In this document: positions 1-64,000 of the stretch, piece after piece
How positions within the stretch are numbered: the first letter of the stretch is position 1
Layout of the letters: each line of letters starts with the position of its first letter
From: Novosphingobium barchaimii LL02
Lineage (GTDB): Bacteria > Pseudomonadota > Alphaproteobacteria > Sphingomonadales > Sphingomonadaceae
Direction of reading: 5' to 3'
NCBI RefSeq assembly: GCF_001046635.1
Contig: NZ_KQ130454.1
Location: forward strand, 379,501 to 443,500
DNA: 64,000 bases
The notes under the pieces: generated by a model
Seen by the model: the letters and a program-made list of their open reading frames with translations, nothing else
What the model was told of the DNA's origin: nothing
The model's database searches: none
Position numbers and translations under genes: made by a program

Positions 1-56
1 TTTCCGAAAGCGGGAAGACTATTGGAACTGGGTCCATTGCCCCAGCCCCCTTTACT

Positions 57-77
57 GGCGCCGCTGCACGCGGCGCC
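57..77. terminator. GC-rich hairpin, possible terminator
   Basis: An 8-bp perfect stem GGCGCCGC / GCGGCGCC with a 5-base loop lies in the gene-free first 190 bases. Neither side has a clean T-run, so it is a weak terminator candidate, either for a gene to the left of the window or for the wza-like gene that ends at 191. I see no convincing coding sequence in 1-190. Confidence 0.3.
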
Positions 78-190
78 GTCTTGCCGTTCACTTTTACTGC
101 GGTCCGCACACGATGAGAGGGCAGGGAAGCCATGCTCCCCTACCCTCTTCTCCCCCGGTTATTCTGTCATCCCAGACGGCCTGCGAAGGC

Positions 191-781
191 TCAGAAATAG
201 CGCTCCAGCACGCGGATCGTATCACCGGGCATTACTGCCACGGCCTGGTTGGAATACAGCTCGACCGACTTTTCCGCCGGGTCCGAGGTACGGCGCAGGT
301 TAACCCGCCGGGCATTGGCGCGGTAACTGAAGCCCCCCGCCGCAGCCACTGCCTGCTCGATCGTCCGCCCGGCGACATAAGGATATTCGCCCGGCTTCTG
401 CACTTCGCCCATGATGTAATAGGGGCGATAATTGAGCACCTCCACGCTGACCCGGGGGTCCGTCATGTAACCCTCGCCAATGCGGGCCGTGAGCGCCTTG
501 GTCACGTCGCTCACGGTCTGACCGCCTGCCGAAACCATGCCGATCAGCGGAAAGGCGATGTCGCCTGCGCTGGACACGGCATATTCACCCGACAAATTCG
601 GCTCGTTGTAGACGGTCACGCGCAGCTTATCTCCAGCACCCAGCCGGTAGGCGCCAAGGCCCTGCTGTGCCTCGGCCGCGCCAAGCGGCGGCGCGCTCGA
701 TGTCGCGCAGCCTTGGATGAGGACCGCCAGCACCCCGGCTGCGGCAAAGCCGGCCAATCGCCTGCGCAGGCTGCAGATCAT
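191..781 (-). CDS. Wza-like polysaccharide export lipoprotein
   Basis: This 196-residue outer-membrane export protein of the poly_export/SLBB class would form the periplasmic and outer-membrane channel through which the polysaccharide leaves. The N-terminus is a lipoprotein signal with a lipobox-like IQGC near residue 23. It is followed by the export-domain core (YRLGAGDKLRVTVYNEPNLS, then a VSAGG turn) and a C-terminal SLBB-like segment (YYIMGEVQKPGEYPY). I chose the ATG at 781 over the in-frame ATG at 856 because AGGGG sits 7 bases upstream and the signal peptide then begins correctly. At this length it resembles short Wza/GumB proteins rather than the roughly 380-residue E. coli Wza. It is divergent from the wzc-like gene, from which it is separated by 281 bases. 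Confidence 0.88.
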   Translation of the reverse strand: MICSLRRRLAGFAAAGVLAVLIQGCATSSAPPLGAAEAQQGLGAYRLGAGDKLRVTVYNEPNLSGEYAVSSAGDIAFPLIGMVSAGGQTVSDVTKALTARIGEGYMTDPRVSVEVLNYRPYYIMGEVQKPGEYPYVAGRTIEQAVAAAGGFSYRANARRVNLRRTSDPAEKSVELYSNQAVAVMPGDTIRVLERYF

Positions 782-1062
782 CGTCACCCCTGATTCTCCG
801 TCAAGCAAATCTCGCTCCCGAGCATTCCTCACAAGGATCATCAAGACAAGCATCAATGTGATGTTACAGAAATATAATTTCAGTTCTTTCTCAAATATTA
901 CTTCCCAAAATCCACCATAGATCGAACTCCGGACGAACCCGTGATGTTACATTTTTGAAATGATATGAAGTCCGACTTGTCGATGTAGTCATTGTTGAAC
1001 GAAACTATGTCCGAATCCGGATGATCTGTGGTGACACTCCGGTATGAACGGATGGTAACAGC
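782..1062. promoter_or_regulatory. Divergent promoter region of wza/wzc with 11-bp direct repeat
   Basis: This AT-rich, non-coding stretch lies between the divergent wza-like and wzc-like genes. The 11-mer GTGATGTTACA occurs twice in the same orientation, at 858-868 and 941-951 (83 bases start to start, about eight helical turns). That is typical of paired binding sites for one regulator. No convincing sigma-70 hexamers were assigned. The operator role is inferred from position and repetition only. Confidence 0.45.
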
Positions 1063-3237
1063 TTGAACAAGTCGGTTGTCCTTGCACCCCAGCCGGGGTC
1101 CCTCGTCCCCGCGACACGACCCGCTGCGGCGCCTGCGCCGGCCGACCGGATTGATCCCGGCCTGCTGCTGGCCTTCCTGCGGCGGCGCTGGCCACTGATC
1201 CTGGGTGTGCTGCTGTTATGCCTGGCCGCGGGCCTCGTCATCACCGCACGCCAGACGCCAACGTACCTTTCCACTGCGGAAGTCACGCTCGACGCCAAGG
1301 TCGAGCCGATCGCGCCGCTCTCCGAGGACGACCGTCTGGCCGCGCAGGGAAGCCTGGGCGAAACCTATATCGACACGCAGGTCGAGGTCATGACCTCGAG
1401 CCACAACGTCGCCGGGGTCGTCGACCGTCTCGGCCTCGCCCGGGACCGCCGCTTCATGCAGGAAGGCGTCAACGCCGCCGGCGCGCGCGACGCTGCCATC
1501 GCCTATGTCGAGGACGGCGTCACCGCATTCCGCTCCGGCGCGACCTACACGATCAGCGTCGCCTTCGAGAGCGAGGACCCGGCAGAGGCCGCACGCATCG
1601 CCAACGCCTTTGCCGAGCAGTATACGCTGGGCACCCTGGCCGACAAGGAAACCGGCGACGGCAAGGCGCTCAAGGAAGTGGGCGCGCGCATGGAAGCCGC
1701 GCGTATCCAGGCTTCGACAGATGCCGCCACGCTGTCGCGCTATCGCCTCGCGCACAACCTGCCAACCACCACAGACCGTTCGCTGACCGAGCAGGAAATC
1801 TCCGCCTACAACCAGCAGGTCACCGAGGCCCGCGCTCAGGCCGCGGAGGACACAGCGCGTCTCGCCACCGCCCGCCAGCAGCTTGGCATGGGCTCGGCCG
1901 GCGACGACGTGGGCGAAGCGCTGGGGTCCGGCGTCGTGGCCTCCCTACGCCAGCAGCAGGCGGGCTACGCCGCTGAAATCGCATCGCTTTCCAGCAAGTA
2001 TGGTCCGCGCCACCCCGATCTGCTGCGCGCACGCAGCCAGCTCGATGCAGTGACCGGCCAAATCCGGGAGGAAATCGGCCGCGTCATCTCCAACCTTTCG
2101 GCCAAGGCCGCTGTTTCGCAAAAGCGGCTCGATTCTCTGTCCGGATCGCTCAACACCTCGCAAGGCGCGCTGCGGCGCGACAACGTCGCGATGGTTGACC
2201 TTCAGGACATCGACCAGCGCGCGCAGGCATCGAAGTCGCTCTACGAAAACTACCTGTCCCGCTACAAGGAGCTGGCGGCGCGCATCGGCATTCGTCAGCC
2301 AGAAGCGCGTGTCCTGCACCCCGCCCTGCCAAGCGAAACGCCGGCGCGGCCCAATTTTCTGCTCAACATGGTGCTCTCCGGCGCGCTGGGACTGGCTCTT
2401 GGCATCATCTGCGCCATTACCGCCGAGATGATGTTCAGCGGCCTCACCTCCGGCGAGGATGTCGAACGGCGACTGGGCGTGCACTATCTCTGCTCGGTTC
2501 CCGAACTCACCTCGGTGCTCTCCCGCAAGGAGCGTGGCGGCGTCGCTGGAGACCCGGTCGAGGCGGTTGTCGACCATCCGCGCTCTGCCTTTGCCGAAGC
2601 CTTCCGCAATTTGCGCGCATCGATCGCCTTCGCGGTCGAGAACCCCCGCATCATCGCGATCACTTCGGCCCTGCCGTCCGAAGGCAAGACCACAGTGGCG
2701 CTGTGCCTGGCCCGTTCGATGGCCAGCGGTTCCGACCGTATCCTGCTGATCGACTGCGATGTGCGGCGACGCGGGGTCAGCCGCTGGCTTGCCGGCACGC
2801 GTGAGGTCGGCCTGCTCGAAGTGCTGCGCGGAGACGCGAAGCTCGAAGATGCGATCGTCACCGATCCGCGCACCGGGCTTTCGATCCTGCCGCTCAGCAG
2901 TTCGGCCCAGGAAGACCATGCGCTGCTTACCGGCACCGGGATGGATACGCTGCTGGCGCTTGCCGCCCAGTCGTTCGACGCCGTGATCATGGACACCGCG
3001 CCCGTCCTGCCGATGGCGGATGCCCGCCTGCTGCTGTGCAAGGCCGATGCCTCGATCATTGCCGCTCGCTGGCGCCGTACGCCCGAGGCCGCAGTTCGAT
3101 CGCTGCTGCGAATGCTGCCCGCAGGCTACTTCGGAATGGCCGGCATGATCCTTACCCGGGTCGACGTTCGCAAGCAGGCCGCCTTCGGGGTCGACGAGAA
3201 CGCCTTCTACAAGGCGTACAAGGACTACTATGCTTAA
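1063..3237 (+). CDS. Wzc-like polysaccharide co-polymerase with tyrosine (BY) kinase domain
   Basis: This 724-residue inner-membrane protein controls chain length and export. A Wzz-type region comes first, with TM1 at about residues 43-60, a long periplasmic coiled-coil region and TM2 at about 428-452. A cytoplasmic BY-kinase domain follows: Walker A PSEGKTT at about 538-544, Walker A' LLIDCDVRRRG at about 561-571 and Walker B VIMDTAP at about 641. The last ten residues contain a tyrosine cluster (FYKAYKDYYA), the usual autophosphorylation tail. The start is TTG at 1063, preceded by GGATGG. The first in-frame ATG is about 110 codons later and would remove TM1. The stop overlaps the next glycosyltransferase by 8 bases, so the two are translationally coupled. 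Confidence 0.92.
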   Translation: MNKSVVLAPQPGSLVPATRPAAAPAPADRIDPGLLLAFLRRRWPLILGVLLLCLAAGLVITARQTPTYLSTAEVTLDAKVEPIAPLSEDDRLAAQGSLGETYIDTQVEVMTSSHNVAGVVDRLGLARDRRFMQEGVNAAGARDAAIAYVEDGVTAFRSGATYTISVAFESEDPAEAARIANAFAEQYTLGTLADKETGDGKALKEVGARMEAARIQASTDAATLSRYRLAHNLPTTTDRSLTEQEISAYNQQVTEARAQAAEDTARLATARQQLGMGSAGDDVGEALGSGVVASLRQQQAGYAAEIASLSSKYGPRHPDLLRARSQLDAVTGQIREEIGRVISNLSAKAAVSQKRLDSLSGSLNTSQGALRRDNVAMVDLQDIDQRAQASKSLYENYLSRYKELAARIGIRQPEARVLHPALPSETPARPNFLLNMVLSGALGLALGIICAITAEMMFSGLTSGEDVERRLGVHYLCSVPELTSVLSRKERGGVAGDPVEAVVDHPRSAFAEAFRNLRASIAFAVENPRIIAITSALPSEGKTTVALCLARSMASGSDRILLIDCDVRRRGVSRWLAGTREVGLLEVLRGDAKLEDAIVTDPRTGLSILPLSSSAQEDHALLTGTGMDTLLALAAQSFDAVIMDTAPVLPMADARLLLCKADASIIAARWRRTPEAAVRSLLRMLPAGYFGMAGMILTRVDVRKQAAFGVDENAFYKAYKDYYA

Positions 3238-4375
3238 CCTGCTGCCGATCGCCTCCGGCGAGGATGACGATGCATTGCTGGCCAGCGTGCGGCAACGCTA
3301 TCGCAAGGTCGCCATCGTCCACTACTGGCTGGTGACGATGCGCGGCGGCGAGCGGGTGATCGAGCGGCTGCTGCACCTGTTTCCCGGTGCCGACATCTTC
3401 ACCCACGTCTACGACGAATCGCGCGTTTCACGCACGATTGCGCAGGCCAAGGTAACCACCAGCTTCATTCAGCGCCTGCCCGGCGCTGCTCGCCACTACC
3501 AGAAATACCTGCCGCTCATGCCCATGGCCCTCGAACAGCTGGACCTGCGCGGCTACGACCTCGTGATCAGCAGCGAGAGCGGTCCGGCCAAGGGCGTCAT
3601 CACCGATCCCGATGCCATGCACCTTTGCTACGTGCATTCGCCGATGCGGTACTTGTGGGATCACTATCACCAGTACCGCGAGTCGACCGGCGCGTTCAAC
3701 CGCGCGATCATGCCCTTCCTGTTCCACCGCCTGCGCACCTGGGACGTGGCATCCGCCTCGCGCGTCGATCGCTACGTCGCCAATTCACGCTTCATCCAGC
3801 GGCGTATCGGTCGGGCCTGGGACAAGCCCTCGACCGTCGTGCATCCGCCGGTGGACGTCAGCCTTTTCTCGCCCTCGGCCCAGATCGATCAGAACTACCT
3901 TTGGGTGGGCCAGCTGGTGCCTTACAAACGGCCCGACCTGGCGGTGGAAGCATTCAACCGGCTGGGCCTGCCGCTGCTGGTGGTGGGCGAAGGGCCGATG
4001 GCGCCCGCCTTGCGCCGCATGGCCGGACCCAATGTGACGATCATCCCGCGCCTCGATTTCGCATCCCTGCGCGCGCATTATGCCCGCTGCCGGGGGTTCG
4101 TGTTCACGGCGGAGGAAGACTTCGGCATAGTGCCGGTGGAAGTCATGGCCTCGGGCCGACCGGTGATCGCCTTTGGCAAGGGCGGTGCGCTCGATTCGAT
4201 CGTGGACCAGCAGACCGGGCTGTTCTTCAGTGAACAAACCGTCGATTCGCTGATCGACGCCGTCTCGCGCTTCGAGGATTGGCTGCCCTCGTTCGACCCG
4301 GCGGTCGCCGTGCTCCAGGCGAGCCGCTTCTCTCCTGCCGTCTTCGACTCCGGGATACTGCGGTCGCTGATGTGA
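3230..4375 (+). CDS. GT4-family glycosyltransferase
   Basis: This 381-residue GT-B fold protein probably adds a sugar to the lipid-linked repeat unit on the cytoplasmic face. The N-terminal part has IVHYWLVTMRGGERV, typical of this GT4 subgroup. The C-terminal donor-binding part has VPYKRPDLAVEAF, a VVGEGP strand and the EX7E-type motif EEDFGIVPVE at about residue 295, followed by GRPVIAFGKGG. It overlaps the wzc-like gene by 8 bases and the next gene by 4 bases, so it lies inside the wzc-GT-GH-wzy operon. Donor and acceptor sugars cannot be read from the sequence. Confidence 0.88.
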   Translation: MLNLLPIASGEDDDALLASVRQRYRKVAIVHYWLVTMRGGERVIERLLHLFPGADIFTHVYDESRVSRTIAQAKVTTSFIQRLPGAARHYQKYLPLMPMALEQLDLRGYDLVISSESGPAKGVITDPDAMHLCYVHSPMRYLWDHYHQYRESTGAFNRAIMPFLFHRLRTWDVASASRVDRYVANSRFIQRRIGRAWDKPSTVVHPPVDVSLFSPSAQIDQNYLWVGQLVPYKRPDLAVEAFNRLGLPLLVVGEGPMAPALRRMAGPNVTIIPRLDFASLRAHYARCRGFVFTAEEDFGIVPVEVMASGRPVIAFGKGGALDSIVDQQTGLFFSEQTVDSLIDAVSRFEDWLPSFDPAVAVLQASRFSPAVFDSGILRSLM

Positions 4376-6108
4376 ACAAGCCGCCAAGACCGCTCCGGCA
4401 AGCTGGCACGCGGTTCGCGATGGGCTTTGCCGCCTGCGCCGGCCTTACCAGCAGTTGCAGCCAAGGTGCGCCTGCACAGACCTCCCCGCAAACCATGACG
4501 CTTGGCGTGCAAACCCACTTCGCGCAGGGCTGGCCGGCCACGCGCCTCGACCTTGCCCGTAAAGTCGGTGCGCCTTCCTTGCGCGATTCGGTGCCATGGG
4601 CCCGCGTCGAGACCTCGCCCGGCCGTTACACGTTCGAAGGCGCCGGCGTCGCGGCACTGGACAGCTTCTGCCGCAAGGGCGGTTCGCTGCTGCTGGTCGC
4701 CGTGCCGCTCAACCCGCTTTACGATGGCGGCGGCGCCTTGCGCTCGCCGGGTGCGAAAGCTGCGTTCGCCGGATACATCGCCGCGCTGCAAGCCCACTTC
4801 GCCTCGTGCCTGACCGCGATCGAGATCGGCAACGAGATCAACAGCATGAACTCGCGCCAGCTGTTTCGCCCCGGGGAAACCGGCGTCGATCCCTTGCGCG
4901 AATACGTCGATCTGGTGCGTACCGCGCGCGAGACCCTGCGCGCACGCGGCGGAACCGCAAAGATCCTCGGCGGATCGAGCAACATGATCGCGACCGGCTT
5001 TCTCGACTCGCTGTTCGCGCGCGGCCTGCTCGATGCCGCCGATGCCCTCGCCGTGCATCCCTACCGCTCGCAGGCAGAGAACCTCGATGTCGAACTGGCG
5101 CATCTTGCCGATGTCATGCGCCGCCGCGGCAAACCCCTGCCTGTCTGGGCCAGCGAGTTCAGCGACAATTACCCGACACCCGAAATGGCCGCGCCGCAGC
5201 TGGTCAAGGAAGCGACCCTGCTTGCGGCCGGCGGGGTGGAGGCGGCCCACTGGTACGCGCTCGTCGACCAGAAGTGGTTCCGCAACATGGGCCTGTACGA
5301 TGCCGATGGCCGCACCAAGCCCGCCGCGCAGGCGTTCAGCCTCGCCCAGCGCGAACTTCTGGCACACGGCCGCCCCGAGCGCGTCGATGTGGGCGATCCG
5401 AACGTGCGCCTCTATCGCTTCGGCGCGGATTCCTGGGTGGCCTGGGGCGCTTCGGGGCGGGCCGCCTTCGATGCCTCCGCCCGCCTGCTCGATGCACGCG
5501 GACAGCCGCTTTCCGGCACCGAGGCCGAGCTGAACGACGATCCGGTGATCGCCCTGCGATCCGCCCGCCCGACCTTCACACAGGGGCCGGTAGTGGCCGA
5601 CAGCCTGCTCGGCTATGGCAGCGGGGACTGGCGCTATCTCGCGCGCAAGGCGGACGGGAGCGAGCGAACCCTCCCCTTGCTCGACGGCCAGTGGACTACC
5701 TACCACGGCGACCGCTTCGTGCGCCCGCTGTGGATCGGCGACGTCGCCGGTGCGCCCGCTGGCGAGGGGACCGGGGCCATCCACGCCATCGTCCGCTACA
5801 CTTCCCCCGCCGCGCGCAAGGTTTCCATTGCCGTGTGCATCGACAAGCAACCCGGCGGCGACGGCATCGACGTAGCGCTGCGACGGGGCAAGACAGACCT
5901 CGCGGCCGCCCTTGTCACAGCGTCCCAGCGCTTTGCCCTGCGTGATATCGCGCTGGGCGCGGGCGACACTGTCGACCTTGTCGTGGGACCGAACGTCAAG
6001 GCGGGCCGAGACGGCTTCCGCTACCGCATCCGCATATACGCCGAGCCGCACGTCCCCGCTGCGGACTGCCCGGCCCGCGCGGTTTCCGTTTACCCGGCCA
6101 AGATCTGA
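4372..6108 (+). CDS. PslG/GH39-like glycoside hydrolase, probable lipoprotein
   Basis: This 578-residue protein has a clan-A (TIM-barrel) glycosidase N-terminal half. An LRDSVPWARVETSPGRY segment is followed by a likely acid/base Glu155 in GNEIN and a likely nucleophile Glu262 in VWASEFS. The C-terminal half (about residues 330-578) looks like beta-sandwich domains. I start it at the GTG at 4372, which overlaps the previous stop as GTGA; a longer start at 4279 only reads through the upstream gene. Residues 17-30 (MGFAACAGLTSSCS) resemble a lipoprotein signal, so it may be periplasmic. PslG-like hydrolases in other EPS loci trim or release polymer chains, and that role is inferred here from the operon position and the two Glu motifs. 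Confidence 0.8.
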   Translation: MNKPPRPLRQAGTRFAMGFAACAGLTSSCSQGAPAQTSPQTMTLGVQTHFAQGWPATRLDLARKVGAPSLRDSVPWARVETSPGRYTFEGAGVAALDSFCRKGGSLLLVAVPLNPLYDGGGALRSPGAKAAFAGYIAALQAHFASCLTAIEIGNEINSMNSRQLFRPGETGVDPLREYVDLVRTARETLRARGGTAKILGGSSNMIATGFLDSLFARGLLDAADALAVHPYRSQAENLDVELAHLADVMRRRGKPLPVWASEFSDNYPTPEMAAPQLVKEATLLAAGGVEAAHWYALVDQKWFRNMGLYDADGRTKPAAQAFSLAQRELLAHGRPERVDVGDPNVRLYRFGADSWVAWGASGRAAFDASARLLDARGQPLSGTEAELNDDPVIALRSARPTFTQGPVVADSLLGYGSGDWRYLARKADGSERTLPLLDGQWTTYHGDRFVRPLWIGDVAGAPAGEGTGAIHAIVRYTSPAARKVSIAVCIDKQPGGDGIDVALRRGKTDLAAALVTASQRFALRDIALGAGDTVDLVVGPNVKAGRDGFRYRIRIYAEPHVPAADCPARAVSVYPAKI

Positions 6109-6117
6109 AAGACGCGC

Positions 6118-7641
6118 ATGGAACTTACAATCATCGGCGCAGTCCAGCTGCTGCTCGGCCTGGGGCTTTTCGTGTTCGGATCGCTGCGCGGGCTTTTCGC
6201 GTTCGTGATGATATCGACCCTGTTCGGAGGCTCGGCTGCGGTCAACCTCACGGCGCTGGGCGGATCGTCGATCACGCCCGCGCATTTCGCGCTCGCGTTT
6301 CTGCTCCTGCGCTGCGTCGTGCCGGGCAGCGTGCCGCCCGGCAACCTCGTCGATGCCCTGCGCGGCAATGCATGGCTCGTGGTCTTCGTCGTCTACGGCG
6401 TTCTCGCCGCACTGATCCTGCCGCGCGTCTTCGCGGGCGAGATCGACGTAACGCCCCTGCGCGGCCAGATTCGCGCCCGCTACGGCAGCGAACTCGCGCG
6501 TATTCTTGCCGCCGCGCCGCTGCGCTTCAGTCCGCAGAACATAACCACGGCGGTCTATATGACCGGCACGCTGATGATGGCGCTGGCAGCGCATACGGTG
6601 CTGCGCTCTCGCCCCGCCGTGGCGGGCGCCGCGGGCACCGCACCCACGCCCGCAAGCCGCATACTGGTTCGCACCGCCGCCACGATCGGGATCGTTCACG
6701 CCCTGCTCGGCTTCGCCAGCGTGGCGCTGCGCAATACCCCGGCCAACGTCGTTTTCGAATTCTTTCGCAACGGCAACTATGCCCAGCTCGATCACGAATG
6801 GAACGGCTTCGTGCGCATGAACGGCGTCTTGCCCGAAGCCTCGTCCTATGCCGCTTTCGCCGTGGTGTGGTTCGTGTTCAACTTCGAATGCTGGCTGCGC
6901 GGGGTCGAGCCTCGCCGGACCGGACCCGCCGCCCTGCTGCTGGGCACGGCGCTCGTCGCCAGTACCTCGTCCAGCGCCTATGTCGGACTTGCGCTTTTCG
7001 GCACTATCCTGGCTGTGCGCGCAGCGGTGACGCCGCGCCTGTTCACGTTCGACCGGCTGGCCTGGATGATCCTTGCAGGGCTTGCCGGCATGGTCTTGGT
7101 CAGCGCGATGCTGGTGCTGAACCCGGTGCTCGCGGGTGCGCTGCGTGACCTGCTGGAACACATGACGCTCGACAAGGCCGGATCCTTCTCGGGCCGGCAG
7201 CGCCTGTTCTGGGCGGGACAGGGGCTGGAGGCTTTCGTAGTCTCGCACGGATTGGGCATCGGCCCCGGCTCGTTCCGCTCGTCCAGTCTGGCGGCAGCTA
7301 TCCTGGGTTCGGTGGGCGTGATCGGCGCTGCCGCTTTTGCCGGACACTTCCTGCGCGCGTTCAAGCCTCTGGCGCTGTCGACCTGGATGCGCAGCGGCGA
7401 GGCTGAACGCGATACCGCCGCAGCCGCAGCCTGGGCCATGCTGGTTGGCGTGGGCGTGGCCTCGGTCTCGGCGCCAAGTTGCGACCCCGGATTGACCTTC
7501 GCCATCCTGTCCGGTTCGGCCATCGCCCTGCGATCAGGCCGGCGGACCGCCGAGGCAGTGCCGGGGGATGCGGGCGGGGCCGCGTTCGACGTGGGAGGCG
7601 CCGCGGCATTCGGCCCGCTGCGGGTCCCCCTACCGGCCTGA
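6118..7641 (+). CDS. Polysaccharide polymerase, O-antigen ligase/Wzy-like
   Basis: This 507-residue polytopic membrane protein starts directly with hydrophobic segments (LLLGLGLFVFGSLRGLFAFV) and has about ten further segments. A large periplasmic loop around FFRNGNYAQLDHEWNGFVRM is followed by GVLPEASSYAAFAVVW. The later segment GLGIGPGSFRSSSLAA is the H/R-rich loop that Wzy and WaaL proteins share before the last helices. It lies 9 bases after the glycosidase gene and ends the wzc operon. The likely role is joining lipid-linked repeats at the periplasmic face. Wzy versus WaaL cannot be separated by eye, but the locus needs a polymerase and this is the only candidate. Confidence 0.8.
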   Translation: MELTIIGAVQLLLGLGLFVFGSLRGLFAFVMISTLFGGSAAVNLTALGGSSITPAHFALAFLLLRCVVPGSVPPGNLVDALRGNAWLVVFVVYGVLAALILPRVFAGEIDVTPLRGQIRARYGSELARILAAAPLRFSPQNITTAVYMTGTLMMALAAHTVLRSRPAVAGAAGTAPTPASRILVRTAATIGIVHALLGFASVALRNTPANVVFEFFRNGNYAQLDHEWNGFVRMNGVLPEASSYAAFAVVWFVFNFECWLRGVEPRRTGPAALLLGTALVASTSSSAYVGLALFGTILAVRAAVTPRLFTFDRLAWMILAGLAGMVLVSAMLVLNPVLAGALRDLLEHMTLDKAGSFSGRQRLFWAGQGLEAFVVSHGLGIGPGSFRSSSLAAAILGSVGVIGAAAFAGHFLRAFKPLALSTWMRSGEAERDTAAAAAWAMLVGVGVASVSAPSCDPGLTFAILSGSAIALRSGRRTAEAVPGDAGGAAFDVGGAAAFGPLRVPLPA

Positions 7642-7658
7642 TGCGGCAGATGGGGCTT

Positions 7659-9149
7659 TCAGGAAAGGCTGCGCGGGCGGGTGAGCACGGAGCGCAGCAA
7701 CCCGCCCAGTTCCGCCCTGCGCGCGCTTCCCAGCATCAGCAGCAGAACCGCCGTGTAGACCAGCATGCCCTGCACGATGAGGAAGCCCAACCGGGTGAGC
7801 GCGGCCAGTCCGGTCACCGATCCGTGCACATGCATGGTATCGCCCGTCCCCCACACCACCACGGCCATGACCGCCGAAGCGCCGAGCGCGGGCGCGATAC
7901 CGGCCAGCACGTCGGCGGCGCGAATTCCGCTTGCCCGCTGGAGCAGCACCATCTGCAAGGCCAGCGTCACATAGGCGCGCCCGACATAGGCGACCGCGAA
8001 CCACAGCAGGCCGTGGGGCGCAGCGGCGATGCAGAACACCAGGGTAAGCGTCAGCTGGATCGCCGCCAGCCGCGCGATCACCCCGGCCCGGCCCAGCACG
8101 GTGAGCGCCGGATCGGCGAAGAAGTTGAGCGCGAAGGGCGGCCCCAGCAGGCACAGCACCCGCGCCAGCGGTATGCTTTCACCCCATTGCGGGCCGAACA
8201 GCAGCGGAATGATCTGATCCGCCAGCACGCCGATCCCGGCAATGGCGGGAAAGGCGATCATGGCGCTGGTCGATACCATCTTCACATAACCGCGCCGGAA
8301 TGCCGGCATATCGTGCTTGAGCTTGGCGAGCGTGGGTACGGCGACGGTCGAGAACGGCGTGATCAGACCCTGCGCCACCACCTCGATCGATTTCCAGGCG
8401 GTGCGATAGACGCCCACCGCGCCGATTCCTATCATCCGGCTGAGGATCACGTCCTGCGCGCGGTTGAGCGCGACAAGGAGCAACTGCGAGCCGGCAACGC
8501 TGGCCCCCAGCTTCCACTGGGCGCGCAAGGTGCTCCACGAAACATCGAAACCGGGGCGCCAGCGAAAGGCGTGCCAGGCGACCAGCGTGCCGATCGCCTC
8601 ACTGGCGAAGCGTTGCACCACCAGCGCCCACACGCCCCAACCCGCCTCTGCCGCCACCAGCGCCAGCGTACCGCCGACCAGTCCGGCGCCGAGCGAGCGG
8701 ATCGCCAGCGCACGGTGGCCGAATTCGCGCAAGTTGCGGCTCATATGCGTAGCGCCGGCGGCCGAGATCGGCACCACGAAGCCCAGCGCGGCGATGACCG
8801 GTGCGGCTTCCGCGCTGCCCAGCGCGTTCGCCAGCGGGCGGCGCAGCACGAAACACAGCAGGGCCACGAGAAGGCCCATCGCAAGGTTCGCCCAGAACAC
8901 CGTGTCGGCAAGGCGCGGGGTGACTTCCTTCGCGCGGTACAGGCTGCTCACCAGTCCGCCCTGCGCGATGATCTTGCCGATTTCCGCCACCGCCAGGCCG
9001 ACGATGAATACACCGAACGTCTGCGGACCCAGCCGATGCGCGAGAGCCGCGAAGACGATGAAACCGAATATCTGGTCGCCGCCAAAGCGCACCACGCTCC
9101 ATCCGATCGCTCCGGCTGCCCGATGCCGCAAAGTACCTTCGACAGCCAT
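7659..9149 (-). CDS. Wzx-like flippase (MVF/MATE superfamily)
   Basis: This 496-residue membrane protein of the polysaccharide-transporter class has about 12-14 hydrophobic segments spread over the whole length. The N-terminal helix carries WSVVRFGGDQIFGFIVFAAL, followed by LGPQTFGVFIVGLAVAEIGK, which is characteristic of Wzx and lipopolysaccharide exporters. A central segment (ALNRAQDVILSRMIGIGAVG) matches the repeat-like second half of these transporters. It would flip the lipid-linked repeat unit across the inner membrane. It is convergent with the polymerase gene (17 bases between stops) and divergent from the pyruvyl transferase at 9239. Confidence 0.88.
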   Translation of the reverse strand: MAVEGTLRHRAAGAIGWSVVRFGGDQIFGFIVFAALAHRLGPQTFGVFIVGLAVAEIGKIIAQGGLVSSLYRAKEVTPRLADTVFWANLAMGLLVALLCFVLRRPLANALGSAEAAPVIAALGFVVPISAAGATHMSRNLREFGHRALAIRSLGAGLVGGTLALVAAEAGWGVWALVVQRFASEAIGTLVAWHAFRWRPGFDVSWSTLRAQWKLGASVAGSQLLLVALNRAQDVILSRMIGIGAVGVYRTAWKSIEVVAQGLITPFSTVAVPTLAKLKHDMPAFRRGYVKMVSTSAMIAFPAIAGIGVLADQIIPLLFGPQWGESIPLARVLCLLGPPFALNFFADPALTVLGRAGVIARLAAIQLTLTLVFCIAAAPHGLLWFAVAYVGRAYVTLALQMVLLQRASGIRAADVLAGIAPALGASAVMAVVVWGTGDTMHVHGSVTGLAALTRLGFLIVQGMLVYTAVLLLMLGSARRAELGGLLRSVLTRPRSLS

Positions 9150-9238
9150 GCTGCATCCCTAACGTTTTCGTTTCGCTTGCATAGTCATGCCGCAACTGCG
9201 AAATAGCAAGTCAAAGTCATCATCAGAAGGATGATCGC

Positions 9239-10237
9239 ATGAACTCCGAATTAAATTCTTTTAATGGCTCATTCGACAGCGCCATTTCTCGATTGAATGA
9301 ATGCTTTTCGGAACACCTACAGGGTAAATTCGCCCTCCTTGATTTCCCCAACTATTCCAACGTGGGTGATTCCGCCATCTGGCTCGGCGCACTTACTTTG
9401 TTCCGATCCCTGGCGGGCGCCGATCCCGCCTATGTCAGCGCCTTTCATAATCTCGACGACGCGGCGCTGCGTTCGGCAGTACCCGAAGGTCCGATCTTCC
9501 TCATTGGCGGCGGCAGCTTCGGCGACATCTGGAACCATCACCAGAACTTCCGCGAAGGCGTGATCGCCCGTTTCACCGACCGGCCGGTGATCCAGCTGCC
9601 GCAATCGATCCACTACAACGACCCGGCGCGAATCGCGCAGACCGCGCGCATCATCGCCGCACATCCCAACTTCACGTTGCTCGTGCGTGATGTCCCGTCG
9701 CTGGAACTGGCGCAAAAGTATTTCGACTGCCCGGTCCACTTGTGCCCGGACAGTGCGTTGGCCATCGGCGCCACCCGCGGCGCCGCCCCGTCGATGGACG
9801 TGCTGGCAATGCTGCGGACCGACAAGGAAGGCGCGGGCGTGGCGCAGGTCCCCGCCGGCATTCCCGTCGACGATTGGCTGGACGAGGATATCAACGCCGT
9901 GCGCCGGGCCAAGGCCGCCGGCGCCATCCGCGCCTGGACCGCACTTTCGCCGTCAGCCGCCCGCGCCAGGTCTTACGAGGCTGCGGCACGCCACCGGGTC
10001 GAACGCGGTTTCCGCCAGCTTTCGCAAGGCCGCGCGATCGTGACCGACCGGCTGCATGTCCATATCCTGTCACTGCTGCTGGGCCGGCCCCATGCCGTGC
10101 TCGACAATTACTACGGCAAGATCGGGCGCTTCCTGGATGCCTTCACCGGGGCATCGCCGCTGGTCTACCGCGCCGCAGATCTGGACGATGCGATTGCCTG
10201 GGCACGCGAAGCGGCCAGGAACCGGCAAGCCGCGTAA
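9239..10237 (+). CDS. Polysaccharide pyruvyl transferase family protein
   Basis: This 332-residue protein of the PF04230 type is expected to attach a pyruvate ketal from phosphoenolpyruvate to a sugar of the repeat unit. The visible family features are an N-terminal NYSNVGDSAIWLG, the glycine-rich GPIFLIGGGSFGD and the C-terminal AIVTDRLHVHILSLLLGRPH, followed by DNYYGKIGRF. The start ATG follows AGAAGGATGATCGC, a good ribosome-binding site. It is the first of three members of this family in the locus (others at 17901 and 20118) and stands as a single gene between two minus-strand units. Confidence 0.85.
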   Translation: MNSELNSFNGSFDSAISRLNECFSEHLQGKFALLDFPNYSNVGDSAIWLGALTLFRSLAGADPAYVSAFHNLDDAALRSAVPEGPIFLIGGGSFGDIWNHHQNFREGVIARFTDRPVIQLPQSIHYNDPARIAQTARIIAAHPNFTLLVRDVPSLELAQKYFDCPVHLCPDSALAIGATRGAAPSMDVLAMLRTDKEGAGVAQVPAGIPVDDWLDEDINAVRRAKAAGAIRAWTALSPSAARARSYEAAARHRVERGFRQLSQGRAIVTDRLHVHILSLLLGRPHAVLDNYYGKIGRFLDAFTGASPLVYRAADLDDAIAWAREAARNRQAA

Positions 10238-10260
10238 ACACCCCGGAAAAGTGTGCTGCC

Positions 10261-11406
10261 TCAGCCCGCGCGCAGGCGGGGCAGCGCCATGGCCCGGCGC
10301 CCGACCTGGCCGATGGCCGCACGCACCACAACATGGAGCGGCGGCTCCAGCCAGGCGGCGATGGCGAGCGAGGCCAATAACGATCCGGCCATCGCGCCCA
10401 GAAACGCCGGTACCGGGCCAAGCGGGGCTGCGGCCAGCAAAATGGCGCCGCCGACATGGATATGGATGAGATAGAGCGGGTAGGTCGACAGGCCCGCCAG
10501 CCGCAATGCGCCTGAAAAGCGCTTTGCCCGCACCGCGATCGCATCCCGGTACAGGAACGACAGCGCGACCAGCGCCGTGATCGCAAGCCAGATTCCATAA
10601 GCCAGTGGCCATCGCCCGGCGAGGTCTGCCCGTCCGGCCATTTCCCAGCTCGCCGCTTCGCGAACCTGCAAGGCCGCCGCTGTAACGCAGGCAAGTGCCA
10701 AGACCAGATGCCGCCGCCGCAGATCGCCATTACCAAGCCGGGCGCAGAGCATGCCGATCGCGAAATACCCCCCGTGCTGGAACAGCAGGAGTTCGGTGAG
10801 GCGCCCTCCTCCTGCCAGCAGCCCTGTCGCTACCGCCGTCCAGTACCCCGCGCTCGCCAGCCCCAGCCCCCAGGCAAGCGCCTGCATCCCGCGCGCGGCC
10901 CGGCCCGATGCCAGCATCGCCCAGATCACCGCGTAGAAGCACAGTTCGACCGGGATGGTCCAGAACTGACCGATGATCCAGGGCCCCCAAGGCATGAACG
11001 TGAGCGTCTTGAGCGCCAGCCACGCCGCCTGTCCGGGCGGAACGGCAAAGACCAGCACCGCGACCGGAAAGGCAATGGCGCAGGCGATCAGCAGTGCCGG
11101 CAGCAACCGCGCCGCGCGCCGCTTGGCAAAACTGCGCGCGCTGACCCCTTGCGCCGAATAGGCGATGACCGCCCCCGAAACGACGAAGAACACCTGAACG
11201 CCGACCCATCCGCACCAGCTCAGCTGCCAGCCGGGCGGATAGGCGATCACGGCGCCCAGCGCCGCGTTGAGCATACTGCCTTCGATCGCCCAGACCTTGA
11301 ACCCCAGGTGATACACCACCACCAGCACGGCAGCGAGCAGGCGCACGGCATCGAGCCCATAGACGGGCGCCTTGCGCGGAAGGGAAGATACGGGGCTGGA
11401 CGTCAT
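10261..11406 (-). CDS. Acyltransferase-3 family membrane protein
   Basis: This 381-residue OafA/ExoZ-like protein has about ten membrane segments. The N-terminal YGLDAVRLLAAVLVVVYH matches the family's R-x10-H motif. A later FFVVSGAVIAYSA and WTIPVELCFY segment carries the conserved Glu. It probably O-acetylates or otherwise acylates the polysaccharide on the periplasmic side. I use the ATG at 11406; a TTG at 11427 in the same frame would add seven residues. The gene follows the glycosyltransferase that ends at 11445, on the same strand, so the two form a short operon read from the divergent promoter near 12.6 kb. Confidence 0.85.
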   Translation of the reverse strand: MTSSPVSSLPRKAPVYGLDAVRLLAAVLVVVYHLGFKVWAIEGSMLNAALGAVIAYPPGWQLSWCGWVGVQVFFVVSGAVIAYSAQGVSARSFAKRRAARLLPALLIACAIAFPVAVLVFAVPPGQAAWLALKTLTFMPWGPWIIGQFWTIPVELCFYAVIWAMLASGRAARGMQALAWGLGLASAGYWTAVATGLLAGGGRLTELLLFQHGGYFAIGMLCARLGNGDLRRRHLVLALACVTAAALQVREAASWEMAGRADLAGRWPLAYGIWLAITALVALSFLYRDAIAVRAKRFSGALRLAGLSTYPLYLIHIHVGGAILLAAAPLGPVPAFLGAMAGSLLASLAIAAWLEPPLHVVVRAAIGQVGRRAMALPRLRAG

Positions 11407-11444
11407 CGCCCGCGACCATTCGCGCAATCGGCCGATAGGCCAAA

Positions 11445-12554
11445 TTAACTCGCGGTCATGACCTCGATAATCCGGCGGGCCTGTTCACGCCAGGAAAAGC
11501 CCTCAGCCCGGGCAAAGCCCTGAGCGCGCAGGGATTGCGCAAGGGCCGGATCGCCGAGAACCCGCCGCACCGCCGCCAATATGTCGTCGCTGTCGAGCGG
11601 GTCGCAGTAGAGCGCCGCCGTCCCGCACCGTTCGGTCATGGAGGGGATGGCCGAGGCGACGACCGGGCAGCCCAGGCTCATCGCCTCGACCGGCGGCAGC
11701 GGCGATGCCTCGTAGAGCGAGGGAAACAGCAGGCATGAGGCCTGACGATAATAGCCCGCCAGCGCTTCGAGACAGGGCACCTGCCCCACGAATTCCAGCA
11801 TATGCCCCACATCCGGCGCGACGCTGGCGCGAATGGGGGCGAGGATCTCATTGCTCGCGCCGACCAGTACGGTGCGCACGCCGTCTTCGCGCGCAAGGCG
11901 CTGGGCGACGGCGATCACCCGCTCGACGTTCTTGCGCCGTGAAAGAGAGCCTACATAAAGCACCATCCGCTCACGCTCGCCGCCCTGCGTGCCGGGCGCA
12001 CCGCGCTCCACCCGGTCATGGCTCCAGCCGCCGTTCTGGATGGCGACGATGCGCTTGCCCGCACGTCCGTTCAGGCGTTTCAGGCGTTCGCGTTCGGTCA
12101 CGGAAACGGTGAAGATCGGATCGGCGCGGCGCAGCAGTACGGGCAGCAATGCGCGGTGCGCCCAGCGGTAACGCAGCGAATAGGCCTGCGGCAGCGAGAG
12201 ATAGGATACGTCATGGATCATCACCGCCACGCGCTGCCCGGCCAGCGCCGAGGCGAGCGGGGCGGTGTTGCCCAGGCACAGCAGGCGCCGTCCCCTGACC
12301 ATGCGCGGCAGCACCAGTTGCTCCCACAGGTGCCCGCTTGCACCGCCCCGCCGCTCCACTTCGATGTGGCGAAGGCCCAGCGACTGCACGTCCGCACCCG
12401 CTTCACAGGCCAATGCGATACGGTGCGCGGTTTCGCCGGCTCCGACCATCCGGTCCATTTCGGAAACCAGTTCGCGGGCAACCCGCTGCACGCCCGTAAC
12501 GGGCTGCATCAGAAAGCGGCCATTGATCAGAATCGCGTCGTCGCGCTGCGACAT
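11445..12554 (-). CDS. GT4-family glycosyltransferase
   Basis: This 369-residue GT-B glycosyltransferase has an N-terminal ILINGRFLMQPVTGVQRVARE and a VMIHDVSYLSLPQAYS segment. The donor site carries VLYVGSLSRRKNVERVI, and the C-terminal motif is SLYEASPLPPVEAMSLGCPV. The ATG at 12554 follows a GGGGG tract; the in-frame ATG at 12740 would add 62 unrelated residues that run into the divergent gene. The N-terminal INGRF-GVQRV pattern is shared with the divergent gene at 12739 (INGKFYSGGLNGVHRV), so the two proteins are paralogues facing away from each other. Confidence 0.85.
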   Translation of the reverse strand: MSQRDDAILINGRFLMQPVTGVQRVARELVSEMDRMVGAGETAHRIALACEAGADVQSLGLRHIEVERRGGASGHLWEQLVLPRMVRGRRLLCLGNTAPLASALAGQRVAVMIHDVSYLSLPQAYSLRYRWAHRALLPVLLRRADPIFTVSVTERERLKRLNGRAGKRIVAIQNGGWSHDRVERGAPGTQGGERERMVLYVGSLSRRKNVERVIAVAQRLAREDGVRTVLVGASNEILAPIRASVAPDVGHMLEFVGQVPCLEALAGYYRQASCLLFPSLYEASPLPPVEAMSLGCPVVASAIPSMTERCGTAALYCDPLDSDDILAAVRRVLGDPALAQSLRAQGFARAEGFSWREQARRIIEVMTAS

Positions 12555-12738
12555 CCAAGCCCCCACGTTACCCCTCCTGCATGGCGCGCGATGCGCCGCT
12601 AGGGAAGGTTCCTCTTGCACGAAATCGCGGTTAAATCTTGGCAATACCGATAATTGCGCGTCGCAATCGCTGCGCCTCAATATTACGCTGAGGACCTCTG
12701 CTTCGATGGCTTGTACGGAAAGGCGGCGCTGTTTCTTC
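12555..12738. promoter_or_regulatory. Divergent promoter region with two inverted repeats
   Basis: These 184 bases separate the start codons of two paralogous glycosyltransferase genes. A perfect palindrome ATTGCG-CGT-CGCAAT sits at 12653-12667, almost in the middle. A second inverted repeat CCTCA-N9-TGAGG lies at 12675-12693. The central position suits a shared operator, but that role is inference. Confidence 0.4.
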
Positions 12739-13854
12739 ATGTCGATGCTGCCGGTCTACATCAACGGCAAGTTCTATTCGGGCGGCCTGAACGGGGTTCA
12801 CCGGGTAGCCGACCGCCTCGTGCGCGAGATCGACGCGCGCCTTGGCCTGGAATCTGGCGGGGCCATTCCGCCCGTCACGCTGCTGCTGCCCGCCCGCCAC
12901 GACGGCGACTGGCGGCCGCAGCTCCAAAATATCGAAGTGCGCACTCTGGACGAAGCGCCCTCGCAAGGCTGGGAGCAGCGGCGATTGCCTGCGCTCGCGG
13001 CGGACGGCGTGCTGGTCAACCTCGCCAATCTTGCGCCGCTGCGCCATCGCCGCAAGATCACGCTGATCCACGATGCGCAGTTCCTGTTTCCCGACAGTTC
13101 GTACCCGCTGCGCCAACGCCTGGGATACCGCCTGCTGACCCCGCGCATGGCCCGGTCAAGCACGGCGGTGCTCACCGTGTCGGACTATTCGCGGCGCATG
13201 CTCGACGTGATGGGCGTTTCCTCGGCGGCGCGCACCGGGGTGCTCTACAACGGCGTCGACCATGTACTGGAGGCGGAGCCGGACGAACGTGCCCTGGCCG
13301 AACTCGGCCTGTCCCCGCGCGGGTACACGCTGATGTTCGGCAGCGCCAAAGCCTACAAGAACAACGCCGTGGTCTTTGCCGCCTATGCGCAAGGCGCGCT
13401 TGCCGCAGTGCCGCTGGTGGTCGTGGGCACCACCCGCGCCGCACTGGCCGCGCAGGGCCTGACCGCTCCCGAAGGCGCCATCTTCGCCGGAAAGTGCGAC
13501 GATGCACGGCTGCGCGCGCTCTATGCGCAGGCGCGCTGCCTGCTGTGCCCATCGCGCACCGAAGGGTTCGGTCTGCCCCCGCTGGAGGCCATGCTCTGCG
13601 GCACGCCGGCCGTGGTCGCGCCCGCCGGGGCCCTGCCCGAAGTGTGCCGCGACGCCGCGCTCTATGCCGATGTCGACGATCCGGCTTCGTGGGCACACGC
13701 GATCACCGCGCTCGATCCCGCCTCTTCCCTGTTCGCGCGCAAGGTGGAGGAAGGACGCGCACGGGCGCTGCAATTCACCTGGGCGCGGGCCGGCGGCGAA
13801 CTGCTGGACACGATCATGTCGCTGAGCGAGCAGCCCTTGAGGCAGGCAGCATGA
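12739..13854 (+). CDS. GT4-family glycosyltransferase
   Basis: This 371-residue GT-B glycosyltransferase starts with SMLPVYINGKFYSGGLNGVH. Mid-protein it has TLIHDAQFLFPDSSYPLRQR, then LFGSAKAYKNN-like donor-site residues (seen as MFGSAKAYKNNAV). The C-terminal motif is PSRTEGFGLPPLEAMLCGTP, with the E-x7-E pair. Start is the ATG at 12739, with a second ATG two codons later. An upstream extension to 12265 reads through the divergent gene's promoter and is rejected. The stop overlaps the next gene's start (ATGA). The sugar specificity is unknown. Confidence 0.87.
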   Translation: MSMLPVYINGKFYSGGLNGVHRVADRLVREIDARLGLESGGAIPPVTLLLPARHDGDWRPQLQNIEVRTLDEAPSQGWEQRRLPALAADGVLVNLANLAPLRHRRKITLIHDAQFLFPDSSYPLRQRLGYRLLTPRMARSSTAVLTVSDYSRRMLDVMGVSSAARTGVLYNGVDHVLEAEPDERALAELGLSPRGYTLMFGSAKAYKNNAVVFAAYAQGALAAVPLVVVGTTRAALAAQGLTAPEGAIFAGKCDDARLRALYAQARCLLCPSRTEGFGLPPLEAMLCGTPAVVAPAGALPEVCRDAALYADVDDPASWAHAITALDPASSLFARKVEEGRARALQFTWARAGGELLDTIMSLSEQPLRQAA

Positions 13855-14777
13855 GCGGCGCGCGCCCACGCGTCTCGGTGATCCTGCCGTGCTACAACGG
13901 CGAGATCTATCTGCGCGAGGCGGTGCAGTCTATCCTCGATCAGACCCTTGCCGATTTCGAACTGATCGTCGTCGACGATGGCAGCACCGATGGCTCGCCT
14001 GCGATCCTGCAAGACATGGCGGGCAAGGACGCGCGGATTCGTGTGGTCACCCAGCCCAACGGCGGCATTGTCGCCGCGCTCAACACCGCGATCGAACATG
14101 CGCAGGGGCAGTACATCGCGCGCATGGACGCCGACGACGTCTCGTTTCCCGAAAGGCTGGCATTCCAGGCATCCTACCTCGATCAGCACCCGGACGTCGT
14201 GCTGGTGGGCGGCTATGCCGTGGGAGACCGCAACCCAACCCCCGCCAGCACCCGGACCACCGGCGGGCGCCATGCCAGCACCGACCTTTCGGTGTTCCCC
14301 CCCCGCGTCGCTGTTTCGATGCACCCGCTGATCATGATGCGGGCGGCCGCGCTCAGGGCCATGGGCGGCTACCGCAGCGACTATCGCCATGCGGAGGACT
14401 ACGACCTGTTCATTCGTGCCAGCGCCCACGGCCGGATCGAGAACCCGCCCGTCGACGTATTGTTCTACCGCCGCCATGAAGGCGCGATCTCGATCGGCAA
14501 TGTCGAGGAACAAGAGCGTTCCGCCGTGCGCGCAGAGCTTGACGCCATTGCGCGCACCGGCGCCGGCCGGCCCCCGGCCCTGATCGTCGAGGCCTATACC
14601 CGGCTGCGGATTTTCCGCCGCTACCGGGCGATCTCGGCAGAACGGGTGCGGGCGATGCGCCTGCCCGTGCTCGCCAGCCTTGTCGCGATCACCCCGCGAT
14701 CATTGCTATCCAGCCGCTTCCGCCGCCTGCCGCTGTTGATCGGTGTTGCGCTGGTACGCTCGATGCGGACGGCCTGA
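13851..14777 (+). CDS. GT2-family glycosyltransferase
   Basis: This 308-residue GT-A fold enzyme has the N-terminal VSVILPCYNGEIYLREAVQS, then IVVDDGSTDGS and the metal-binding IARMDADDVSFPERL. The acceptor region has GGYRSDYRHAEDYDLFIRA with the catalytic-type ED. The C-terminal 70 residues are basic and amphipathic, so it may sit at the membrane surface. The ATG at 13851 overlaps the preceding stop by 4 bases, coupling it to the GT4 gene. It adds one sugar to the growing repeat unit, identity unknown. Confidence 0.88.
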   Translation: MSGARPRVSVILPCYNGEIYLREAVQSILDQTLADFELIVVDDGSTDGSPAILQDMAGKDARIRVVTQPNGGIVAALNTAIEHAQGQYIARMDADDVSFPERLAFQASYLDQHPDVVLVGGYAVGDRNPTPASTRTTGGRHASTDLSVFPPRVAVSMHPLIMMRAAALRAMGGYRSDYRHAEDYDLFIRASAHGRIENPPVDVLFYRRHEGAISIGNVEEQERSAVRAELDAIARTGAGRPPALIVEAYTRLRIFRRYRAISAERVRAMRLPVLASLVAITPRSLLSSRFRRLPLLIGVALVRSMRTA

Positions 14778-14785
14778 AACGCGTT

Positions 14786-14818
14786 CGGCCTCCGGCGCTT
14801 TTCCATCGCCGGAGGCCG
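14786..14818. terminator. 12-bp perfect hairpin between convergent genes
   Basis: CGGCCTCCGGCG and CGCCGGAGGCCG form a perfect 12-bp stem with a 9-base loop containing a short T-run. The hairpin sits in the 73-base gap between the GT2 gene (plus) and the SGNH-protein gene (minus), where a bidirectional terminator would be expected. There is no U-tract right after the stem, so it may work weakly or be Rho-assisted. Confidence 0.5.
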
Positions 14819-14850
14819 AGCCGGTTGTCATCGCGTCGCGGCGTCTGCCG

Positions 14851-17502
14851 TCAACTGGCCTGCAATGCGATGGTGGCGGCAACCCACTGCCCCGAGGCGG
14901 AAAGCGTGAAGGCCCCCGGGTCTTCCGCGCCCGAGGCGATCTTCCATGCACTCGCATTGGTCGACTGGCCGCTCGCGCTCGATGCCCGCGTCATGAAACC
15001 CGAATACCCGGCTGGACCGGAGGACACAGCGGCGGTGCCGTCAAGCGCGAGGACGGCGATGTCCAGGCTTGCGCCCGTCCAGCTTGGGGTAATGGCCGGC
15101 GGGTCTGCCGACGTGGCGGCGCTGCGCAAGTAACTGCCCATCTCCACCGCCCCGGTCGCCCCGGTGACGCGCAGCACCCGCGTCACCGCCTGCTGCGAGC
15201 CGGACAGGGCGACGTTCAGCACCCTGCCGCCCTCCGTGCCGTCCGCTGTCCGCGTGAACACCATCAGCGTGTGAGCGTTGGAGTTCGAAACGTACTGGGC
15301 CCGCTGTGTCCAGGCCCCGGCGGTCGCATTGTCCCAGGTGACGGCAGGGACCGCATCGACCGTCATAATCGCGACCAGCACGTCGCCGGCGTTGACGACC
15401 CCGGGCATGGCCACCGTGATGCCGGTCGCATCGGCGGCGTTCCAGCTCTCGGTCTGGTCGGCCACAGTGATGGTTGCCGCCGCCGCCACTGAAATCGCGA
15501 AAGCGGCTTCCGCCGTTGCCCCCAGACTGTCGGCCGCGCGCAGGACGATGCCGGACCGCGTGCCCGCAGACGCAGGTGTGCCCGAGATGACGCCCGTCCC
15601 CGCATCAAGCGCAAGCCCGGCGGGCAAGGCCGCCGATCCCGGTGCGAGGGTGAAGGCGTAGGGCGCCGTGCCCTTCACCACGCGCGGGGTATAACCGGTG
15701 TAGGGTAGCCCCTGCTGACCGGCCACCGGCACATACTTCAGGGCAAAGGGGATCGCCGCATAGGCCGCCCGAAGGTGGTCGGCGCGCGTGCCTGCGTGAA
15801 CCTCGTTCGGGTGTACCCCGTCCGAGGAATTGCTCCCCTGCGCCATGCCGCGCCCGGCATCGGTTTCGGCATCGGAGAGGATGAAGGCAGCATCGCTCGC
15901 CACCGTGTCCACCGCGTCGAAGCAGGGCAGTCCGTCTTCGGCGAGCGGGCCCGAGCGCAGCCATGCATTCCATGCATCACGCGCCGCTTCCTGATCGGCC
16001 GTGAACGTGACGTCGGCGTAGGCCTCCTGCCAGATCACCATGTCGAAGCCGTAGGCCCGCAGCTTTGCAGCCATGTGCCGGGCCTGCCCTTTCATCGCCG
16101 CGACTGCCGTGAGCGCGCTTGGCGCATCGGTGACGTTGGTCTTGATATCGTTGTGGCCGTAGTCGCTGACGTAGACGTTGGGCACGCCGGGCGTGAGATA
16201 GGCGGCGGATGCCGTGTTGAAGCCGGTATAGCCGAGTTCCAGCCGGTGCCCCGCGATGCCGATGTTGCGATAAAGCACGCCGGCGGCGGAGCGGTGGTGA
16301 AGCGCGGCCGTGATCGTGCGGTTGTTGGCGCCGCCGGTGCCGAACACGATGCTGTCGCCGCCCGCAAGAAACGAAAGCGTGGCCGGCTCCGCAGTGGAGA
16401 AAACCGTCTTCAGCGCGGCCTTGATCGCGGTGACTTCGCTATCCGTCGGCGCGGCGGCATAGACCACGAAACCGCGCCAGTCGGTGCGCCCGCCGTATTC
16501 GATCGCTTCGCCGACCTCGCCCCCGGTATTGAGCATGGCGGCGGCAGCGGCGGGGTAATCCGCCGTCTGCTCGTCGCGGTGAACGACTTGTTTCGCCGCG
16601 TTGGAAACAAGACCCAGCACCGCAAGGTTGTTCACGCCAAGCGCCCGCGCATTCGTTGCGGTCGCCGGGATTGAAGCGCCCGCCACCATCGGCTGCATCG
16701 CCAGATTTCCCGCGCTGCGCGGACTGGTCAGGCCGTAGTCGGTCGCGCCGGCGCCGAACGCCCAATAGCCGCAGGTCGCCGCCTGCCCCGGGGTGCGGGC
16801 CGCCATGAACACCGCGCAGTCGGCGCGCGGGATCGCAAGGGTTGCCGGTATCAGCATCGGGCTGTCGGTGTCGTAATTGGTGATGATCGGCCCGCCCTCA
16901 CCCAGCCAGAGCGAGGGCTGCGCGGAGGCGGTGGGCTGTGTCAGATGGCGGCCATTGCCGGTCTGGTCGTAAACCGCCGCGACCGTGAGAGGCGAGGCGC
17001 CCTGAAAGGCCGAGGCAGCGGCGATGTCCAGGGCCTGCCCGGAAAAGCCGATGTCGAGTTCGGCCCCGTCCGATGCGCGGCGCAGGCGCAGCGCCGGTCC
17101 GGCATAAGCGGACACCAGCAGGCCAAGACCGTAGGCCCCGGCCAGTGCCGCGTTGGCGGGCAGATACGTGCCCGGCGTAGGAGTCGGTGTGGGTGTGGGC
17201 GTCGGAGTGGGCGCCGCAGTCGCCCCGGTCAGCGTCACGGCATATTCCACCGCGCGGGCGGCAGCGCCCGTGCCCACGCTTTCGCGAACAAGCGCCACCT
17301 GGCTCGCCCCCGCAGCCAGCGCCGAGGCCGCAGCGATGCTGGTGCCGGCCAGCGCCAGATTGGCATTGCTGCCCGAACGCAGCGAAAAGCTGGAACCCGA
17401 ACCCAGCGCACGCGGCAGCGCGAACAGCGCGCCGCTGCCTGAAACGGTGCGCGTGCGGTTACCGACCCCGCCTGAGCGGCCCCCCGATACGAGGCGCGTC
17501 AT
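14851..17502 (-). CDS. Modular SGNH-hydrolase protein, candidate spike/fibre
   Basis: This 883-residue protein has no signal peptide. Positions here count from 17508. A Gly/Ser-rich N-terminal region is followed by a six-unit Thr-Pro linker at about 101-112. Next comes a module (about 118-370) resembling the jelly-roll catalytic domain of fungal AbfB arabinofuranosidases (VAAVYDQTGNGRHLTQP). An SGNH/GDSL hydrolase follows, with GGDS at about 383-386, GHND at about 451-454 and DGVHP at about 563-567. Then come an Ig-like domain (LPAGLALDAGTGVISGTPAS, about 630) and a C-terminal beta-rich domain to 885. The ATG at 17502 follows GGGAGGG; a TTG at 17508 overlaps the upstream stop. It lies 2 bases after the spike-base-like gene. 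SGNH enzymes commonly deacetylate polysaccharides, so binding or trimming of an acetylated capsule is plausible. Confidence 0.7.
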   Translation of the reverse strand: MTRLVSGGRSGGVGNRTRTVSGSGALFALPRALGSGSSFSLRSGSNANLALAGTSIAAASALAAGASQVALVRESVGTGAAARAVEYAVTLTGATAAPTPTPTPTPTPTPGTYLPANAALAGAYGLGLLVSAYAGPALRLRRASDGAELDIGFSGQALDIAAASAFQGASPLTVAAVYDQTGNGRHLTQPTASAQPSLWLGEGGPIITNYDTDSPMLIPATLAIPRADCAVFMAARTPGQAATCGYWAFGAGATDYGLTSPRSAGNLAMQPMVAGASIPATATNARALGVNNLAVLGLVSNAAKQVVHRDEQTADYPAAAAAMLNTGGEVGEAIEYGGRTDWRGFVVYAAAPTDSEVTAIKAALKTVFSTAEPATLSFLAGGDSIVFGTGGANNRTITAALHHRSAAGVLYRNIGIAGHRLELGYTGFNTASAAYLTPGVPNVYVSDYGHNDIKTNVTDAPSALTAVAAMKGQARHMAAKLRAYGFDMVIWQEAYADVTFTADQEAARDAWNAWLRSGPLAEDGLPCFDAVDTVASDAAFILSDAETDAGRGMAQGSNSSDGVHPNEVHAGTRADHLRAAYAAIPFALKYVPVAGQQGLPYTGYTPRVVKGTAPYAFTLAPGSAALPAGLALDAGTGVISGTPASAGTRSGIVLRAADSLGATAEAAFAISVAAAATITVADQTESWNAADATGITVAMPGVVNAGDVLVAIMTVDAVPAVTWDNATAGAWTQRAQYVSNSNAHTLMVFTRTADGTEGGRVLNVALSGSQQAVTRVLRVTGATGAVEMGSYLRSAATSADPPAITPSWTGASLDIAVLALDGTAAVSSGPAGYSGFMTRASSASGQSTNASAWKIASGAEDPGAFTLSASGQWVAATIALQAS

Positions 17503-17504
17503 GC

Positions 17505-17771
17505 TCAACCCTCCCCGACGAGATCGGCGGCGGTCGTGCCGGCGGCGCGCACGTAAAGCGCCCGAACGGCGATGTAGCTGGCATCGGGCAAGTTGCGATA
17601 GGTCACGTCGGCGGCGCCATCGACGCCGCGCAGCACCACGTCGCCGCCCGTGCCGACGTAGATGCCCTTGGGCACCAGCGCCAAAGCCTGGGTGTCACTG
17701 GGCAAAATTGCGAAAGGCGAGCGCGACGGCGCGAAGGCGGCATCGGCATGGGTCTGGAAGGGGTCCTGCAT
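17505..17771 (-). CDS. Spike base protein-like (RcGTA GhsA/rcc01079 type)
   Basis: This 88-residue protein resembles the small spike-base proteins of gene transfer agents and alphaproteobacterial phages. It shows FAILPSDTQALALVPKGIYV, GTGGDVVLRGVDG, a V-T-Y-R-N-LP turn and the C-terminal RALYVRAAGTTAADLVG. The closing 'ALYVRAAGTTA-D-LV' pattern is what I recall for that family. The ATG at 17771 has GGAG 9 bases upstream; a longer in-frame start at 17852 is less likely. The stop is immediately followed by the large SGNH-protein gene, the same base-then-fibre order recalled for ghsA-ghsB. Family membership rests on recalled pattern, not on a search. It could also be a tail-fibre remnant of a prophage. 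Confidence 0.65.
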   Translation of the reverse strand: MQDPFQTHADAAFAPSRSPFAILPSDTQALALVPKGIYVGTGGDVVLRGVDGAADVTYRNLPDASYIAVRALYVRAAGTTAADLVGEG

Positions 17772-17900
17772 CTTGGCAACTCCGACTGGAAGGCAAAGGG
17801 ACTGATGGCCGAGACGCTTGTCGCCCCGGCTTTCGTTCGCCTTATGTTCCATTCGAATCGTTGTAGGAAAGTGATTATTCGCGCGGGCGCCGCCCTGGAT

Positions 17901-18995
17901 TCACGCCGAAGCGGCAGGCCCGTGGTCGAGATTGCCGGCAGCCTTGCGCGCCAGATCCTGACGCACCGCCGCCCGCCCCTCACGGTCGAAGCCCAGTGCC
18001 TGCGCCACGCATTGGCGCGCCGCGTCCGGCTGATCTCGCGGCAGGACGGGAATGACGAACCGGTCGGCGACGACCCGTACCTTGGCGGTCCCGTCCTCGA
18101 TCGCCAGCGCCGGAGCTTCGGCAAGGATCGCAAAGATCAGCGCGTGAAGGCGATTGGTCAGCACCAGTGCAGCTTCGCGGTACAGCGCGATGAGCGGGTC
18201 CAGTTCGTACCCGCCGAGCACGGTGATCTCACGCTCGGGCCAGCGCGCCACCAGACGGGCAGCGGCGGCCTTGTCCATACCCTCGCGCGGATCATGACAG
18301 GCGATGACGATGCGCGCACCGGGCAGTGCGCTCAACGCCGCCTCCAGCGCCGCGTCGAGCGCATCCCCTTCGATCGAGCGTCCCTCGCTGCCGTCGATGC
18401 AGGGGGCGATGACGATCCACCGCCGCTCACCCCGCCCCGGCGAAATCGTATGGGCGCCGGCCGTGGGCAGGAACACCATGTCGGCATTGACCGCGTGCGC
18501 CTTGCCGGGAGCCAGCCGCGCCAGATTGCGCGCCGATGCCTCGTCCCGCAAATTCACGACCTTGCACAGTGACAGCACCGCCCGCCACAGAACCCTGCGC
18601 ATCGGCGAACGGATCGTGCTGACCCCCAGCCCCCGCGTGACAAGACTGCCGCCGCCCAGCCGCGCGCTCAACACGCCCGCCAGCAAGCCGAGCAAGGACG
18701 GGATCGAGACGTTATCGCGCACCAGTTGCCCGCCGCCGAAAACGAGCTGCGCTCCGAATGCCTGCCGCGCGAATGCCGGTATGGCCTTGCCGGAAACCAG
18801 CACACCGCCCGCCGCCTCGACCTGCCGCTCCACCGCCGCCGGCAGCGGTGCCCAGCGGCGCACGAGGCCCCCGCGCCCGCTGGTCAGGGCAAGGTTCTGC
18901 AGCAGCAGTTTGAGGTCGCCCAGGTTATGCAGATCGCCGCAGACGAAGACCTGGCGCCGCATTTGTGCCTGTGCCTGTTTCCGGGCTTTGGCCAT
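17901..18995 (-). CDS. Polysaccharide pyruvyl transferase family protein
   Basis: This 364-residue PF04230-type protein is the second of three in the locus. It has N-terminal VFVCGDLHNLGDLKLLLQ, a QLVFGGGQLVRDN glycine-rich segment, VVNLRDEASARNL and the C-terminal ALVLTNRLHALIFAILAEAP that marks the family. I start at the ATG at 18995, with GAGGG 6 bases upstream. A GTG at 19034 overlaps the upstream stop as GTGA and would add 13 residues. It is coupled to the GT2 gene upstream. The expected role is pyruvylation of a sugar of the exopolysaccharide, although some family members act in other transfers. Confidence 0.82.
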   Translation of the reverse strand: MAKARKQAQAQMRRQVFVCGDLHNLGDLKLLLQNLALTSGRGGLVRRWAPLPAAVERQVEAAGGVLVSGKAIPAFARQAFGAQLVFGGGQLVRDNVSIPSLLGLLAGVLSARLGGGSLVTRGLGVSTIRSPMRRVLWRAVLSLCKVVNLRDEASARNLARLAPGKAHAVNADMVFLPTAGAHTISPGRGERRWIVIAPCIDGSEGRSIEGDALDAALEAALSALPGARIVIACHDPREGMDKAAAARLVARWPEREITVLGGYELDPLIALYREAALVLTNRLHALIFAILAEAPALAIEDGTAKVRVVADRFVIPVLPRDQPDAARQCVAQALGFDREGRAAVRQDLARKAAGNLDHGPAASA

Positions 18996-19030
18996 AGCCG
19001 CCCTCGGGTCCGGGGTGGTCGCCAGTCCCG

Positions 19031-19897
19031 TCACATCTCCAGTATCCGGCGCGGATCGACGCGCCCGCGCAGGCAGTCGAAAATGGCGAGCATGTTGCCC
19101 AGCAACCGCCCCCGCCGATCGACCAGCGGTTCGGGCCGAAGGCTGCGCAGCGCGTTGGCCGCCACGTTGTTCCACATCAGCCGGTTGCCGAAATCCGGCC
19201 GCATCGTGCCCTTGCGCTTGAGGTAGACGATGTTCGCTACCTGCGAATAGCCCAAGCGCTTGCCCGAAGTGCGCCCGCCGCTGGTGCCCAGATGCACCCC
19301 GGTCACCGCGCGGGTCGACACTTGCCGCCCCTTGCGGCCCAGCCGGTTGGTGAAGTCGATATCCTCCTGCCAGCCGTAAAGCGGCAGGTTCTCGTCAAAA
19401 CGCATCCCTTGTGCCGCACTGGTGCGGATGGCCATGTTGCAGCCGTAAAGCTCATGGCGGTGGCGCAGCTCCGCCGACGACGGGTCGGGCTTTGCCAGCA
19501 GTTCGAGCGCCTGCTCGACCGTGAAGCCGCCCTGCCGCACCCCGTCCCCGCGCAGTTCGCCGGTGATCCCGACAATATCGGGATGCGCCTCGAACAACGC
19601 CTCCACCTGTGCGAGGTAATCATCCGCCGGGATGAAATCGTCGTCGAAGAAGACGATGATGTCCGCCTGCCCTTCAAGCGCCTCAAGCGCGCGGTTGCGT
19701 TGGCGGCACAGGCCCCTTTCGGAAAACACGATGCGCGGCGCGCCGCGCGCCTGCTCGACCCCGGCGACATCTGCTGGCGAGACCGATACGACCATCACGC
19801 CGTCGGCAGGCCGGGTCTGCAAGGCCAGCAGGTCGACGGTCCGGCGCACCAATTGGGCACGGCCAACCGTGGCGATCACGACGTGGATGCTAGGCAA
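19031..19897 (-). CDS. GT2-family glycosyltransferase
   Basis: This 288-residue GT-A enzyme has IHVVIATVGRAQLVRRTVDL at the N-terminus and ADIIVFFDDDFIPADDYLAQ with the metal-binding acidic cluster. A YGWQEDIDFTNRLGRKG segment contains the usual ED. The start is uncertain. I prefer the TTG at 19897, with GAGGG upstream, because GT2 proteins begin right before the first beta strand. A TTG at 19987 would add 30 residues with no family match. It is the first gene of a two-gene minus-strand unit with the pyruvyl transferase. Confidence 0.8.
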   Translation of the reverse strand: MPSIHVVIATVGRAQLVRRTVDLLALQTRPADGVMVVSVSPADVAGVEQARGAPRIVFSERGLCRQRNRALEALEGQADIIVFFDDDFIPADDYLAQVEALFEAHPDIVGITGELRGDGVRQGGFTVEQALELLAKPDPSSAELRHRHELYGCNMAIRTSAAQGMRFDENLPLYGWQEDIDFTNRLGRKGRQVSTRAVTGVHLGTSGGRTSGKRLGYSQVANIVYLKRKGTMRPDFGNRLMWNNVAANALRSLRPEPLVDRRGRLLGNMLAIFDCLRGRVDPRRILEM

Positions 19898-20117
19898 GCG
19901 GCCAATTCCCTCGACAGTTACTATCGGCGCGACATCGCAGCCGATGAACACATGGAACGCGGCAAAGGATAAAGAGAACGCGGCCAACTACAGTGTTAAA
20001 AAATAGTCACTGCGCGCGAACATCCTGCGAATATCGAGGTAACTCTGGTAGTCCCCGTACATGGCAGGGCACCGCGAAACCGCATGTGCAAGTCAATCCA
20101 CGGAGACAGTCCACGAC

Positions 20118-21377
20118 ATGACCGCCCCGTCGATCGCCATTGCGCCGGCGCTCGCGCACGGCGACATTGCAGGCATACCCCGCAAGCGTATGCGCGCCAT
20201 CAACCGCGTAGTGCTATTCAACGTGAAATACAGCCCCAATTTGGGCGACGGCCTGCTGAGCGAATGCCTGGAACGCGAACTGATGCGCTCGCTACCCGAT
20301 TGCGAGGTGGTGTCCGTAGACCTTGCCGGCCGCACCGAATATCCTGCATCTCACGGCGGCGCGCGCGGCCTGGCTCTTGCCCTGCTTGACCGCTGCCCCC
20401 CGCCGCTTCGCCAGTTCGCCGCGCGGGCCATGCTCGAAATGCTGCTGCGCGGGCGCCTGCGCGGGCGTTATCGCCGCGGACTGTCCGGCGCTGATGCAGT
20501 GGTTATAGGCGGCGGTAACCTGCTCACCGATTCGGACCTCAACTTTCCGATGAAGATCTCTGGCGCCCTCGCCGAGGCGGCAAGGCTCTCGCTGCCCGTC
20601 TCGGTCTATGCGGTAGGCGTCGCGCCCAGTTGGTCCCAGGCCGGCGCGAAACTGTTCAACCGCGCTTTCTCCCGCACGCGCCTGATCTGGGCGTCAGTGC
20701 GCGACGATCGCTCGCGGCAAGGCTGGGCCGCACATTTCGGCCCCCGCGTGGTCCCTGCCGAAGTGGTGGTGGACCCGGGCGTGCTTGCCAGCCTGCATTA
20801 CCCACCCGCACCGCGCAGCCCGAGCGGCCGCAAGGTCGGCTTTTGCGTGACCGATCCACTCGCGGTACGCTACCATAGCGACAAATCTTCTGCCGCCACG
20901 CTTGAGGACTGGTATCCGGCGGCGCTTCGTTCGCTGGTGGAAGAAGGCTTTGAAGTCGCCCTTTTCACCAACGGCAGCCCGGAAGACCGCGAATACCTGC
21001 ACGGCCGATTCTATGACTGGATACGCCATGCACGAGGGCCGGTCACGCTCAGTCCGTCTTTCGAAACCCCTGCCGATCTCGCCAGTTTTGTCTCGGGCTG
21101 CGACGCCATCGTCGGCCACCGCATGCACGCCTGCATCGCCGCCTACTCCTTCGGCGTTCCCGCCGTGGGGCTGCGCTGGGACGTAAAACTCGACAGCTTC
21201 TTCGATCTGGCGGGGCGAGGACGCCACATGCTCGACCCGGCCTCCGTGGACGCCGCCGACGCGGGGGCCCGCACCACCGCCGCCATCGCCGATCATCTCG
21301 ACCCTGCCCCCCTGATCGCGCAGGCATGCCGGGAAGTGGCCGAATTCGCGGCGCGCCTGCAGGGGGCCAACGCATGA
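20118..21377 (+). CDS. Polysaccharide pyruvyl transferase family protein
   Basis: This 419-residue PF04230-type protein is the third and longest of the locus. Key parts are VLFNVKYSPNLGDGLLSECL, AVVIGGGNLLTDSDLNFPMK, WASVRDDRSRQGWAAHFGPR and the C-terminal CDAIVGHRMHACIAAYSFGV followed by LRWDVKLDSFF. I use the ATG at 20118 (GGAGA upstream); an ATG at 20061 in frame would add 19 residues. Its stop overlaps the next glycosyltransferase start as ATGA. The substrate is unknown. Confidence 0.82.
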   Translation: MTAPSIAIAPALAHGDIAGIPRKRMRAINRVVLFNVKYSPNLGDGLLSECLERELMRSLPDCEVVSVDLAGRTEYPASHGGARGLALALLDRCPPPLRQFAARAMLEMLLRGRLRGRYRRGLSGADAVVIGGGNLLTDSDLNFPMKISGALAEAARLSLPVSVYAVGVAPSWSQAGAKLFNRAFSRTRLIWASVRDDRSRQGWAAHFGPRVVPAEVVVDPGVLASLHYPPAPRSPSGRKVGFCVTDPLAVRYHSDKSSAATLEDWYPAALRSLVEEGFEVALFTNGSPEDREYLHGRFYDWIRHARGPVTLSPSFETPADLASFVSGCDAIVGHRMHACIAAYSFGVPAVGLRWDVKLDSFFDLAGRGRHMLDPASVDAADAGARTTAAIADHLDPAPLIAQACREVAEFAARLQGANA

Positions 21378-22642
21378 TCGGCCGCATCGTCCAGATCAAC
21401 GACCTCAGCGACCCCAAGGGCGGCGCCAGCAAACTCGCGGTACAGGCCGCCTGCGATCTCGCCGCACGCGGACACCAGGTGACTTTCATCACCGGCGACG
21501 CGGGAGACAGCCGCGCCCTTGCCGACGCCGGCGTCGAGATCGTCGCCCTCGGCCAGCAGCGCCTGCTTGCGGGAAGCCGCGCCAAGGCGATGGTGACCGG
21601 CCTTTGGAACCACGCAGCCCACACGATGGTGCGCGACTGGATCGCCCGGCACGATACCCCCGCAACCGTCTATCACCTGCATGGCTGGTCGCAGATTCTT
21701 TCGCCGTCGGTGTTCGGCGCCCTCGATCCGGTACGCGAACGCCTCGTCATCTCCGCGCACGACTTTTTCCTGGCCTGCCCCAACGGCGCATTCGCCTGGC
21801 TCAAGTCGGGCGAGGTATGTCCGCACGTCCCGCTTTCCCGCGCCTGCCTCTCTACCCCCTGCGACCGGGATGGCACCGCGCGAAAGCTGTGGCGCAGCGC
21901 GCGCCAGGCAGTCCAGCGCCGCGCCTACCGGCCGCGCTCCTCGCCGCCGGTGCTCGCCATTCACGAAGGCATGCGCGATTTCCTCGCCCGGGCAGGCATC
22001 CCCGCCGGATCGATCATCGCCCTGCCCAATCCGGTCGAACCCTTCTCGTCACGGCGCATTGCGGCAGAGCACAACCGCGAAGTCCTGTTCGTCGGCCGCC
22101 TGGAAGAAACCAAGGGCGCCGATCTGGCGGCGCACGCAGCCGCGCGCGCGGGGGCCGCGCTTACCGTGGTGGGCGAAGGTCCGCTAGCCGATCGCATCCG
22201 CCAGATTCATCCCGCAGCCCGCCTCATGGGACGGCGCAGCCCCGCCGAAATTCGCGATCTTGCCGCCAATGCGCGGATGCTGGTCATGCCCAGTCGCTAC
22301 CCCGAACCTTTCGGCCTGGTGGCGATCGAAGCGGCATGGAGCGGTCTGCCGGTGATCCTGTCCCGAACCGCACTGCTCAGTGACGACCTTGTCGCATCCG
22401 GCGCCGGTATCGCCGTCGATCCGCGCAACGTCGATGCGTTTGCCGACGCGATCCGCACGATTCTTCAGAACGATGCGTTAACGCGCGCGATGAGCGAGGC
22501 GGCGTTTATCCGTACGATGTCCCTGGCCCTGACCCCGTCCGCATGGATAGATCGCCTGGAAGCCATCTTCGATGAAAGGGTCAAAATGGCACCGGGCGAT
22601 ATCCCCATGGCGCTCGAACAACGCTTGCAGGCACACCGATGA
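21374..22642 (+). CDS. GT4-family glycosyltransferase
   Basis: This 422-residue GT-B enzyme has IVQINDLSDPKGGASKLAVQ at the N-terminus and TVYHLHGWSQILSPSVFGAL in the acceptor half. The insert ACPNGAFAWLKSGEVCPHVP resembles the Cys-containing loop of several sphingomonad GT4 proteins. The donor half has VLFVGRLEETKGADLAAHAA and VMPSRYPEPFGLVAIEAAWS with the E-x7-E pair. ATGA overlap with the pyruvyl transferase shows an operon. It probably adds a sugar of the repeat unit. Confidence 0.87.
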   Translation: MIGRIVQINDLSDPKGGASKLAVQAACDLAARGHQVTFITGDAGDSRALADAGVEIVALGQQRLLAGSRAKAMVTGLWNHAAHTMVRDWIARHDTPATVYHLHGWSQILSPSVFGALDPVRERLVISAHDFFLACPNGAFAWLKSGEVCPHVPLSRACLSTPCDRDGTARKLWRSARQAVQRRAYRPRSSPPVLAIHEGMRDFLARAGIPAGSIIALPNPVEPFSSRRIAAEHNREVLFVGRLEETKGADLAAHAAARAGAALTVVGEGPLADRIRQIHPAARLMGRRSPAEIRDLAANARMLVMPSRYPEPFGLVAIEAAWSGLPVILSRTALLSDDLVASGAGIAVDPRNVDAFADAIRTILQNDALTRAMSEAAFIRTMSLALTPSAWIDRLEAIFDERVKMAPGDIPMALEQRLQAHR

Positions 22643-22983
22643 CTGCGATCAATGCCGTCCTTGCGATGGCCATACCTGCGAGAGCCAGCAGCGCCTCAAT
22701 GCGATTAAAAATTCGCAAGGCGAACTTGGCAGACCTTAACCGCAAGATCAGTTCTGGGCAAAAGTCTGTAATTCTCAAACTAAACATCCCTATTTTATCT
22801 ATATGGAATTCAATAACATTAACCCGGAAATTAAATTAAATTAATTGCGCTCCGATATGACCCATATTGCACTGCAAAATGTAGTTGTTACGAACCGATA
22901 AACCGAAATATGGTATATCCATATTAATTGATTCGTCGGTCAAAATCAGTGTGATCGCGGCGGGTTCAATCAGGAGCATGTCG
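22643..22983 (+). promoter_or_regulatory. AT-rich control region upstream of the priming transferase
   Basis: These 341 bases hold no convincing gene. A 66-codon frame from 22639 overlaps the previous stop but is made of AT-rich codons with no domain and no separate ribosome-binding site. Base composition is markedly richer in A and T than the flanks, as expected for a promoter. Two palindromes, listed separately, lie in the downstream half. Confidence 0.5.
22855..22924. promoter_or_regulatory. Pair of ATATG-type palindromes, candidate operators
   Basis: ATATG-N3-CATAT at 22855-22867 and ATATGG-N5-CCATAT at 22908-22924 are both perfect inverted repeats sharing the half-site ATATG. Their centres are about 55 bases apart, close to five helical turns, and they sit 60-130 bases before the start of the priming transferase gene. 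This layout suits cooperative binding of a dimeric regulator. The regulator is not identified. Confidence 0.45.
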
Positions 22984-23697
22984 ATGCAGACCGCGAAAGC
23001 GCAGGTCGCCCGAATGGGAACGACGCTGCACCGCTCCCCTGGCCATTCCTTCAGCAGGACTGACGACCAGGGTCTTGCCGACCGGGGACATCAGATCGCG
23101 ATGAGGGCTTTCGATCTTGTGGTTTCCGCGCTCGCGCTGCTGCTGTTCCTGCCGCTGCTGCTGCTCGTCGCATTGACCGTCCGACTGACCAGCAATGGTC
23201 CGGTTCTCTTCGTCCAGCAGCGCATAGGCCGGGATGGAAAGCAGTTCCCCTGCCTCAAATTCCGTTCGATGGTGGTCGATGCCCGCGAACGGCTGGAAAC
23301 TCTGCTTTCCAGCTCGGAAGAAGCGCGTCAGGAATGGGCACGCGACCAGAAACTGCGCAGCGACCCCCGCATCACGCCAATCGGCCGAATCCTGCGCAAG
23401 ACCAGCCTCGATGAACTGCCGCAGCTCCTGAACGTCCTGTTCGGCCATATGAGCGTGGTCGGCCCGCGCCCGATCGTAGAGGGTGAAGTCGCCCGTTACG
23501 GCCACCGCTTCGGCGCGTACTGCTCCGTGCGCCCCGGCCTGACCGGCCTGTGGCAGGTAAGCGGACGCAACGAAGTCAGCTACGACATCAGGGTACGGCT
23601 CGATGCCTTCTACGCCCTGCGTAAGTCGCTGGTCTATGACTTCTCAATCTGCCTGAGAACAGTTCCAGCGGTGCTTGCCTCGCGCGGATGCTATTGA
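22984..23697 (+). CDS. Priming undecaprenyl-phosphate sugar-1-phosphate transferase
   Basis: This 237-residue member of the bacterial sugar transferase family (WbaP/ExoY C-terminal domain type) starts repeat-unit synthesis by moving a sugar phosphate to undecaprenyl phosphate. One N-terminal hydrophobic segment ([20 protein letters not shown]) leads into the conserved [53 protein letters not shown] and the C-terminal [17 protein letters not shown] follow. The ATG at 22984 has AGGAG 7 bases upstream; earlier in-frame starts at 22885 or 22978 are poorer. It lacks the four extra N-terminal helices of WcaJ/WbaP, so it is of the short ExoY type. Confidence 0.92.
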
Positions 23698-23706
23698 AAT
23701 GGTGCC

Positions 23707-23943
23707 CTATTTTATGAGCGCAACGATCCCGCCCCACAGCCCCAGGCTGATCAGCGCCGCCAGCAGCCACCATCGCCACAAAAGCGGCCTCCCGCCGATC
23801 GGCTGCGCCGTTTCAGCGGCTTTTGCCGTATGCGGGCTGGCACCATGATCGGCGCCTGCTTTCCAGGGGCCGATATCGCGGTATGCGCCGGTATCCGGTT
23901 CCGGCCTGCCGGAAACATCGTTTCCAGGCTCACTCGCAGTCAT
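23707..23943 (-). CDS. Small protein with one C-terminal membrane segment, unknown
   Basis: This 78-residue protein is not one I recognise. Its first 50 residues are polar and low in predicted structure. Residues 56-77 (WRWWLLAALISLGLWGGIVA) form a single membrane segment at the very end, so it would be tail-anchored with a cytoplasmic N-terminus. The ATG at 23943 has GAAGG upstream. It converges on the priming transferase (9 bases between stops) and is divergent from the lasso cluster, so it could belong to either. Coding status is moderately supported by the sensible hydrophobic pattern. Confidence 0.5.
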   Translation of the reverse strand: MTASEPGNDVSGRPEPDTGAYRDIGPWKAGADHGASPHTAKAAETAQPIGGRPLLWRWWLLAALISLGLWGGIVALIK

Positions 23944-24052
23944 AATTCGCAGCCTTCGTAATGCGACGCCGAAAAACCAACGCGGACGGCAGTAAACCCG
24001 TTCCTTTGATAGCACCATGCCGCCAATTGGTCGAGCCGCACGGGATGGCACC

Positions 24053-24910
24053 ATGTTCCAATCGCTTGATCTGACGGACCCTCTGATCGCGCACCGATAC
24101 ATGGTGGCGATGCGCGTGCTGCACGAGCTGCCGGGCTTCGACTGGTATGACAGCCAGTTCCTCGCCAAGTTCGAAGCGGCACGCCAGATGCTGCAAATCG
24201 TCAATCCGGGCAGCGTCGCATCCTTCACGGCCGCTTTCGATGTCCTGCGCACCGCGCCGGACTTCAAGGTCTGCCACGTGCGCCCGCTTCTCGGCGATGC
24301 CCACTTCGAGACCCTGCTGGCCGAAGTCCGCGCGTTACCACCCAAGGCGCTGAAATCGCGTGAAAACGCCCAGTTCGGGCGCGACATCTTCCACGACCTT
24401 CCCGCGCTGGGCATTCTGCAACGCGAGCTCACGCCGCTGGTGTCGGAACTTGCCGGCGAAGAAGTCGAACCCTGCTACAATTTCCTCAGCCTATATCACG
24501 GCGGCGGACGGTGCCCCCCGCACATGGATGCACCCTCCGCCAAATGGACGCTCGACCTGTGCCTCGCGCAAAGCTGCGAATGGCCTATCCGGTTCAGCGA
24601 CATAGTCCCCTGGCCAACCGCCGGAGAGGCTGCGACGGTATCCGACGAGACCGACCCCGCCCTGCTCGGTATCGTCTTCGAGGATCATATCCTGCATCCC
24701 AACGAAGCCTTGCTGTTCTCCGGATCCTCGCAGTGGCATTACCGCGATGCGATCCCGGATGGAGGGTTCTGCCACCTCGCTTTCCTGCATTATCACCCGG
24801 CGGGCTGCGCCGATCTCATCGACCCCGCCCGTTGGGCCACCCGTTTCGGCTTGCCCGAACTCGCCGTGCTTGACGCCGTGTTCGACGCCATGCGGCCGGT
24901 GGCGCAGTGA
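24053..24910 (+). CDS. 2-oxoglutarate/Fe(II) oxygenase-like protein of the lasso cluster
   Basis: This 285-residue protein has a C-terminal double-stranded beta-helix pattern. HGGGRCPPHMDAPSAKWTLD carries a possible metal-binding H-x-D. About 70 residues later SSQWHYRDAIPDGGFCHLAF carries a distal His and an Arg that could bind the co-substrate. The first 100 residues are helical with no motif that I know. The ATG at 24053 follows GGGATGG; the ATG at 24017 would add 12 residues. Its stop overlaps the kinase gene (TGATG), placing it in the lasso operon. A hydroxylase acting on the peptide is a reasonable inference. The oxygenase assignment itself is tentative. Confidence 0.6.
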   Translation: MFQSLDLTDPLIAHRYMVAMRVLHELPGFDWYDSQFLAKFEAARQMLQIVNPGSVASFTAAFDVLRTAPDFKVCHVRPLLGDAHFETLLAEVRALPPKALKSRENAQFGRDIFHDLPALGILQRELTPLVSELAGEEVEPCYNFLSLYHGGGRCPPHMDAPSAKWTLDLCLAQSCEWPIRFSDIVPWPTAGEAATVSDETDPALLGIVFEDHILHPNEALLFSGSSQWHYRDAIPDGGFCHLAFLHYHPAGCADLIDPARWATRFGLPELAVLDAVFDAMRPVAQ

Positions 24911-25845
24911 TGACGGCAACGTACCGCGTCTTCGGCCTGGACGTCCGCTTTCCTCGCGAAGTTCCCACCTTGCGCGGTGCCCGCATCGGTGACGATACCG
25001 CCGCAGATGTCCACGTCGCCTTCGCCCCGGTCGCCCCGCTACCGGTTATGGAAACCGTCAACGACGACCTCGATACTTCGTGGAACGCCGAAGGGCTGAC
25101 GATCGCGGTGGAGGAAGTGGGCCGGTTCCTGATCCGCGGCGGCCACACCATCGTCGTCGATCCCTATCCCGGCGTCAGCCAGGCCGAGATCGACCTCTAC
25201 CTTGCCGGCTCGATCATGGGCGCCATCCTGCACCAGCGCGCGATCATGCCGCTGCACTGCAATGCCTTTGCCTGCGGCGGGGCAGCCGTTCTTCTGTGCG
25301 GCGATTCGGGCGCCGGCAAGTCGACCCTTGCCGCCTGGTTCGAAGGTCGAGGCCGCCCGCTTCTGACCGACGACGTCTGCGCAGTCACGTTTGACCCAAA
25401 AGGCACAGCGCTCGGCCATCCCGGAATGCCGCGCCTTCGCCTGTGGGACGATGCCCTTGAAGCCATGGAACGGATCGGCCAGGCGGCCTGTTCGGTCCCA
25501 TGGGCGGACGGCAAGTTCGAACTCGAAATGTCGTCGGACCGCGTCCGGCAGCCACTCCCCATCGCCGCGATCTACCATTTGCGCGAAGCAGAGCCGGACA
25601 GCGGTTTTGCGATCACCGCGCTGCGCGGCCTGCCGGCCATCGATGCGATCACCTCCAGCATATATCGGCGGCGCATCGGCGACCTTGTCGGGCATACGGC
25701 CGGCTATTTGCAGGACACAGCACGCCTGGCGACCGGGACCCCGGTATTCCGGGTCGAGCGGACCTGGGGGATGGAACACTTCAACAGGGAAGCCGCGCTT
25801 ATCGAAGATCATGCGATTGCCCTTTGCAGCCAAATCGCAGCATGA
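24910..25845 (+). CDS. HPr-kinase-like kinase of a lasso cluster
   Basis: This 311-residue protein resembles the C-terminal kinase domain of HprK. It has a P-loop GDSGAGKST at about residues 131-139, then RPLLTDDVCAVTFD with the acidic pair, and a C-terminal region AITALRGLPAIDAITSSIYR. In paeninodin-type clusters, homologous kinases phosphorylate the C-terminal Ser of the lasso precursor, and the precursor encoded next door ends in Ser. The ATG at 24910 overlaps the oxygenase stop; a GTG at 24907 is also possible. It lacks the N-terminal domain of true HprK and no HPr gene is nearby, which argues against a role in sugar regulation. Confidence 0.82.
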   Translation: MTATYRVFGLDVRFPREVPTLRGARIGDDTAADVHVAFAPVAPLPVMETVNDDLDTSWNAEGLTIAVEEVGRFLIRGGHTIVVDPYPGVSQAEIDLYLAGSIMGAILHQRAIMPLHCNAFACGGAAVLLCGDSGAGKSTLAAWFEGRGRPLLTDDVCAVTFDPKGTALGHPGMPRLRLWDDALEAMERIGQAACSVPWADGKFELEMSSDRVRQPLPIAAIYHLREAEPDSGFAITALRGLPAIDAITSSIYRRRIGDLVGHTAGYLQDTARLATGTPVFRVERTWGMEHFNREAALIEDHAIALCSQIAA

Positions 25846-25993
25846 AAATTCTTTAACACCCCTGCCGCACTGCAATATAAACTTGAAGTAGACAGCAGCA
25901 ATGTTAGCATTCAAATCTGCAACACAAGTAATATAAGAAAAGTATCTTTTTTGCGTTACTTAGTGTTGCTTTTTAAAGAAAGGCCGGTTCGAA
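25846..25993 (+). promoter_or_regulatory. AT-rich leader and probable promoter of the precursor gene
   Basis: These 148 bases between the kinase gene and the precursor gene are strikingly AT-rich compared with the flanks, which suggests the precursor has its own promoter. A TTGAAG at 25883 and a TTGCGT at 25951 are possible -35 elements, but no -10 element at the right spacing is convincing. AAAGAAAGG just before the precursor ATG is its ribosome-binding site. Confidence 0.4.
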
Positions 25994-26146
25994 ATGACCA
26001 ACTCCAACAATACCATGGGTACTTCGGGTCGCATGACCTGGCAGCGCCCGGCTGTCGTCCGCATGGGCGCAGCTGACGCCGAAGGTACGACGATGATGTC
26101 GATGCTCACCGACGGCGCCAACCCGCGCCGTATGATGGGCTCCTAA
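25994..26146 (+). CDS. Lasso peptide precursor (A gene)
   Basis: This 50-residue peptide starts MTNSNNTMGTSGRM and ends NPRRMMGS. The leader carries W16-x2-P19-x-V21-x3-G25, matching the known leader motif Y-x2-P-x-L-x3-G bound by B1 proteins, with Trp in place of Tyr. Thr32 fits the conserved penultimate leader Thr, although it lies one residue further from the Gly than usual. Cleavage after Thr33 gives a 17-residue core from Met34 to Ser50. Asp40 is then core residue 7 and the only acidic residue in the core, so a seven-residue Met1-Asp7 macrolactam ring is predicted. Five of the 17 core residues are Met and two are Arg. The C-terminal Ser50 is the residue modified in kinase-containing clusters. 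It lies directly between the kinase and B1 genes. Confidence 0.8.
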   Translation: MTNSNNTMGTSGRMTWQRPAVVRMGAADAEGTTMMSMLTDGANPRRMMGS

Positions 26147-26155
26147 GGCCTTGGG

Positions 26156-26209
26156 GAAGCCGGCTCCGGCAGTTCTCACGAACTTTCGGAGCCGGCTTCT
26201 TTAGGTTTT
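26156..26209 (+). terminator. Terminator-like hairpin after the lasso precursor
   Basis: A perfect 12-bp inverted repeat, GAAGCCGGCTCC at 26156-26167 and GGAGCCGGCTTC at 26188-26199, is followed by a T-rich tract to 26209. The 20-base loop holds a second 5-bp stem (AGTTC/GAACT). It begins 10 bases after the precursor stop and before the processing genes, all on the same strand. It probably acts as a leaky terminator that keeps precursor transcripts more abundant than the enzyme mRNA. Confidence 0.8.
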
Positions 26210-26341
26210 CAGGTTCGAAGGCCTGCCCGGCTCGATCGTCAGGCGCCCTGCAATCTGCGCCACCGGCACCCACCTATCTTCTCTCACTTCGTCCTGCCCT
26301 GCTTTTCGGCAGTGCGCATGTGCCCCGGCAAAGGACCATCC

Positions 26342-26626
26342 ATGACCGCTGTGATTACGAGTGTCGAAACTTTCACCAAGAACCCGACAACCGCAACGGC
26401 GGAAGTCGACGGGCAGTTGGTCGCGCTCGATATCCAGGCCGGCGTCTGCTTTGGCCTGAACGAGGTCGCCACCCGAATCTGGAAACTGCTCGACGAGCAT
26501 CATGACGTGCCCGCGCTGTGCGATGCCCTTCTGGATATCTACGACGTCGACCGCGCCACCTGCGAGGAAGAAACGCTCGCGCTGCTGCGCGAACTCGTCG
26601 ATGCCGGCCTGGTCGGCAGGGCCTGA
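26342..26626 (+). CDS. PqqD-like leader recognition protein (lasso B1)
   Basis: This 94-residue RRE/PqqD-fold protein binds the precursor leader and delivers it to the B2 peptidase. The family pattern is visible: a DGQLVALDIQAGVCFGLNEV beta-sheet segment, then TRIWKLLDE and the C-terminal helix EEETLALLRELVDAGLV. The ATG at 26342 has AAAGGA 7 bases upstream; an ATG at 26312 would add a 10-residue tail with no match. It is separate from B2, as in paeninodin-type clusters rather than the fused B protein of microcin J25-type clusters. Confidence 0.88.
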   Translation: MTAVITSVETFTKNPTTATAEVDGQLVALDIQAGVCFGLNEVATRIWKLLDEHHDVPALCDALLDIYDVDRATCEEETLALLRELVDAGLVGRA

Positions 26627-26682
26627 AACGCAAACCATATGACGCGGCACAAGTCATCCGCTCGGGCGCAGGATCCGCTTAA

Positions 26683-28638
26683 GTGACTGCTATCTGCGCG
26701 CTCTGGAACCGCGACGGAGCCGACGCCACGGACATGGCCCGGCCATTCGCCATGGCATCCCGGCGTTATGGCCGCGAGCCCTGGCGTTCCTGGTCAGGCG
26801 GATCGGTGCTGCTGGGCAGGTGCCTGTTCCCGCTCCTGCCAGAGGATCGGCTAGACGAACCTTTGGACAATGAGCAGCAGCGCTGGATCGTCGCCGCCGA
26901 CGTGCGGCTGGCGGAGCGCGAGGACCTTGCCGCCCAACTGAACCTCGATCCGGTGACGCTGTCAGACGGCGCGATTGTGGCGGCAGCGCTCGAACGCTGG
27001 GGCGAGGCTGCGTTCGAACGGATTTACGGCGTCTTCGCGGTGATCGCCTGGGACAGGCAGGAACGCCGCCTCGTTCTGGCCCGCGATGCCATGGGGGACC
27101 GCCCCCTTTATTACCATGCCGAGGCAGGACGCTTTGCAGCCGCCTCCATGCCGGACATCCTCCTTGCCGATCCGGCCACACCCCGCACACCCGACGTCGA
27201 GCAGTACCGCCAATTCCTGCGCATGAACTCGTTCGCGCCCGGGCGCTCTGCCTATACCGGCATCGATATCGTACGTCCGGGGCATATGCTGGCGGTGTCC
27301 AGCACGGGTCAGCAGGAAACCGCATGGTGGAAGCCTGACCTCACGCCGCTGCTGCTCAACACCCAGGCGGAATACGAAGACACCCTGTCTCAGGCGATCG
27401 AGAACGCCGTGGGCACCTGCCTGCGCCGCGCATCCGGCAAAGTCGGCGCGCACCTGAGCGGGGGTTTTGACAGTACCGCCGTCGCCACCACCGCTGCCCT
27501 CGCGCTCGCCCGTGACGGCCAGCGCATAACCGCCTTCGTCGCGGCGCCCCGCGAAGGCCCGGTGCGCACGATGGCCACGCGCCATTTTGCCGACGAATCG
27601 CATGTCGCGGCGCGCACCGCCGCCATGCATGACAATATGGACCTTGTGCGGGTCGTGCCCGGGCAAGGTCCGCTGGCCGGGCTTGACCGTACCCGCGCTC
27701 TTTACCCCTCGCCCATTGTGAACTTGTGCAACTTGCCCTGGTTCGAGGAAATCAACGACACGGCCCGCGACCATGGGGTCAGCGTCCTGCTTCACGGCCT
27801 TATGGGCAACAGTTCGATCAGCGAATCCGGCATCTGGGCCTTGCGCGAACTGGCTCGGCAACGCCGTTTCAAGCTGTGGCTGCGCACCGCGCGCGGCCTT
27901 GTGCGCGGCGGCTGGATGCGCTGGCGCGGCGTGCTGTTCAACACCGTCGAAGACCTTCTTCCCGACCGGCTCTGGCGCTGGGGCATGGTGCTTTCGGGCC
28001 GCCCTATCGAGGACGACCGCGACATGTCGCTGCTCACCGACAGCGCCTATGAAGAAGCTGCACAGGCCCATTGCCATGCTGCGGCAGAGGCCGGGGAACC
28101 AGTTCCCGATTCTGGACGATTCGGGCGGGAGCGGGGCATCTCCAGCGTCGAGGGCCGCCTGATCAGCACACGCACCAATGGCGCCGGCGACCACTACAAG
28201 GCCATGCTCGCCGAATGGGGGCTGGACCTGCGCGATCCCACCGCCGACCGCAGGCTGTTCGAACTGGCCTTGCGCATTCCGGTTGAACGGCTGGTCTGGA
28301 ACGGTGAGCCGCGCGCGATCCTGCGCCGCGTGCTGGCCGACCGCGCTCCGCCCGAAGTGCTGGATAACCGCCAGCGCGGCTATCAGGGCGCCGACTGGGC
28401 CCAGGCGATCTGCCAGGACCGGCAGGCCTTCGTCGACGAGATGGAGCGGCTTGAACTGTACGAACCCACCGCCGCCTTCCTCGACACCGCCAAAGTTCGC
28501 CGCCTGATCGCCGATCTGCCCGAAGACGGTTCGTCCGATTGGGACAGTGACGAGGCCGAAAACAGTTACCGCCTGGCCTGCCTGCTCACGATCTCGGCGG
28601 CCAGCCACATGCGAAGCATCGCAAGGAGCAATCTGTGA
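26683..28638 (+). CDS. Asparagine-synthetase-like lasso cyclase (C protein)
   Basis: This 651-residue homologue of AsnB would adenylate the ring Asp side chain and close the macrolactam with the core N-terminus. The N-terminal glutaminase-like half is recognisable (ERIYGVFAVIAWDRQERRLV, then ARDAMGDRPLYYH). The catalytic Cys2 of true AsnB is absent, since the start reads M-T-A-I-C, so glutamine hydrolysis is not expected. The ATP-binding half has HLSGGFDSTAVA at about residue 257 and a C-terminal NRQRGYQGADWA segment. The start is GTG at 26683 with AGGA upstream. The stop overlaps the methyltransferase start (GTGA). Confidence 0.9.
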   Translation: MTAICALWNRDGADATDMARPFAMASRRYGREPWRSWSGGSVLLGRCLFPLLPEDRLDEPLDNEQQRWIVAADVRLAEREDLAAQLNLDPVTLSDGAIVAAALERWGEAAFERIYGVFAVIAWDRQERRLVLARDAMGDRPLYYHAEAGRFAAASMPDILLADPATPRTPDVEQYRQFLRMNSFAPGRSAYTGIDIVRPGHMLAVSSTGQQETAWWKPDLTPLLLNTQAEYEDTLSQAIENAVGTCLRRASGKVGAHLSGGFDSTAVATTAALALARDGQRITAFVAAPREGPVRTMATRHFADESHVAARTAAMHDNMDLVRVVPGQGPLAGLDRTRALYPSPIVNLCNLPWFEEINDTARDHGVSVLLHGLMGNSSISESGIWALRELARQRRFKLWLRTARGLVRGGWMRWRGVLFNTVEDLLPDRLWRWGMVLSGRPIEDDRDMSLLTDSAYEEAAQAHCHAAAEAGEPVPDSGRFGRERGISSVEGRLISTRTNGAGDHYKAMLAEWGLDLRDPTADRRLFELALRIPVERLVWNGEPRAILRRVLADRAPPEVLDNRQRGYQGADWAQAICQDRQAFVDEMERLELYEPTAAFLDTAKVRRLIADLPEDGSSDWDSDEAENSYRLACLLTISAASHMRSIARSNL

Positions 28639-29702
28639 CGCCGAATACCCGGTTCCCGCGCCTGGCCGAAGCAGCGGTCGACACCCTGCTCGCCTCCGTC
28701 CACGGCAATGCGATCGCGATGATCAACTGCGCCCGCACGCTGCTGCGCGAAAACGACCAGCAGGAACGCGCCCGCGCCGTCTGCCGCGAGGCGCTGGCCC
28801 TCGCGCCGACGAACGCCGAAGCGCAGGCACTGGCGCGCCCGATTCTGTCCGAGGGTATCGGCAGTTGGTATTTCACCATGGTTCTCGACACGTATCGGCA
28901 CGAACTTTACGCGCGCGCCCTGCGCCGGGTGCTGGCGAACGGCGGTGTGGTGCTGGATATCGGCGCGGGAACCGGGGTTTTCGCCATGCTGGCCGTCCAG
29001 GCCGGCGCCAGCCATGTCGTCGCCTGCGAACGCGATCCTGAAGTGGCTCGCGCAGCAAGCGAGATCATCGCACGCAATGGCTTTGCCGACAGGATAACCC
29101 TCCTGCCGATCGACTCGCGCGAACTGAACCTGGGCCGCGACCTGCCCGAACCGGCCGACGTGCTTTTGTGGGACAACCTCGCCAACAACTTCCTGGGGGC
29201 GGGCTGCGCCGCGACGCTGGCGGATGCCAAGGCCCGGCTGCTCAAGCCCGGCGCACCGGTGCTGCCGGGGCGGGCGGAACTGCTTGTCGCCCCCGTCACC
29301 AACCTCGAAGCCGCGCAGCACTGCATGGGCATCGTCGATGGACTGGACATGACGCCGTTCAACGCACTGCGTAGCACTGACTTCACACTGAGCTGCGATA
29401 AGTTCACGCTGCGCAGCGAACCTGTTACGCTGTTCGATTTCGACGTTACCGGCCCGGAGCCGATCCGCCCCGATCGGTCCAGCGCTGCTGTATCGCTTAC
29501 CGCAGGGCAAGTGGACGGAATAGCCCAGTGGCTGCGCTTCCACCTTGCGGACGACATCGCCTACGATACGCTGGGCGAAGAAGTTCGTGCTTTCGGCGCG
29601 CAGTACCACGTCGTCGATTCGTTCGAGGCGGCCGAAAACCAGCAAGTGCGCCTCCACGGCGCTCATGACACGATCGACACCTGGTTCTGGATCGAGCCGT
29701 GA
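28635..29702 (+). CDS. PRMT-like SAM-dependent methyltransferase of the lasso cluster
   Basis: This 355-residue class I methyltransferase has a TPR-like N-terminal helix pair (ARAVCREALALAPTNAEAQA). It continues with SWYFTMVLDTYRHELYARAL, SAM motif I VVLDIGAGTGVFAMLAVQAG at about 108-127, and CERDPEVARAA with the ribose-binding acidic residue. It resembles protein-arginine methyltransferases, including a long C-terminal beta region. The position of the PRMT double-Glu loop reads LLWDNLANNF, so both catalytic Glu residues appear replaced and Arg methylation is not assured. GTG start at 28635 overlaps the cyclase stop, and its own stop overlaps B2, so it is an integral operon member. The substrate could be the core peptide, which contains Arg-Arg. 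Confidence 0.75.
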   Translation: MTPNTRFPRLAEAAVDTLLASVHGNAIAMINCARTLLRENDQQERARAVCREALALAPTNAEAQALARPILSEGIGSWYFTMVLDTYRHELYARALRRVLANGGVVLDIGAGTGVFAMLAVQAGASHVVACERDPEVARAASEIIARNGFADRITLLPIDSRELNLGRDLPEPADVLLWDNLANNFLGAGCAATLADAKARLLKPGAPVLPGRAELLVAPVTNLEAAQHCMGIVDGLDMTPFNALRSTDFTLSCDKFTLRSEPVTLFDFDVTGPEPIRPDRSSAAVSLTAGQVDGIAQWLRFHLADDIAYDTLGEEVRAFGAQYHVVDSFEAAENQQVRLHGAHDTIDTWFWIEP

Positions 29703-30193
29703 ACCAGGACGACCTTGCTTCCCTGCGCACGAAGTTCGGTCGTTTCGACTGGGAGGAACGGCGCGCGCTGGTGGAAGCGATGGTGCTGCTGGTGCTCGCC
29801 GCCCCGCTGGTGCGGTTCCTGCCGCTGACGCTGATCGGCCGGATCGCCGCCGCCGGCCCTTTCGGCAAGCCGCCGGCCGCGACCGATCGCACCGAGGTGT
29901 TGACGTGGATGGTCGCATGGGCGGTTGACCGCGCCGCCAAACGCAGCCCCTTGCGCGCTCTGTGCTTCGAGCAGGGCCTGGCCGCGCAGATCATGCTGCG
30001 CCGGCGCGGGATCGATTCCACACTGTTTTACGGGGTCATGCCAGCATCCGGTACAGCGCGGCCGATCCGTGCCCATGTCTGGATCGAGACGGAACGCTTT
30101 CCGGTTATCGGCGATCCCGAACCCGGCGGCTTCGCGCTTCTCGCCACCTGGCCGCAAGGGCGCCGCGCCGTGTGGGCGCAGTGCCGGTCATGA
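29699..30193 (+). CDS. Transglutaminase-like leader peptidase (lasso B2)
   Basis: This 164-residue cysteine protease would cut the leader from the core. The catalytic triad is visible: Cys89 in LRALCFEQGLAAQIM, His126 in AHVWIETERFP and Asp139 in IGDPEPGG. This spacing matches lasso B2 proteins. Residues 26-50 are hydrophobic, as in most B2 proteins. The start is GTG at 29699, overlapping the methyltransferase stop, and the stop overlaps the nucleotidyltransferase start as ATGA. It works with the B1 protein at 26342. Confidence 0.9.
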   Translation: MNQDDLASLRTKFGRFDWEERRALVEAMVLLVLAAPLVRFLPLTLIGRIAAAGPFGKPPAATDRTEVLTWMVAWAVDRAAKRSPLRALCFEQGLAAQIMLRRRGIDSTLFYGVMPASGTARPIRAHVWIETERFPVIGDPEPGGFALLATWPQGRRAVWAQCRS

Positions 30194-31371
30194 CGGCACC
30201 TTCCGGCACGCCTGTCCTGTGCCCTGAATTCGCATTCCTGCTGCATGCCACGCGCTGGCCGCACGACGCCGATGCGATCGAGACCATTCGCCATGCCGCA
30301 GCGGCCATTCGCGATCCTGCCCGGCTTATCGCCCTGGCCCGGCGGCACCATGTGACAGGACTGGTAGCCCGCGCCGTCGGCCATTGCGAGGGTTTGGCAG
30401 ATACGCCGCTGCGCCGCGAACTGCGGCAGGACGCACTGGATCTGGCGGAGGAGCAGTTCCGCCAGCTGCTGCAAACCCGGCAGGCCGTGGCGGCTCTGCG
30501 GGCGCACGATATTCCCGTGGCGGTGCTTAAAGGAGCACCGGCCGCGCTCACCATCTACGGCGAGGTCGGGGTTCGAACGAGCATCGACATCGACCTGCTG
30601 ATCGCCCGCAAGGATCTGGAACGCGCGCACGAGGTGCTGTCCCGCGTCGGCTACGAACGCAGCGAGCCGCCTTGCGGCGCAACGGCACGGCAGCTTGGAG
30701 CGGTGTCACGCTACGGCAAAGACTGGGCTTACGACCACGAGCATAGCGACACCGGCATAGAACTGCACTGGCGCCTGTTCCAGAACCCGCGCCTGCTCGG
30801 CCATGTCGGGGTGGACGATGCGGTCGATGCCGTGGTCTCCCCCGGCATCACCTTGCCTGTCCTGCCGCGCGACCTGGGCACGCTTTACCTCACCGCGCAC
30901 GGGGCCGAACATGCCTGGTCACGCCTGAAGTGGCTGGCCGACCTTGCCGCCGTGTTGCGGCAGGAACCCGGCGCCGCTGACCGCCTGGTCACGGACGCCG
31001 CGGCCAATGGCATCGAACACATGACGATGGCCGCGCTTCTGCTCTGCCACGAACTCTACGCCACGCCCCTGCCTGAAAAGGACTGTGCGGCGCTGGCTCA
31101 GGAATGGCGCACCCGCAAGCTGCTGGACATCGCGCGCGCCAGCCTGATCGGCGAACAGGACGGGACCGAGCTGGAGGACCGCGCGATGGCGACCACGCGC
31201 AAGAATCTTGGCCACTATCTGTTTTCCAGCGATCCGCGCTACTGGTGGCGCGAACTGACGTATGACCTGTTCCACGATGCCGGCGCCGACCATTCCCGCA
31301 GCCTGGCCGGGCGTGTGATCCAGCGGATCGTCAACGTCATGCGCCTGCCCTCGGCCCGTGCGGCATCCTGA
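30190..31371 (+). CDS. Nucleotidyltransferase family protein of the lasso cluster
   Basis: This 393-residue protein of the NTP_transf_5-like family has a mid-protein motif PVAVLKGAPAALTIYGEVGV, then RTSIDIDLLIARKDLERAHE with the D-x-D metal site. It continues with TGIELHWRLFQNP and TLYLTAHGAEHAWSRLKWLA. Homologues accompany HprK-like kinases in lasso clusters. For pseudomycoidin, one is reported to attach hexoses to the C-terminal phosphate. The ATG at 30190 overlaps the B2 stop. It is the last gene of the operon; I see no transporter or isopeptidase after it. Confidence 0.82.
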   Translation: MTAPSGTPVLCPEFAFLLHATRWPHDADAIETIRHAAAAIRDPARLIALARRHHVTGLVARAVGHCEGLADTPLRRELRQDALDLAEEQFRQLLQTRQAVAALRAHDIPVAVLKGAPAALTIYGEVGVRTSIDIDLLIARKDLERAHEVLSRVGYERSEPPCGATARQLGAVSRYGKDWAYDHEHSDTGIELHWRLFQNPRLLGHVGVDDAVDAVVSPGITLPVLPRDLGTLYLTAHGAEHAWSRLKWLADLAAVLRQEPGAADRLVTDAAANGIEHMTMAALLLCHELYATPLPEKDCAALAQEWRTRKLLDIARASLIGEQDGTELEDRAMATTRKNLGHYLFSSDPRYWWRELTYDLFHDAGADHSRSLAGRVIQRIVNVMRLPSARAAS

Positions 31372-31450
31372 TTTGGATGACTGTAATTTCACTTAGAAAC
31401 GCCAAGTTTTAAACGTGATTTTCAGAATTTCGGGCGACAAGGGAGGCATG

Positions 31451-31900
31451 ATGTCTTCCCTGCTCACGCCCCGGTTCCTCGTCAACGCCGCCAGGCTGGC
31501 GCTGCTGCCATGCCTGGGCGGGCTTGCCGCCGTCATCCTGGGTTTCGACGCGTCGCCCGCCTGCGCCGCCGCGGCGACGTTCCTTGCCGCCATCGTCATG
31601 CTTCAGGCGGCGCCCAAAGTGCGGGCCGCCGACATGCTTGGCATCCTCGCGCTTGTGGTCACGATGCTGGAGTGGGTCCATGCGGGAATGACCGGCGGCA
31701 TCGACTTCGTACGGTGGCAGGCAGTGATCGCGGTGTCCGGCGCAATGGCGCTGCTGCTCAAGATACAGCATTTTCGTTCGCTCGCACGGGAAGACCCTTA
31801 TGTGCCGCTGCGGCATCTGGAGCGGCGCGGCGCCCTGTTGAGCCGGCCCCCGCTGCGCACGGATGAAACCCCGGCGCCGCGCGCCCGGCGCGCCGCCTGA
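31451..31900 (+). CDS. Small membrane protein, unknown function
   Basis: This 149-residue protein has about four hydrophobic segments in its first 105 residues (ALLPCLGGLAAVILGF, ATFLAAIVMLQAAP, MLGILALVVTMLEW, AVIAVSGAMALLLK). A basic, Pro/Arg-rich tail of about 40 residues follows. I do not recognise the family. The ATG at 31451 is preceded by GGGAGG. It lies 79 bases after the lasso operon on the same strand and converges on dnaE2. A role in export of or immunity to the lasso peptide is possible from position only. Confidence 0.6.
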   Translation: MSSLLTPRFLVNAARLALLPCLGGLAAVILGFDASPACAAAATFLAAIVMLQAAPKVRAADMLGILALVVTMLEWVHAGMTGGIDFVRWQAVIAVSGAMALLLKIQHFRSLAREDPYVPLRHLERRGALLSRPPLRTDETPAPRARRAA

Positions 31901-31922
31901 ACACGGCGGGAAGCCTGCCCTT

Positions 31923-34900
31923 TCAATGAAAATCCCGCGACCGGGGCAGGATGCGCACATTGCGCGGATGCCCGCGCGAAGTGGGGCGACCGCGATCGTA
32001 TCCGGGCTTGCGCACCTCATCGGCGGGTAGCGGCTCGGGCTTCAGCTCCGGCGACGACAGGACCGACAGCGCCGCGCTGGCATCGGTGACGCGCTCTACG
32101 ATGAGGTGGACGACGTCCTCCTTGCTGCGCTGGACCGTCCCTTCAAGCACCATGAGGCGGGCCGCCATCACCGCGCGGCGCTGCTTTTCGAAATCGCGCG
32201 CCCAGAGCAGTCCGTTGACCACGCCGGTTTCGTCCTCGATCGTGATGAAGATCGCATTGCCCTTGCCAGGCCGCTGGCGAACCAGAACGACACCGGCAAC
32301 GCGTACTTTCGCGCCGTCGCGGGCGGTGTCGACGGCAGCGCAGGTCCAGGCGCCCTGCCTTTCGAAATGGGGGCGCAGGAACTGCATCGGGTGGCCTTTC
32401 AGCGACAATCGCTGCGTCTGGTAATCGGCCACGACTTCCTCCGCAGGCGCCATGGCCGGCAGCGCTGCGTCCGCCTCCCGCGCCAGTTCGGGGGCTTCCA
32501 GGGCGGCAAAAAGCGGTAGCTGTGCCGGAGGTACGCGCCGCGCTTCCCATCCCGCCGAGCGCCGGCTTTGCCCGAGCGAGCCCAGCGCATCGGCATCGGC
32601 CAGCAGGTGCAGTGCACGCGAAGGCAGATCGGCGCGGCGGGCGGCGTCCTCAAGGCCGGTGATGGGGCTGACCTTGCGGGCTTCTTCCAACCCTTTCGCC
32701 CATTCTTTCTGAAAGCCGCCGATCTGGCGCAGGCCAAGGCGCAGCACGCGTTCGCCTTCCAGCGTATTGTCCCAGACGCTGGCATTGATGTCGATGGCGC
32801 GCACTTCAACCCCGTGCTGGCGCGCATCGCTCACCAGCTGCGCGGGCGCATAAAAACCCATCGGCTGGCTGTTGAGCAGCGCGCAGGTGAACACAGCCGG
32901 GTAATGGCACTTCAGCCAGGACGAGACGTAGGCCAGCCATCCGAAGGCCTGCGCATGGCTTTCGGGGAAGCCGTATTCTCCGAAACCCTTGATCTGTTCG
33001 AAGCAGCGCTCGGCGAATTCGCGGGGGTAGCCGCGTGTCACCATGCCCTCGATCAACCGTTCCTGATGATCCCCCACGTTGCCCCGGCTCTTGAAGGTCG
33101 CCATGGCGCGGCGCAGGCCGTCAGCCTCGGCAGGGGTGAAACCGGCGGCGACGATCGCCAGCTTCATCGCCTGCTCCTGGAACAGCGGCACCCCCAGCGT
33201 CTTGCCCAGAACATCGAGGAGTTGCCCCGGCGGCCCGGGAAATACGACCGCCTCTTCCCCGCAACGCCGGCGCAGATAGGGATGGACCATGCCGCCCTGG
33301 ATCGGGCCGGGCCGCACGATCGCCACCTGAATGACAAGGTCGTAGAGTTCGCGCGGTTTCATGCGCGGCAGCATCGCGATCTGGGCGCGGCTTTCGACCT
33401 GAAAGGTGCCGATGCTGTCGCCCTTGCACAGCATGTCATAGGTGGCCTCGTCTTCAACCGGGACGGTAGCCAGCACCAGGTCATCCAGATGATGATCGCG
33501 CAGCAGGTCGAAGCTCTTGCGGATCGCGGTCAACATGCCGAGCGCCAGCACGTCGACTTTCATCAGCCCCAGCGCCTCCAGATCGTCCTTGTCCCATTCG
33601 ATGAAGGTCCGGTCGGGCATCGCCGCATTGTGGATCGGCACCAGTTCGTCGAGCCGGGTTTCGCTCAGCACGAAACCGCCGACGTGCTGCGACAGATGGC
33701 GCGGGTATTCGAGTAGCTGGCCCACCATGTCGCGCAGGCGCTCCACCTGCGGGTTGGCGGGGTCGAAGCCGGCTTCGGTGAGGCGCTCCTCGGGCAGTTC
33801 ATCGCCGCCCCAACTGCCCCAGACGGTGCCGGAAAGGCGCGCGGTCACGTCCTCGCTCAGTCCCAGCGCCTTGCCCACTTCGCGGATGGCGCTGCGCTGG
33901 CGGTAGCGGATGACGGTGGCGGCGATGCCTGCCCGATCGCGGCCATAGCGCCTGAAAATGTACTGCATCACCTCCTCGCGCCGCTGATGCTCGAAATCGA
34001 CGTCGATATCGGGCGGTTCGTTGCGCTCGGTGGAGAGGAAGCGGGAGAACAGCAGCTTTTGTTGCACCGGGTCGATCGGGGTGACGCCGAGGAAATAGCA
34101 GACCAGCGAATTGGCCGCACTGCCGCGTCCCTGGCACAGGATCGGCGGTTCGAGGCTGCGCGCATGGTGCACGATGTCATGCACGGTGAGGAAGTAGCAG
34201 GCGTAGTTCTTGTGGCGGATCAGGTCGAATTCTTCGGCCAGCACCTTGTGGTATTCGGGGGCCAGGCCGTCCGGGAACCGCTCGTAGGCACCTTGCAGGA
34301 CGAGGTTTTCCAGCCAGTCCTGCGGCTGCCAGCCTTCGGGTACGGGTTCGTGGGGATATTCGTAGCGGAGGTCGGTCAGGGCAAATTCGATGCAGGCCAG
34401 CAGGTCCTGCGTGGCTGCCAGAGCCTGCGGGCAGGCGTGGAACAGGCGGGCCATTTCCGCCGGGGTCTTGAGGTGACGCTCGGCATTGGCGGCGAGGCTG
34501 CGGCCGGCGGTCTGCACCGTCAGCCCTTTGCGGATGCAGGTGAGCACGTCCTGCATGGGCCGGTCGTCGGGCTCGGCATAGAGCGTGTCGTTGGTGGCGA
34601 TCAGGGGCACGCCGGTGCGTTCGCCCAGCGCCATGCGCCGCGCCAGACTGCGCGCGTCCTGCCCGGCGCGCGGCATGGTGGCGGCCAGCCACAGCCGGGG
34701 GGTTGCCGCGCGCAGGGTTTCGAGCAGGGCCGCATCGCCGTCCATGGCGATGAGCGCCATGTCCTGCGCGTGGTCCAGAAGATCGGGCAGATGCAGTTCG
34801 CATTCGCCCTTTCGCGCACGGCGGTTGCCCAGGGTGAGCAGGCGGGTGAGCCGACCCCAGCCGTGCCGCGTCATCGGGTAGGCCACCACGTCGGGAGTGC

Positions 34901-35138
34901 CGTCCGCGAAGACCAGCCGGGCGCCGACGATCAGCTTCACGCCGCTGGCCTTGCCGCCGATATCCCGCCACCCGGCAAGCGCGCGCACCACGCCGGCCAC
35001 GGTGTTGCGATCGGCGATGCCGATGCCGTTCATGCCCAGCATCTGCGCCCGTGCGACTATCTGCGCGCCCGGCGAGGCGCCGCGCAGAAAGCTGAAATTG
35101 GTGGCGGCGACCAGTTCGGCGAAGGCGGGCACGTTCAT
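31923..35138 (-). CDS. dnaE2: Error-prone DNA polymerase DnaE2
   Basis: This 1071-residue C-family polymerase is used for translesion synthesis after DNA damage. The PHP domain starts at the N-terminus (FAELVAATNFSFLRGASPG). The polymerase core has PILCQGRGSAANSLVCYFLG, then FSRFLSTERNEPPDIDVDFE with the catalytic Asp residues, and GPIQGGMVHPYLRRR. The C-terminal OB-fold region has VRVAGVVLVRQRPGKGNAIF. The ending near RNVRILPRSRDFH is typical of DnaE2. The length is normal. It is the third gene of the imuA-imuB-dnaE2 operon and overlaps imuB by 4 bases. Confidence 0.96.
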   Translation of the reverse strand: MNVPAFAELVAATNFSFLRGASPGAQIVARAQMLGMNGIGIADRNTVAGVVRALAGWRDIGGKASGVKLIVGARLVFADGTPDVVAYPMTRHGWGRLTRLLTLGNRRARKGECELHLPDLLDHAQDMALIAMDGDAALLETLRAATPRLWLAATMPRAGQDARSLARRMALGERTGVPLIATNDTLYAEPDDRPMQDVLTCIRKGLTVQTAGRSLAANAERHLKTPAEMARLFHACPQALAATQDLLACIEFALTDLRYEYPHEPVPEGWQPQDWLENLVLQGAYERFPDGLAPEYHKVLAEEFDLIRHKNYACYFLTVHDIVHHARSLEPPILCQGRGSAANSLVCYFLGVTPIDPVQQKLLFSRFLSTERNEPPDIDVDFEHQRREEVMQYIFRRYGRDRAGIAATVIRYRQRSAIREVGKALGLSEDVTARLSGTVWGSWGGDELPEERLTEAGFDPANPQVERLRDMVGQLLEYPRHLSQHVGGFVLSETRLDELVPIHNAAMPDRTFIEWDKDDLEALGLMKVDVLALGMLTAIRKSFDLLRDHHLDDLVLATVPVEDEATYDMLCKGDSIGTFQVESRAQIAMLPRMKPRELYDLVIQVAIVRPGPIQGGMVHPYLRRRCGEEAVVFPGPPGQLLDVLGKTLGVPLFQEQAMKLAIVAAGFTPAEADGLRRAMATFKSRGNVGDHQERLIEGMVTRGYPREFAERCFEQIKGFGEYGFPESHAQAFGWLAYVSSWLKCHYPAVFTCALLNSQPMGFYAPAQLVSDARQHGVEVRAIDINASVWDNTLEGERVLRLGLRQIGGFQKEWAKGLEEARKVSPITGLEDAARRADLPSRALHLLADADALGSLGQSRRSAGWEARRVPPAQLPLFAALEAPELAREADAALPAMAPAEEVVADYQTQRLSLKGHPMQFLRPHFERQGAWTCAAVDTARDGAKVRVAGVVLVRQRPGKGNAIFITIEDETGVVNGLLWARDFEKQRRAVMAARLMVLEGTVQRSKEDVVHLIVERVTDASAALSVLSSPELKPEPLPADEVRKPGYDRGRPTSRGHPRNVRILPRSRDFH

Positions 35139-36706
35139 GGGAACAGGCCGTGCAGATACCAGCGCGGGCCGGGCGTTTCGCCGAACAGGCCGCTGCGGAA
35201 TATCCAGTAGCGGCGGCCCTTGCCGTCCTCGATGCGGTAGTAGTCACGCGTATCGCCCGCGTTGCCGGGGATGTGGCCGCCGCGCTTTCGCCACCATTCC
35301 GCGCCGATCCGCTCAGGCCCTTCGGCCAGGCAGACATCGTGGAGGCGGCCCTGCCAGCGAAAACGCTGCGGCGGACTGTCGGGAACGCCCGCGATCACGT
35401 CCACCGGCTGGGGCGGGTCGAGCAGCAGCAGCGGGCGGGGCGGAGTCTCGCCTCCTGCCGGCCAGGGAGCGGGGCGCGCCTGCGCGGCGGGGACCAGCCC
35501 CTGCGCCTTTTCGGGCAAGTGCCGGTCGCAGGGGACGAGGCGGCTCACCCGCTCCTCGCCCAGCCGCACGCCCAGCGTATCGACCAGCGCGGCGATGCTG
35601 TCTTCGGCGTCTTCCTTGCCGCTTTCCAGCCCGATCTGGCGCGAGGGCAAATGCTCGGCGCCCAGCACCGCCAAGGTGATCGCATCGAAGCCGTACCCAG
35701 GATCGAGCGGGTCGGAAAGCGTGTCGATCCGTTCGCGCAGGAGACGCATGACGGCGGCGGGGTCGCGCACCGGCTGGCCGGTTTCCACGACGAGGCGCGG
35801 ACGGACATTGTCGCTGCGGTGGAGCACCACGCGAAAGCGCCGCCCGCCGAGCTGGCGCTCCTCCATGATCCGGGCCGCCCGGGTCAGCAGTTCCTCGATC
35901 ACGTCGAGCGCATCGTCGGTGCGGGCGAGCGGTTCGGGAAAGCGCGTTTCCAGCCGGATCGGTTCGGCGAGGCGGAGCGGGGTGATCGGGCTGCCCGCCT
36001 CGCCCAGAATCGCGCGCAGGCGCATGACCGCCGCTTCCCCGAAGCGCGCCGCAAGTCCTGCCATGGGCCGCGCCGCAAGATCGCCCAGAGTTTTGAGCCC
36101 GGCGCGGCGCAGGCCGGAAAGCGCGCGTTCGTCCAGTTCCAGTGCGGCAACCGGCAGCGCGCGCACATCATGGCCGGTGCCGTGCCGGGCAAGCGCCCGC
36201 GCGGCAGCGGCATGGGCGGCCAACGCGTGGCGCACGGTATACCCTGCCGCCGCCAGCACGCCGGCGACAAGTTCATCCTCGCCGCCCAGCAGGTGCGCGC
36301 AGCCGGTCACATCCAGCACCAGTCCATCGCAGGGATCGAGCGCGACGAGCGGGGTGAAGGCGATCATCGCGCCGGCCAGCCGGTCAAGCTCGCGGCTGTC
36401 GGCCACGGGATCGTGCGGCGCCGTCGCCAGATCGGGGCAGCGCGCGCGCGCATCGGCCAACGTCATGCCCGCGCTCAAACCCTGGCGGTGCGCGGCAACG
36501 CCAACCGCCGCCAGGCGCAGCGCCTGCCCGTCACGCGCCACCAGCGCGCTGGCCGCCGCCGCTTCAGGCAGTACGCCGCAGCGGCTCGCCCGCTCGCACG
36601 GCAGCCAGGGAAACCACAGCGCCAGATAACGGCGGGGCTTCGTCCGCACCGGGCTCGGCGCTGGCGGGAAGGATGGGTTCTTCGCGGAAACAGGCATTGT
36701 CTTCAT
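35135..36706 (-). CDS. imuB: ImuB, Y-family-like polymerase subunit
   Basis: This catalytically degenerate Y-family protein of about 523 residues bridges ImuA and DnaE2 and recruits the sliding clamp. The family start RRYLALWFPWLPCERASRCG appears near residue 26, and VLDVTGCAHLLGGEDELVAG lies in the palm region. The helix-hairpin-helix-like part is LSGLRRAGLKTLGDLAARP. The usual Y-family acidic triad is not intact, as in other ImuB proteins. The start is uncertain: the ATG at 36706 overlaps imuA by 143 bases, while a GTG at 36649 would shorten the overlap to 86. Even the conserved core overlaps the imuA end. Confidence 0.9.
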   Translation of the reverse strand: MKTMPVSAKNPSFPPAPSPVRTKPRRYLALWFPWLPCERASRCGVLPEAAAASALVARDGQALRLAAVGVAAHRQGLSAGMTLADARARCPDLATAPHDPVADSRELDRLAGAMIAFTPLVALDPCDGLVLDVTGCAHLLGGEDELVAGVLAAAGYTVRHALAAHAAAARALARHGTGHDVRALPVAALELDERALSGLRRAGLKTLGDLAARPMAGLAARFGEAAVMRLRAILGEAGSPITPLRLAEPIRLETRFPEPLARTDDALDVIEELLTRAARIMEERQLGGRRFRVVLHRSDNVRPRLVVETGQPVRDPAAVMRLLRERIDTLSDPLDPGYGFDAITLAVLGAEHLPSRQIGLESGKEDAEDSIAALVDTLGVRLGEERVSRLVPCDRHLPEKAQGLVPAAQARPAPWPAGGETPPRPLLLLDPPQPVDVIAGVPDSPPQRFRWQGRLHDVCLAEGPERIGAEWWRKRGGHIPGNAGDTRDYYRIEDGKGRRYWIFRSGLFGETPGPRWYLHGLFP

Positions 36707-37319
36707 TCCATTCCAGCCGCCAGTGCATTCCCGCCGGTCCGCCTCGTCGGCGCTGGAGTTCGACGAGGAGAGCGGGAGGCCCCGGCGCGCGCATTTCCAG
36801 CGGGCTGGAAGGAGCGCTGGAGACCATCCACCGGGTATGCGCGGCGCTGGCACGCGGCGGGGCATCGCCGCGCAGCATCACAACCGGGATGCGCGACTGT
36901 TCGGCGGCAAGGATCAGGCGGCGGCTGGCGACAAGGTCATATTCGCGCAGGTTCCCCCAGGTTTCCAAAACCACCGCCGCCGGCCCGGACTGGCGCGCGG
37001 CGTCCAGCCCGGCCCGCAGCAGCCCGGCATCGTCGCGCGCATCGACGATCAGCAGCCGCGCCGGGTCCAGCCCCAACGGCGCCCAGCCTTCGCCGCAAGG
37101 GTCCATCCGCATCTGGGCGCGCCGGTCCTTGCGTACCCGCAGCAGCAGGATCGGCCGCCGCGCGTCGGCCTCGATCGCGGCGAGGCAAAAGGCCATGGCC
37201 GAGGCCCAGTCGCCGGCGGCGGCATGAACTTCGTGCAACTGCGCCTTCACCAGCCAGAGAGGCCGGGGCGGCGTTTCAGGTGGGGGATCGGCGCGGGACG
37301 GCGCGTGGGTCTGGAACAT
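36564..37319 (-). CDS. imuA: ImuA, RecA-like SOS mutagenesis protein
   Basis: This 251-residue RecA/SulA-related protein activates DnaE2-dependent mutagenesis. Features are LWLVKAQLHEVHAAAGDWAS, then FCLAAIEADARRPILLLRVR, LLIVDARDDAGLLRAGLDAA, VVLETWGNLREYDLVASRRL and a HWRLEWNEDN C-terminal part. The ATG at 37319 lies 29 bases downstream of the LexA box. The in-frame extension up to 37646 would read through the operator, so it is rejected. It is the first gene of the damage-induced operon. Confidence 0.88.
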   Translation of the reverse strand: MFQTHAPSRADPPPETPPRPLWLVKAQLHEVHAAAGDWASAMAFCLAAIEADARRPILLLRVRKDRRAQMRMDPCGEGWAPLGLDPARLLIVDARDDAGLLRAGLDAARQSGPAAVVLETWGNLREYDLVASRRLILAAEQSRIPVVMLRGDAPPRASAAHTRWMVSSAPSSPLEMRAPGPPALLVELQRRRGGPAGMHWRLEWNEDNACFREEPILPASAEPGADEAPPLSGAVVSLAAVRAGEPLRRTA

Positions 37320-37347
37320 TGGGGACCATGCCTCGAATCGGAGATAT

Positions 37348-37362
37348 GTTCCTATTATGTTC
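37348..37362 (-). promoter_or_regulatory. LexA operator (alphaproteobacterial SOS box)
   Basis: An exact GTTC-N7-GTTC site reads GAACATAATAGGAAC on the minus strand, 28 bases upstream of the imuA start. This is the known alphaproteobacterial LexA consensus in the expected place, so SOS control of imuA-imuB-dnaE2 is well supported. Confidence 0.9.
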
Positions 37363-37440
37363 CAAGATTGAGGTGTGAGTCCACTGCTTTGCGCAGACTT
37401 ATCCCGCACCGCCAGCCGAAGGGGATGGTTGTCGTTTGCG

Positions 37441-38649
37441 TCAGGCGGCTGTGGCGAACGTGTCCGAAACGGCCAGCCCGGCATAGCGTTCGACCTGGTC
37501 GGCGGCCTCGCGCACCGCGTTGCGGCCCTTGAAAGTGGGCGTTCCATCTCGCGCCCAGGATATGCCGTCGATGGTATAGGCCATGCGCTCGCGCTGCCAG
37601 GCAAGGTAGGCGCCGTGATTGGCAAAGGCGCGGTCCAGCGCCGCAACCGGATCGGCTTCGGGCGCGATCACTTCGCCGAAGTGCCACATCGCGTAGTCCT
37701 CGCTTTCCTGCCAGTCGACGCCGTGGGCATCGACGAAGAGGCACGGACGCGGATGGGCGAGAAACTCGTAAACCTGGCTGCTGACGTCGCCGACGTAGAG
37801 ATCGGCCCCCAGCGTATAACTCATGTCGTTGCAGCGCGCCGAGCCGAGGTCGACCACCACACGGCCCGGAACCGCCAAAGCCTCCCACTCGCGCCGCTCA
37901 CGCGCGGACCAGCGCCGGGCGAGCCGGACATGCGGCGCGACCACCAGATTGTAGCGCCCGTCCTGCACGACCGCCTCGATCAGCTTTCGGCCAAAGACCT
38001 CAATCGACGAATGTTTTTTCGAGAAATGCGGATTGTATAGGATCGTCGGACGCGCGTTGTCGAACAGGGGCGGACGCGGGCGGGGGGAGGACAGGATCGT
38101 GGCCAGCTTGATCGGTCCGGTCACCGTGCAGGCGTCCGGCTCGACGAAGCCGCTCGCCAGCAGGCGGTCGCGGTCCTTGCGGCCGGCCACCATCACATGG
38201 TCGAACAGCGCGAAGCGTTTCTCGAAACCGACAGCGCGGTCGCCCGCGCCGTGAGGAATGTGCAGGATCGGCGGGCAATCGTCCCGCAGCCTGCCCAGCA
38301 TCGTGGAAGTGCGTTCGGCGCAGAGGAGGACGGCGGCATCGCACAGGCGGGCTGCCCAGACGATCAGACGCGCCGCCTTGTGAAACCGGCGTGGCAGCAG
38401 GGCCGTGATGCCGGGCAATCGCATGACCTCCACGGCAGGGCATGGGCCGCCGAGTTCGCGGACCTGAGCCTGCGCGATTGCCGCTTCCTCCTCGCTGCAG
38501 ACGAAGAAAGTCACCGAGCCGGGCTGGCGGCGTTCCAGTTCGCTGGCCACCGGCAGGATATGCGCAAACTGGTGCGCTCCGCCGATGGCCAGGACATGTA
38601 TCCGCCGCAGCAACGCGTCGGGGCGACCTGAAGGGAGCAATGCGGGCAT
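37441..38649 (-). CDS. TagF/CDP-glycerol glycerophosphotransferase-like protein
   Basis: This 402-residue protein resembles the GT-B fold of TagB/TagF-type transferases. It has IHVLAIGGAHQFAHILPVAS at the N-terminus and PPILHIPHGAGDRAVGFEKR with the HGAGD motif. TILYNPHFSKKHSSIEVFGR follows, and the C-terminal half has GADLYVGDVSSQVYEFLAHP and RPCLFVDAH. In TagF these two segments bind the nucleotide-alditol donor. In alphaproteobacteria such genes are common without teichoic acid, so the substrate is likely a surface glycan or is unknown. It stands alone, divergent from the OmpR-family regulator. Confidence 0.75.
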   Translation of the reverse strand: MPALLPSGRPDALLRRIHVLAIGGAHQFAHILPVASELERRQPGSVTFFVCSEEEAAIAQAQVRELGGPCPAVEVMRLPGITALLPRRFHKAARLIVWAARLCDAAVLLCAERTSTMLGRLRDDCPPILHIPHGAGDRAVGFEKRFALFDHVMVAGRKDRDRLLASGFVEPDACTVTGPIKLATILSSPRPRPPLFDNARPTILYNPHFSKKHSSIEVFGRKLIEAVVQDGRYNLVVAPHVRLARRWSARERREWEALAVPGRVVVDLGSARCNDMSYTLGADLYVGDVSSQVYEFLAHPRPCLFVDAHGVDWQESEDYAMWHFGEVIAPEADPVAALDRAFANHGAYLAWQRERMAYTIDGISWARDGTPTFKGRNAVREAADQVERYAGLAVSDTFATAA

Positions 38650-38771
38650 GAACCGCTCTTGCCTGATCGAGATGGGGAGCCGATGGAGCCTTCATGTGAA
38701 TTTGCCCATGTCCATGGCGTGGTACTGCGCCGTCGACGCGGAGCCAGTACGCGGATAATGCTCGAGACCCC

Positions 38772-39449
38772 ATGCAGATACTCCTGGTAGAAGACGATGC
38801 CGCCCTGGCGGCGCACATCATGGCCGGCCTGCGCGAAGCCGGGCACGTCGTGGAGCACTGCTGCGACGGGCGCGATGCGCTGGTCCGGGCGACCTGCGAG
38901 ACTTACGATGCGATCGTGCTCGACCGGATGCTGCCCACGCTGGACGGCCTCAAGCTGCTGGCGGCCCTGCGCGCCACCGACGACGCGACCCCGGTGCTGA
39001 TCCTCAGCGCGCTGGGCGATGTGGACGAGCGGGTGAAGGGCCTGCGCGCCGGCGGGGACGATTACATGGCCAAGCCTTTCGCGATGTCGGAACTGCTCGC
39101 CCGCCTGGAAAGCCTGGCGCGGCGCAATGCGCCGGTCGCGGAAAACGCCAGCCTGCTGCGGATCGCCGATCTGGAGATCGACCTTGCCTCGCACACCGTC
39201 ACGCGGGCCGGGCGGCGCATCGCCCTCACCCTGCGCGAGCTGCGCATCGTCGCCTACCTTGCCCGCAATGCCGGGCGCGTGGTGACCCGCACGATGCTGC
39301 TGGAAAACGTGTGGGACTATAATTTCGACCCGCAGACCAACATCATCGACCAGCACATCTCCAAACTGCGGCAGAAGATCGCGGCGGAGCACGAGACGAA
39401 CCTGATCCACACCGTGCGCGGTGTCGGCTACATGATGCGCGAACAATGA
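38772..39449 (+). CDS. OmpR-family response regulator
   Basis: This 225-residue regulator has a receiver domain with the acidic pair D8-D9 in LLVEDDAA, phosphoacceptor Asp51 in IVLDRMLP and the conserved Lys in MAKPFAMSE. The winged-helix output domain ends with RVVTRTMLLENVWDYNFDPQ and HTVRGVGYMM. It overlaps the histidine-kinase gene by 4 bases (ATGA), so the two form a two-component pair. The stimulus and target genes are not evident. Confidence 0.95.
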   Translation: MQILLVEDDAALAAHIMAGLREAGHVVEHCCDGRDALVRATCETYDAIVLDRMLPTLDGLKLLAALRATDDATPVLILSALGDVDERVKGLRAGGDDYMAKPFAMSELLARLESLARRNAPVAENASLLRIADLEIDLASHTVTRAGRRIALTLRELRIVAYLARNAGRVVTRTMLLENVWDYNFDPQTNIIDQHISKLRQKIAAEHETNLIHTVRGVGYMMREQ

Positions 39450-40804
39450 CGCGGCTGCTGCGCAGCTTCTCGTTCCGGCTGGCACTGACCTATGCGGGGC
39501 TGTTCTGCCTCTCGGTGGCGCTGCTGATGAGCGCGGGGTACTGGCTGCGCGTGACCCTGCCGATGGACCGCACGCGCCAGTTGGTGGACGACGAATACCA
39601 CAAATTCCGCGCCGCCTACCTCGCCCACGGCGTCGACGCGACGCGGATCGCACTGGACCGGAGGGCCTCCCATGCGGGGGATCGCAAGGCCTTCCATGCG
39701 CTGCTGGCACCGGATGGCCATGTCGCCACCGCCAACCTGCCGAGCTGGCCAGCAAAGCCGCTGGGCCATCTCACCATCATCGAAGCCGACACCTTCGTGG
39801 ACGGGACGGAAATCGACCACAACGCCCTTGTCAGCGACCATCTGCTGCCGGGCGGCGCCCGCCTGATGATCGGGCGCGACGTCGAGGACATCACCGACGA
39901 CGCCGAGGTACTGCGAACCGCCGCGATCTGGATCTTCGGTGTCACCGTGATGCTGGGCCTGTCCGGCGGCTGGCTGATGAGCCTGGCGATCGGCCGGCGT
40001 ATCGAGGCGGTCACCCTGGCGGCGCGGCAGGTGATGGACGGCGACCTTGCAGGCCGCGTCCAGGTCCGGGGCACCAACGACGATTTCGACCGGCTGGGCG
40101 AAACGCTCAACCTCATGCTCTCGCGCATCCAGAGCCTGTTCAGCGCGGTGCAGAGCGTGTCCGACAACGCCGCGCATGAGCTGCGCACCCCCCTCGCCCG
40201 GCTGATCGGCCGGCTGGAGACGCTGGAACAGATCGCCGGAGACGACCCCGCGATGCGCATGGCCGCAGGCGACGCGATCGTCGAAGCCAACCGGCTCCAG
40301 CAGATCCTTTCCGCCCTGATGCGGATCTCCCGGCTGGAAAACGGGCGCCATCCGCTCGAACTGCAACGCACCGACGTGATCCAGCTGCTGGAGGACATCG
40401 TCGAATTTTACCAGCCCGAGGCCGAGCGGCTGGGCATGGAGCTGGTGGTTTCCGCGCGCCGTCCCCTCGTCGCCGACCTCGATCTCGACCTTGTATTCCA
40501 GGCCTTGTCCAACCTGCTGGACAATGCCCTGAAACATGGGGCAAGCGAGGGCCGCAGGATCGAGCTGGCCGCTGCAAAGACGAGGGACGGCCTGCACCTG
40601 AGCGTGCAGGACGACGGCCCCGGCCTGGACGCCGGCGATGCCCAACGGGTCACGCAGCAGTTCTATCGCGGGCGCTCCTCGGCCCGCGTGCCCGGTGACG
40701 GTCTGGGCCTCAGCATGGTCGCCGCGATCGCCCATGCCCACGGCGCGGCGCTGGAATTCACAGCGTCAGGCCCGGGCCTGCGCGTCTCGCTGGTATTCCC
40801 GTAA
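39446..40804 (+). CDS. Membrane sensor histidine kinase, partner of the OmpR regulator
   Basis: This 452-residue kinase has TM1 at about residues 10-32 and a periplasmic sensor of about 120 residues. TM2 at about 155-177 leads to a HAMP linker (RRIEAVTLAARQVMDGDLAG). The HisKA box is SDNAAHELRTPLARLIGRLE, with the phosphorylated His at about 237. The ATPase domain has NLLDNALKHG, DDGPGL and GDGLGLSMVAAI. It is coupled to the regulator by an ATGA overlap. The sensor domain has no family name that I can recognise. Confidence 0.94.
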   Translation: MTRLLRSFSFRLALTYAGLFCLSVALLMSAGYWLRVTLPMDRTRQLVDDEYHKFRAAYLAHGVDATRIALDRRASHAGDRKAFHALLAPDGHVATANLPSWPAKPLGHLTIIEADTFVDGTEIDHNALVSDHLLPGGARLMIGRDVEDITDDAEVLRTAAIWIFGVTVMLGLSGGWLMSLAIGRRIEAVTLAARQVMDGDLAGRVQVRGTNDDFDRLGETLNLMLSRIQSLFSAVQSVSDNAAHELRTPLARLIGRLETLEQIAGDDPAMRMAAGDAIVEANRLQQILSALMRISRLENGRHPLELQRTDVIQLLEDIVEFYQPEAERLGMELVVSARRPLVADLDLDLVFQALSNLLDNALKHGASEGRRIELAAAKTRDGLHLSVQDDGPGLDAGDAQRVTQQFYRGRSSARVPGDGLGLSMVAAIAHAHGAALEFTASGPGLRVSLVFP

Positions 40805-41055
40805 ACAGCGGCATCAGGCCGCAGGCGTGCGCCATAATTTCGGCAACAGGATTTTCCTGTATCAGGATTTTCCTACATCGCCCGGCGGTGCCATGATCGC
40901 GCCCGCTCTTTCACATCGTCGTCACAAACCGCGCGCATCCTTCAACGAACGGGTGCCGCGCGCATGACTTTCATCAACAAACGCCCGGCCGGAAAATCCC
41001 GGCGCCCAAGCGACACGATCGAAACACGATTATGGGAGAAACGTAGGCCGAAACA
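40805..41055. other. Gene-free region between the histidine kinase and tRNA-Leu
   Basis: I see no gene here. An 86-codon frame starting at 40964 runs on into the tRNA and is not credible. The region holds the first copy of the two-copy intergenic element (40869-40982). The 14 bases repeated as cagGATTTTCCT at about 40848 and 40863 form a short local duplication just before it. Confidence 0.5.
40869..40982. repeat. Two-copy intergenic element, copy A
   Basis: These 114 bases resemble 57383-57497 (115 bases) in an unrelated intergenic site. Shared blocks in the same order and spacing are TTTCCTACATCGCC at the left end, CTCTTTC followed by CATCGTCG in the middle, and CGCGCGCATG plus TTCATCAACAAAC at the right end. 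The parts between are diverged. Orientation is unknown; on the minus strand both copies carry a short ATG-AA(A/G)-TAC/GTC-ATG frame that is not conserved for long. It may be a small RNA or a dispersed repeat. Confidence 0.6.
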
Positions 41056-41080
41056 CAAAAAACCCGCTAACAAGGCGGGT
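41056..41080 (-). terminator. Intrinsic terminator of tRNA-Leu
   Basis: On the minus strand ACCCGC-N7-GCGGGT is followed by a run of T residues, 38 bases downstream of the tRNA 3' end. The 6-bp GC stem plus U-tract is a standard Rho-independent terminator. Confidence 0.8.
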
Positions 41081-41117
41081 GCCCGAAGGCGAAAATCAAT
41101 GCTGTTTCAAATTCTGC

Positions 41118-41204
41118 TGGTGCGGTCGAGAAGACTCGAACTTCCACGGGCTTTCGCCCACAACGACCTCAACGTTGCGCGTCTACCAATTCCGCCACGA
41201 CCGC
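41118..41204 (-). tRNA. tRNA-Leu (GAG)
   Basis: An 87-base class II tRNA is read on the minus strand. The acceptor stem pairs GCGGTCG with CGACCGC, followed by discriminator A and an encoded CCA. The D-arm region is GCGGAATTGGTAGACGC. The anticodon arm CAACG-TTGAGGT-CGTTG gives anticodon GAG. The long variable arm GGGCGAAAGCCC is typical of tRNA-Leu, and the T-arm contains GTTCGAGTC. No integrated element is seen at its 3' end. Confidence 0.95.
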
Positions 41205-41413
41205 ATTTTTTCGGGGCTGGATAAACATCCGCCCCCGGCAGGAGCGCGCCATTAGCAAGGGCCTTCCCGGCTGGCAAGCGGCCAGCGCAGATTATTTTCG
41301 TTTCCTGCGATTTTCCTGAATGCGTCCCTCGGCAAGCCTCTTGCCGCGCACTGGCGCACCGTCCGCCACCGGGTTAGACGAGCCGAAACGCATTCGCCGT
41401 AACGGAAGGTAGC

Positions 41414-42064
41414 ATGGGAGAATTCATCGATCCTGAACGCGTCTTGATCGTCGACGACCACTCGCTGGTTCGCGACGGCCTGCGATCGATCTTCGATGAT
41501 GTCTTCCCCGCCTGCATCATACTTGAGGCCGACAGCCTGCAAACCGCGCTGCAGGCGCTGGACGCGGAAGGCGAGGTCGACCTCGTGCTGCTGGACCTCA
41601 ATATCCCCGACGTCTCTTACCTCTCCGGCCTGGAGGCACTGCGCAGCCGTTTCCCGGCGACGCCGGTAGTGATGGTGTCGGGCATGACCGACCGCAATGT
41701 GGTGCGCGATGCTCTGGCCGCGGGCGCGGCGGGCTTCGTACCCAAGTCGCTGAAACGCGCCGCCATCGTCGATGCCCTGCAACAGGTGCTCTCGGGCGAG
41801 ATCTACATGCCCGACCTGCCCGGCCACGAACGCCAGGCCGCCGAAGAAGACCTCATCCGCGCCCGCATAGATACCCTGACCCCGCAGCAGCGCGTGGTGC
41901 TGGGGCATCTGGTGGCCGGACTGCTCAACAAGCAGGTCGCCTATGAACTGAACGTCTCGATGACCACGGTGAAGGCGCACGTCTCTGCCATCCTGCAGAA
42001 GATGGACGTGTTTTCGCGCACCCAGGCGGTCATCATGGCAAACAAGATCGGATTTCGCGGCTGA
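41414..42064 (+). CDS. NarL/LuxR-type response regulator
   Basis: This 216-residue regulator has a receiver domain with D14-D15 in VLIVDDHSLV, phosphoacceptor Asp61 in LVLLDLNIPD and a conserved Lys in GFVPKSLK. The C-terminal LuxR helix-turn-helix reads LTPQQRVVLGHLVAGLLNKQ followed by SMTTVKAHVSAILQKM. It lies 40 bases before the thioesterase gene. The nearby hybrid kinase at 42648 is the best candidate partner. In Pseudomonas the ErcS/NahK network also uses LuxR-type regulators. Partner assignment is inference. Confidence 0.92.
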   Translation: MGEFIDPERVLIVDDHSLVRDGLRSIFDDVFPACIILEADSLQTALQALDAEGEVDLVLLDLNIPDVSYLSGLEALRSRFPATPVVMVSGMTDRNVVRDALAAGAAGFVPKSLKRAAIVDALQQVLSGEIYMPDLPGHERQAAEEDLIRARIDTLTPQQRVVLGHLVAGLLNKQVAYELNVSMTTVKAHVSAILQKMDVFSRTQAVIMANKIGFRG

Positions 42065-42104
42065 GGCGTGCTTTTCGCGGCGGCGGCCTGTAGGGCGATC
42101 AGCC

Positions 42105-42536
42105 ATGAGCCGAGAACCGCTACGCCCGCGCGGCGCCTACCGCGCCTTCGTGTCCACCCCCACGCGCTGGCATGACAACGACGTCTACGGGCACGTCAAC
42201 AACGTGGTCTATTACGCCTTCTTCGATACGGCAGTAAACGCCTGGCTGGTTGAAACAGGCCTGCTCGACATCGAGAACGGCGATCCGATCGGTGTGGTGG
42301 TGGAGACCGGGTGCCGCTACGCCGCCTCGGTGCATTTCCCGCAGAAGCTGGAGGTCGGGCTCACCGTCGCCCGCCTCGGCACCAGCAGCGTGACCTATCA
42401 CCTCGGCCTTTTCGTCGAGGGCGAAGACGAGCCTGCCGCCGAGGGCCACTTCACCCACGTCTACGTCGGGCGCGAAAGCCGCAGGCCCGTGTCCTTGCCC
42501 GAAAACTGGCGCGAGGTTCTTTCGCGGCTGGCCTGA
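42105..42536 (+). CDS. Acyl-CoA thioesterase, hotdog fold (4-HBT type)
   Basis: This 143-residue single hotdog domain has the YbgC/4-hydroxybenzoyl-CoA thioesterase signature TRWHDNDVYGHVNNVVYYAF, with the catalytic Asp in D-x-Y-G-H-V-N-N. It follows with EGHFTHVYVGRESRRPVSLP at the C-terminus. It probably hydrolyses an acyl- or aryl-CoA; the substrate is unknown. It sits between the LuxR-type regulator and the hybrid kinase gene, with which it converges. Confidence 0.9.
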   Translation: MSREPLRPRGAYRAFVSTPTRWHDNDVYGHVNNVVYYAFFDTAVNAWLVETGLLDIENGDPIGVVVETGCRYAASVHFPQKLEVGLTVARLGTSSVTYHLGLFVEGEDEPAAEGHFTHVYVGRESRRPVSLPENWREVLSRLA

Positions 42537-42606
42537 GGGTTCCCAAAGGGCCTTTTCGCAGACCCCGCCCGGTCGGGATTCAAAGGTTTTGCAACGCCCC
42601 TCGGCA

Positions 42607-42631
42607 CCGTTCAGCCCGAGCCTGTCGACGG
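42607..42631. repeat. Degenerate copy of the REP-like repeat
   Basis: CCGTTCAGCCCGAGCCTGTC and the next five bases match the repeat unit at 55836 in about 20 of 25 positions. It lies between convergent genes (thioesterase and hybrid kinase), the usual place for such elements. No second arm is visible, so it looks like a decayed single unit. Confidence 0.5.
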
Positions 42632-42647
42632 CACCGGCAGTCGGCCC

Positions 42648-44912
42648 CTAAAGCACATCCATCTGCCGCAGCAGCGCGCGCAGCTGGGACGGTTTCACAG
42701 GCTTGTTCAGCAGCGGCAGCGACAGGCTTGCCAGCTGGGCCTTGGTCTGCACGCCCCTGTCGGCGGTGATGACCATCGCGGGTACATCGCGACCCGCCCT
42801 CGCCCGCAGCGCGGCGATCGCCTTGTCGCCGGTGAGATCATCGTCGAGATGATAGTCGACGATAAGCATCGCCGGTCCCTGCTCCAGCGCGGCAAGCGCG
42901 GCGGCGTCGGACGGATCGTTGGCGGTCGCCACGTCCAGCCCCCAGTTTTCCAGCAAGGCCGCCATGCCTGAAAGGATGGAGGGATCATTGTCGATCACCA
43001 GCACCAGCCCGCCCGGCCCGGCACGCGTGCCGATGACGGCGGCCCCGGCCTCGGGCAACGCCGCTGCCGAGACTGCGCGCGGCAGGCGGATCGAAAAGGC
43101 CGCGCCTTGCCCCGGCGCGGTGGTCAGGTCCATGCGGTGGCCCAGCATCGTCGTCATCCGCCGCACGATGGCGAGGCCCAGGCCCTTGCCGGGAATCGCC
43201 TGCGTCTTGCCGACGCGGCGAAACTCCTCGAAAATCTCGTCTCGGTCGCACAGCGCGATGCCGGGGCCAGTATCGCGCACCGTTACCCTCACGTCTTCGC
43301 CGTCCGGTTCCACCTCGACGGTGACGCTGCCCAGTTCGGTATAGCGGATCGCGTTGGAAACGAAGTTCTGCAGCACCCGGCGCAGCAGCCGCGCGTCGGA
43401 ACGCACCCACATCAAGGTATCTGACACCACGAAAGCAAGCCCGCCCGCAGCCGCCAGCGGCGCGAACTCCACACGCAGGGCGGAAAGGATGGAGGCCAGC
43501 GGCAGGTCGGCGAACTCGGGCTGGATCGCGCCGGCATCAAGACGCGAAATCTCGAACAGGGCCTCCAGCAGGTCTTCCACCGAATCAAGCGCGGTCGACG
43601 CCTGCTGCACCAGGGCACGGGGTCGCTCCGGCATCGCGTGGCCGTCCATGGCCGAGACGAACAGCCGCGCCGCGTTCAGCGGTTGCAGCAGGTCGTGGCT
43701 GGCGGCCGCGATGAAGCTGGTCTTGGAGCGGTTGGCCGTCTCCGCCTCGTTCTTCGCCGCCACCAGCTGGCGATTGAGGTCGACCAGTTCGGCGGTGCGC
43801 TCGGCAACCCGGCGTTCGAGGGTTTCGGCGGTTTCGGTCAGCGAGCGTTCGAACTGCACGTGATCGGTCACGTCGTCGAACGTGAAGACCATGCCGCCGT
43901 TCTTCAGCGGCACCGAACGCACGGTGAAATGGCGTTCCTCGCCATCGGCTGCGCCCATGACGCAGTTGGTGGCCACCCGCGCCCCGCCGCTCTCGCGCCA
44001 GTCGAGCGCCTCCGCCCGGTCCAGTCTGCGCTGGTCGATGCACCAGCGTGCCAGTCCCTCGTGCGTATCGATGGCCGTGTCGATCCGCGATACGTCGCCT
44101 CCATCCCTATTCAATGCCAGGACCGTCAGCACCCCCTCGTTCCAGGCCTGCAACTGTCGCCGGGCATCGAACAGGCACACCCCTTCCGACAGGGTATCCA
44201 GCGTCGCCTGAAGCGCGAGGTTGCGTTCGGCCAGTTCGCGGGCGCGCTGACGGGCGTCCTCGGCCTTTACGGTGGTGATGTCGGTATAGATACCGACAGT
44301 GCCGCCCTCGCTGGTGCGCAGTTCGTTGATCTGGATCCAGCGCCCGTCCGCCAGCGCCTGTACATGCGCGCCTTTCGCGCGGCGATGCTGGGCCACACGG
44401 TCCTTGAGCCAGCGTTCGGGTGCCAGGCTGGAGCCAATCATCCCGCCCGACTGGGCAAGCCGGCTCGCCAGTTCTGCGAATTCCGGCCCATCCTCGCTGA
44501 TATCCTCGAAATAGGGGAATATCTTAAGGTAGGCGCGGTTGCACAGGACCAGCCGGTCCTCGGTATCGAACAGGGCGAAACCGTCGGCCAGCGATTCGAT
44601 GGCGTCGCGCAGCATCACCCTCGCGGCGGTGGCATCGGCATTCGCGGCGGCCAGCTCGGCGTTCACGGTGTTGAGCCGTTCCAGTGCCACTTCCAGCGCC
44701 CCGGTGCGTGTCCGCACCATCGCATCGAGAGAAATAGCCGTCTCGAACATCGAGAAGGCGCCGCCCTGCATGTCGGTCGATCTCTCGACCCGGTCCATCA
44801 GGGCGACGTTGATCTTCTCTAGCCGGGCCACGCGGCGGCGCAGTCCGGCCAGTTCATCGTCCCGCTCATGGCAGGCTGCACCGGCGCGCAGATGTTCTTC
44901 GACTTGCGCCAT
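42648..44912 (-). CDS. NahK/ErcS-like hybrid sensor histidine kinase
   Basis: This 754-residue cytoplasmic hybrid kinase has no membrane segments. The N-terminal coiled coil is followed by two PAS-like domains (LADGFALFDTEDRLVLCNRA, and LSEGVCLFDARRQLQAWNEG). A third PAS-like segment and a coiled coil lead to HisKA with FIAAASHDLLQPLNAARLFV (His at about 407). The ATPase domain carries DTGPGIA and GKGLGLAIVRRM. The C-terminal receiver has Asp at about 685 in LIVDYHLDDD and Lys in LLNKPVKPSQ. The ATG at 44912 has AAAGGGCGGGG upstream, 11 bases after the FIST gene stop. This FIST-kinase pairing matches NosP-NahK of Pseudomonas. Confidence 0.88.
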   Translation of the reverse strand: MAQVEEHLRAGAACHERDDELAGLRRRVARLEKINVALMDRVERSTDMQGGAFSMFETAISLDAMVRTRTGALEVALERLNTVNAELAAANADATAARVMLRDAIESLADGFALFDTEDRLVLCNRAYLKIFPYFEDISEDGPEFAELASRLAQSGGMIGSSLAPERWLKDRVAQHRRAKGAHVQALADGRWIQINELRTSEGGTVGIYTDITTVKAEDARQRARELAERNLALQATLDTLSEGVCLFDARRQLQAWNEGVLTVLALNRDGGDVSRIDTAIDTHEGLARWCIDQRRLDRAEALDWRESGGARVATNCVMGAADGEERHFTVRSVPLKNGGMVFTFDDVTDHVQFERSLTETAETLERRVAERTAELVDLNRQLVAAKNEAETANRSKTSFIAAASHDLLQPLNAARLFVSAMDGHAMPERPRALVQQASTALDSVEDLLEALFEISRLDAGAIQPEFADLPLASILSALRVEFAPLAAAGGLAFVVSDTLMWVRSDARLLRRVLQNFVSNAIRYTELGSVTVEVEPDGEDVRVTVRDTGPGIALCDRDEIFEEFRRVGKTQAIPGKGLGLAIVRRMTTMLGHRMDLTTAPGQGAAFSIRLPRAVSAAALPEAGAAVIGTRAGPGGLVLVIDNDPSILSGMAALLENWGLDVATANDPSDAAALAALEQGPAMLIVDYHLDDDLTGDKAIAALRARAGRDVPAMVITADRGVQTKAQLASLSLPLLNKPVKPSQLRALLRQMDVL

Positions 44913-44923
44913 CCCCCGCCCTT

Positions 44924-46120
44924 TCAGCGCCCGCCGGAAGGCACGGGCGCCACCTGGTCCCCAGAACGACCGATCGCCAGCCCGCTGAAGGTCTGGTTCA
45001 TGTGCGCGGCCAGAAATTGTTCGCCATAGGTGCTGAAACCCAGCACCTTGTTGTCCCTGTAGATCTGCGAAACCTCGTGCAGGATTTGTCGGTCCTCGGC
45101 ATCGAGGCGGTTCAGCACGCAGTCGAACCCGATGATGTGATCGATCGCGCCGACCTTGCTGGAGACCGAACCGAACAGCTCGCGCATCCAACTGAGCCGG
45201 TCGACCGGCTTGCCGATAGTGAGGACGACGCCGGTGTCGATGGCACAATAGAAGGTCAGCGATCCGTCCGGGTTGGCCGACTGGATGGAGCGGACGTGGA
45301 ACTGCCCGCCCGTGCGGACCATCGGCGGATGAGCGGCGAAGAAGTGCGCGTCCAGCGTTTCGGTCGGGCTTCCGGAAAGGCGCAGGTATTCCTCGGCGGC
45401 GGGTTCGGCGTTGATCTCGTAGACGGTGCGACTTTCCGGGTCCGCCTCGGTGATCACCATCTTGGCCGGGCCCGGGCGATAGTGGTTTGCGCAAAAGACA
45501 TGCATCGGCCGCCGACTGGTCAGCACTGCGATCACTGCCGCATCGGAATGGAAGTGCCCTTCGTGCAGCACGGCGGTTTCGCGGAAGGAGAGCCCGTCGC
45601 CGCTCGACCCGCCGATCAACTGGACGTCGCCCAGCGCATGCTGCGCGGTCATCGTCAGCAGTTCCTCGCGGTGGGAAAGCCCGTCGACGAAGAACAGTGC
45701 CACCTGATGCAGATCGCCCGCAGCGGCATGGTCCAGCCGTGCGCCGGCCACCAGCTTGCGGATCGCGCCCTGCGCCGCCTCGGGATCGAAGCGATCGAGA
45801 TCGTCAAAACGCAGCGAGGCCATCGAAAAACTCTCGGCCGGAAAGCCGATCAGCTGCAGACTATCGGTGTCATAGCCCCGATCGGTCAGTTCGCCCGCGC
45901 TGGTGCACCCGATCAGCGGCGCGCCCGGCAGCGCGGCCTTGAGCGCGCGGGCCAATTCATCGCTCGGGTAGGTGTACGAACAGAACAGCAGCGCGCCCGC
46001 TAACTCGACATCACCGATCGCAGCCACCAGCTCCGCGACGGCGACTTGCGGATCGGCCGCGCGCGAGGCGCAGGCAACCAGAGGTCGATCACTGCCTTGA
46101 AGAGTGGCGTTCATTCGCAT
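44924..46120 (-). CDS. FIST-domain sensory protein (NosP-like)
   Basis: This 398-residue protein has FIST_N and FIST_C domains: SYTYPSDELARALKAALPGA, PLIGCTSAGELTDRGYDTDS, LIGGSSGDGLSFRETAVLHE and the C-terminal IDHIIGFDCVLNRLDAEDRQ. In Pseudomonas the homologue NosP binds haem and nitric oxide and inhibits the co-encoded NahK kinase. The haem ligand cannot be assigned by eye. I use the ATG at 46120, with GGAG 6 bases upstream; a GTG at 46141 and an ATG at 46114 are alternatives. It is 11 bases before the hybrid kinase gene and 57 bases after DUF779. Confidence 0.85.
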   Translation of the reverse strand: MRMNATLQGSDRPLVACASRAADPQVAVAELVAAIGDVELAGALLFCSYTYPSDELARALKAALPGAPLIGCTSAGELTDRGYDTDSLQLIGFPAESFSMASLRFDDLDRFDPEAAQGAIRKLVAGARLDHAAAGDLHQVALFFVDGLSHREELLTMTAQHALGDVQLIGGSSGDGLSFRETAVLHEGHFHSDAAVIAVLTSRRPMHVFCANHYRPGPAKMVITEADPESRTVYEINAEPAAEEYLRLSGSPTETLDAHFFAAHPPMVRTGGQFHVRSIQSANPDGSLTFYCAIDTGVVLTIGKPVDRLSWMRELFGSVSSKVGAIDHIIGFDCVLNRLDAEDRQILHEVSQIYRDNKVLGFSTYGEQFLAAHMNQTFSGLAIGRSGDQVAPVPSGGR

Positions 46121-46177
46121 GTCCCGCTCCGCGCCGGCCACCTCTTTGATCGAGCGGTCCGTGCGTTTGCGCGAAGT

Positions 46178-46600
46178 CTAGGCCTTGCCCGCCCCCTCGC
46201 CAAGCGCATTCGGATCATCGCCTCTCGGCGGTTCACCCGCTGCTTCGAGCGAAGCGTTCTCCGCGTCGGTGAAGATGCGGCTGCGCACGATGAAGCGCAC
46301 GCCTTCGGGCGCCTCCAGGCTCATGCCCGAACCGCGCCCCGGCACCACGTCGATGGTCACCTGGGTGTGGCGCCAGTATTCGAACTGCGCCGCCCCGATC
46401 CATACCGGGGTGTCGCCGGTGACCTTGCCCAGCAGCACGTCCTGCCCGCCGACGCGAAACTCCCCGGCAACGAAACACATCGGCGCCGATCCATCGCAGC
46501 ACCCGCCCGACTGATGGAACATCAGGTCGCCGTGGACGCCGCGCAGGCGCTCGATCCACTCCGCCGCCGCCGGGGAGGCGAGGATGCGGGCCGGAAGCAT
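46178..46600 (-). CDS. DUF779 family protein
   Basis: This 140-residue protein of unknown function is typically encoded beside ExaC-type aldehyde dehydrogenases, as here. Recognisable parts are MFHQSGGCCDGSAPMCFVAG with a Cys-Cys and a later Cys, GKVTGDTPVWIGAAQFEYWR and TIDVVPGRGSGMSLEAPEGV. The ATG overlaps the aldehyde dehydrogenase stop by one base (TGATG). The last 25 residues are acidic and poorly conserved in appearance. The cysteine cluster hints at metal binding; no activity is established. Confidence 0.85.
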   Translation of the reverse strand: MLPARILASPAAAEWIERLRGVHGDLMFHQSGGCCDGSAPMCFVAGEFRVGGQDVLLGKVTGDTPVWIGAAQFEYWRHTQVTIDVVPGRGSGMSLEAPEGVRFIVRSRIFTDAENASLEAAGEPPRGDDPNALGEGAGKA

Positions 46601-48120
46601 CAGAAGAAACCGAGCGCTTTCGGGCTGTAGCTGACGAGCAGGTTCTTGGTCTGCTGGTAGTGGTCCAGCATCATCTTGTGGTTTTCGCGCCCGATGCCCG
46701 ACTGCTTGTAGCCACCGAACGCCGCGTGGGCGGGGTAGGCGTGGTAGCAATTGGTCCACACGCGCCCGGCCTGGATACCTCGGCCGATGCGATAGGCGCG
46801 GGTTCCGTCGCGGGTCCAGACCCCGGCGCCGAGGCCGTAGAGCGTGTCGTTGGCGATCGCGAGGGCCTCCTCGTCCGTCGAGAACTTCGTCACCGCCAGC
46901 ACCGGGCCGAAGATCTCCTCCTGGAAGACGCGCATCTTGTTGTGGCCTTCCAGCACGGTGGGCTGGACGTAGTACCCCTGCGAAAGCTCACCTTCATGGG
47001 CGACTCGCTCGCCGCCGGTCAGAACCTTGGCGCCTTCGTCGCGGCCGATCTGGATGTAGCTGAGGATCTTTTCCAGCTGGTCGTTGGAGGCCTGCGCGCC
47101 GATCATGGTCGATGCATCGAGCGGGCTGCCCATCCTGATCGCCTCCACCCGCGCGATCGCCTTTTCCATGAAGGCGTCATAGATCGATTCGTGGACCAGC
47201 GCGCGGCTTGGGCAAGTGCAGACCTCGCCCTGATTGAGCGCGAACATGGTGAAGCCTTCCAGCGCCTTGTCGAGATAGTCGTCGTCGGCGTCCATCACGT
47301 CAGCGAAGAAGATGTTGGGGCTCTTGCCGCCCAGTTCCAGCGTGCAGGGGATCAGGTTTTCCGACGCATACTGCATGATGAGGCGGCCGGTGGTGGTCTC
47401 GCCGGTGAAGGCGATCTTGGCGATCCGCTTGTTGGCGGCCAGCGGCTTGCCCGCCTCTATGCCGAAGCCGTTGACGATGTTGAGCACGCCGGGCGGCAGG
47501 ATGTCGGCCACCAGTTCGGCCAGCACCAGGATCGACATCGGCGTCTGCTCGGCAGGCTTCAGGACCACGCAGTTACCCGCAGCCAGTGCGGGGGCCAGCT
47601 TCCACGCCGCCATCAGGATCGGGAAATTCCACGGGATGATCTGGCCAACCACGCCCAGCGGCTCGTGGAAATGATAGGCCACCGTGTCGTGGTCGATCTC
47701 GGCGATGGAGCCTTCCTGCGCGCGCAGGCAGGATGCGAAGTAGCGGAAGTGGTCGATCGCCAGCGGCACGTCGGCGGCGGTCGTCTCGCGGATCGGTTTG
47801 CCGTTGTCGATCGTCTCCACCAGCGCCAGCCTGTCCAGATTGGCTTCCAGCCGGTCTGCGACCCTGAGCAGCGTGTTCGCGCGCTCGGTGGGTGATGCCT
47901 TGCCCCAGGCGTCCTTGGCGGCGTGCGCCGCATCCAGCGCCAGTTCGATATCCTCGGCCGTGCCGCGCGCCACCTGACACACCACCTGGCCGGTGACGGG
48001 CGAGACGTTGTCGAAATACCGCCCCTTGACCGGGGCCACCCACTTGCCGCCGATGAAGTTGTCGAACTTCGCGCGGATGAGCGCGTCGCCCGTGAATTTG
48101 CTCATGGCCTGTTCCAGCAT
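46600..48120 (-). CDS. NAD-dependent aldehyde dehydrogenase (ExaC/AcoD-like)
   Basis: This 506-residue aldehyde dehydrogenase probably oxidises acetaldehyde or similar short aldehydes to acids. The N-terminal [20 protein letters not shown] is followed by [20 protein letters not shown] in the Rossmann domain. [13 protein letters not shown] and [12 protein letters not shown] carry the general-base Glu. [20 protein letters not shown] holds the catalytic Cys at about 300. This EVCTC form is typical of the ExaC group. The ATG at 48120 has AGGGAG upstream. It heads the minus-strand unit ALDH-DUF779-FIST-NahK and is divergent from the HerA-like gene. Confidence 0.93.
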
Positions 48121-48211
48121 CCTGGTAACTCCCTAATTTGTCGCCGGCCAATGTGGCCGCGCGGAAGCGGGCAGCCAATTGTACCTTGGGACGATGGAGG
48201 CCGGTGGGCGG

Positions 48212-48290
48212 GCGGGCTTCGACAAGCTCAGCCTGAGCGGGGTCCAGTAGGATAGGGGGCCCCGCTCAGGCTGAGCTTGTCGAAGCCCGC
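48212..48290. repeat. REP-like inverted repeat with 31-bp perfect arms
   Basis: Arms at 48212-48242 and 48260-48290 are exact reverse complements over 31 bases, separated by 17 bases. Each contains the sphingomonad repeat core GCTTCGACAAGCTCAGCCTG. It lies between two divergent genes (ALDH and the HerA-like ATPase), which is unusual because such elements normally follow genes. Confidence 0.9.
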
Positions 48291-48392
48291 ACCCCGCAGC
48301 ACCGCACTTTGACGGCTTCCCCCGCCCAACCTCTGGATAAAGCCGCCTCCCCACCTTGCGCGCGCCCCGTCCCCTTTGGCAGGAGCACCTTC

Positions 48393-49880
48393 GTGAGCGC
48401 GAACATCGTGATCGGCCAGACGCCGCAAGGCCAGCCGATCGAGATCGACATCAAGGAACTTCTGGCGACCCGCCTGCTGGTGCAGGGCAATTCCGGGTCC
48501 GGAAAGTCGCATCTGCTGCGCCGGATCCTGGAAGAAAGCGCCAGCATCGTCCAGCAGGTGGTGATCGACCCCGAGGGCGACTTCGTCAGCCTCGCCGAGG
48601 AATTCGGCCATGTCGTGATCGACGGCTCCGCTTATGGCGAGGCCGAGATCGCCCGCCTGGGCGCGCGCATCCGCCAGCACCGCGCCTCCGTCGTGCTGGC
48701 GCTGGACGAGCTGGAAATCGACCAGCAGATGAAGTGCGCCGCGCAGTTTCTGAACGCCCTGTTCGATGCCCCGCGCGAACAGTGGTATCCCGCGCTGGTG
48801 GTGGTCGACGAGGCGCAGATGTTCGCACCCGCCGCCGCCGGTGAAGTGACCGAGGAAGCCCGCCGCGTCAGCCTTGCGGCGATGACCAACCTGATGTGCC
48901 GCGGGCGCAAGCGCGGCCTTGCCGGCGTGATCGCCACCCAGCGCCTCGCCAAACTGGCCAAGAACGTCGCGGCCGAGGCCAGCAACTTCCTGATGGGCCG
49001 CACTTTCCTCGACATCGACATGATCCGCGCCGCCGACCTGCTCGGCATGGAGCGACGCCAGGCCGAAGCCATCCGCGACCTTGCGCGCGGCCAGTTCCTG
49101 GGACTTGGCCCCGCCATCGCCCGCCGTCCGGTCTCGGTGAACGTGGGCACCGTGCGCACCGGCCAGAAGTCGGTCACGCCGGGCCTCGCCCCGCTGCCCA
49201 CCGCCACGACGGAGGAACTGCGCGAGCTGCTCCACGAAAACCTCCACGTCGAGCCGGAGCGCCCCGAATTCCACCGCGCCGCCCCGAAAACCGAGGACGC
49301 CGAGACGCTGGCCCGGCGAATCGCCGAATCCGACCTGCTCGAACCGACCAGCTCGCAAGCCCGCGAGAGCGAACGCGAACGCCAGCGCCCCGAACCCGAT
49401 GCGGAGGAAAGCCGCGCCGCCATGGTCGAGATCATGAACGCGATGGCGCAGGAGGACGATTGCACCTTCCAGTCGTCGACCACGCTGTTTCAGGATTTCA
49501 CCATCCGCTGCCGGATGAAGGGCATTTCCGTGCGCGGCCTCGACGCGACGATGTTCCGCCGGGGCTTCGCCGCCGCACTGGCCGGTATCGACGATCCCGA
49601 CGACGAGCGCTGGATGGACCTCATCAATCTGTCGAAGCATGTCCCCGACGATGCGCTGGCCACGTTCTATGTGATCGCCCGCGCCGCGATCGACGGCAAG
49701 CCCTGCCCCGACGACATGGACCTGGCCCGCATCTACGGCACCAGCAGCCCGCGCCGCGTGCAGCGCCTGCTGGATTACCTGGAAAAGGACGGGTTGATCG
49801 TGGTCCGCACCGATTTCTCGGGCAAGCGCTCGGTCGGCCTGCCGGACCTCGGGGTAACGACTTCGCCGGTCGAGGCCTGA
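48393..49880 (+). CDS. HerA-like ATP-binding protein (DUF87)
   Basis: This 495-residue HerA/FtsK-superfamily ATPase has a P-loop QGNSGSGKSHLLRRILEE at about residues 31-48, Walker B PALVVVDEAQMF at about 134-145 and a downstream sensor-like segment GVIATQRLAKLAKNVAAEAS. A C-terminal region ISVRGLDATMFRRGFAAALA and a winged-helix-like RLLDYLEKDGLIVVRTDFSG follow. The GTG at 48393 with AGGAG 7 bases upstream is the best start; the upstream in-frame ATG at 48309 would add 28 residues that include no motif. No NurA nuclease is adjacent, so it may act alone or in another complex. Confidence 0.85.
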   Translation: MSANIVIGQTPQGQPIEIDIKELLATRLLVQGNSGSGKSHLLRRILEESASIVQQVVIDPEGDFVSLAEEFGHVVIDGSAYGEAEIARLGARIRQHRASVVLALDELEIDQQMKCAAQFLNALFDAPREQWYPALVVVDEAQMFAPAAAGEVTEEARRVSLAAMTNLMCRGRKRGLAGVIATQRLAKLAKNVAAEASNFLMGRTFLDIDMIRAADLLGMERRQAEAIRDLARGQFLGLGPAIARRPVSVNVGTVRTGQKSVTPGLAPLPTATTEELRELLHENLHVEPERPEFHRAAPKTEDAETLARRIAESDLLEPTSSQARESERERQRPEPDAEESRAAMVEIMNAMAQEDDCTFQSSTTLFQDFTIRCRMKGISVRGLDATMFRRGFAAALAGIDDPDDERWMDLINLSKHVPDDALATFYVIARAAIDGKPCPDDMDLARIYGTSSPRRVQRLLDYLEKDGLIVVRTDFSGKRSVGLPDLGVTTSPVEA

Positions 49881-49978
49881 CGGACTGCTGTTTGCCGCAA
49901 GAGCACAGAAACGTGCATTTCGGATTAGTAAGCCCGCGAACTCAACTCTTTTTGATGATACTGGGCCGCCTCGCGCAA

Positions 49979-50000
49979 GTCCGAGACCGGTCCGAGACCG
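49979..50000. repeat. Tandem 11-bp repeat upstream of the DUF4169 gene
   Basis: GTCCGAGACCG occurs twice head to tail at 49979-49989 and 49990-50000, about 77 bases before the DUF4169 start. It could be a regulator site or chance duplication. The rest of the 196-base gap shows nothing recognisable. Confidence 0.3.
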
Positions 50001-50076
50001 GTACGCAACACATAGTTACCGGCCTTGCCACCCGACGCCCTTCCCCGCGCATGCGATCCGCTGTAGTCGGTGATCC

Positions 50077-50262
50077 ATGGCAGACATCATCAACCTGCGA
50101 ATGGCCCGTAAGGCGCGCGAACGGGCGGCCGGGGAAACTCTGGCGCAGGCCAACCGCGCCAACTACGGTCGTACCAAGAACGAACGGACCGCGAAAAAAA
50201 ACGAAGCCGCGAGAATCGAACGCATAGTCGACGGCGCTCTGCGCGAGCGTGAGGATAACTGA
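50077..50262 (+). CDS. DUF4169 family small protein
   Basis: This 61-residue, very basic and acidic-mixed helical protein has the DUF4169 pattern MADIINLRMARKARERA then NRANYGRTKNERTAKK and a C-terminal RIVDGALRERED. The function is unknown. Members are widespread in alphaproteobacteria, often beside a ribbon-helix-helix protein. Here the next gene is a different small protein, starting at the last base of this gene's stop (TGATG). Confidence 0.8.
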   Translation: MADIINLRMARKARERAAGETLAQANRANYGRTKNERTAKKNEAARIERIVDGALREREDN

Positions 50263-50465
50263 TGCGCACGACAGACCTGGAGGCGAGCGTACGCCTCTAT
50301 CATCTCGACGGAGGCCCGGAGGGCGGCGCGGCCACCACTCTGTTTTACGGCACATTGTCCGGGGCGATGGACATTGCCGCACAGCAAAGCGAAGACGTGC
50401 AGGACGGCCTGTTCATCGCGACCGACAATGACGTGGTTGCGTACCTCGACCTGATCGAAACCTGA
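50262..50465 (+). CDS. Small protein of unknown function
   Basis: This 67-residue acidic protein starts TTDLEASVRLYHLDGGPEG and ends NDVVAYLDLIET. I do not recognise it. The overlap with the DUF4169 stop and its sensible amino-acid composition support that it is translated. A strand-helix-strand outline is likely, with DGLFIATDNDVVAYLDL forming the last part. Confidence 0.6.
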   Translation: MRTTDLEASVRLYHLDGGPEGGAATTLFYGTLSGAMDIAAQQSEDVQDGLFIATDNDVVAYLDLIET

Positions 50466-50645
50466 CCGGCAAGCCGCCTGCTGTCGGGTAGGCAGCGCCC
50501 AACGGGCTGTCAGGCACCGGTATCGCTTCATGCTGAAATCGCTCCATGATGGATCCAAGCCTGCCGCCGCAGAGCTGTTCCTCATGGTATGATCGGGATG
50601 CAGGGGGGAAGGGACTTCTTCCGCCCGGACCACCCGGAAAGCGCG

Positions 50646-51785
50646 ATGTCGAACACTATTGGGCTGAACAGCATCGGCAGATCGACGTCGAAGGTCATCG
50701 CGGTATCCCGCGTGCTCTGTATCTTGTGCGTCATCTATGCACACACACCGCCCTACGGCGACGCTGTTCCCCGCACCCTGTTCGGGGGCGAAGCCGTGAT
50801 CTGGATCTTGCGCGAAACCCTGGGCCGGTCGAGCGTGCCCTTGCTCAGTATCATCTCCGGCTATCTTGCGGCCCGCGTTGCCGCCCCCAACGGATTTGGC
50901 AGAACGCTTCGCAAAAAGGTGCTTACCCTGCTGGTCCCGCTGGTCCTGTGGAACGCGATCGCGATCCTGATCGACATCGTCTTCTCGCTGGGCGCTAAAA
51001 TGCCGGCAGCCGATGCCCTGCCGCGCCTTCTCACCGGGATCGACGGATTTCCCCGCCTGATGCCGCTGTACTTCCTGCGCGACATCTTCCTGTGCAGCCT
51101 GTCTGCACCGCTTCTTCTCATGGGACTGCGGCGAATGCGGTGGCTGCTGCTATCGAGCCTGCTCGCCAACGCGGTGTGGAACCTCGACGGGCCGCTGTTT
51201 CTGGCGAGCGCCATTCCCCTGTTTTATACGATCGGCCTGGGCGCGGGTCAAAAGTGCTGGCAGGCACGGGCCATCCTCAGGCGCCCCGGCCTCTCATGGT
51301 CACTGGCGGCGGGGGTGCTCGTGATCCTGGCAATGCTTCCGTTCGTCATGACCGATTATTCCGCGCTGCGGGCAGACGGGCCCGCAAATGCCGCACTGCT
51401 CATCGTTCAAAGGGGAGCAGGTGCCGTCACGTTCTGCCTGACTGCCGTTGCCATCGCCGGCAAGGAGCAACTGGCGTCAGCCTTTGCGCGCTTCGAACCG
51501 GTTATCTTCTTCGTCTTCTGTTCCCACCCGCTGATCATCGGCCTTGTCTGGATCGTACTGGGTCCCGCAAGCGTGTCCCTGGGCGCAAATGCAGCGCTTG
51601 CTGCCTTCCTGATCGCGCCGCCCTTGGTACTGGCGATCGCCGTCCTGGCCGCGGGGATCCTGCGCCAGATGGTCCCCCGCCTCCTGCGTCTGCTGATGGC
51701 GGGGAAGCGGATCACCGACGCACAAATGGCGGCGATCACGCCGCCCCTTGCTCCTCTGCGCCGCAAAGCACCCGAAATCAGCTGA
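50646..51785 (+). CDS. Acyltransferase-3-like membrane protein
   Basis: This 379-residue membrane protein has about ten hydrophobic segments. Its start VIAVSRVLCILCVIYAHTPP matches the acyltransferase-3 R-x10-H pattern (RVLCILCVIYAH). Later FLRDIFLCSLSAPLLLMG and FFVFCSHPLIIGLVWIVL match the family's last helices. I use the ATG at 50646 with GGAAAG upstream; an ATG at 50589 would add 19 polar residues. It converges on the OMP-like gene. The acceptor is unknown. Confidence 0.75.
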   Translation: MSNTIGLNSIGRSTSKVIAVSRVLCILCVIYAHTPPYGDAVPRTLFGGEAVIWILRETLGRSSVPLLSIISGYLAARVAAPNGFGRTLRKKVLTLLVPLVLWNAIAILIDIVFSLGAKMPAADALPRLLTGIDGFPRLMPLYFLRDIFLCSLSAPLLLMGLRRMRWLLLSSLLANAVWNLDGPLFLASAIPLFYTIGLGAGQKCWQARAILRRPGLSWSLAAGVLVILAMLPFVMTDYSALRADGPANAALLIVQRGAGAVTFCLTAVAIAGKEQLASAFARFEPVIFFVFCSHPLIIGLVWIVLGPASVSLGANAALAAFLIAPPLVLAIAVLAAGILRQMVPRLLRLLMAGKRITDAQMAAITPPLAPLRRKAPEIS

Positions 51786-51788
51786 CCG

Positions 51789-52280
51789 TCAGAACCGTGC
51801 CTGAACGCCTGCGGCGAGATAGTGGTCGCCGATGTTGCCCTTGAGGTCGATCATCGGCAGCAGCGGCATGGCCACCGTGCCATAAGCACGCAGATCGTTG
51901 CCGATCAGGCGCGCGCCCACGCCCACCGCAAAGGACATCGGCAGGCGATAGGTGGCTTCCACCTTGCCGAAGATCTTGGTGCCGGAATTGTCGCACTTGC
52001 CGTCAGACACCTGATCGTCATTGCTGCTGCGGAAGCACTGCGAATCGTCCTTGTAGAAGCCGTCGTGATCGCGCTTGTGGAAGAACGCGCCGACTGCCGG
52101 GGTAATCGCGAAACCGCCGTCCTCGATCACCGGCACGCCCACCGCCAGTTCGCCGCCCCATGATCCTTCCGAGCGTGCCACGTTGGCCTCGGCCGTGACT
52201 TTAGCAGCGGCGGGCGATGCGGCGGCAAGAGCGCACAGGCCGGCGCAAATGCCCAGCGGGGCGGCGATACGGAATTTCAT
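51789..52280 (-). CDS. Secreted or outer-membrane beta-rich protein, unknown
   Basis: This 163-residue protein has a clear signal peptide (GICAGLCALAAASPAAAKVT) with cleavage likely after ASPAAA. The mature part has alternating strands (ELAVGVPVIEDGGFAITPAV, KVEATYRLPMSFAVGVGARL) and ends with aromatic-terminated HYLAAGVQARF, as outer-membrane barrels do. Two Cys residues in the central loop could form a disulphide. No named family recognised. It lies downstream of the L,D-transpeptidase gene, with a 122-base gap. Confidence 0.65.
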   Translation of the reverse strand: MKFRIAAPLGICAGLCALAAASPAAAKVTAEANVARSEGSWGGELAVGVPVIEDGGFAITPAVGAFFHKRDHDGFYKDDSQCFRSSNDDQVSDGKCDNSGTKIFGKVEATYRLPMSFAVGVGARLIGNDLRAYGTVAMPLLPMIDLKGNIGDHYLAAGVQARF

Positions 52281-52402
52281 GATGGTCCTGCGCTCCTTGA
52301 AACCGGATGGTCAGCCCGGGCTAGGTCCGGCAGCGAAAGCGGGCAAGGAGCGAGGTTTCCGTCCATCGCGGCAGGGACTCGGCCTATCCCTTTTAGTCGG
52401 GA

Positions 52403-53467
52403 TCAGGGCTGAAAGACCACCTCGGTCCCGGTGTGGACCATCTGTGCAAGGCGGGCCGCGTCCCAGTTGGTCAGGCGCACGCAGCCATGGCTTTCGCTGC
52501 GGCCGATCGTCTGCGGCTCGGGCGTGCCATGGATGCCGTAATGGTCCTTCGACAAGTCGATCCACACCACGCCGACCGGGCCGTTGGGTCCGGGGGCGAG
52601 GCGCTTGGCCTTGTCGTTCTTGCTCGCGTCCCAGAACAGGTCCGGGTCGTACTGGTAATCGGGGTTGCGCGAAGTGCCCTTGATCTTCCAGGTGCCGATC
52701 GGCAGCGGATCGTGAGCGCTGCCCGTGGTCACCGGGAACTGGGCGATCAACTTCTCCGCCTTGTCGTAGACGCGCAGCGTGCCTTGAGACTTGTCGACGA
52801 CGATACGCTCGGCATTGGGCTGATCGCCCGCCACGCCCAGGCGTTGCAGGGTATCGGCCCAGCCGCGTTCGTCTCCCTCGATCTTCGCGGGCGCCACGTT
52901 GGCGATCGCCGGCACGCGGATCGTGCGCCCCGCCGCCAGTGCGGTATTGGGGCCGTTGAGCGCGTACAGCGTGTCAGGCGTGGTGTGGAACCGTTCGGCC
53001 AGCGCTTCTGTCATCGAACGATAGCCAAGGTGGTCGAAACGGGCCAGCTCGGCCGTCTTGTGAGGCAGATCCCGCACGAACGGTCCGCGCGCGAAAGCCT
53101 CGGGGATCACGACCAGCAGCGTCGCCGCCGTGCCCTGCCCCTGGAACAGCGCCGTCTGCGTTGCCGGATCGAGCTGTCCGGTAGACGGCAGGCCGCGCGC
53201 TTCCTGGAAGGCCGCCAGCGCCAGCTTGTAGGACTGCCCCTGCCTGCCGTCGATCACGCCGGGCGAGAAGGCCAGCCGGTCGAGCGCCACTTGCGCGCGC
53301 ATGATCAGGCTGTCGGCAGCCTCGGTCTCTCCCCCGCCGGGCGCATTGGCGAAGGCCAGCGTACCGCTCGCCGCTGCATTTGAGGGGTCGGCGGTCGGCT
53401 CGCTGCGCGGTCCGCAAGCGGAGATCATCACGAGAGCAGGAAGGCACAAGGGAAGTAAGCGTTTCAA
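52403..53467 (-). CDS. L,D-transpeptidase, probable lipoprotein
   Basis: This 354-residue YkuD-family protein acts on peptidoglycan in the periplasm. The signal ends in a lipobox VMISACGPR near residue 18. A peptidoglycan-binding_1-like region has LDRLAFSPGVIDGRQGQSYK and LPSTGQLDPATQTALF. A LysM-like stretch (RFHTTPDTLYALNGPNTALA) precedes the catalytic domain with HYGIHGTPEPQTIGRSESHG and active-site Cys in SHGCVRLTNWDAARL near residue 328. The likely role is making 3-3 cross-links or attaching proteins. Confidence 0.9.
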   Translation of the reverse strand: MKRLLPLCLPALVMISACGPRSEPTADPSNAAASGTLAFANAPGGGETEAADSLIMRAQVALDRLAFSPGVIDGRQGQSYKLALAAFQEARGLPSTGQLDPATQTALFQGQGTAATLLVVIPEAFARGPFVRDLPHKTAELARFDHLGYRSMTEALAERFHTTPDTLYALNGPNTALAAGRTIRVPAIANVAPAKIEGDERGWADTLQRLGVAGDQPNAERIVVDKSQGTLRVYDKAEKLIAQFPVTTGSAHDPLPIGTWKIKGTSRNPDYQYDPDLFWDASKNDKAKRLAPGPNGPVGVVWIDLSKDHYGIHGTPEPQTIGRSESHGCVRLTNWDAARLAQMVHTGTEVVFQP

Positions 53468-53590
53468 ACGGCACCCGTTATTCTTGTTCTGGTGCCCGTA
53501 TCAACGCCCGGCCGCGATTTTGGCTCCGCCCATCGACGAAGATCGCGACTTGCCCCGGCGGAGACGCAGTTCAAAAGCACGCCGCCCACG

Positions 53591-53617
53591 AAAAAGGGCG
53601 GCCCTTTCAGGCCGCCC
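53591..53617 (-). terminator. Intrinsic terminator of the cyclophilin gene
   Basis: On the minus strand GGGCGGCC-N6-GGCCGCCC is followed by five T residues. The hairpin starts 24 bases after the cyclophilin stop, a clear Rho-independent terminator. Confidence 0.85.
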
Positions 53618-53640
53618 CTCTCGAATCTTGGCGGGGCCGA

Positions 53641-54111
53641 TCAGCCTTCGCTGATGGTCGCCTTGACGATCTTGCCCGGCTCACGCGGGGGCTCGCCCTT
53701 GGGCAGCGCGTCGACCAGTTCCATGCCTTCTACCACCTGGCCCCAGACGGTGTACTGCTTGTCGAGGAAGCTGGCATCGTCGAAGCAGATGAAGAACTGG
53801 CTGTTGGCCGAGTGCGGGTAGCTGGTGCGGGCCATCGAGCACACGCCGCGCACGTGCTTTTCGGCGTTGAATTCAGCCTGGAGGTCAGGCTTGTCCGAAC
53901 CGCCCATGCCGGTGCCGTTGGGGCAGCCGCCCTGCGCCATGAAGCCGGGGATGACGCGGTGGAACTTCACGCCGTCGTAGAAACCCTCGCCAGTCAGTTC
54001 CTTGATGCGGTCGACGTGGCCGGGGGCCAGGTCCGAACGCAGCTTGATCTTGACGTCGCCGCCTTCGCCATTGCCGGTGTCGAGCGTGAGGGTCAGAAAT
54101 TCGTCAGCCAT
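53641..54111 (-). CDS. Cyclophilin-type peptidyl-prolyl isomerase
   Basis: This 156-residue cytoplasmic cyclophilin catalyses proline isomerisation. It shows FYDGVKFHRVIPGFMAQGGC with the catalytic Arg, then SMARTSYPHSANSQFFICFD and YTVWGQVVEGMELVDALPKG. The ATG at 54111 has GGAG 7 bases upstream; a GTG at 54138 would add nine unrelated residues. No signal peptide. It is a single gene with its own terminator. Confidence 0.94.
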   Translation of the reverse strand: MADEFLTLTLDTGNGEGGDVKIKLRSDLAPGHVDRIKELTGEGFYDGVKFHRVIPGFMAQGGCPNGTGMGGSDKPDLQAEFNAEKHVRGVCSMARTSYPHSANSQFFICFDDASFLDKQYTVWGQVVEGMELVDALPKGEPPREPGKIVKATISEG

Positions 54112-54322
54112 CGCATGTCTCCTATTGTCGGCGCGCAAGGTCGTTGGCGCGCGCCGGTCGGCTTGGCGCTCGATATAAGGCGCGCCGCGCCAATGTCACG
54201 CCTTGCCGAGCCATGCGCCCGATCGCCCGCCCGAACCATCTGCCGAAACGACTTGCGGGAAACCTCCGGCAACGCCCCTCCCGGCTGTTGCAATTGCGAA
54301 ATAGCTGCGTAGACCGGCCCCT

Positions 54323-55756
54323 ATGAGCGAAGCGGACCTCAAGGAAGAACTGCCCGGCGCAGCGGATGATACCGCGCCCGAAGGCATGCCCGAATCCGAG
54401 ACCCTCGACGAAGACAACCGCCTCAAACCCGAATTCGTCCGCAACGTCAAAGAGGCCCTCGACGACGAGGACTCCGACCGCGTCTACGACCTTGTCGAAC
54501 CGCTCCACCCCGCCGACATCGCCGACTTGTTCGAGCTGGTCGACGAACGCGAACGCCTGACTCTCGCCCGCTCGATCCGCGACCTGATGGGCGTGGAAGT
54601 CATCGCAGAGATGAACGACTGGGTCCGCGAGGCGCTGATGGAAGCGCTTCCGGCCGATGTCGTCGCCGAGATCGCCGGCGGTCTGGATACCGACGACGCC
54701 GTCGCGATGCTGGAAGATCTCGACGAGGCGGACCAGCAGGCCGTCCTCGCCGAGATGGAGCCGGAAGACCGCGCCGCCATCGAATCGGCGCTGTCCTACC
54801 CCGAAGAATCCGCCGGCCGCATGATGAGCCGCGACCATGTCGCGGTGCCCGAGACGATGACCGTGGGCGACCTCATCGATTACCTGCGCGAACACCGCGA
54901 ACTGCCGACCGAGTTCTGGGAAGTGTTCTGCGTCGATCCGATGCACCGCCCGGTGGGAACGTGCTCGCTGTCCTGGATCCTGCGCTGCCCGCGCAATATC
55001 CCGCTTTACGACGTGATGGCGCGCGACCAGACCCTGATCCCGGCCGACATGGACCAGGAAGAAGTCGCGCTGCGCTTCCAGAAGTACGCGCTGATTTCGG
55101 CCGCGGTGGTCGACACCTCGGGGCGGCTGATCGGCCAGATCACCGTCGATGACATCGTCCACATCATCTCCGAGGAAGCGGGCGAGGATGCCCTGCTGCT
55201 GTCCGGCGCGGGCGACGGCGACATCAACGAGCCGATCCTGCTGACCGTGCGCGCCCGCCTGACCTGGCTGGTGGTGAACCTGGCGACGGCGATGCTGGCC
55301 TCCTCGGTCGTCGGCCTGTTCCAGGGCGCGATCACCCGCTTTGCACTGCTGGCGGTGCTGATGCCGATCGTCTCGGGCATGGGCGGCAATGCCGGCACCC
55401 AGACCCTGGCCGTGGTGGTGCGCGCCATCGCCACCAACCAGCTGACCGATTCGAACACCGCGCGCATGATCTGGCGCGAATTCCGCATCGCCCTGACCAA
55501 CGGGCTGGCGCTGGGCGTCCTGATCGGCACCGGCACCGCACTGGTTTTCGGCAACCCGCTGCTGGGCGCGGTGATCGCCTCGGCCATGCTGATAAACAAC
55601 CTCGTCGCGGGCCTTGCGGGTATCCTCGTCCCGGTAACGCTGGACCGCTTCAACGTCGACCCGGCGGTGTCCTCAGCAGTTTTCGTGACCACCGCGACCG
55701 ATACGATGGGCTTCTTCACCTTCCTGGGCCTCGCGGTGCTGACGGGGCTGGCTTAG
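54323..55756 (+). CDS. mgtE: Magnesium transporter MgtE
   Basis: This 477-residue Mg2+ channel has an N-terminal MgtE_N helical domain (LVEPLHPADIADLFELVDER), two CBS domains (MSRDHVAVPETMTVGDLIDY and GRLIGQITVDDIVHIISEE) and five C-terminal membrane helices. The pore helix part is MPIVSGMGGNAGTQTLAVVV. The length is normal. The first 35 residues are acidic and low-complexity. The divergent cyclophilin gene lies 211 bases upstream. Confidence 0.94.
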   Translation: MSEADLKEELPGAADDTAPEGMPESETLDEDNRLKPEFVRNVKEALDDEDSDRVYDLVEPLHPADIADLFELVDERERLTLARSIRDLMGVEVIAEMNDWVREALMEALPADVVAEIAGGLDTDDAVAMLEDLDEADQQAVLAEMEPEDRAAIESALSYPEESAGRMMSRDHVAVPETMTVGDLIDYLREHRELPTEFWEVFCVDPMHRPVGTCSLSWILRCPRNIPLYDVMARDQTLIPADMDQEEVALRFQKYALISAAVVDTSGRLIGQITVDDIVHIISEEAGEDALLLSGAGDGDINEPILLTVRARLTWLVVNLATAMLASSVVGLFQGAITRFALLAVLMPIVSGMGGNAGTQTLAVVVRAIATNQLTDSNTARMIWREFRIALTNGLALGVLIGTGTALVFGNPLLGAVIASAMLINNLVAGLAGILVPVTLDRFNVDPAVSSAVFVTTATDTMGFFTFLGLAVLTGLA

Positions 55757-55814
55757 CCCGCGCCGTAATCTCCGGTTGGGGTGAGTGCGATATCTGGGGT
55801 TTGGCAGCTGTCGC

Positions 55815-55877
55815 CCCAAATCCGTCCTTCCAACCCCGCTCAGCCTGAGCTTGTCGAAGGCCCTACGGCGGGGCGCT
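55815..55877 (+). repeat. 63-bp direct repeat, left copy
   Basis: These 63 bases match 56742-56804 at 61 positions in the same orientation. They contain the left arm of a REP-like unit. The two copies bracket the low-GC gene at 56057. In between lie 864 bases. Confidence 0.85.
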
Positions 55878-55913
55878 GTGCTCCCCATGCTTCGACAAGC
55901 TCAGCATGAGCGG
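55836..55913. repeat. REP-like inverted repeat
   Basis: CCGCTCAGCCTGAGCTTGTC and four more bases at 55836-55859 pair with 55890-55913, with two mismatches over 24 bases. It is the same repeat family as 48212-48290, and follows mgtE, as such elements usually do. The rest of the 300-base gap between mgtE and the next gene shows no gene. Confidence 0.85.
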
Positions 55914-56056
55914 TGTGGGTGCGGCTATGGCAACCAACCACCCAAATCAGGCAAAAGTAGCCTGTCTGCTCGCGCCCCATTGCAGACCTTAGGCATCATT
56001 CTAAGCAACGTTATAATGTAGTAGATGGGCGGATCACGTCATGGGAAAAATGACAA

Positions 56057-56695
56057 ATGAAGCTGCTTCTCGCCAGCCTAACAGCCTTTTCTGCAACCAT
56101 GAGTGCTGCTCAGACACTACCATCATGGCAGCCCACTCGCCAGGACAGCAGTTTTACTGAGTGTGCGGCTGACGACATATTAGTAGTTTCCCCTCAAAAA
56201 AATACCTTCCCTGTTACGATCCGAAATTACACTGTCGAAAAGAACAATATTGAATTTATATTAAAATCAAAATCAGGATGTAGATTTGCTTTGATAGGAT
56301 TCAGAGCAGTAGGGTCAACAACGATTTACACTAAAAATGGCCTGCAAGCGTCATTACCGGTGAATGGCTCGTTGCCGGCGGAAACTACGCTTTCAAAAGC
56401 AGAGATAATCAATCAACCGTCCAAATGCGGATCAATCCATTTAGATGAATCTCGCGTTCCTGGGTTTGCTACAGTGAAATATTGCTCTGAAGGCCAAAAT
56501 ATTGGAGGAGTAATTTCCTATAACAATGGAATTTTCAATGTTGTCGCAGCCCAAGGAGCCAGCCCTTTTGATAGCTTTACGGTCACGCAACCGGCGTTGC
56601 ATGGTCGGGGATTCAATATCGGTGTTTTTTCATCGAAGGCAGCAACTTCAGTTCCTATAAAAATGTTGTTTTTCGACGCCCTCGCAAAACAGTAG
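56057..56695 (+). CDS. Low-GC secreted protein of unknown function
   Basis: This 212-residue protein has a signal peptide (LLLASLTAFSATMSAAQTLP) with cleavage likely after SAAQ or SAA. I recognise no domain. The mature part is rich in Ser, Asn and Thr and contains four Cys residues (at TECAADD, KSGCRF, PSKCGS and KYCSEG), possibly two disulphides. Codon choice is clearly more AT-rich than any neighbour (ATA, AAA, TTA are frequent), a sign of transfer. It lies alone between two 63-bp direct repeats. Confidence 0.7.
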   Translation: MKLLLASLTAFSATMSAAQTLPSWQPTRQDSSFTECAADDILVVSPQKNTFPVTIRNYTVEKNNIEFILKSKSGCRFALIGFRAVGSTTIYTKNGLQASLPVNGSLPAETTLSKAEIINQPSKCGSIHLDESRVPGFATVKYCSEGQNIGGVISYNNGIFNVVAAQGASPFDSFTVTQPALHGRGFNIGVFSSKAATSVPIKMLFFDALAKQ

Positions 56696-56741
56696 CGACT
56701 CCTGCCCCCTGCGGTTCCAAAATCAATCGGGCCGCTAGCCA

Positions 56742-56804
56742 CCCAAATCCGTCTTTCCAACCCCGCTCAGCCTGAGCTTGTCGAAGGCCCTGCGGCGGGG
56801 CGCT
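56742..56804 (+). repeat. 63-bp direct repeat, right copy
   Basis: Right copy of the repeat described for the left one, with single differences at the TCC/TCT and TAC/TGC positions. It begins 47 bases after the low-GC gene's stop. Confidence 0.85.
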
Positions 56805-56835
56805 TTTTATGCTTCGACAAGCTCGGCATAAGCGG
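56763..56835. repeat. REP-like inverted repeat
   Basis: The arm at 56763-56786 pairs with CTTCGACAAGCTCGGCATAA and the following bases at 56812-56835 with a few mismatches. It is the third paired unit of this family in the window and is embedded in the right direct repeat. Confidence 0.8.
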
Positions 56836-56956
56836 CGGAGGAAGTAACGCGCCTGCCTTTCCTGCCCGATAAGCGACAACCCTCAGCGTGAATTTGTCAG
56901 GCCGCATTGGGCAATTCTCCTTTCGCCCTATGCGGCGCCTCCCTATCTTGGCGGGT

Positions 56957-57358
56957 ATGCCGCTGCACATGACCAAGATCGCGTATTCCGCAGAAAGCCC
57001 CGCCTCCCTTCGCGCCTGGCTGGAGAGCCATGCCGGGGGCGAGGCGCTGATGACCACGCGCTATCTGCCCACGCGCCATGCGGAGATGATCGGCGGCTCG
57101 CTCTACTGGATCTTCGAGCATGCGCTGATCGGCCGTTCGCCGATCGTCGGTTTCGAACAGCGCGAAAGCGACGGGCGCTGGCATATCCGGCTCGAACCCA
57201 GGCTCATCCCGGTAGTGACCAAGCCCAAGCGCGCCCATCAGGGCTGGCGCTACCTCAAGGACGAGGATGCCCCGCGCGACCTCGCCGAGGGCGAAAGCGC
57301 AGGCGACGCGATGCCGCCCAAACTGGCGCGCGAACTGATGAAGCTGGGGCTGATGTAA
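56957..57358 (+). CDS. DUF1489 family protein
   Basis: This 133-residue cytoplasmic protein of unknown function is conserved in alphaproteobacteria. It shows MPLHMTKIAYSAESPASLRA, then TTRYLPTRHAEMIGGSLYWI and IVGFEQRESDGRWHIRLEPR, and ends near PPKLARELMKLGLM. The ATG at 56957 matches the usual family start; an ATG at 56888 would add 23 unrelated residues. It converges on nudC, with 151 bases between that hold copy B of the intergenic element. Confidence 0.85.
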   Translation: MPLHMTKIAYSAESPASLRAWLESHAGGEALMTTRYLPTRHAEMIGGSLYWIFEHALIGRSPIVGFEQRESDGRWHIRLEPRLIPVVTKPKRAHQGWRYLKDEDAPRDLAEGESAGDAMPPKLARELMKLGLM

Positions 57359-57382
57359 CAGGCGGCCCGCCGGCCCGAAGGC

Positions 57383-57497
57383 TTTCCTACATCGCCGCCG
57401 CCTGTCATCCTCCCGCCGGCTCTTTCCATCGTCGATACCGCCACATCCGCAAGGCCTTGTACGAAAGGCCCCGCGCGCATGTACTTCATCAACAAAC
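57383..57497. repeat. Two-copy intergenic element, copy B
   Basis: These 115 bases are related to 40869-40982: the same left, middle and right conserved blocks with near-identical spacing. It lies between the convergent DUF1489 and nudC genes, 13 bases from the nudC stop. On the minus strand it could be a 3' UTR-derived or independent RNA. Confidence 0.6.
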
Positions 57498-57509
57498 CGG
57501 CATCGTCAC

Positions 57510-58415
57510 CTAAACCGCCCGGTCCACCCACCATTGCAGCAGCACATGGGCGACCGCATATTTCGGCGGCGCCCAGAAGGCACGGCCGCTTTCGCCGACT
57601 GCCGTGGCCTCCAGCGCGTCGATCACTTCGGCGCGGGTGAACCAGCGGGCGTCCTCCAGTTCGGTGACGTCGATCGTGATCGCCGGATCGTCCGCGAAGG
57701 CATGGCAGCCGATCATCAGCGAGGACGGGAACGGCCAGGGCTGGCTGGCGATGTACGTGACATCGCGGACCCGGACCCCCGCTTCCTCGAAGGTCTCCCG
57801 CGCCACGGCTTCCTCGATCGTCTCGCCAGGCTCGACGAAGCCGGCCAGCGCGGAGTAACGCCCCGCCGGAAAGCGCGGCTGTCGGCCGAGCAGCAGCTTG
57901 CCGTCATGCTCCACCGACATGATCGTCACCGGATCGACGCGGGGAAAATGCTCCGCCGTGCAGCCGGTGCAGGAACGCTGCCAGCCGCCCTTGGCGATCA
58001 CCGTGGGCTGGCCGCAGACCGCGCAGAAACGGTGCCGCGCATGCCAGCCGACCAGAGCGCGGGCGCCGCCGTAAGCCGCCAGTTCGGCAGGTTCCAGCAC
58101 CGTCATCGCGTTCCAGCTGGCGGGGCCGGCGTGGGGACTGCCGCCCGGATCGACGGGCACCACCTCGGCAAAACAACCGCGCTGGGCATCATCCAGGCCG
58201 AGGAATACCAGTTCGTTTTCCGGCGCTGCATCGGCAAGGCTGCTCCAGACGAGGCGGCCTTCCGGGGTCAGCACCGGGTCAAGCCCTTCCAGCTTCAGGA
58301 GGCGGGCACGGGCGGTCATCAGGGCGGCGATGGCGTCCGGGTCGCCTCGGATGTGATCGGCGCGGTCGATATGCGAGCCGGCGAAGGCTATCGGGGCAGA
58401 AGCGGTGATAAGCAC
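57510..58415 (-). CDS. nudC: NADH pyrophosphatase (NudC-type Nudix hydrolase)
   Basis: This 301-residue protein has a zinc ribbon (FCAVCGQPTVIAKGGWQRSC, with four Cys) followed by a Nudix box GFVEPGETIEEAVARETFEE. The NudC signature SQPWPFPSSLMIGCHAF comes after it. It cleaves NADH, and decaps NAD-capped RNA in other bacteria. The GTG at 58415 lies one base after the upstream stop, with GGAG 10 bases before it, so it is coupled to the hydrolase gene. Confidence 0.92.
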   Translation of the reverse strand: MLITASAPIAFAGSHIDRADHIRGDPDAIAALMTARARLLKLEGLDPVLTPEGRLVWSSLADAAPENELVFLGLDDAQRGCFAEVVPVDPGGSPHAGPASWNAMTVLEPAELAAYGGARALVGWHARHRFCAVCGQPTVIAKGGWQRSCTGCTAEHFPRVDPVTIMSVEHDGKLLLGRQPRFPAGRYSALAGFVEPGETIEEAVARETFEEAGVRVRDVTYIASQPWPFPSSLMIGCHAFADDPAITIDVTELEDARWFTRAEVIDALEATAVGESGRAFWAPPKYAVAHVLLQWWVDRAV

Positions 58416-58416
58416 G

Positions 58417-59694
58417 TCAACGGGTCTCCAGGATCGCAAGAACATCGGCCTTTAACGCGGCCTGGAATTCAGGCAGCAGGTCGAGCGCGTCGGGGGGCAT
58501 GAACTGGACGAAAATCTGCGAACGCAGGCCGTGAACCATATCGACCATGCCGACAGTCCCCGCCGCGCCGGACCAACCGTAAATGCCCGCCTCCGCGCCC
58601 TTGCCCACACGGCCGCCCGCGCCAAAGCCGGAAGGGCCACCAAAGGCGGCAGGCACGCTGACGCCGGGCGGCAGAAGGTTAGAGGTGCCGGTGCGCACCG
58701 CGCTTTCGCTGAGCACGCGCCGCCCGTCAATCATGCCGAACTGGGCGAGCAGGCGCAGGAACCTGTCGTAATCGCGCGGGCTGCTGACCAGCCCGGCACC
58801 GCCAAAGGGAAAGGCCGGCTTGTCGAGGAAGATCGAAGTGGCGCCCTCGTCTATCGGGGCAAGAACCTCGCCGATGGCGACGTAGTTGGTGGTCAGCCGG
58901 TGTGCCTCGGCAGCCGGGACCTGGAACCAGGTACTGGTCATCCCGGCGGGCGCGAAGATCGTTTCGTGAAGGTAGACGTCGAAGGGCTGGCCGGTCACCA
59001 CCTCGATCACCCGGCCCATCAGGTCGAGGCCCATCGAGTAGCTCCACCGCGTGCCGGGATCGGCGACCAACGGCACTTCGGCAAGTCGGTCGGCGAAGTG
59101 ATCCAGTCCCTTGACCGGCGTGCCCCAGTCCAGCCCGGGTGCGGTCAGCCGGCTGATCTGGCCGGGAACGAGGCCCTTGCCGGTCATCAGCCGCCGGATC
59201 GCGCCGTTCTGGACGATGGTATAACCCAGCCCCGAGGTGTGCGTCATCAAGTGGCGCATCGTGATCGGCCGGGGCGCAGGGTGAAGCGCGGTGACCGAGC
59301 CGTCGTACGTGTCCTGCACCTGCATGGTGCGGAATTTCGGCAGTATTTCGTAAACCGGCTGGTCTAGCCCGAGGCGGCCCTGCGCGATCAGTTGCATCGC
59401 CGCCATCGCGGTGACCGGCTTGGTCATCGAATAAATGCGACACAGGCTGTCTGGCGTCACCGTGTCGGGGTCGTTGAAACCCTCCGACCCGCGCGCCACG
59501 AATTCCGGCTCGCGTCCGGGCAGACCGAGCGAGGCCACCATGCCGGGAAACCTGCCCGGCCCGGTCCAGCGTTCGACCACGGCGCGGACTTTGGGGAGCA
59601 GTTCCGGCTGCGCGGCGGCCCAGGCGAGCTTCGGCATCAGCGCCGCGCCCAGCCCGGCGGCACCGGCCATGCCCAGCAGCGCGCGCCGGTCCAT
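58417..59694 (-). CDS. Beta-lactamase/esterase-like serine hydrolase, exported
   Basis: This 425-residue class C beta-lactamase-fold protein has an RR-type signal (MDRRALLGMAGAAGLGAALM) that may use Tat. The SxxK motif is SMTKPVTAMAAMQLIAQGRL at about residue 90. A YSMGLDLMGRVIEVVTGQPF segment carries the Tyr of the YxN-like motif. The third motif near GWSGAAGTVGMVD is not the classical KTG, as in EstB-like esterases. So an esterase or peptidase role is likelier than antibiotic resistance. The ATG at 59694 excludes an overlap with mutY. Confidence 0.85.
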   Translation of the reverse strand: MDRRALLGMAGAAGLGAALMPKLAWAAAQPELLPKVRAVVERWTGPGRFPGMVASLGLPGREPEFVARGSEGFNDPDTVTPDSLCRIYSMTKPVTAMAAMQLIAQGRLGLDQPVYEILPKFRTMQVQDTYDGSVTALHPAPRPITMRHLMTHTSGLGYTIVQNGAIRRLMTGKGLVPGQISRLTAPGLDWGTPVKGLDHFADRLAEVPLVADPGTRWSYSMGLDLMGRVIEVVTGQPFDVYLHETIFAPAGMTSTWFQVPAAEAHRLTTNYVAIGEVLAPIDEGATSIFLDKPAFPFGGAGLVSSPRDYDRFLRLLAQFGMIDGRRVLSESAVRTGTSNLLPPGVSVPAAFGGPSGFGAGGRVGKGAEAGIYGWSGAAGTVGMVDMVHGLRSQIFVQFMPPDALDLLPEFQAALKADVLAILETR

Positions 59695-59714
59695 CGCCGC
59701 TTCGAGGGCCCGGA

Positions 59715-60791
59715 TCAAGCGTCCTGCCTTTCGGCGGCAAGAGCAAGGCGCGCGGCCTTGGCGAAAAGCGTCGGCAGTCCCGCCTCGTCCAGCCGGTCCA
59801 GCGGCCACCACTCACCTTCGGCGCCTTCGAACCGGCCGCCGAGATAGACCGCAAGGCTCAGTTCCAGGGAGAAGTGCGTGAACACGTGATCGACCTTGCC
59901 CGCGCTATCCCATGGTCCAGATGCCGGCCCCTCACCGCAACCATCGGCGCGGGCGGCCCAGCCATCGTCGGGGAGCGCGCGCATTCCGCCCAGCATCCCC
60001 TTGTCGGCGCGGCGCACCAGCCAGACCTGTGCCTCGCCGCCCAATTCACGCTCGATCCAGAAGGCGCGGCCCTTGCGCACAGGCTTGGCCTTCTTCGCCG
60101 CCTTGACCGGCAGGCGCTCCGGCTCACCGCTGGCCCGCCCGGCGCATCCGGCCGACAGAGGGCATAGCAGGCAGCGCGGGCTGCGCGATGTGCAGACGCC
60201 GCTGCCAAGGTCCATCATCGCCTGCGCAAAGTCGCCGGACCGCAGATCGGGCGTAATGACGTCGGCATATTCGCGGATCAGCGGGCGAGAGCCAGGCAGC
60301 GGCGTGTCGATCGCGAACAGCCGCGAGACGACCCGCTCGACATTGGCGTCCACCACCACCGCGCGCCGCCCGAACGCGATCGCGGCCACCGCAGCGGCGG
60401 TATAAGCGCCCAGCCCCGGCAGGGCGCGAAGGCCGTCCTCGGTATCGGGAAACTGCCCGCCGCGCGCCGCCACTTCGCGGGCGCAGGCCAGCAGGTTGCG
60501 AGCGCGGGCGTAATAACCAAGCCCCGCCCATGCCGCCATGACATCCTCGTCCGGCGCGGCGGCCAGCGCCATGACGGTCGGCCAACGCGCCGTGAAAGCG
60601 GCGAAGTAGGCCTTCACCGCGCCTACGGTGGTTTGCTGCAGCATCACTTCAGAAAGCCACACCCGGTATGGATCGGGCGCCGGGCTGCCGGGACGCGCGC
60701 GCCAGGGCAGGTCGCGGCCATGGGTGTCGTACCAACCCAGCAGGTCCTGCGCGATCCTCGTCGTACCTGTGGTATCCGAACTGGCGTCCAT
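59715..60791 (-). CDS. mutY: A/G-specific adenine glycosylase MutY
   Basis: This 358-residue DNA repair glycosylase removes A opposite 8-oxoG. Visible are VWLSEVMLQQTTVGAVKAYF with the catalytic Glu, the helix-hairpin-helix LPGLGAYTAAAVAAIAFGRR, the catalytic Asp in AVVVDANVERVVSRLF, and the iron-sulphur Cys residues in GVCTSRSPRCLLCPLSAGCA. The C-terminal Nudix-like 8-oxoG domain ends near VDHVFTHFSLELSLAVY. The ATG at 60791 is 30 bases from the divergent DUF721 gene. Confidence 0.94.
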   Translation of the reverse strand: MDASSDTTGTTRIAQDLLGWYDTHGRDLPWRARPGSPAPDPYRVWLSEVMLQQTTVGAVKAYFAAFTARWPTVMALAAAPDEDVMAAWAGLGYYARARNLLACAREVAARGGQFPDTEDGLRALPGLGAYTAAAVAAIAFGRRAVVVDANVERVVSRLFAIDTPLPGSRPLIREYADVITPDLRSGDFAQAMMDLGSGVCTSRSPRCLLCPLSAGCAGRASGEPERLPVKAAKKAKPVRKGRAFWIERELGGEAQVWLVRRADKGMLGGMRALPDDGWAARADGCGEGPASGPWDSAGKVDHVFTHFSLELSLAVYLGGRFEGAEGEWWPLDRLDEAGLPTLFAKAARLALAAERQDA

Positions 60792-60820
60792 GCGCCCGCT
60801 ATGGCATTGGAGCGCCGGTA

Positions 60821-61375
60821 ATGGAACGCAATCCCGGCAAACAATCGGACAAAAAGGGCAAGGCATCGAAGCCGGGCCTGAAGCTTTATGAGCGCCCACG
60901 CGGCGGCCAGGCCCGAGCGATCTCCGATCTGATGCCGGAAGTGGGGCGCACCGCCTTTCGCCGCTTCGGCTTCGTCCAATCCAGCGTGGTATCGCGCTGG
61001 CCCGAGATCGTCGGCGCCCGCCATGCCCGCGTCTGCTCGCCGGAATCGATCCGTTTTCCCCCCGGCGAAAAGAGCGACGGCATACTTCAACTGGTCGTCG
61101 TCGCCGCCCATGCGCCGATGATCCAGCACGTCATCCCCGAGATCGTCGAGCGGGTGAACCGCTTCTTCGGCTACAACGCAGTGGCCCGCGTGAAAATCCG
61201 GCAAGGCGACGTTAAGCCGCCGGTCGCCACTCCGCCTCGCGTCGCCGCTTCGCCGACGCTGAAGCCGGTACCGTTCGAACTGGGCGAATCGCTGCGAGAC
61301 ATCGGCGATCCCGAACTTCGCGCGGTGCTCGAATCGCTTGCCCGCAGCATCGAGGCCAAGGGCGGCCAGGAATAA
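60821..61375 (+). CDS. DUF721/DciA-like protein
   Basis: This 184-residue protein has a DUF721 domain (RAISDLMPEVGRTAFRRFGF, then SRWPEIVGARHARVCSPESI and AHAPMIQHVIPEIVERVNRF). DciA proteins load the replicative helicase in bacteria without DnaC. The C-terminal 55 residues form a separate tail with LGESLRDIGDPELRAVLESL, common in alphaproteobacterial members. The ATG at 60821 is preferred over the 60668 start, which would overlap mutY. Confidence 0.85.
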   Translation: MERNPGKQSDKKGKASKPGLKLYERPRGGQARAISDLMPEVGRTAFRRFGFVQSSVVSRWPEIVGARHARVCSPESIRFPPGEKSDGILQLVVVAAHAPMIQHVIPEIVERVNRFFGYNAVARVKIRQGDVKPPVATPPRVAASPTLKPVPFELGESLRDIGDPELRAVLESLARSIEAKGGQE

Positions 61376-61395
61376 CAGTGCCAGGAATGACCAGG

Positions 61396-62142
61396 ATGCG
61401 TTTCGCCAGCATGAAGACCACGCTTCGTTTTACCGCCCTCGCCGCCTGCGCCGCGCTGAGCATTGCCGCCGCGCCTGCGAAAAAGCCGGCGCCCGCGCCC
61501 TCTTCAGCCGGAAAGAACTGGGCGGGTCAGGTCGTCGCCACTCCCGATGGCAGCCACCGCTATGGCAACCCCGACGCGCCGGTGAAGCTCAACGAATACG
61601 TCAGCTATACCTGCCCGCACTGCGCCCATTTCCACAAGGAATCCGACCCGGTCCTGCGCCTGACTGTAGTGCCGAAGGGGCAGGTTTCGGTGACGGTAAC
61701 CAATTTCCTGCGCAATCCGATCGACCTGACCGTGGCGATGCTGACGAATTGCGGCGACCCCAAGCGCTTCTTCGTGCGCCACAACGCGTTCTTCGCCACC
61801 CAGGAAACCTGGCTGGGCAAAGTCGAAAAGTTCAGCCGCGACCAGCAGGCTCGCTGGTATCAGGGCCAGCTCACCGACCGGATGCGCGCCATCGCCAGCG
61901 ACCTCGGCTTCTACGACCAGATGGGAGCCTGGGGCATGGGCCGCGCACAGACCGACGTCTGCCTGGCCGACAAGGCGATGCTCGACAAACTGCGCACCCA
62001 GCAGACCGAAGTCGAGAAGCTTGGCTTCCAGGGCACGCCCAGCTTCACGCTCAACGGCGAAGTACTGAATGCCAACGACTGGGCATCGGTATCCAAGGCG
62101 ATCACCGCCAAGATCGCCGAGCAGCGCGCCGGCAATATCTGA
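61396..62142 (+). CDS. DsbA-like periplasmic thioredoxin-fold protein
   Basis: This 248-residue protein has a signal peptide (LRFTALAACAALSIAAAPAK). The thioredoxin fold carries active site CPHC in EYVSYTCPHCAHFHKESDPV, and the cis-Pro loop is GTPSFTLNGEVL. The helical insert of DsbA proteins is present. The precise start is uncertain (ATG 61396 or 61411; a GTG at 61378 is also open). It probably works as a thiol oxidase or, with a partner, an isomerase. The paralogue follows at 62254. Confidence 0.87.
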   Translation: MRFASMKTTLRFTALAACAALSIAAAPAKKPAPAPSSAGKNWAGQVVATPDGSHRYGNPDAPVKLNEYVSYTCPHCAHFHKESDPVLRLTVVPKGQVSVTVTNFLRNPIDLTVAMLTNCGDPKRFFVRHNAFFATQETWLGKVEKFSRDQQARWYQGQLTDRMRAIASDLGFYDQMGAWGMGRAQTDVCLADKAMLDKLRTQQTEVEKLGFQGTPSFTLNGEVLNANDWASVSKAITAKIAEQRAGNI

Positions 62143-62253
62143 TCTGCCCGCATGGCGGCGGCAAGCTGTGGATGCAGCGCCGCGCCGTGCTTTGTCTTCG
62201 GCCCGTCCATGGGCTAGCCCTGTCACAAGTGCACACGTAAGGATTCGCCTCCG

Positions 62254-63012
62254 ATGTTCCGCAACCGTTTCCGCCAGATCGCTCTTGGTCTGCTCGTCGC
62301 CCCGCTCGCTCTTGGCCTCGCCAGCTGCGGCAAGAAGGACGAGGCCGCCGGTCCCGTCTCGGGCGAACCGATCGCCAAGATCGCTCCGCCCGCCGGCAAG
62401 GCCTGGGCCGACATGATCGAAAAGACCCCCGAGGGCGGCTACCGCATGGGCAACCCCGACGCCCCGATCAAGCTGATCGAGTACGGCGCGCTCAGCTGCT
62501 CGCACTGCGCCGAATTCGCGAAGGAAAGCTTCGGCAAGCTGCGCGACGACTATGTCGCCAGCGGCCGCGTGAGCTATGAGATGCGCTACTTCATGCTCAA
62601 TGTCTTCGACATCCCCGCATCGCTGCTGGCGACCTGCGGCACGACCGAAGCGGTGATCCCGCTGAGCGAGCAGTTCTGGGCCTGGCAGCCCAAGATGTTC
62701 GAGAACATGCAGAACGCCGACAAGGCGAAGCTGGCCGCGCTCGACACGATGCCCAAGGAACAGCAGATCGGCGCGGTCGCGCAGGTTTCCGGTATGAGCG
62801 ACTTTTTCGCATCGCGCGGCATCGCCCGCGATCAGGCCAATGCGTGCCTTGCCGACACCGCCAAGGCCAAGGCGCTTGCCGACCAGACTCAGAAGGCGTC
62901 GGAGCAGTTCAACATCACCGGCACCCCCAGCTTCATCATCAACGGCAATTCGGTCGGTTCCGGCTCGTGGGCGGAAATCGAACCCAAGCTGCAGCAGGCC
63001 GGCGCTCGCTGA
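62254..63012 (+). CDS. DsbA-like thioredoxin-fold lipoprotein
   Basis: This 252-residue protein has a lipoprotein-type signal with LALGLASCGKK near residue 25. The active site is CSHC in EYGALSCSHCAEFAKESFGK and the cis-Pro loop is GTPSFIINGNSV. It is a tandem paralogue of the gene at 61396, with a different active-site dipeptide (SH versus PH), so redox potential and role may differ. Two further Cys (LATCGT, NACLAD) are present in both proteins. Confidence 0.88.
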   Translation: MFRNRFRQIALGLLVAPLALGLASCGKKDEAAGPVSGEPIAKIAPPAGKAWADMIEKTPEGGYRMGNPDAPIKLIEYGALSCSHCAEFAKESFGKLRDDYVASGRVSYEMRYFMLNVFDIPASLLATCGTTEAVIPLSEQFWAWQPKMFENMQNADKAKLAALDTMPKEQQIGAVAQVSGMSDFFASRGIARDQANACLADTAKAKALADQTQKASEQFNITGTPSFIINGNSVGSGSWAEIEPKLQQAGAR

Positions 63013-63038
63013 TCTGATGTCCTGACGGTAATAACTCG

Positions 63039-64000
63039 ATGCGCATCCACCGGCTCAAGCTCAGCGGATTCAAGAGCTTCGTCGAGCCGGCCGAACTGCG
63101 CATCGAGCCGGGGCTGACAGGCGTCGTCGGCCCCAATGGCTGCGGCAAGTCCAACCTTCTCGAAGCGATCCGCTGGGTCATGGGCGAAAGCTCGCCCAAG
63201 TCGATGCGCGGCGGCGGCATGGAAGACGTGATCTTCGCCGGCACGGACAAGCGCCCGCCGCGCTCCTTCGCCGAAGTGGTTCTCAAGGCCGAAACCGCCG
63301 CCCGCGCCGACGGCTTGCGTGAGGAACTGGAAGTCGTCCGCCGGATCGAGCGCGGCGCAGGAAGCGCCTATCGCATCAACGGCCGGGACGTTCGCGCCAA
63401 GGACGTAGCGCTGACCTTCGCCGATGCCGCCACCGGCGCGCACAGCCCCGCACTGGTCAGCCAAGGCCGCATCGCCGCCGTCATCGCCGCCAAGCCCGCA
63501 GAACGCCGGGCGATGCTGGAAGAGGCCGCAGGCATCGCCGGCCTGCACGTACGCCGCAAGGACGCCGAACAGCGCCTTAGAGCTACAGAAGCGAACCTGG
63601 CCCGCCTCGACGACCTCATGGCCAGCCTCGATAAACAGGTCGGGACGTTGCGGCGGCAGGCCAAGGCCGCCGAACGCTACAAGGCGCTGACCGACCAGAT
63701 CCGCCTTTCCGAAGCGCGCCTCGTCTTCGCCCGCTGGCGCGATGCCGCCGAAGCCGCCGAGGCCGCGCGCAAGGAAGCGCAGGCCGCCGAAGCGCGGGTT
63801 ACCATGGCGCAGGGCTTGGCCGTGGAAGCGCAGAGCCAGCAGGCCAAGGCCGCCCAGACCCTCGCGGAAACGCGCGACGAACTTGCCGACCGCCGCGACG
63901 ATGCCAGCGCGCAGGGCCACCGCATGGCCACGCTGACCAGCCAGTTGGAAGCCGCCGAACAGCGCCTCGCCGATCTCGACCGCCAGCGCACCCGGCTGGA
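63039..64000 (+). CDS. smc: Chromosome segregation protein SMC, 5' part
   Basis: This is the first 320 codons of SMC, cut by the window end. The ABC-type head has [20 protein letters not shown], Walker [21 protein letters not shown] and a [11 protein letters not shown] segment. The signature-side [20 protein letters not shown] is followed by [21 protein letters not shown] coiled coil starts at about residue 165 and runs to the edge. The ATG at 63039 lies 27 bases after the DsbA-like gene. It organises the chromosome with ScpA and ScpB, which are not in this window. Confidence 0.95.

Follow-up and report, generated by a model that had tools for sequence, protein, structure and literature searches.

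Novosphingobium barchaimii LL02 carries, in the 64,000-nucleotide stretch of its genome analysed here (the window), eight genes on one strand, and the question is which product such a set of enzymes could make. A sequence-only reading had seen lasso-type machinery together with a kinase, a nucleotidyltransferase, a methyltransferase and an oxygenase in one alphaproteobacterial operon, and this combination is supported, in an operon that is conserved. We consider it probable that the operon represents the phosphorylated (paeninodin/pseudomycoidin) kind of lasso biosynthesis, extended by the oxygenase and an unusual PRMT-fold methyltransferase. Families were assigned with Pfam and NCBIfam profiles at their curated cut-offs, and B1, B2 and NT each pass at least one of these.

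24017/24053-31371, + strand: operon OX-K-A-B1-C-MT-B2-NT, eight genes
24053 (or 24017)-24910, + strand: OX, Fe(II)/2-oxoglutarate-dependent oxygenase, hydroxylase-like by fold and HxD...H; the alternative start is an upstream ATG at 24017
24907/24910-25845, + strand: K, HPr-kinase-like lasso-precursor kinase; start GTG 24907 or ATG 24910
25994-26146, + strand: A, 50-aa precursor peptide with W-x-x-P leader motif and C-terminal Ser
26087..26143, + strand: predicted core TTMMSMLTDGANPRRMMGS, placed by leader spacing across relatives
26145..26209, + strand: stable hairpin directly 3' of A, attenuator/terminator-like (-44.6 kcal/mol, z -7.8)
26342..26626, + strand: B1, PqqD-like RiPP recognition element (PF05402 69.9 bits, cut-off 23.4)
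26683..28638, + strand: C, AsnB-like lasso macrolactam cyclase (PF00733 89.9, cut-off 21)
28635..29702, + strand: MT, SAM methyltransferase of PRMT fold whose N-terminal region is helical (TPR-like), by model and PDB folds
29699..30193, + strand: B2, transglutaminase-like leader peptidase (NF033537, lasso B2, 72.0 bits, cut-off 33)
30190..31371, + strand: NT, PF14907 nucleotidyltransferase-fold protein (161.3 bits, cut-off 31.2)
31415..31900, + strand: hydrophobic ORF of 161 aa after NT, no Pfam or NCBIfam family above cut-off

Operon layout and its enzymes

All eight genes recur in identical order in L001, L110, L111 and L113, so the cluster is not a product of chance; L002, a MAG, has the partial set K-A-B1-C-MT-B2. 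Between L001 and LL02 the enzymes are 93-95% identical and A is 86% identical, and the identity of C to its LL02 counterpart is 95% in L110, 73% in L111 and 46% in L113. Almost every junction had been described as a 4-base overlap, but by coordinates this is true of only four of the seven (OX/K, C/MT, MT/B2 and B2/NT), the gaps K-A, A-B1 and B1-C being 148, 195 and 56 bases. The operon may be slightly longer and include the 161-aa ORF, whose counterpart in L001 (12732-13217) likewise lies 3' of NT. No transporter was recognised among the profiled ORFs.

The lasso-specific profiles, proposed earlier as a check, divide the machinery: B2 lies above its cut-off (with PF13471 as a second match, 64.5, cut-off 26), but B1 and C stay below those of their best NCBIfam models, the lasso PqqD chaperone NF033536 (50.3, cut-off 80) and the lasso cyclase NF033535 (204.5, cut-off 525). 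B2 had been taken for a Cys-His-Asp protease; in 7/7 of the B2s aligned Cys89 and His126 are indeed invariant, but conservation does not extend to the Asp. C begins MTAIC... and hence lacks Cys2, as had been seen. On the cyclase tree it is held apart from true asparagine synthetases: an AU test in which C was constrained to group with four AsnB-type rows rejected that grouping (p-AU 4.8e-55). Nor do the relatives lack precursor genes, which would have counted against the assignment: a precursor-like gene, identified by motif and by eye, lies near C in 49 of the 54 lasso-type rows of the cyclase tree, a total that leaves out the paeninodin reference, and for three further C loci (L189, L190 and L191) no clear precursor was found.

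K scores below the cut-off on the HPr kinase C-terminal profile (PF07475, 21.7, cut-off 33.3). In L148, a cluster annotated as paeninodin family, the protein at the kinase position, labelled 'aldolase', shares 29% identity with K across 285 aa, and the alignment has PLH, GDSGAGKSTLA and (T)DDV (His, Lys, Asp, Asp) in common. The C-terminal Ser, present in 6/6 precursors found in the LL02 clade, fits the known kinase site. By its analogy with PsmN, NT is possibly a glycosyl or nucleotidyl transferase.

No match to OX was found in Pfam or NCBIfam. For its AlphaFold model (pLDDT 88) the top PDB folds are the radical halogenases BesD/HalA/HalD, with their lysine-hydroxylase homologue, ALKBH6 and SnoN also among the matches (lowest E 5.6e-9, TM near 0.55); BesD, HalA and the hydroxylase homologue are only 10-16% identical to OX, and the rmsd is large, mostly above 10 Å. 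The iron triad H157, D159 and H229 is invariant in 11/11 aligned OX sequences. In halogenases HxG/A replaces HxD; H157-x-D159 does not fit a BesD-type halogenase (HxG/HxA), and since HxD is kept, hydroxylation is expected, with OX a predicted 2OG-dependent hydroxylase by its HxD...H triad in a matching fold. CanE is reportedly a lasso hydroxylase and as such a precedent for a lasso peptide being hydroxylated by a 2OG enzyme.

Precursor, core and ring

A has no family match in Pfam or NCBIfam, but as a short precursor with an RRE-binding leader motif it stands beside B1, B2 and C, with counterparts in L001, L110, L111, L113 and L002. Those of L001, L110 and L111 have in common with it the leader, TMMSM, TD and PRRMMGS. 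A hairpin 3' of A is found in 5/5 loci folded (LL02, L001, L110, L111 and L113), with z from -2.6 to -9.0 and L111 the weakest. Some lasso precursors are fused to peptidase-S74 domains, and some carry Gln/Asn at the presumed ring-closing position.

The cleavage site of the core and the ring size are ambiguous, as the Asp is residue 9 or 8 counted from either Thr and residue 10 counted from Gly. No plausible boundary places the usual Thr at leader position -2, where Glu, Gly or Ala stands instead; Ile/Val(-2) exceptions are reported in the available part of one account (PMC10368454). For the predicted core we prefer, from comparison of the precursors, a Thr1-Asp9 ring. A ten-residue ring (Gly1-Asp10, the leader ending in Ala-Glu), lasso-like or macrocyclic but unthreaded, is conceivable though rather improbable. 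It would agree with L039, L038, L080 and L120, in which a ring from G1 to D8 or D9 comes after A(-2)-[E/Q/R](-1), and with the fusilassin enzymes, which tolerate rings of 7-10 residues according to the excerpt consulted (PMC13352647). A boundary one residue after the Ala-Glu/Gly1 alternative, however, would give the clade's four core types rings of 9, 9, 7 and 7 residues. Both sizes fall inside the range of natural lasso peptide rings.

The methyltransferase and the Met-rich tails

MT had been called PRMT-like, which was right about the fold (model pLDDT 91; PDB folds PRMT9/PRMT7/PRMT6, with a query-normalised TM of 0.64-0.82 to PRMT7/PRMT9 over the top five matches; profile match PrmA 34.1, cut-off 22), but its arginine-binding pocket is missing. 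PRMTs are textbook arginine enzymes, and where PRMT7/PRMT9 have the arginine-binding double-Glu loop SEWMGYFLLYE, MT has WDNLANNFLGAG, so that arginine methylation is not to be assumed. Both Glu are replaced, E->D and E->A (Q in L002), in 7/7 MTs of the LL02 clade, a count that includes L112, whose precursor falls off its contig; taken with the eight MTs of a second lasso clade, the loop is absent in 15/15. It is kept in 18 of the 21 MTs without lasso enzymes seen alongside (14/15 and 4/6), the departing ones being L050, L195 and L198. Among lasso loci with MT, the loop still has both Glu in L038 and L039 and reads Asp...Glu in L056.

At least two Met within the last eight core residues occur in 14 of 17 clusters with MT, against none of 32 clusters without it; the three with MT and no Met tail are L038, L039 and L056. 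MT and the Met tail each require five changes on the cyclase tree. Of the four contrasts on its starred branches, on average 3.3 agree, 0.7 show no difference and none is opposite; with only four well-supported independent contrasts, significance is out of reach, as a sign test cannot reach 0.05. We propose that MT methylates the core, most likely within the Met-rich tail.

That the reaction is S-methylation of Met is a tentative suggestion, and the two Arg of the LL02 core count against it. A precedent for a Met sulfonium in a RiPP is longipeptin, for which the source, as far as available, gives Met S-methylation by LopH as a proposal (PMC11285071). Doubtful, too, is the alternative that MT methylates the C-terminal carboxylate, a lassomycin/StspM-like function on a different fold, with the Met-rich tails a mere recognition feature. 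Lasso peptides with C-terminal methyl esters exist (PMC9266682, in part), LahSB accepts Met, Ile and Val at the C-terminus (PMC11285071, in part), and the C-terminal residues of cores with MT vary. Carboxyl methylation by itself, however, leaves the Met of those 14 of 17 tails unexplained. StspM and LahSB, moreover, belong to what we take to be families other than that of MT. It is unlikely that MT is an ordinary protein-arginine-type methyltransferase acting on the conserved Arg-Arg of the tail: the PRMT fold, the two Arg of PRRMMGS, invariant in the LL02, L001, L110 and L111 precursors, and the Arg in the cores of L038 and L039, two clusters with the loop intact in MT, would suit it, but both arginine-binding Glu are gone throughout the LL02 clade, and in its members L002 and L113 the core, counted from the AE boundary, is free of Arg and Lys.

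Proposed pathway and known systems

It is very improbable that the operon is no lasso system but a kinase/PqqD/nucleotidyltransferase cassette (HPr-rel-A-like) that is linked to exopolysaccharide and closes the EPS locus: EPS-type genes do adjoin it (6/6 profiled between 1063 and 22642, and a sugar transferase at 22885), a pyruvyltransferase and glycosyltransferase pair lies beside it in 6/7 clade members (not L002), and B1 and K score below cut-off on TIGR04353 (26.2, cut-off 35) and TIGR04352 (24.3, cut-off 200), but the conserved small ORF with its leader motif, a B2 above the lasso-specific cut-off and a B1 that scores higher on the lasso model than on TIGR04353 argue against it, and matches to the pyruvyltransferase and the glycosyltransferase are widespread, in 47 and 49 of the 195 genomes of the genus, whereas a close C relative is found in only 5/195.

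For the lasso pathway we infer the reactions, their order, the ring and the modification sites as follows. B1 would bind the precursor (50 aa) by its leader, K would phosphorylate the precursor's C-terminal Ser, and NT would attach a hexosyl or nucleotidyl group to the phosphate of the phospho-Ser, as proposed for PsmN. OX would hydroxylate the core and MT would methylate it, most likely in the Met-rich tail. B2 would then cleave off the leader, and C would activate the Asp side chain and close it onto the new N-terminus, giving a threaded ring, by preference Thr1-Asp9. That the pocket-less PRMT-fold branch methylates tail Met, so that the product would be a methyl-sulfonium, hydroxylated lasso peptide with a glycosylated or nucleotidylated phospho-Ser, is speculative, and we hold it rather doubtful as a whole. 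If true, four modifications would fall on about 19 residues, and a well-studied PRMT fold would have altered its specificity, with its glutamates lost and Met-rich tails tracked, and with natural controls present. The cluster is a compact, expressible system in which kinase, PF14907 transferase, oxygenase and methyltransferase share one 50-aa precursor, and it could decide between sugar and nucleotide transfer for PF14907 proteins.

In the literature searched, partly in excerpt, no published description of the four-modification combination or of such a PRMT activity was found. The available part of PMC9266682 covers pseudomycoidin (PsmK, PsmN), paeninodin and SyanK, and reports roles for PadeK, SyanK, PsmK and PsmN. 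The psm cluster of Bacillus pseudomycoides likewise has lasso machinery, an HPr-like kinase (psmK) and a nucleotidyltransferase-type psmN, and its precursor ends in Ser as does A; it belongs to another phylum, and the excerpt mentions no oxygenase or methyltransferase. NT supplies the PF14907-type nucleotidyltransferase expected of a PsmN-type modification. The paeninodin/SyanA type has in common with LL02 the kinase motifs His...GxxGxGKS...Asp-Asp, the C-terminal Ser and split B1/B2, whereas the LL02 leader is without Thr(-2) and OX, MT and NT are additional. The bsf cluster of Bradymonas sediminis, for which roles of BsfK, BsfB1 and BsfB2 are reported, also has B1, B2, C, K and N and a non-Thr at -2, but BsfK modifies Ser3, a transporter gene (bsfD) is present, and the genes listed in the part of the source at hand include neither MT nor OX (PMC10368454). 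The predicted peptide had not been matched to a described product; the kinase/nucleotidyltransferase pair is already known from pseudomycoidin and bsf, and what is new is an Fe(II)/2OG oxygenase whose HxD...H is intact, together with a methyltransferase of PRMT fold, in a probable lasso cluster of the phosphorylated type.

Layout and conservation of the cluster

The cluster consists of eight plus-strand genes in the order oxygenase (OX), HPr-kinase-like protein (K), precursor (A), PqqD-like protein (B1), AsnB-like cyclase (C), PRMT-fold methyltransferase (MT), leader peptidase (B2) and nucleotidyltransferase (NT). Exopolysaccharide-type genes lie upstream, and downstream on the opposite strand are a long ORF, dnaE2-like by eye, and an impB/mucB-type gene. 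The sequence-only reading saw a 4-base overlap at almost every junction; this holds for OX/K, C/MT, MT/B2 and B2/NT and fails for K-A, A-B1 and B1-C. In profile searches B1 (PF05402), B2 (NF033537, PF13471) and NT (PF14907) scored above the curated cut-offs, MT passed the PrmA cut-off, HPr kinase models matched K weakly, the top model for C was a lasso cyclase with a score below that model's cut-off, and no Pfam or NCBIfam profile matched OX or A. A hairpin lies directly 3' of A (-44.6 kcal/mol, z -7.8 in the window) and follows A in all five loci folded, the window included, being weakest in locus L111 (z -2.6); it could raise transcription of A above that of the enzyme genes. Divergent from OX, at about 23707-23946 on the minus strand, is a short reading frame with a single hydrophobic stretch that may span the membrane, and a minus-strand ORF resembling it is also present in locus L001.

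With C as a query, genome contigs yielded two loci: L001 (Novosphingobium sp. 18050), with all eight genes at 93-95% identity for the enzymes and 86% for A, and L002 (a Pseudomonadota MAG), with K-A-B1-C-MT-B2, where OX and NT were not found within its 18 kb. C matches occur in 35 of 195 genomes of the genus, and close relatives in five (G454 95%, G001 94%, G445 73%, G524 53% and G409 46%). The full set recurs in L110, L111 and L113, whereas L112 is truncated by a contig end just before the expected A, K and OX. The proposal of a lasso-type cluster with kinase, nucleotidyltransferase, methyltransferase and oxygenase is thus borne out as real and conserved, all eight genes being present in L001, L110, L111 and L113.

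Two of the upstream genes adjoin the cluster:

Genes adjoining the lasso cluster in the window
20061-21377, pyruvyltransferase
21374-22642, glycosyltransferase

In the window (1063-23697) and in L001 and L110 to L113, the lasso cluster stands beside exopolysaccharide genes (pyruvyltransferase, GT4) in two different arrangements. The pair adjoins the cluster in six of the seven members of the window clade (window, L001, L110, L111, L112 and L113; absent from L002), on differing sides; in L112 and L113 it comes after NT on the same strand. A role as dedicated lasso tailoring genes was rejected because the pair is general in the genus, with matches in 47 (pyruvyltransferase) and 49 (glycosyltransferase) of 195 genomes as against five for a close C relative.

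Cyclase, precursor and ring

In a cyclase tree of 56 rows (57 at first; a row intended as AsnB from L147, in the wrong reading frame, was left out afterwards), four AsnB-type proteins form a separate group (support 100/100), and the window C falls in a clade of seven rows, the others being L001, L110, L111, L112, L113 and L002 (100/99). Clustering of the cyclase with asparagine synthetases would have spoken against a lasso cluster; forcing C into the AsnB-type group was rejected (p-AU 4.8e-55), and by this phylogenetic measure C is not an asparagine synthetase.

Leaders of the window clade follow the pattern W-[QE]-[RQ]-P-...-R-M-...-A-E-, after which the core region begins:

Sequence after A-E- in window-clade precursors
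Window: GTTMMSMLTDGANPRRMMGS
L001: GTTMMSMITDSTHPRRMMGS
L110: GTTMMSMITDSTLPRRMMGS
L111: GNTMMSMVTDTLRPRRMMGS
L113: NANAPTGEGNSNMGMAS
L002: AGPGMAVEMIGGGTGDNGMMTS

The window core is predicted as TTMMSMLTDGANPRRMMGS or, the cleavage site being uncertain, as the less preferred form with an extra N-terminal Gly. With the leader Trp at -16 the core begins at Thr, Asp is residue 9 and the four core types give rings of 9, 9, 7 and 7; with Trp at -15 it begins at Gly, Asp is residue 10 and the rings are 10, 10, 8 and 8. Natural lasso peptides typically have rings of 7-9 residues, so we prefer the Thr1-Asp9 boundary to a Gly start and an Asp10 ring. One engineered system is reported to tolerate rings of 7-10 (PMC13352647). 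In a related clade Trp is at -16 in 15 precursors and at -17 in five others, on our own boundary assignment. In another related precursor, that of L122, where the leader ends Leu-Thr-Gly and Thr-Lys-Ser-Gly-Ala-Ser-Met-Gly-Asp follows, the ring would also be Thr1-Asp9. Distant relatives were dropped as a means of fixing the boundary: an MT-profile search matched 46 of 385 genomes of the class and a C search matched four of 61 relatives of genome G002, and in ten regions from these searches C was found in three (L189, L190, L191), with adjoining K, B1 and B2 in two of the three, while a motif search of the ten gave no clear new window-clade precursor.

Other lasso-type loci have unusual precursors. 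In several, a leader-core peptide carries a C-terminal peptidase S74 (chaperone of endosialidase) domain:

Precursors fused to an S74 domain (profile scores in bits; Pfam cut-off 22)
L052, 9128-9487, plus strand: 119 aa, score 33.8
L122, 7509-7883, minus strand: 124 aa, score 29.4
L200, minus strand (the fusion is present in L214 too): by eye
L201, plus strand: by eye

Here removal of a C-terminal follower would release the core, perhaps by S74 self-cleavage; no description of such fusions was found in the literature searched. Eleven kinase clusters of the Novosphingobium group (L126, L128, L133, L134, L135, L138, L139, L140, L141, L142 and L144) have Gln or Asn at the presumed ring-closing position. 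Within their clade, on our own boundary assignment, Gln (10) or Asn (1) replaces Asp/Glu at core position 8 or 9 in 11 of 15 precursors, nine of the 11 having no acid anywhere in the core, whereas their relatives L127, L129, L130 and L131 have Glu or Asp; the state changes three times on a cyclase tree of 20 rows. Either the ring is amide-derived or the product is other than a lasso. L080 (Tistrella mobilis pTM1, 7872-15632) encodes a cyclase together with HPr kinase, PqqD and a precursor-like ORF of 48 aa, in which the leader precedes GAAGPFLDGATVSLPPP; genes for a sigma factor, FecR and a TonB receptor come next. The annotation of this locus names only an asparagine synthase-related protein, an HPr kinase, PqqD and a hypothetical protein. 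On the Azospirillum plasmids L078 and L079, genes for PqqD, an AsnB-like protein, lasso B2 and several oxygenases of 2OG type lie near runs of 'tail fiber' genes.

Methyltransferase loops and Met-rich tails

The MT model (pLDDT 91) matches PRMT9, PRMT7 and PRMT6 in the PDB, and a profile built from 17 such MTs matches PRMTs across the PDB. In PRMTs two glutamates hold the arginine, and the aligned PRMT1 stretch is SEWMGYFLLYE; in its place the window clade has WDNLANNFLGAG or close (7/7) and the second lasso clade CDHIGYFGFDYG or close (8/8). Glu...Glu is kept in the MTs of L037, L038 and L039, with Asp...Glu in L056. Where tblastn and annotation showed no lasso gene near a PRMT-like homologue, it is kept in 14 of 15, the exception being L050, and among six further MTs from a class-wide search (L192, a repeat of L034, set apart) in L193, L194, L196 and L197, with Glu...Gln in L195 and a departure in L198, which makes 18 of 21 MTs not seen beside lasso genes. 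Because the loop is changed throughout both lasso clades and kept in most MTs elsewhere, the window-clade MT, though PRMT-shaped, is unlikely to be an arginine enzyme, and arginine methylation was rejected as its default role.

The second clade, whose leaders end GSVRNLTG or similar, includes eight clusters with MT (L051, L052, L053, L054, L055, L057, L072 and L122), and their cores end Met-rich: FMTMV, QSMVM, SMTMML, FMAMP, KSTMM, MSFMG, TMDMF and TMRM. A precursor was identified for 49 cyclase rows, and two or more Met stand among the last eight core residues in 14 of 17 clusters with MT and 0 of 32 without, the sampling not being random because second-clade clusters with MT came from MT, OX or C searches and those without from the precursor search. 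These 49 remain from 59 rows after leaving out the AsnB-type rows L005, L123, L124_17111 and L146, the annotated paeninodin-family reference L148 and, for want of an identified precursor, L073, L077, L112, L118 and L145. The 38-aa ORF of L118, with DIAGMPAS at its end, leaves too little sequence behind its motif for a lasso core; if counted, it would be MT-less with one Met. Core starts were placed by hand; so, for L052, L122 and L214, were the ends, just before the S74 domain. The orphan Met-tailed S74-fused precursor L201 was left out; it comes from G043, a genome with an MT-bearing cluster at L055.

Three clusters that branch within the second clade (L214, L215, L216) lack both MT and Met. 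For G253 (L214) and G113 (L215) no MT match is listed at E 1e-12, their place among the 298 searched genomes being judged by numbering only, as neither is among the genomes named as misses, and in G182 (L216) an MT lies about 60 kb from the locus. MT and Met tail each change five times on the cyclase tree; in independent contrasts on well-supported branches (n=4), on average 3.3 agree, 0.7 show no difference and none is opposite. Without the three nested rows there were only two contrasts, and fewer than six cannot reach 0.05. The clusters with MT and no Met tail are L056 and the double-Glu L038 and L039, with Arg in the core (GISYR...). This pattern is suggestive, not proof, of two kinds of MT, one with the double-Glu loop and Arg cores, the other with a changed loop and Met tails. 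A precedent for S-methylation of Met is longipeptin A, for which PMC11285071 gives LopH as the proposed enzyme.

L038 (10545-10709) and L039 (10572-10769) each hold a lasso-type cluster in which two genes are B1-like and the PRMT-like MT keeps the double-Glu loop; the Arg common to their cores, GISYRIGDGISNLT and GISYRPSDGLSNLTA, could be a genuine arginine-methylation site. In L194 (10545-10760, minus strand) a precursor-like ORF, WSAPQLIVVDAALTQ then ATGNNLGEDGGVYS, lies immediately 5' of a PRMT-like MT with the double-Glu loop; the tail of this ORF, EDGGVYS, has no Met, the ORF was left out of the precursor counts, and no cyclase was found within 20 kb.

Oxygenase, kinase and nucleotidyltransferase

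Fold matches of the OX model (pLDDT 88) include BesD, HalA and HalD together with a hydroxylase homologue of these enzymes; ALKBH6 and SnoN are also among the first 50. The matches have a best E of 5.6e-9, TM about 0.55, identity of 10-16% and rmsd often above 10 A. Since His157, Asp159 and His229 are invariant in all 11 OX proteins, a hydroxylase is expected from the sequence; halogenation was rejected on the HxD motif. OX matches at E 1e-8 or better occur in 13 of 397 family genomes, seven of them at 5.9e-56 or better, and six of these seven are in lasso clusters with a kinase (L001, L051, L053, L057, L072, L073); the seventh, L074, has no other cluster gene within its 20 kb.

K is 29% identical to the kinase-position gene, labelled aldolase, of the annotated paeninodin-family cluster, and the two proteins have PLH, GDSGAGKSTLA and DDV in common. 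All six window-clade precursors end in Ser, and according to PMC9266682 PadeK, SyanK and PsmK act on a C-terminal Ser. PMC9266682 (pseudomycoidin) and PMC10368454 (bsf) describe clusters with nucleotidyltransferase genes alongside kinases, so the K/NT pair is known biology in a new place.

Neither a lasso cluster with this enzyme set nor a PRMT-fold lasso methyltransferase was found in the literature searched, which lay mostly outside subscription journals. The window holds a real and conserved lasso-type cluster with multiple tailoring genes, whose product and chemistry are predicted. The sequence-only reading had seen a multiply tailored peptide without a described match; of this, the kinase and nucleotidyltransferase half already has its precedent in pseudomycoidin and bsf. 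The core machinery and the kinase/nucleotidyltransferase pair are known, and what is new is the oxygenase and a new kind of methyltransferase.
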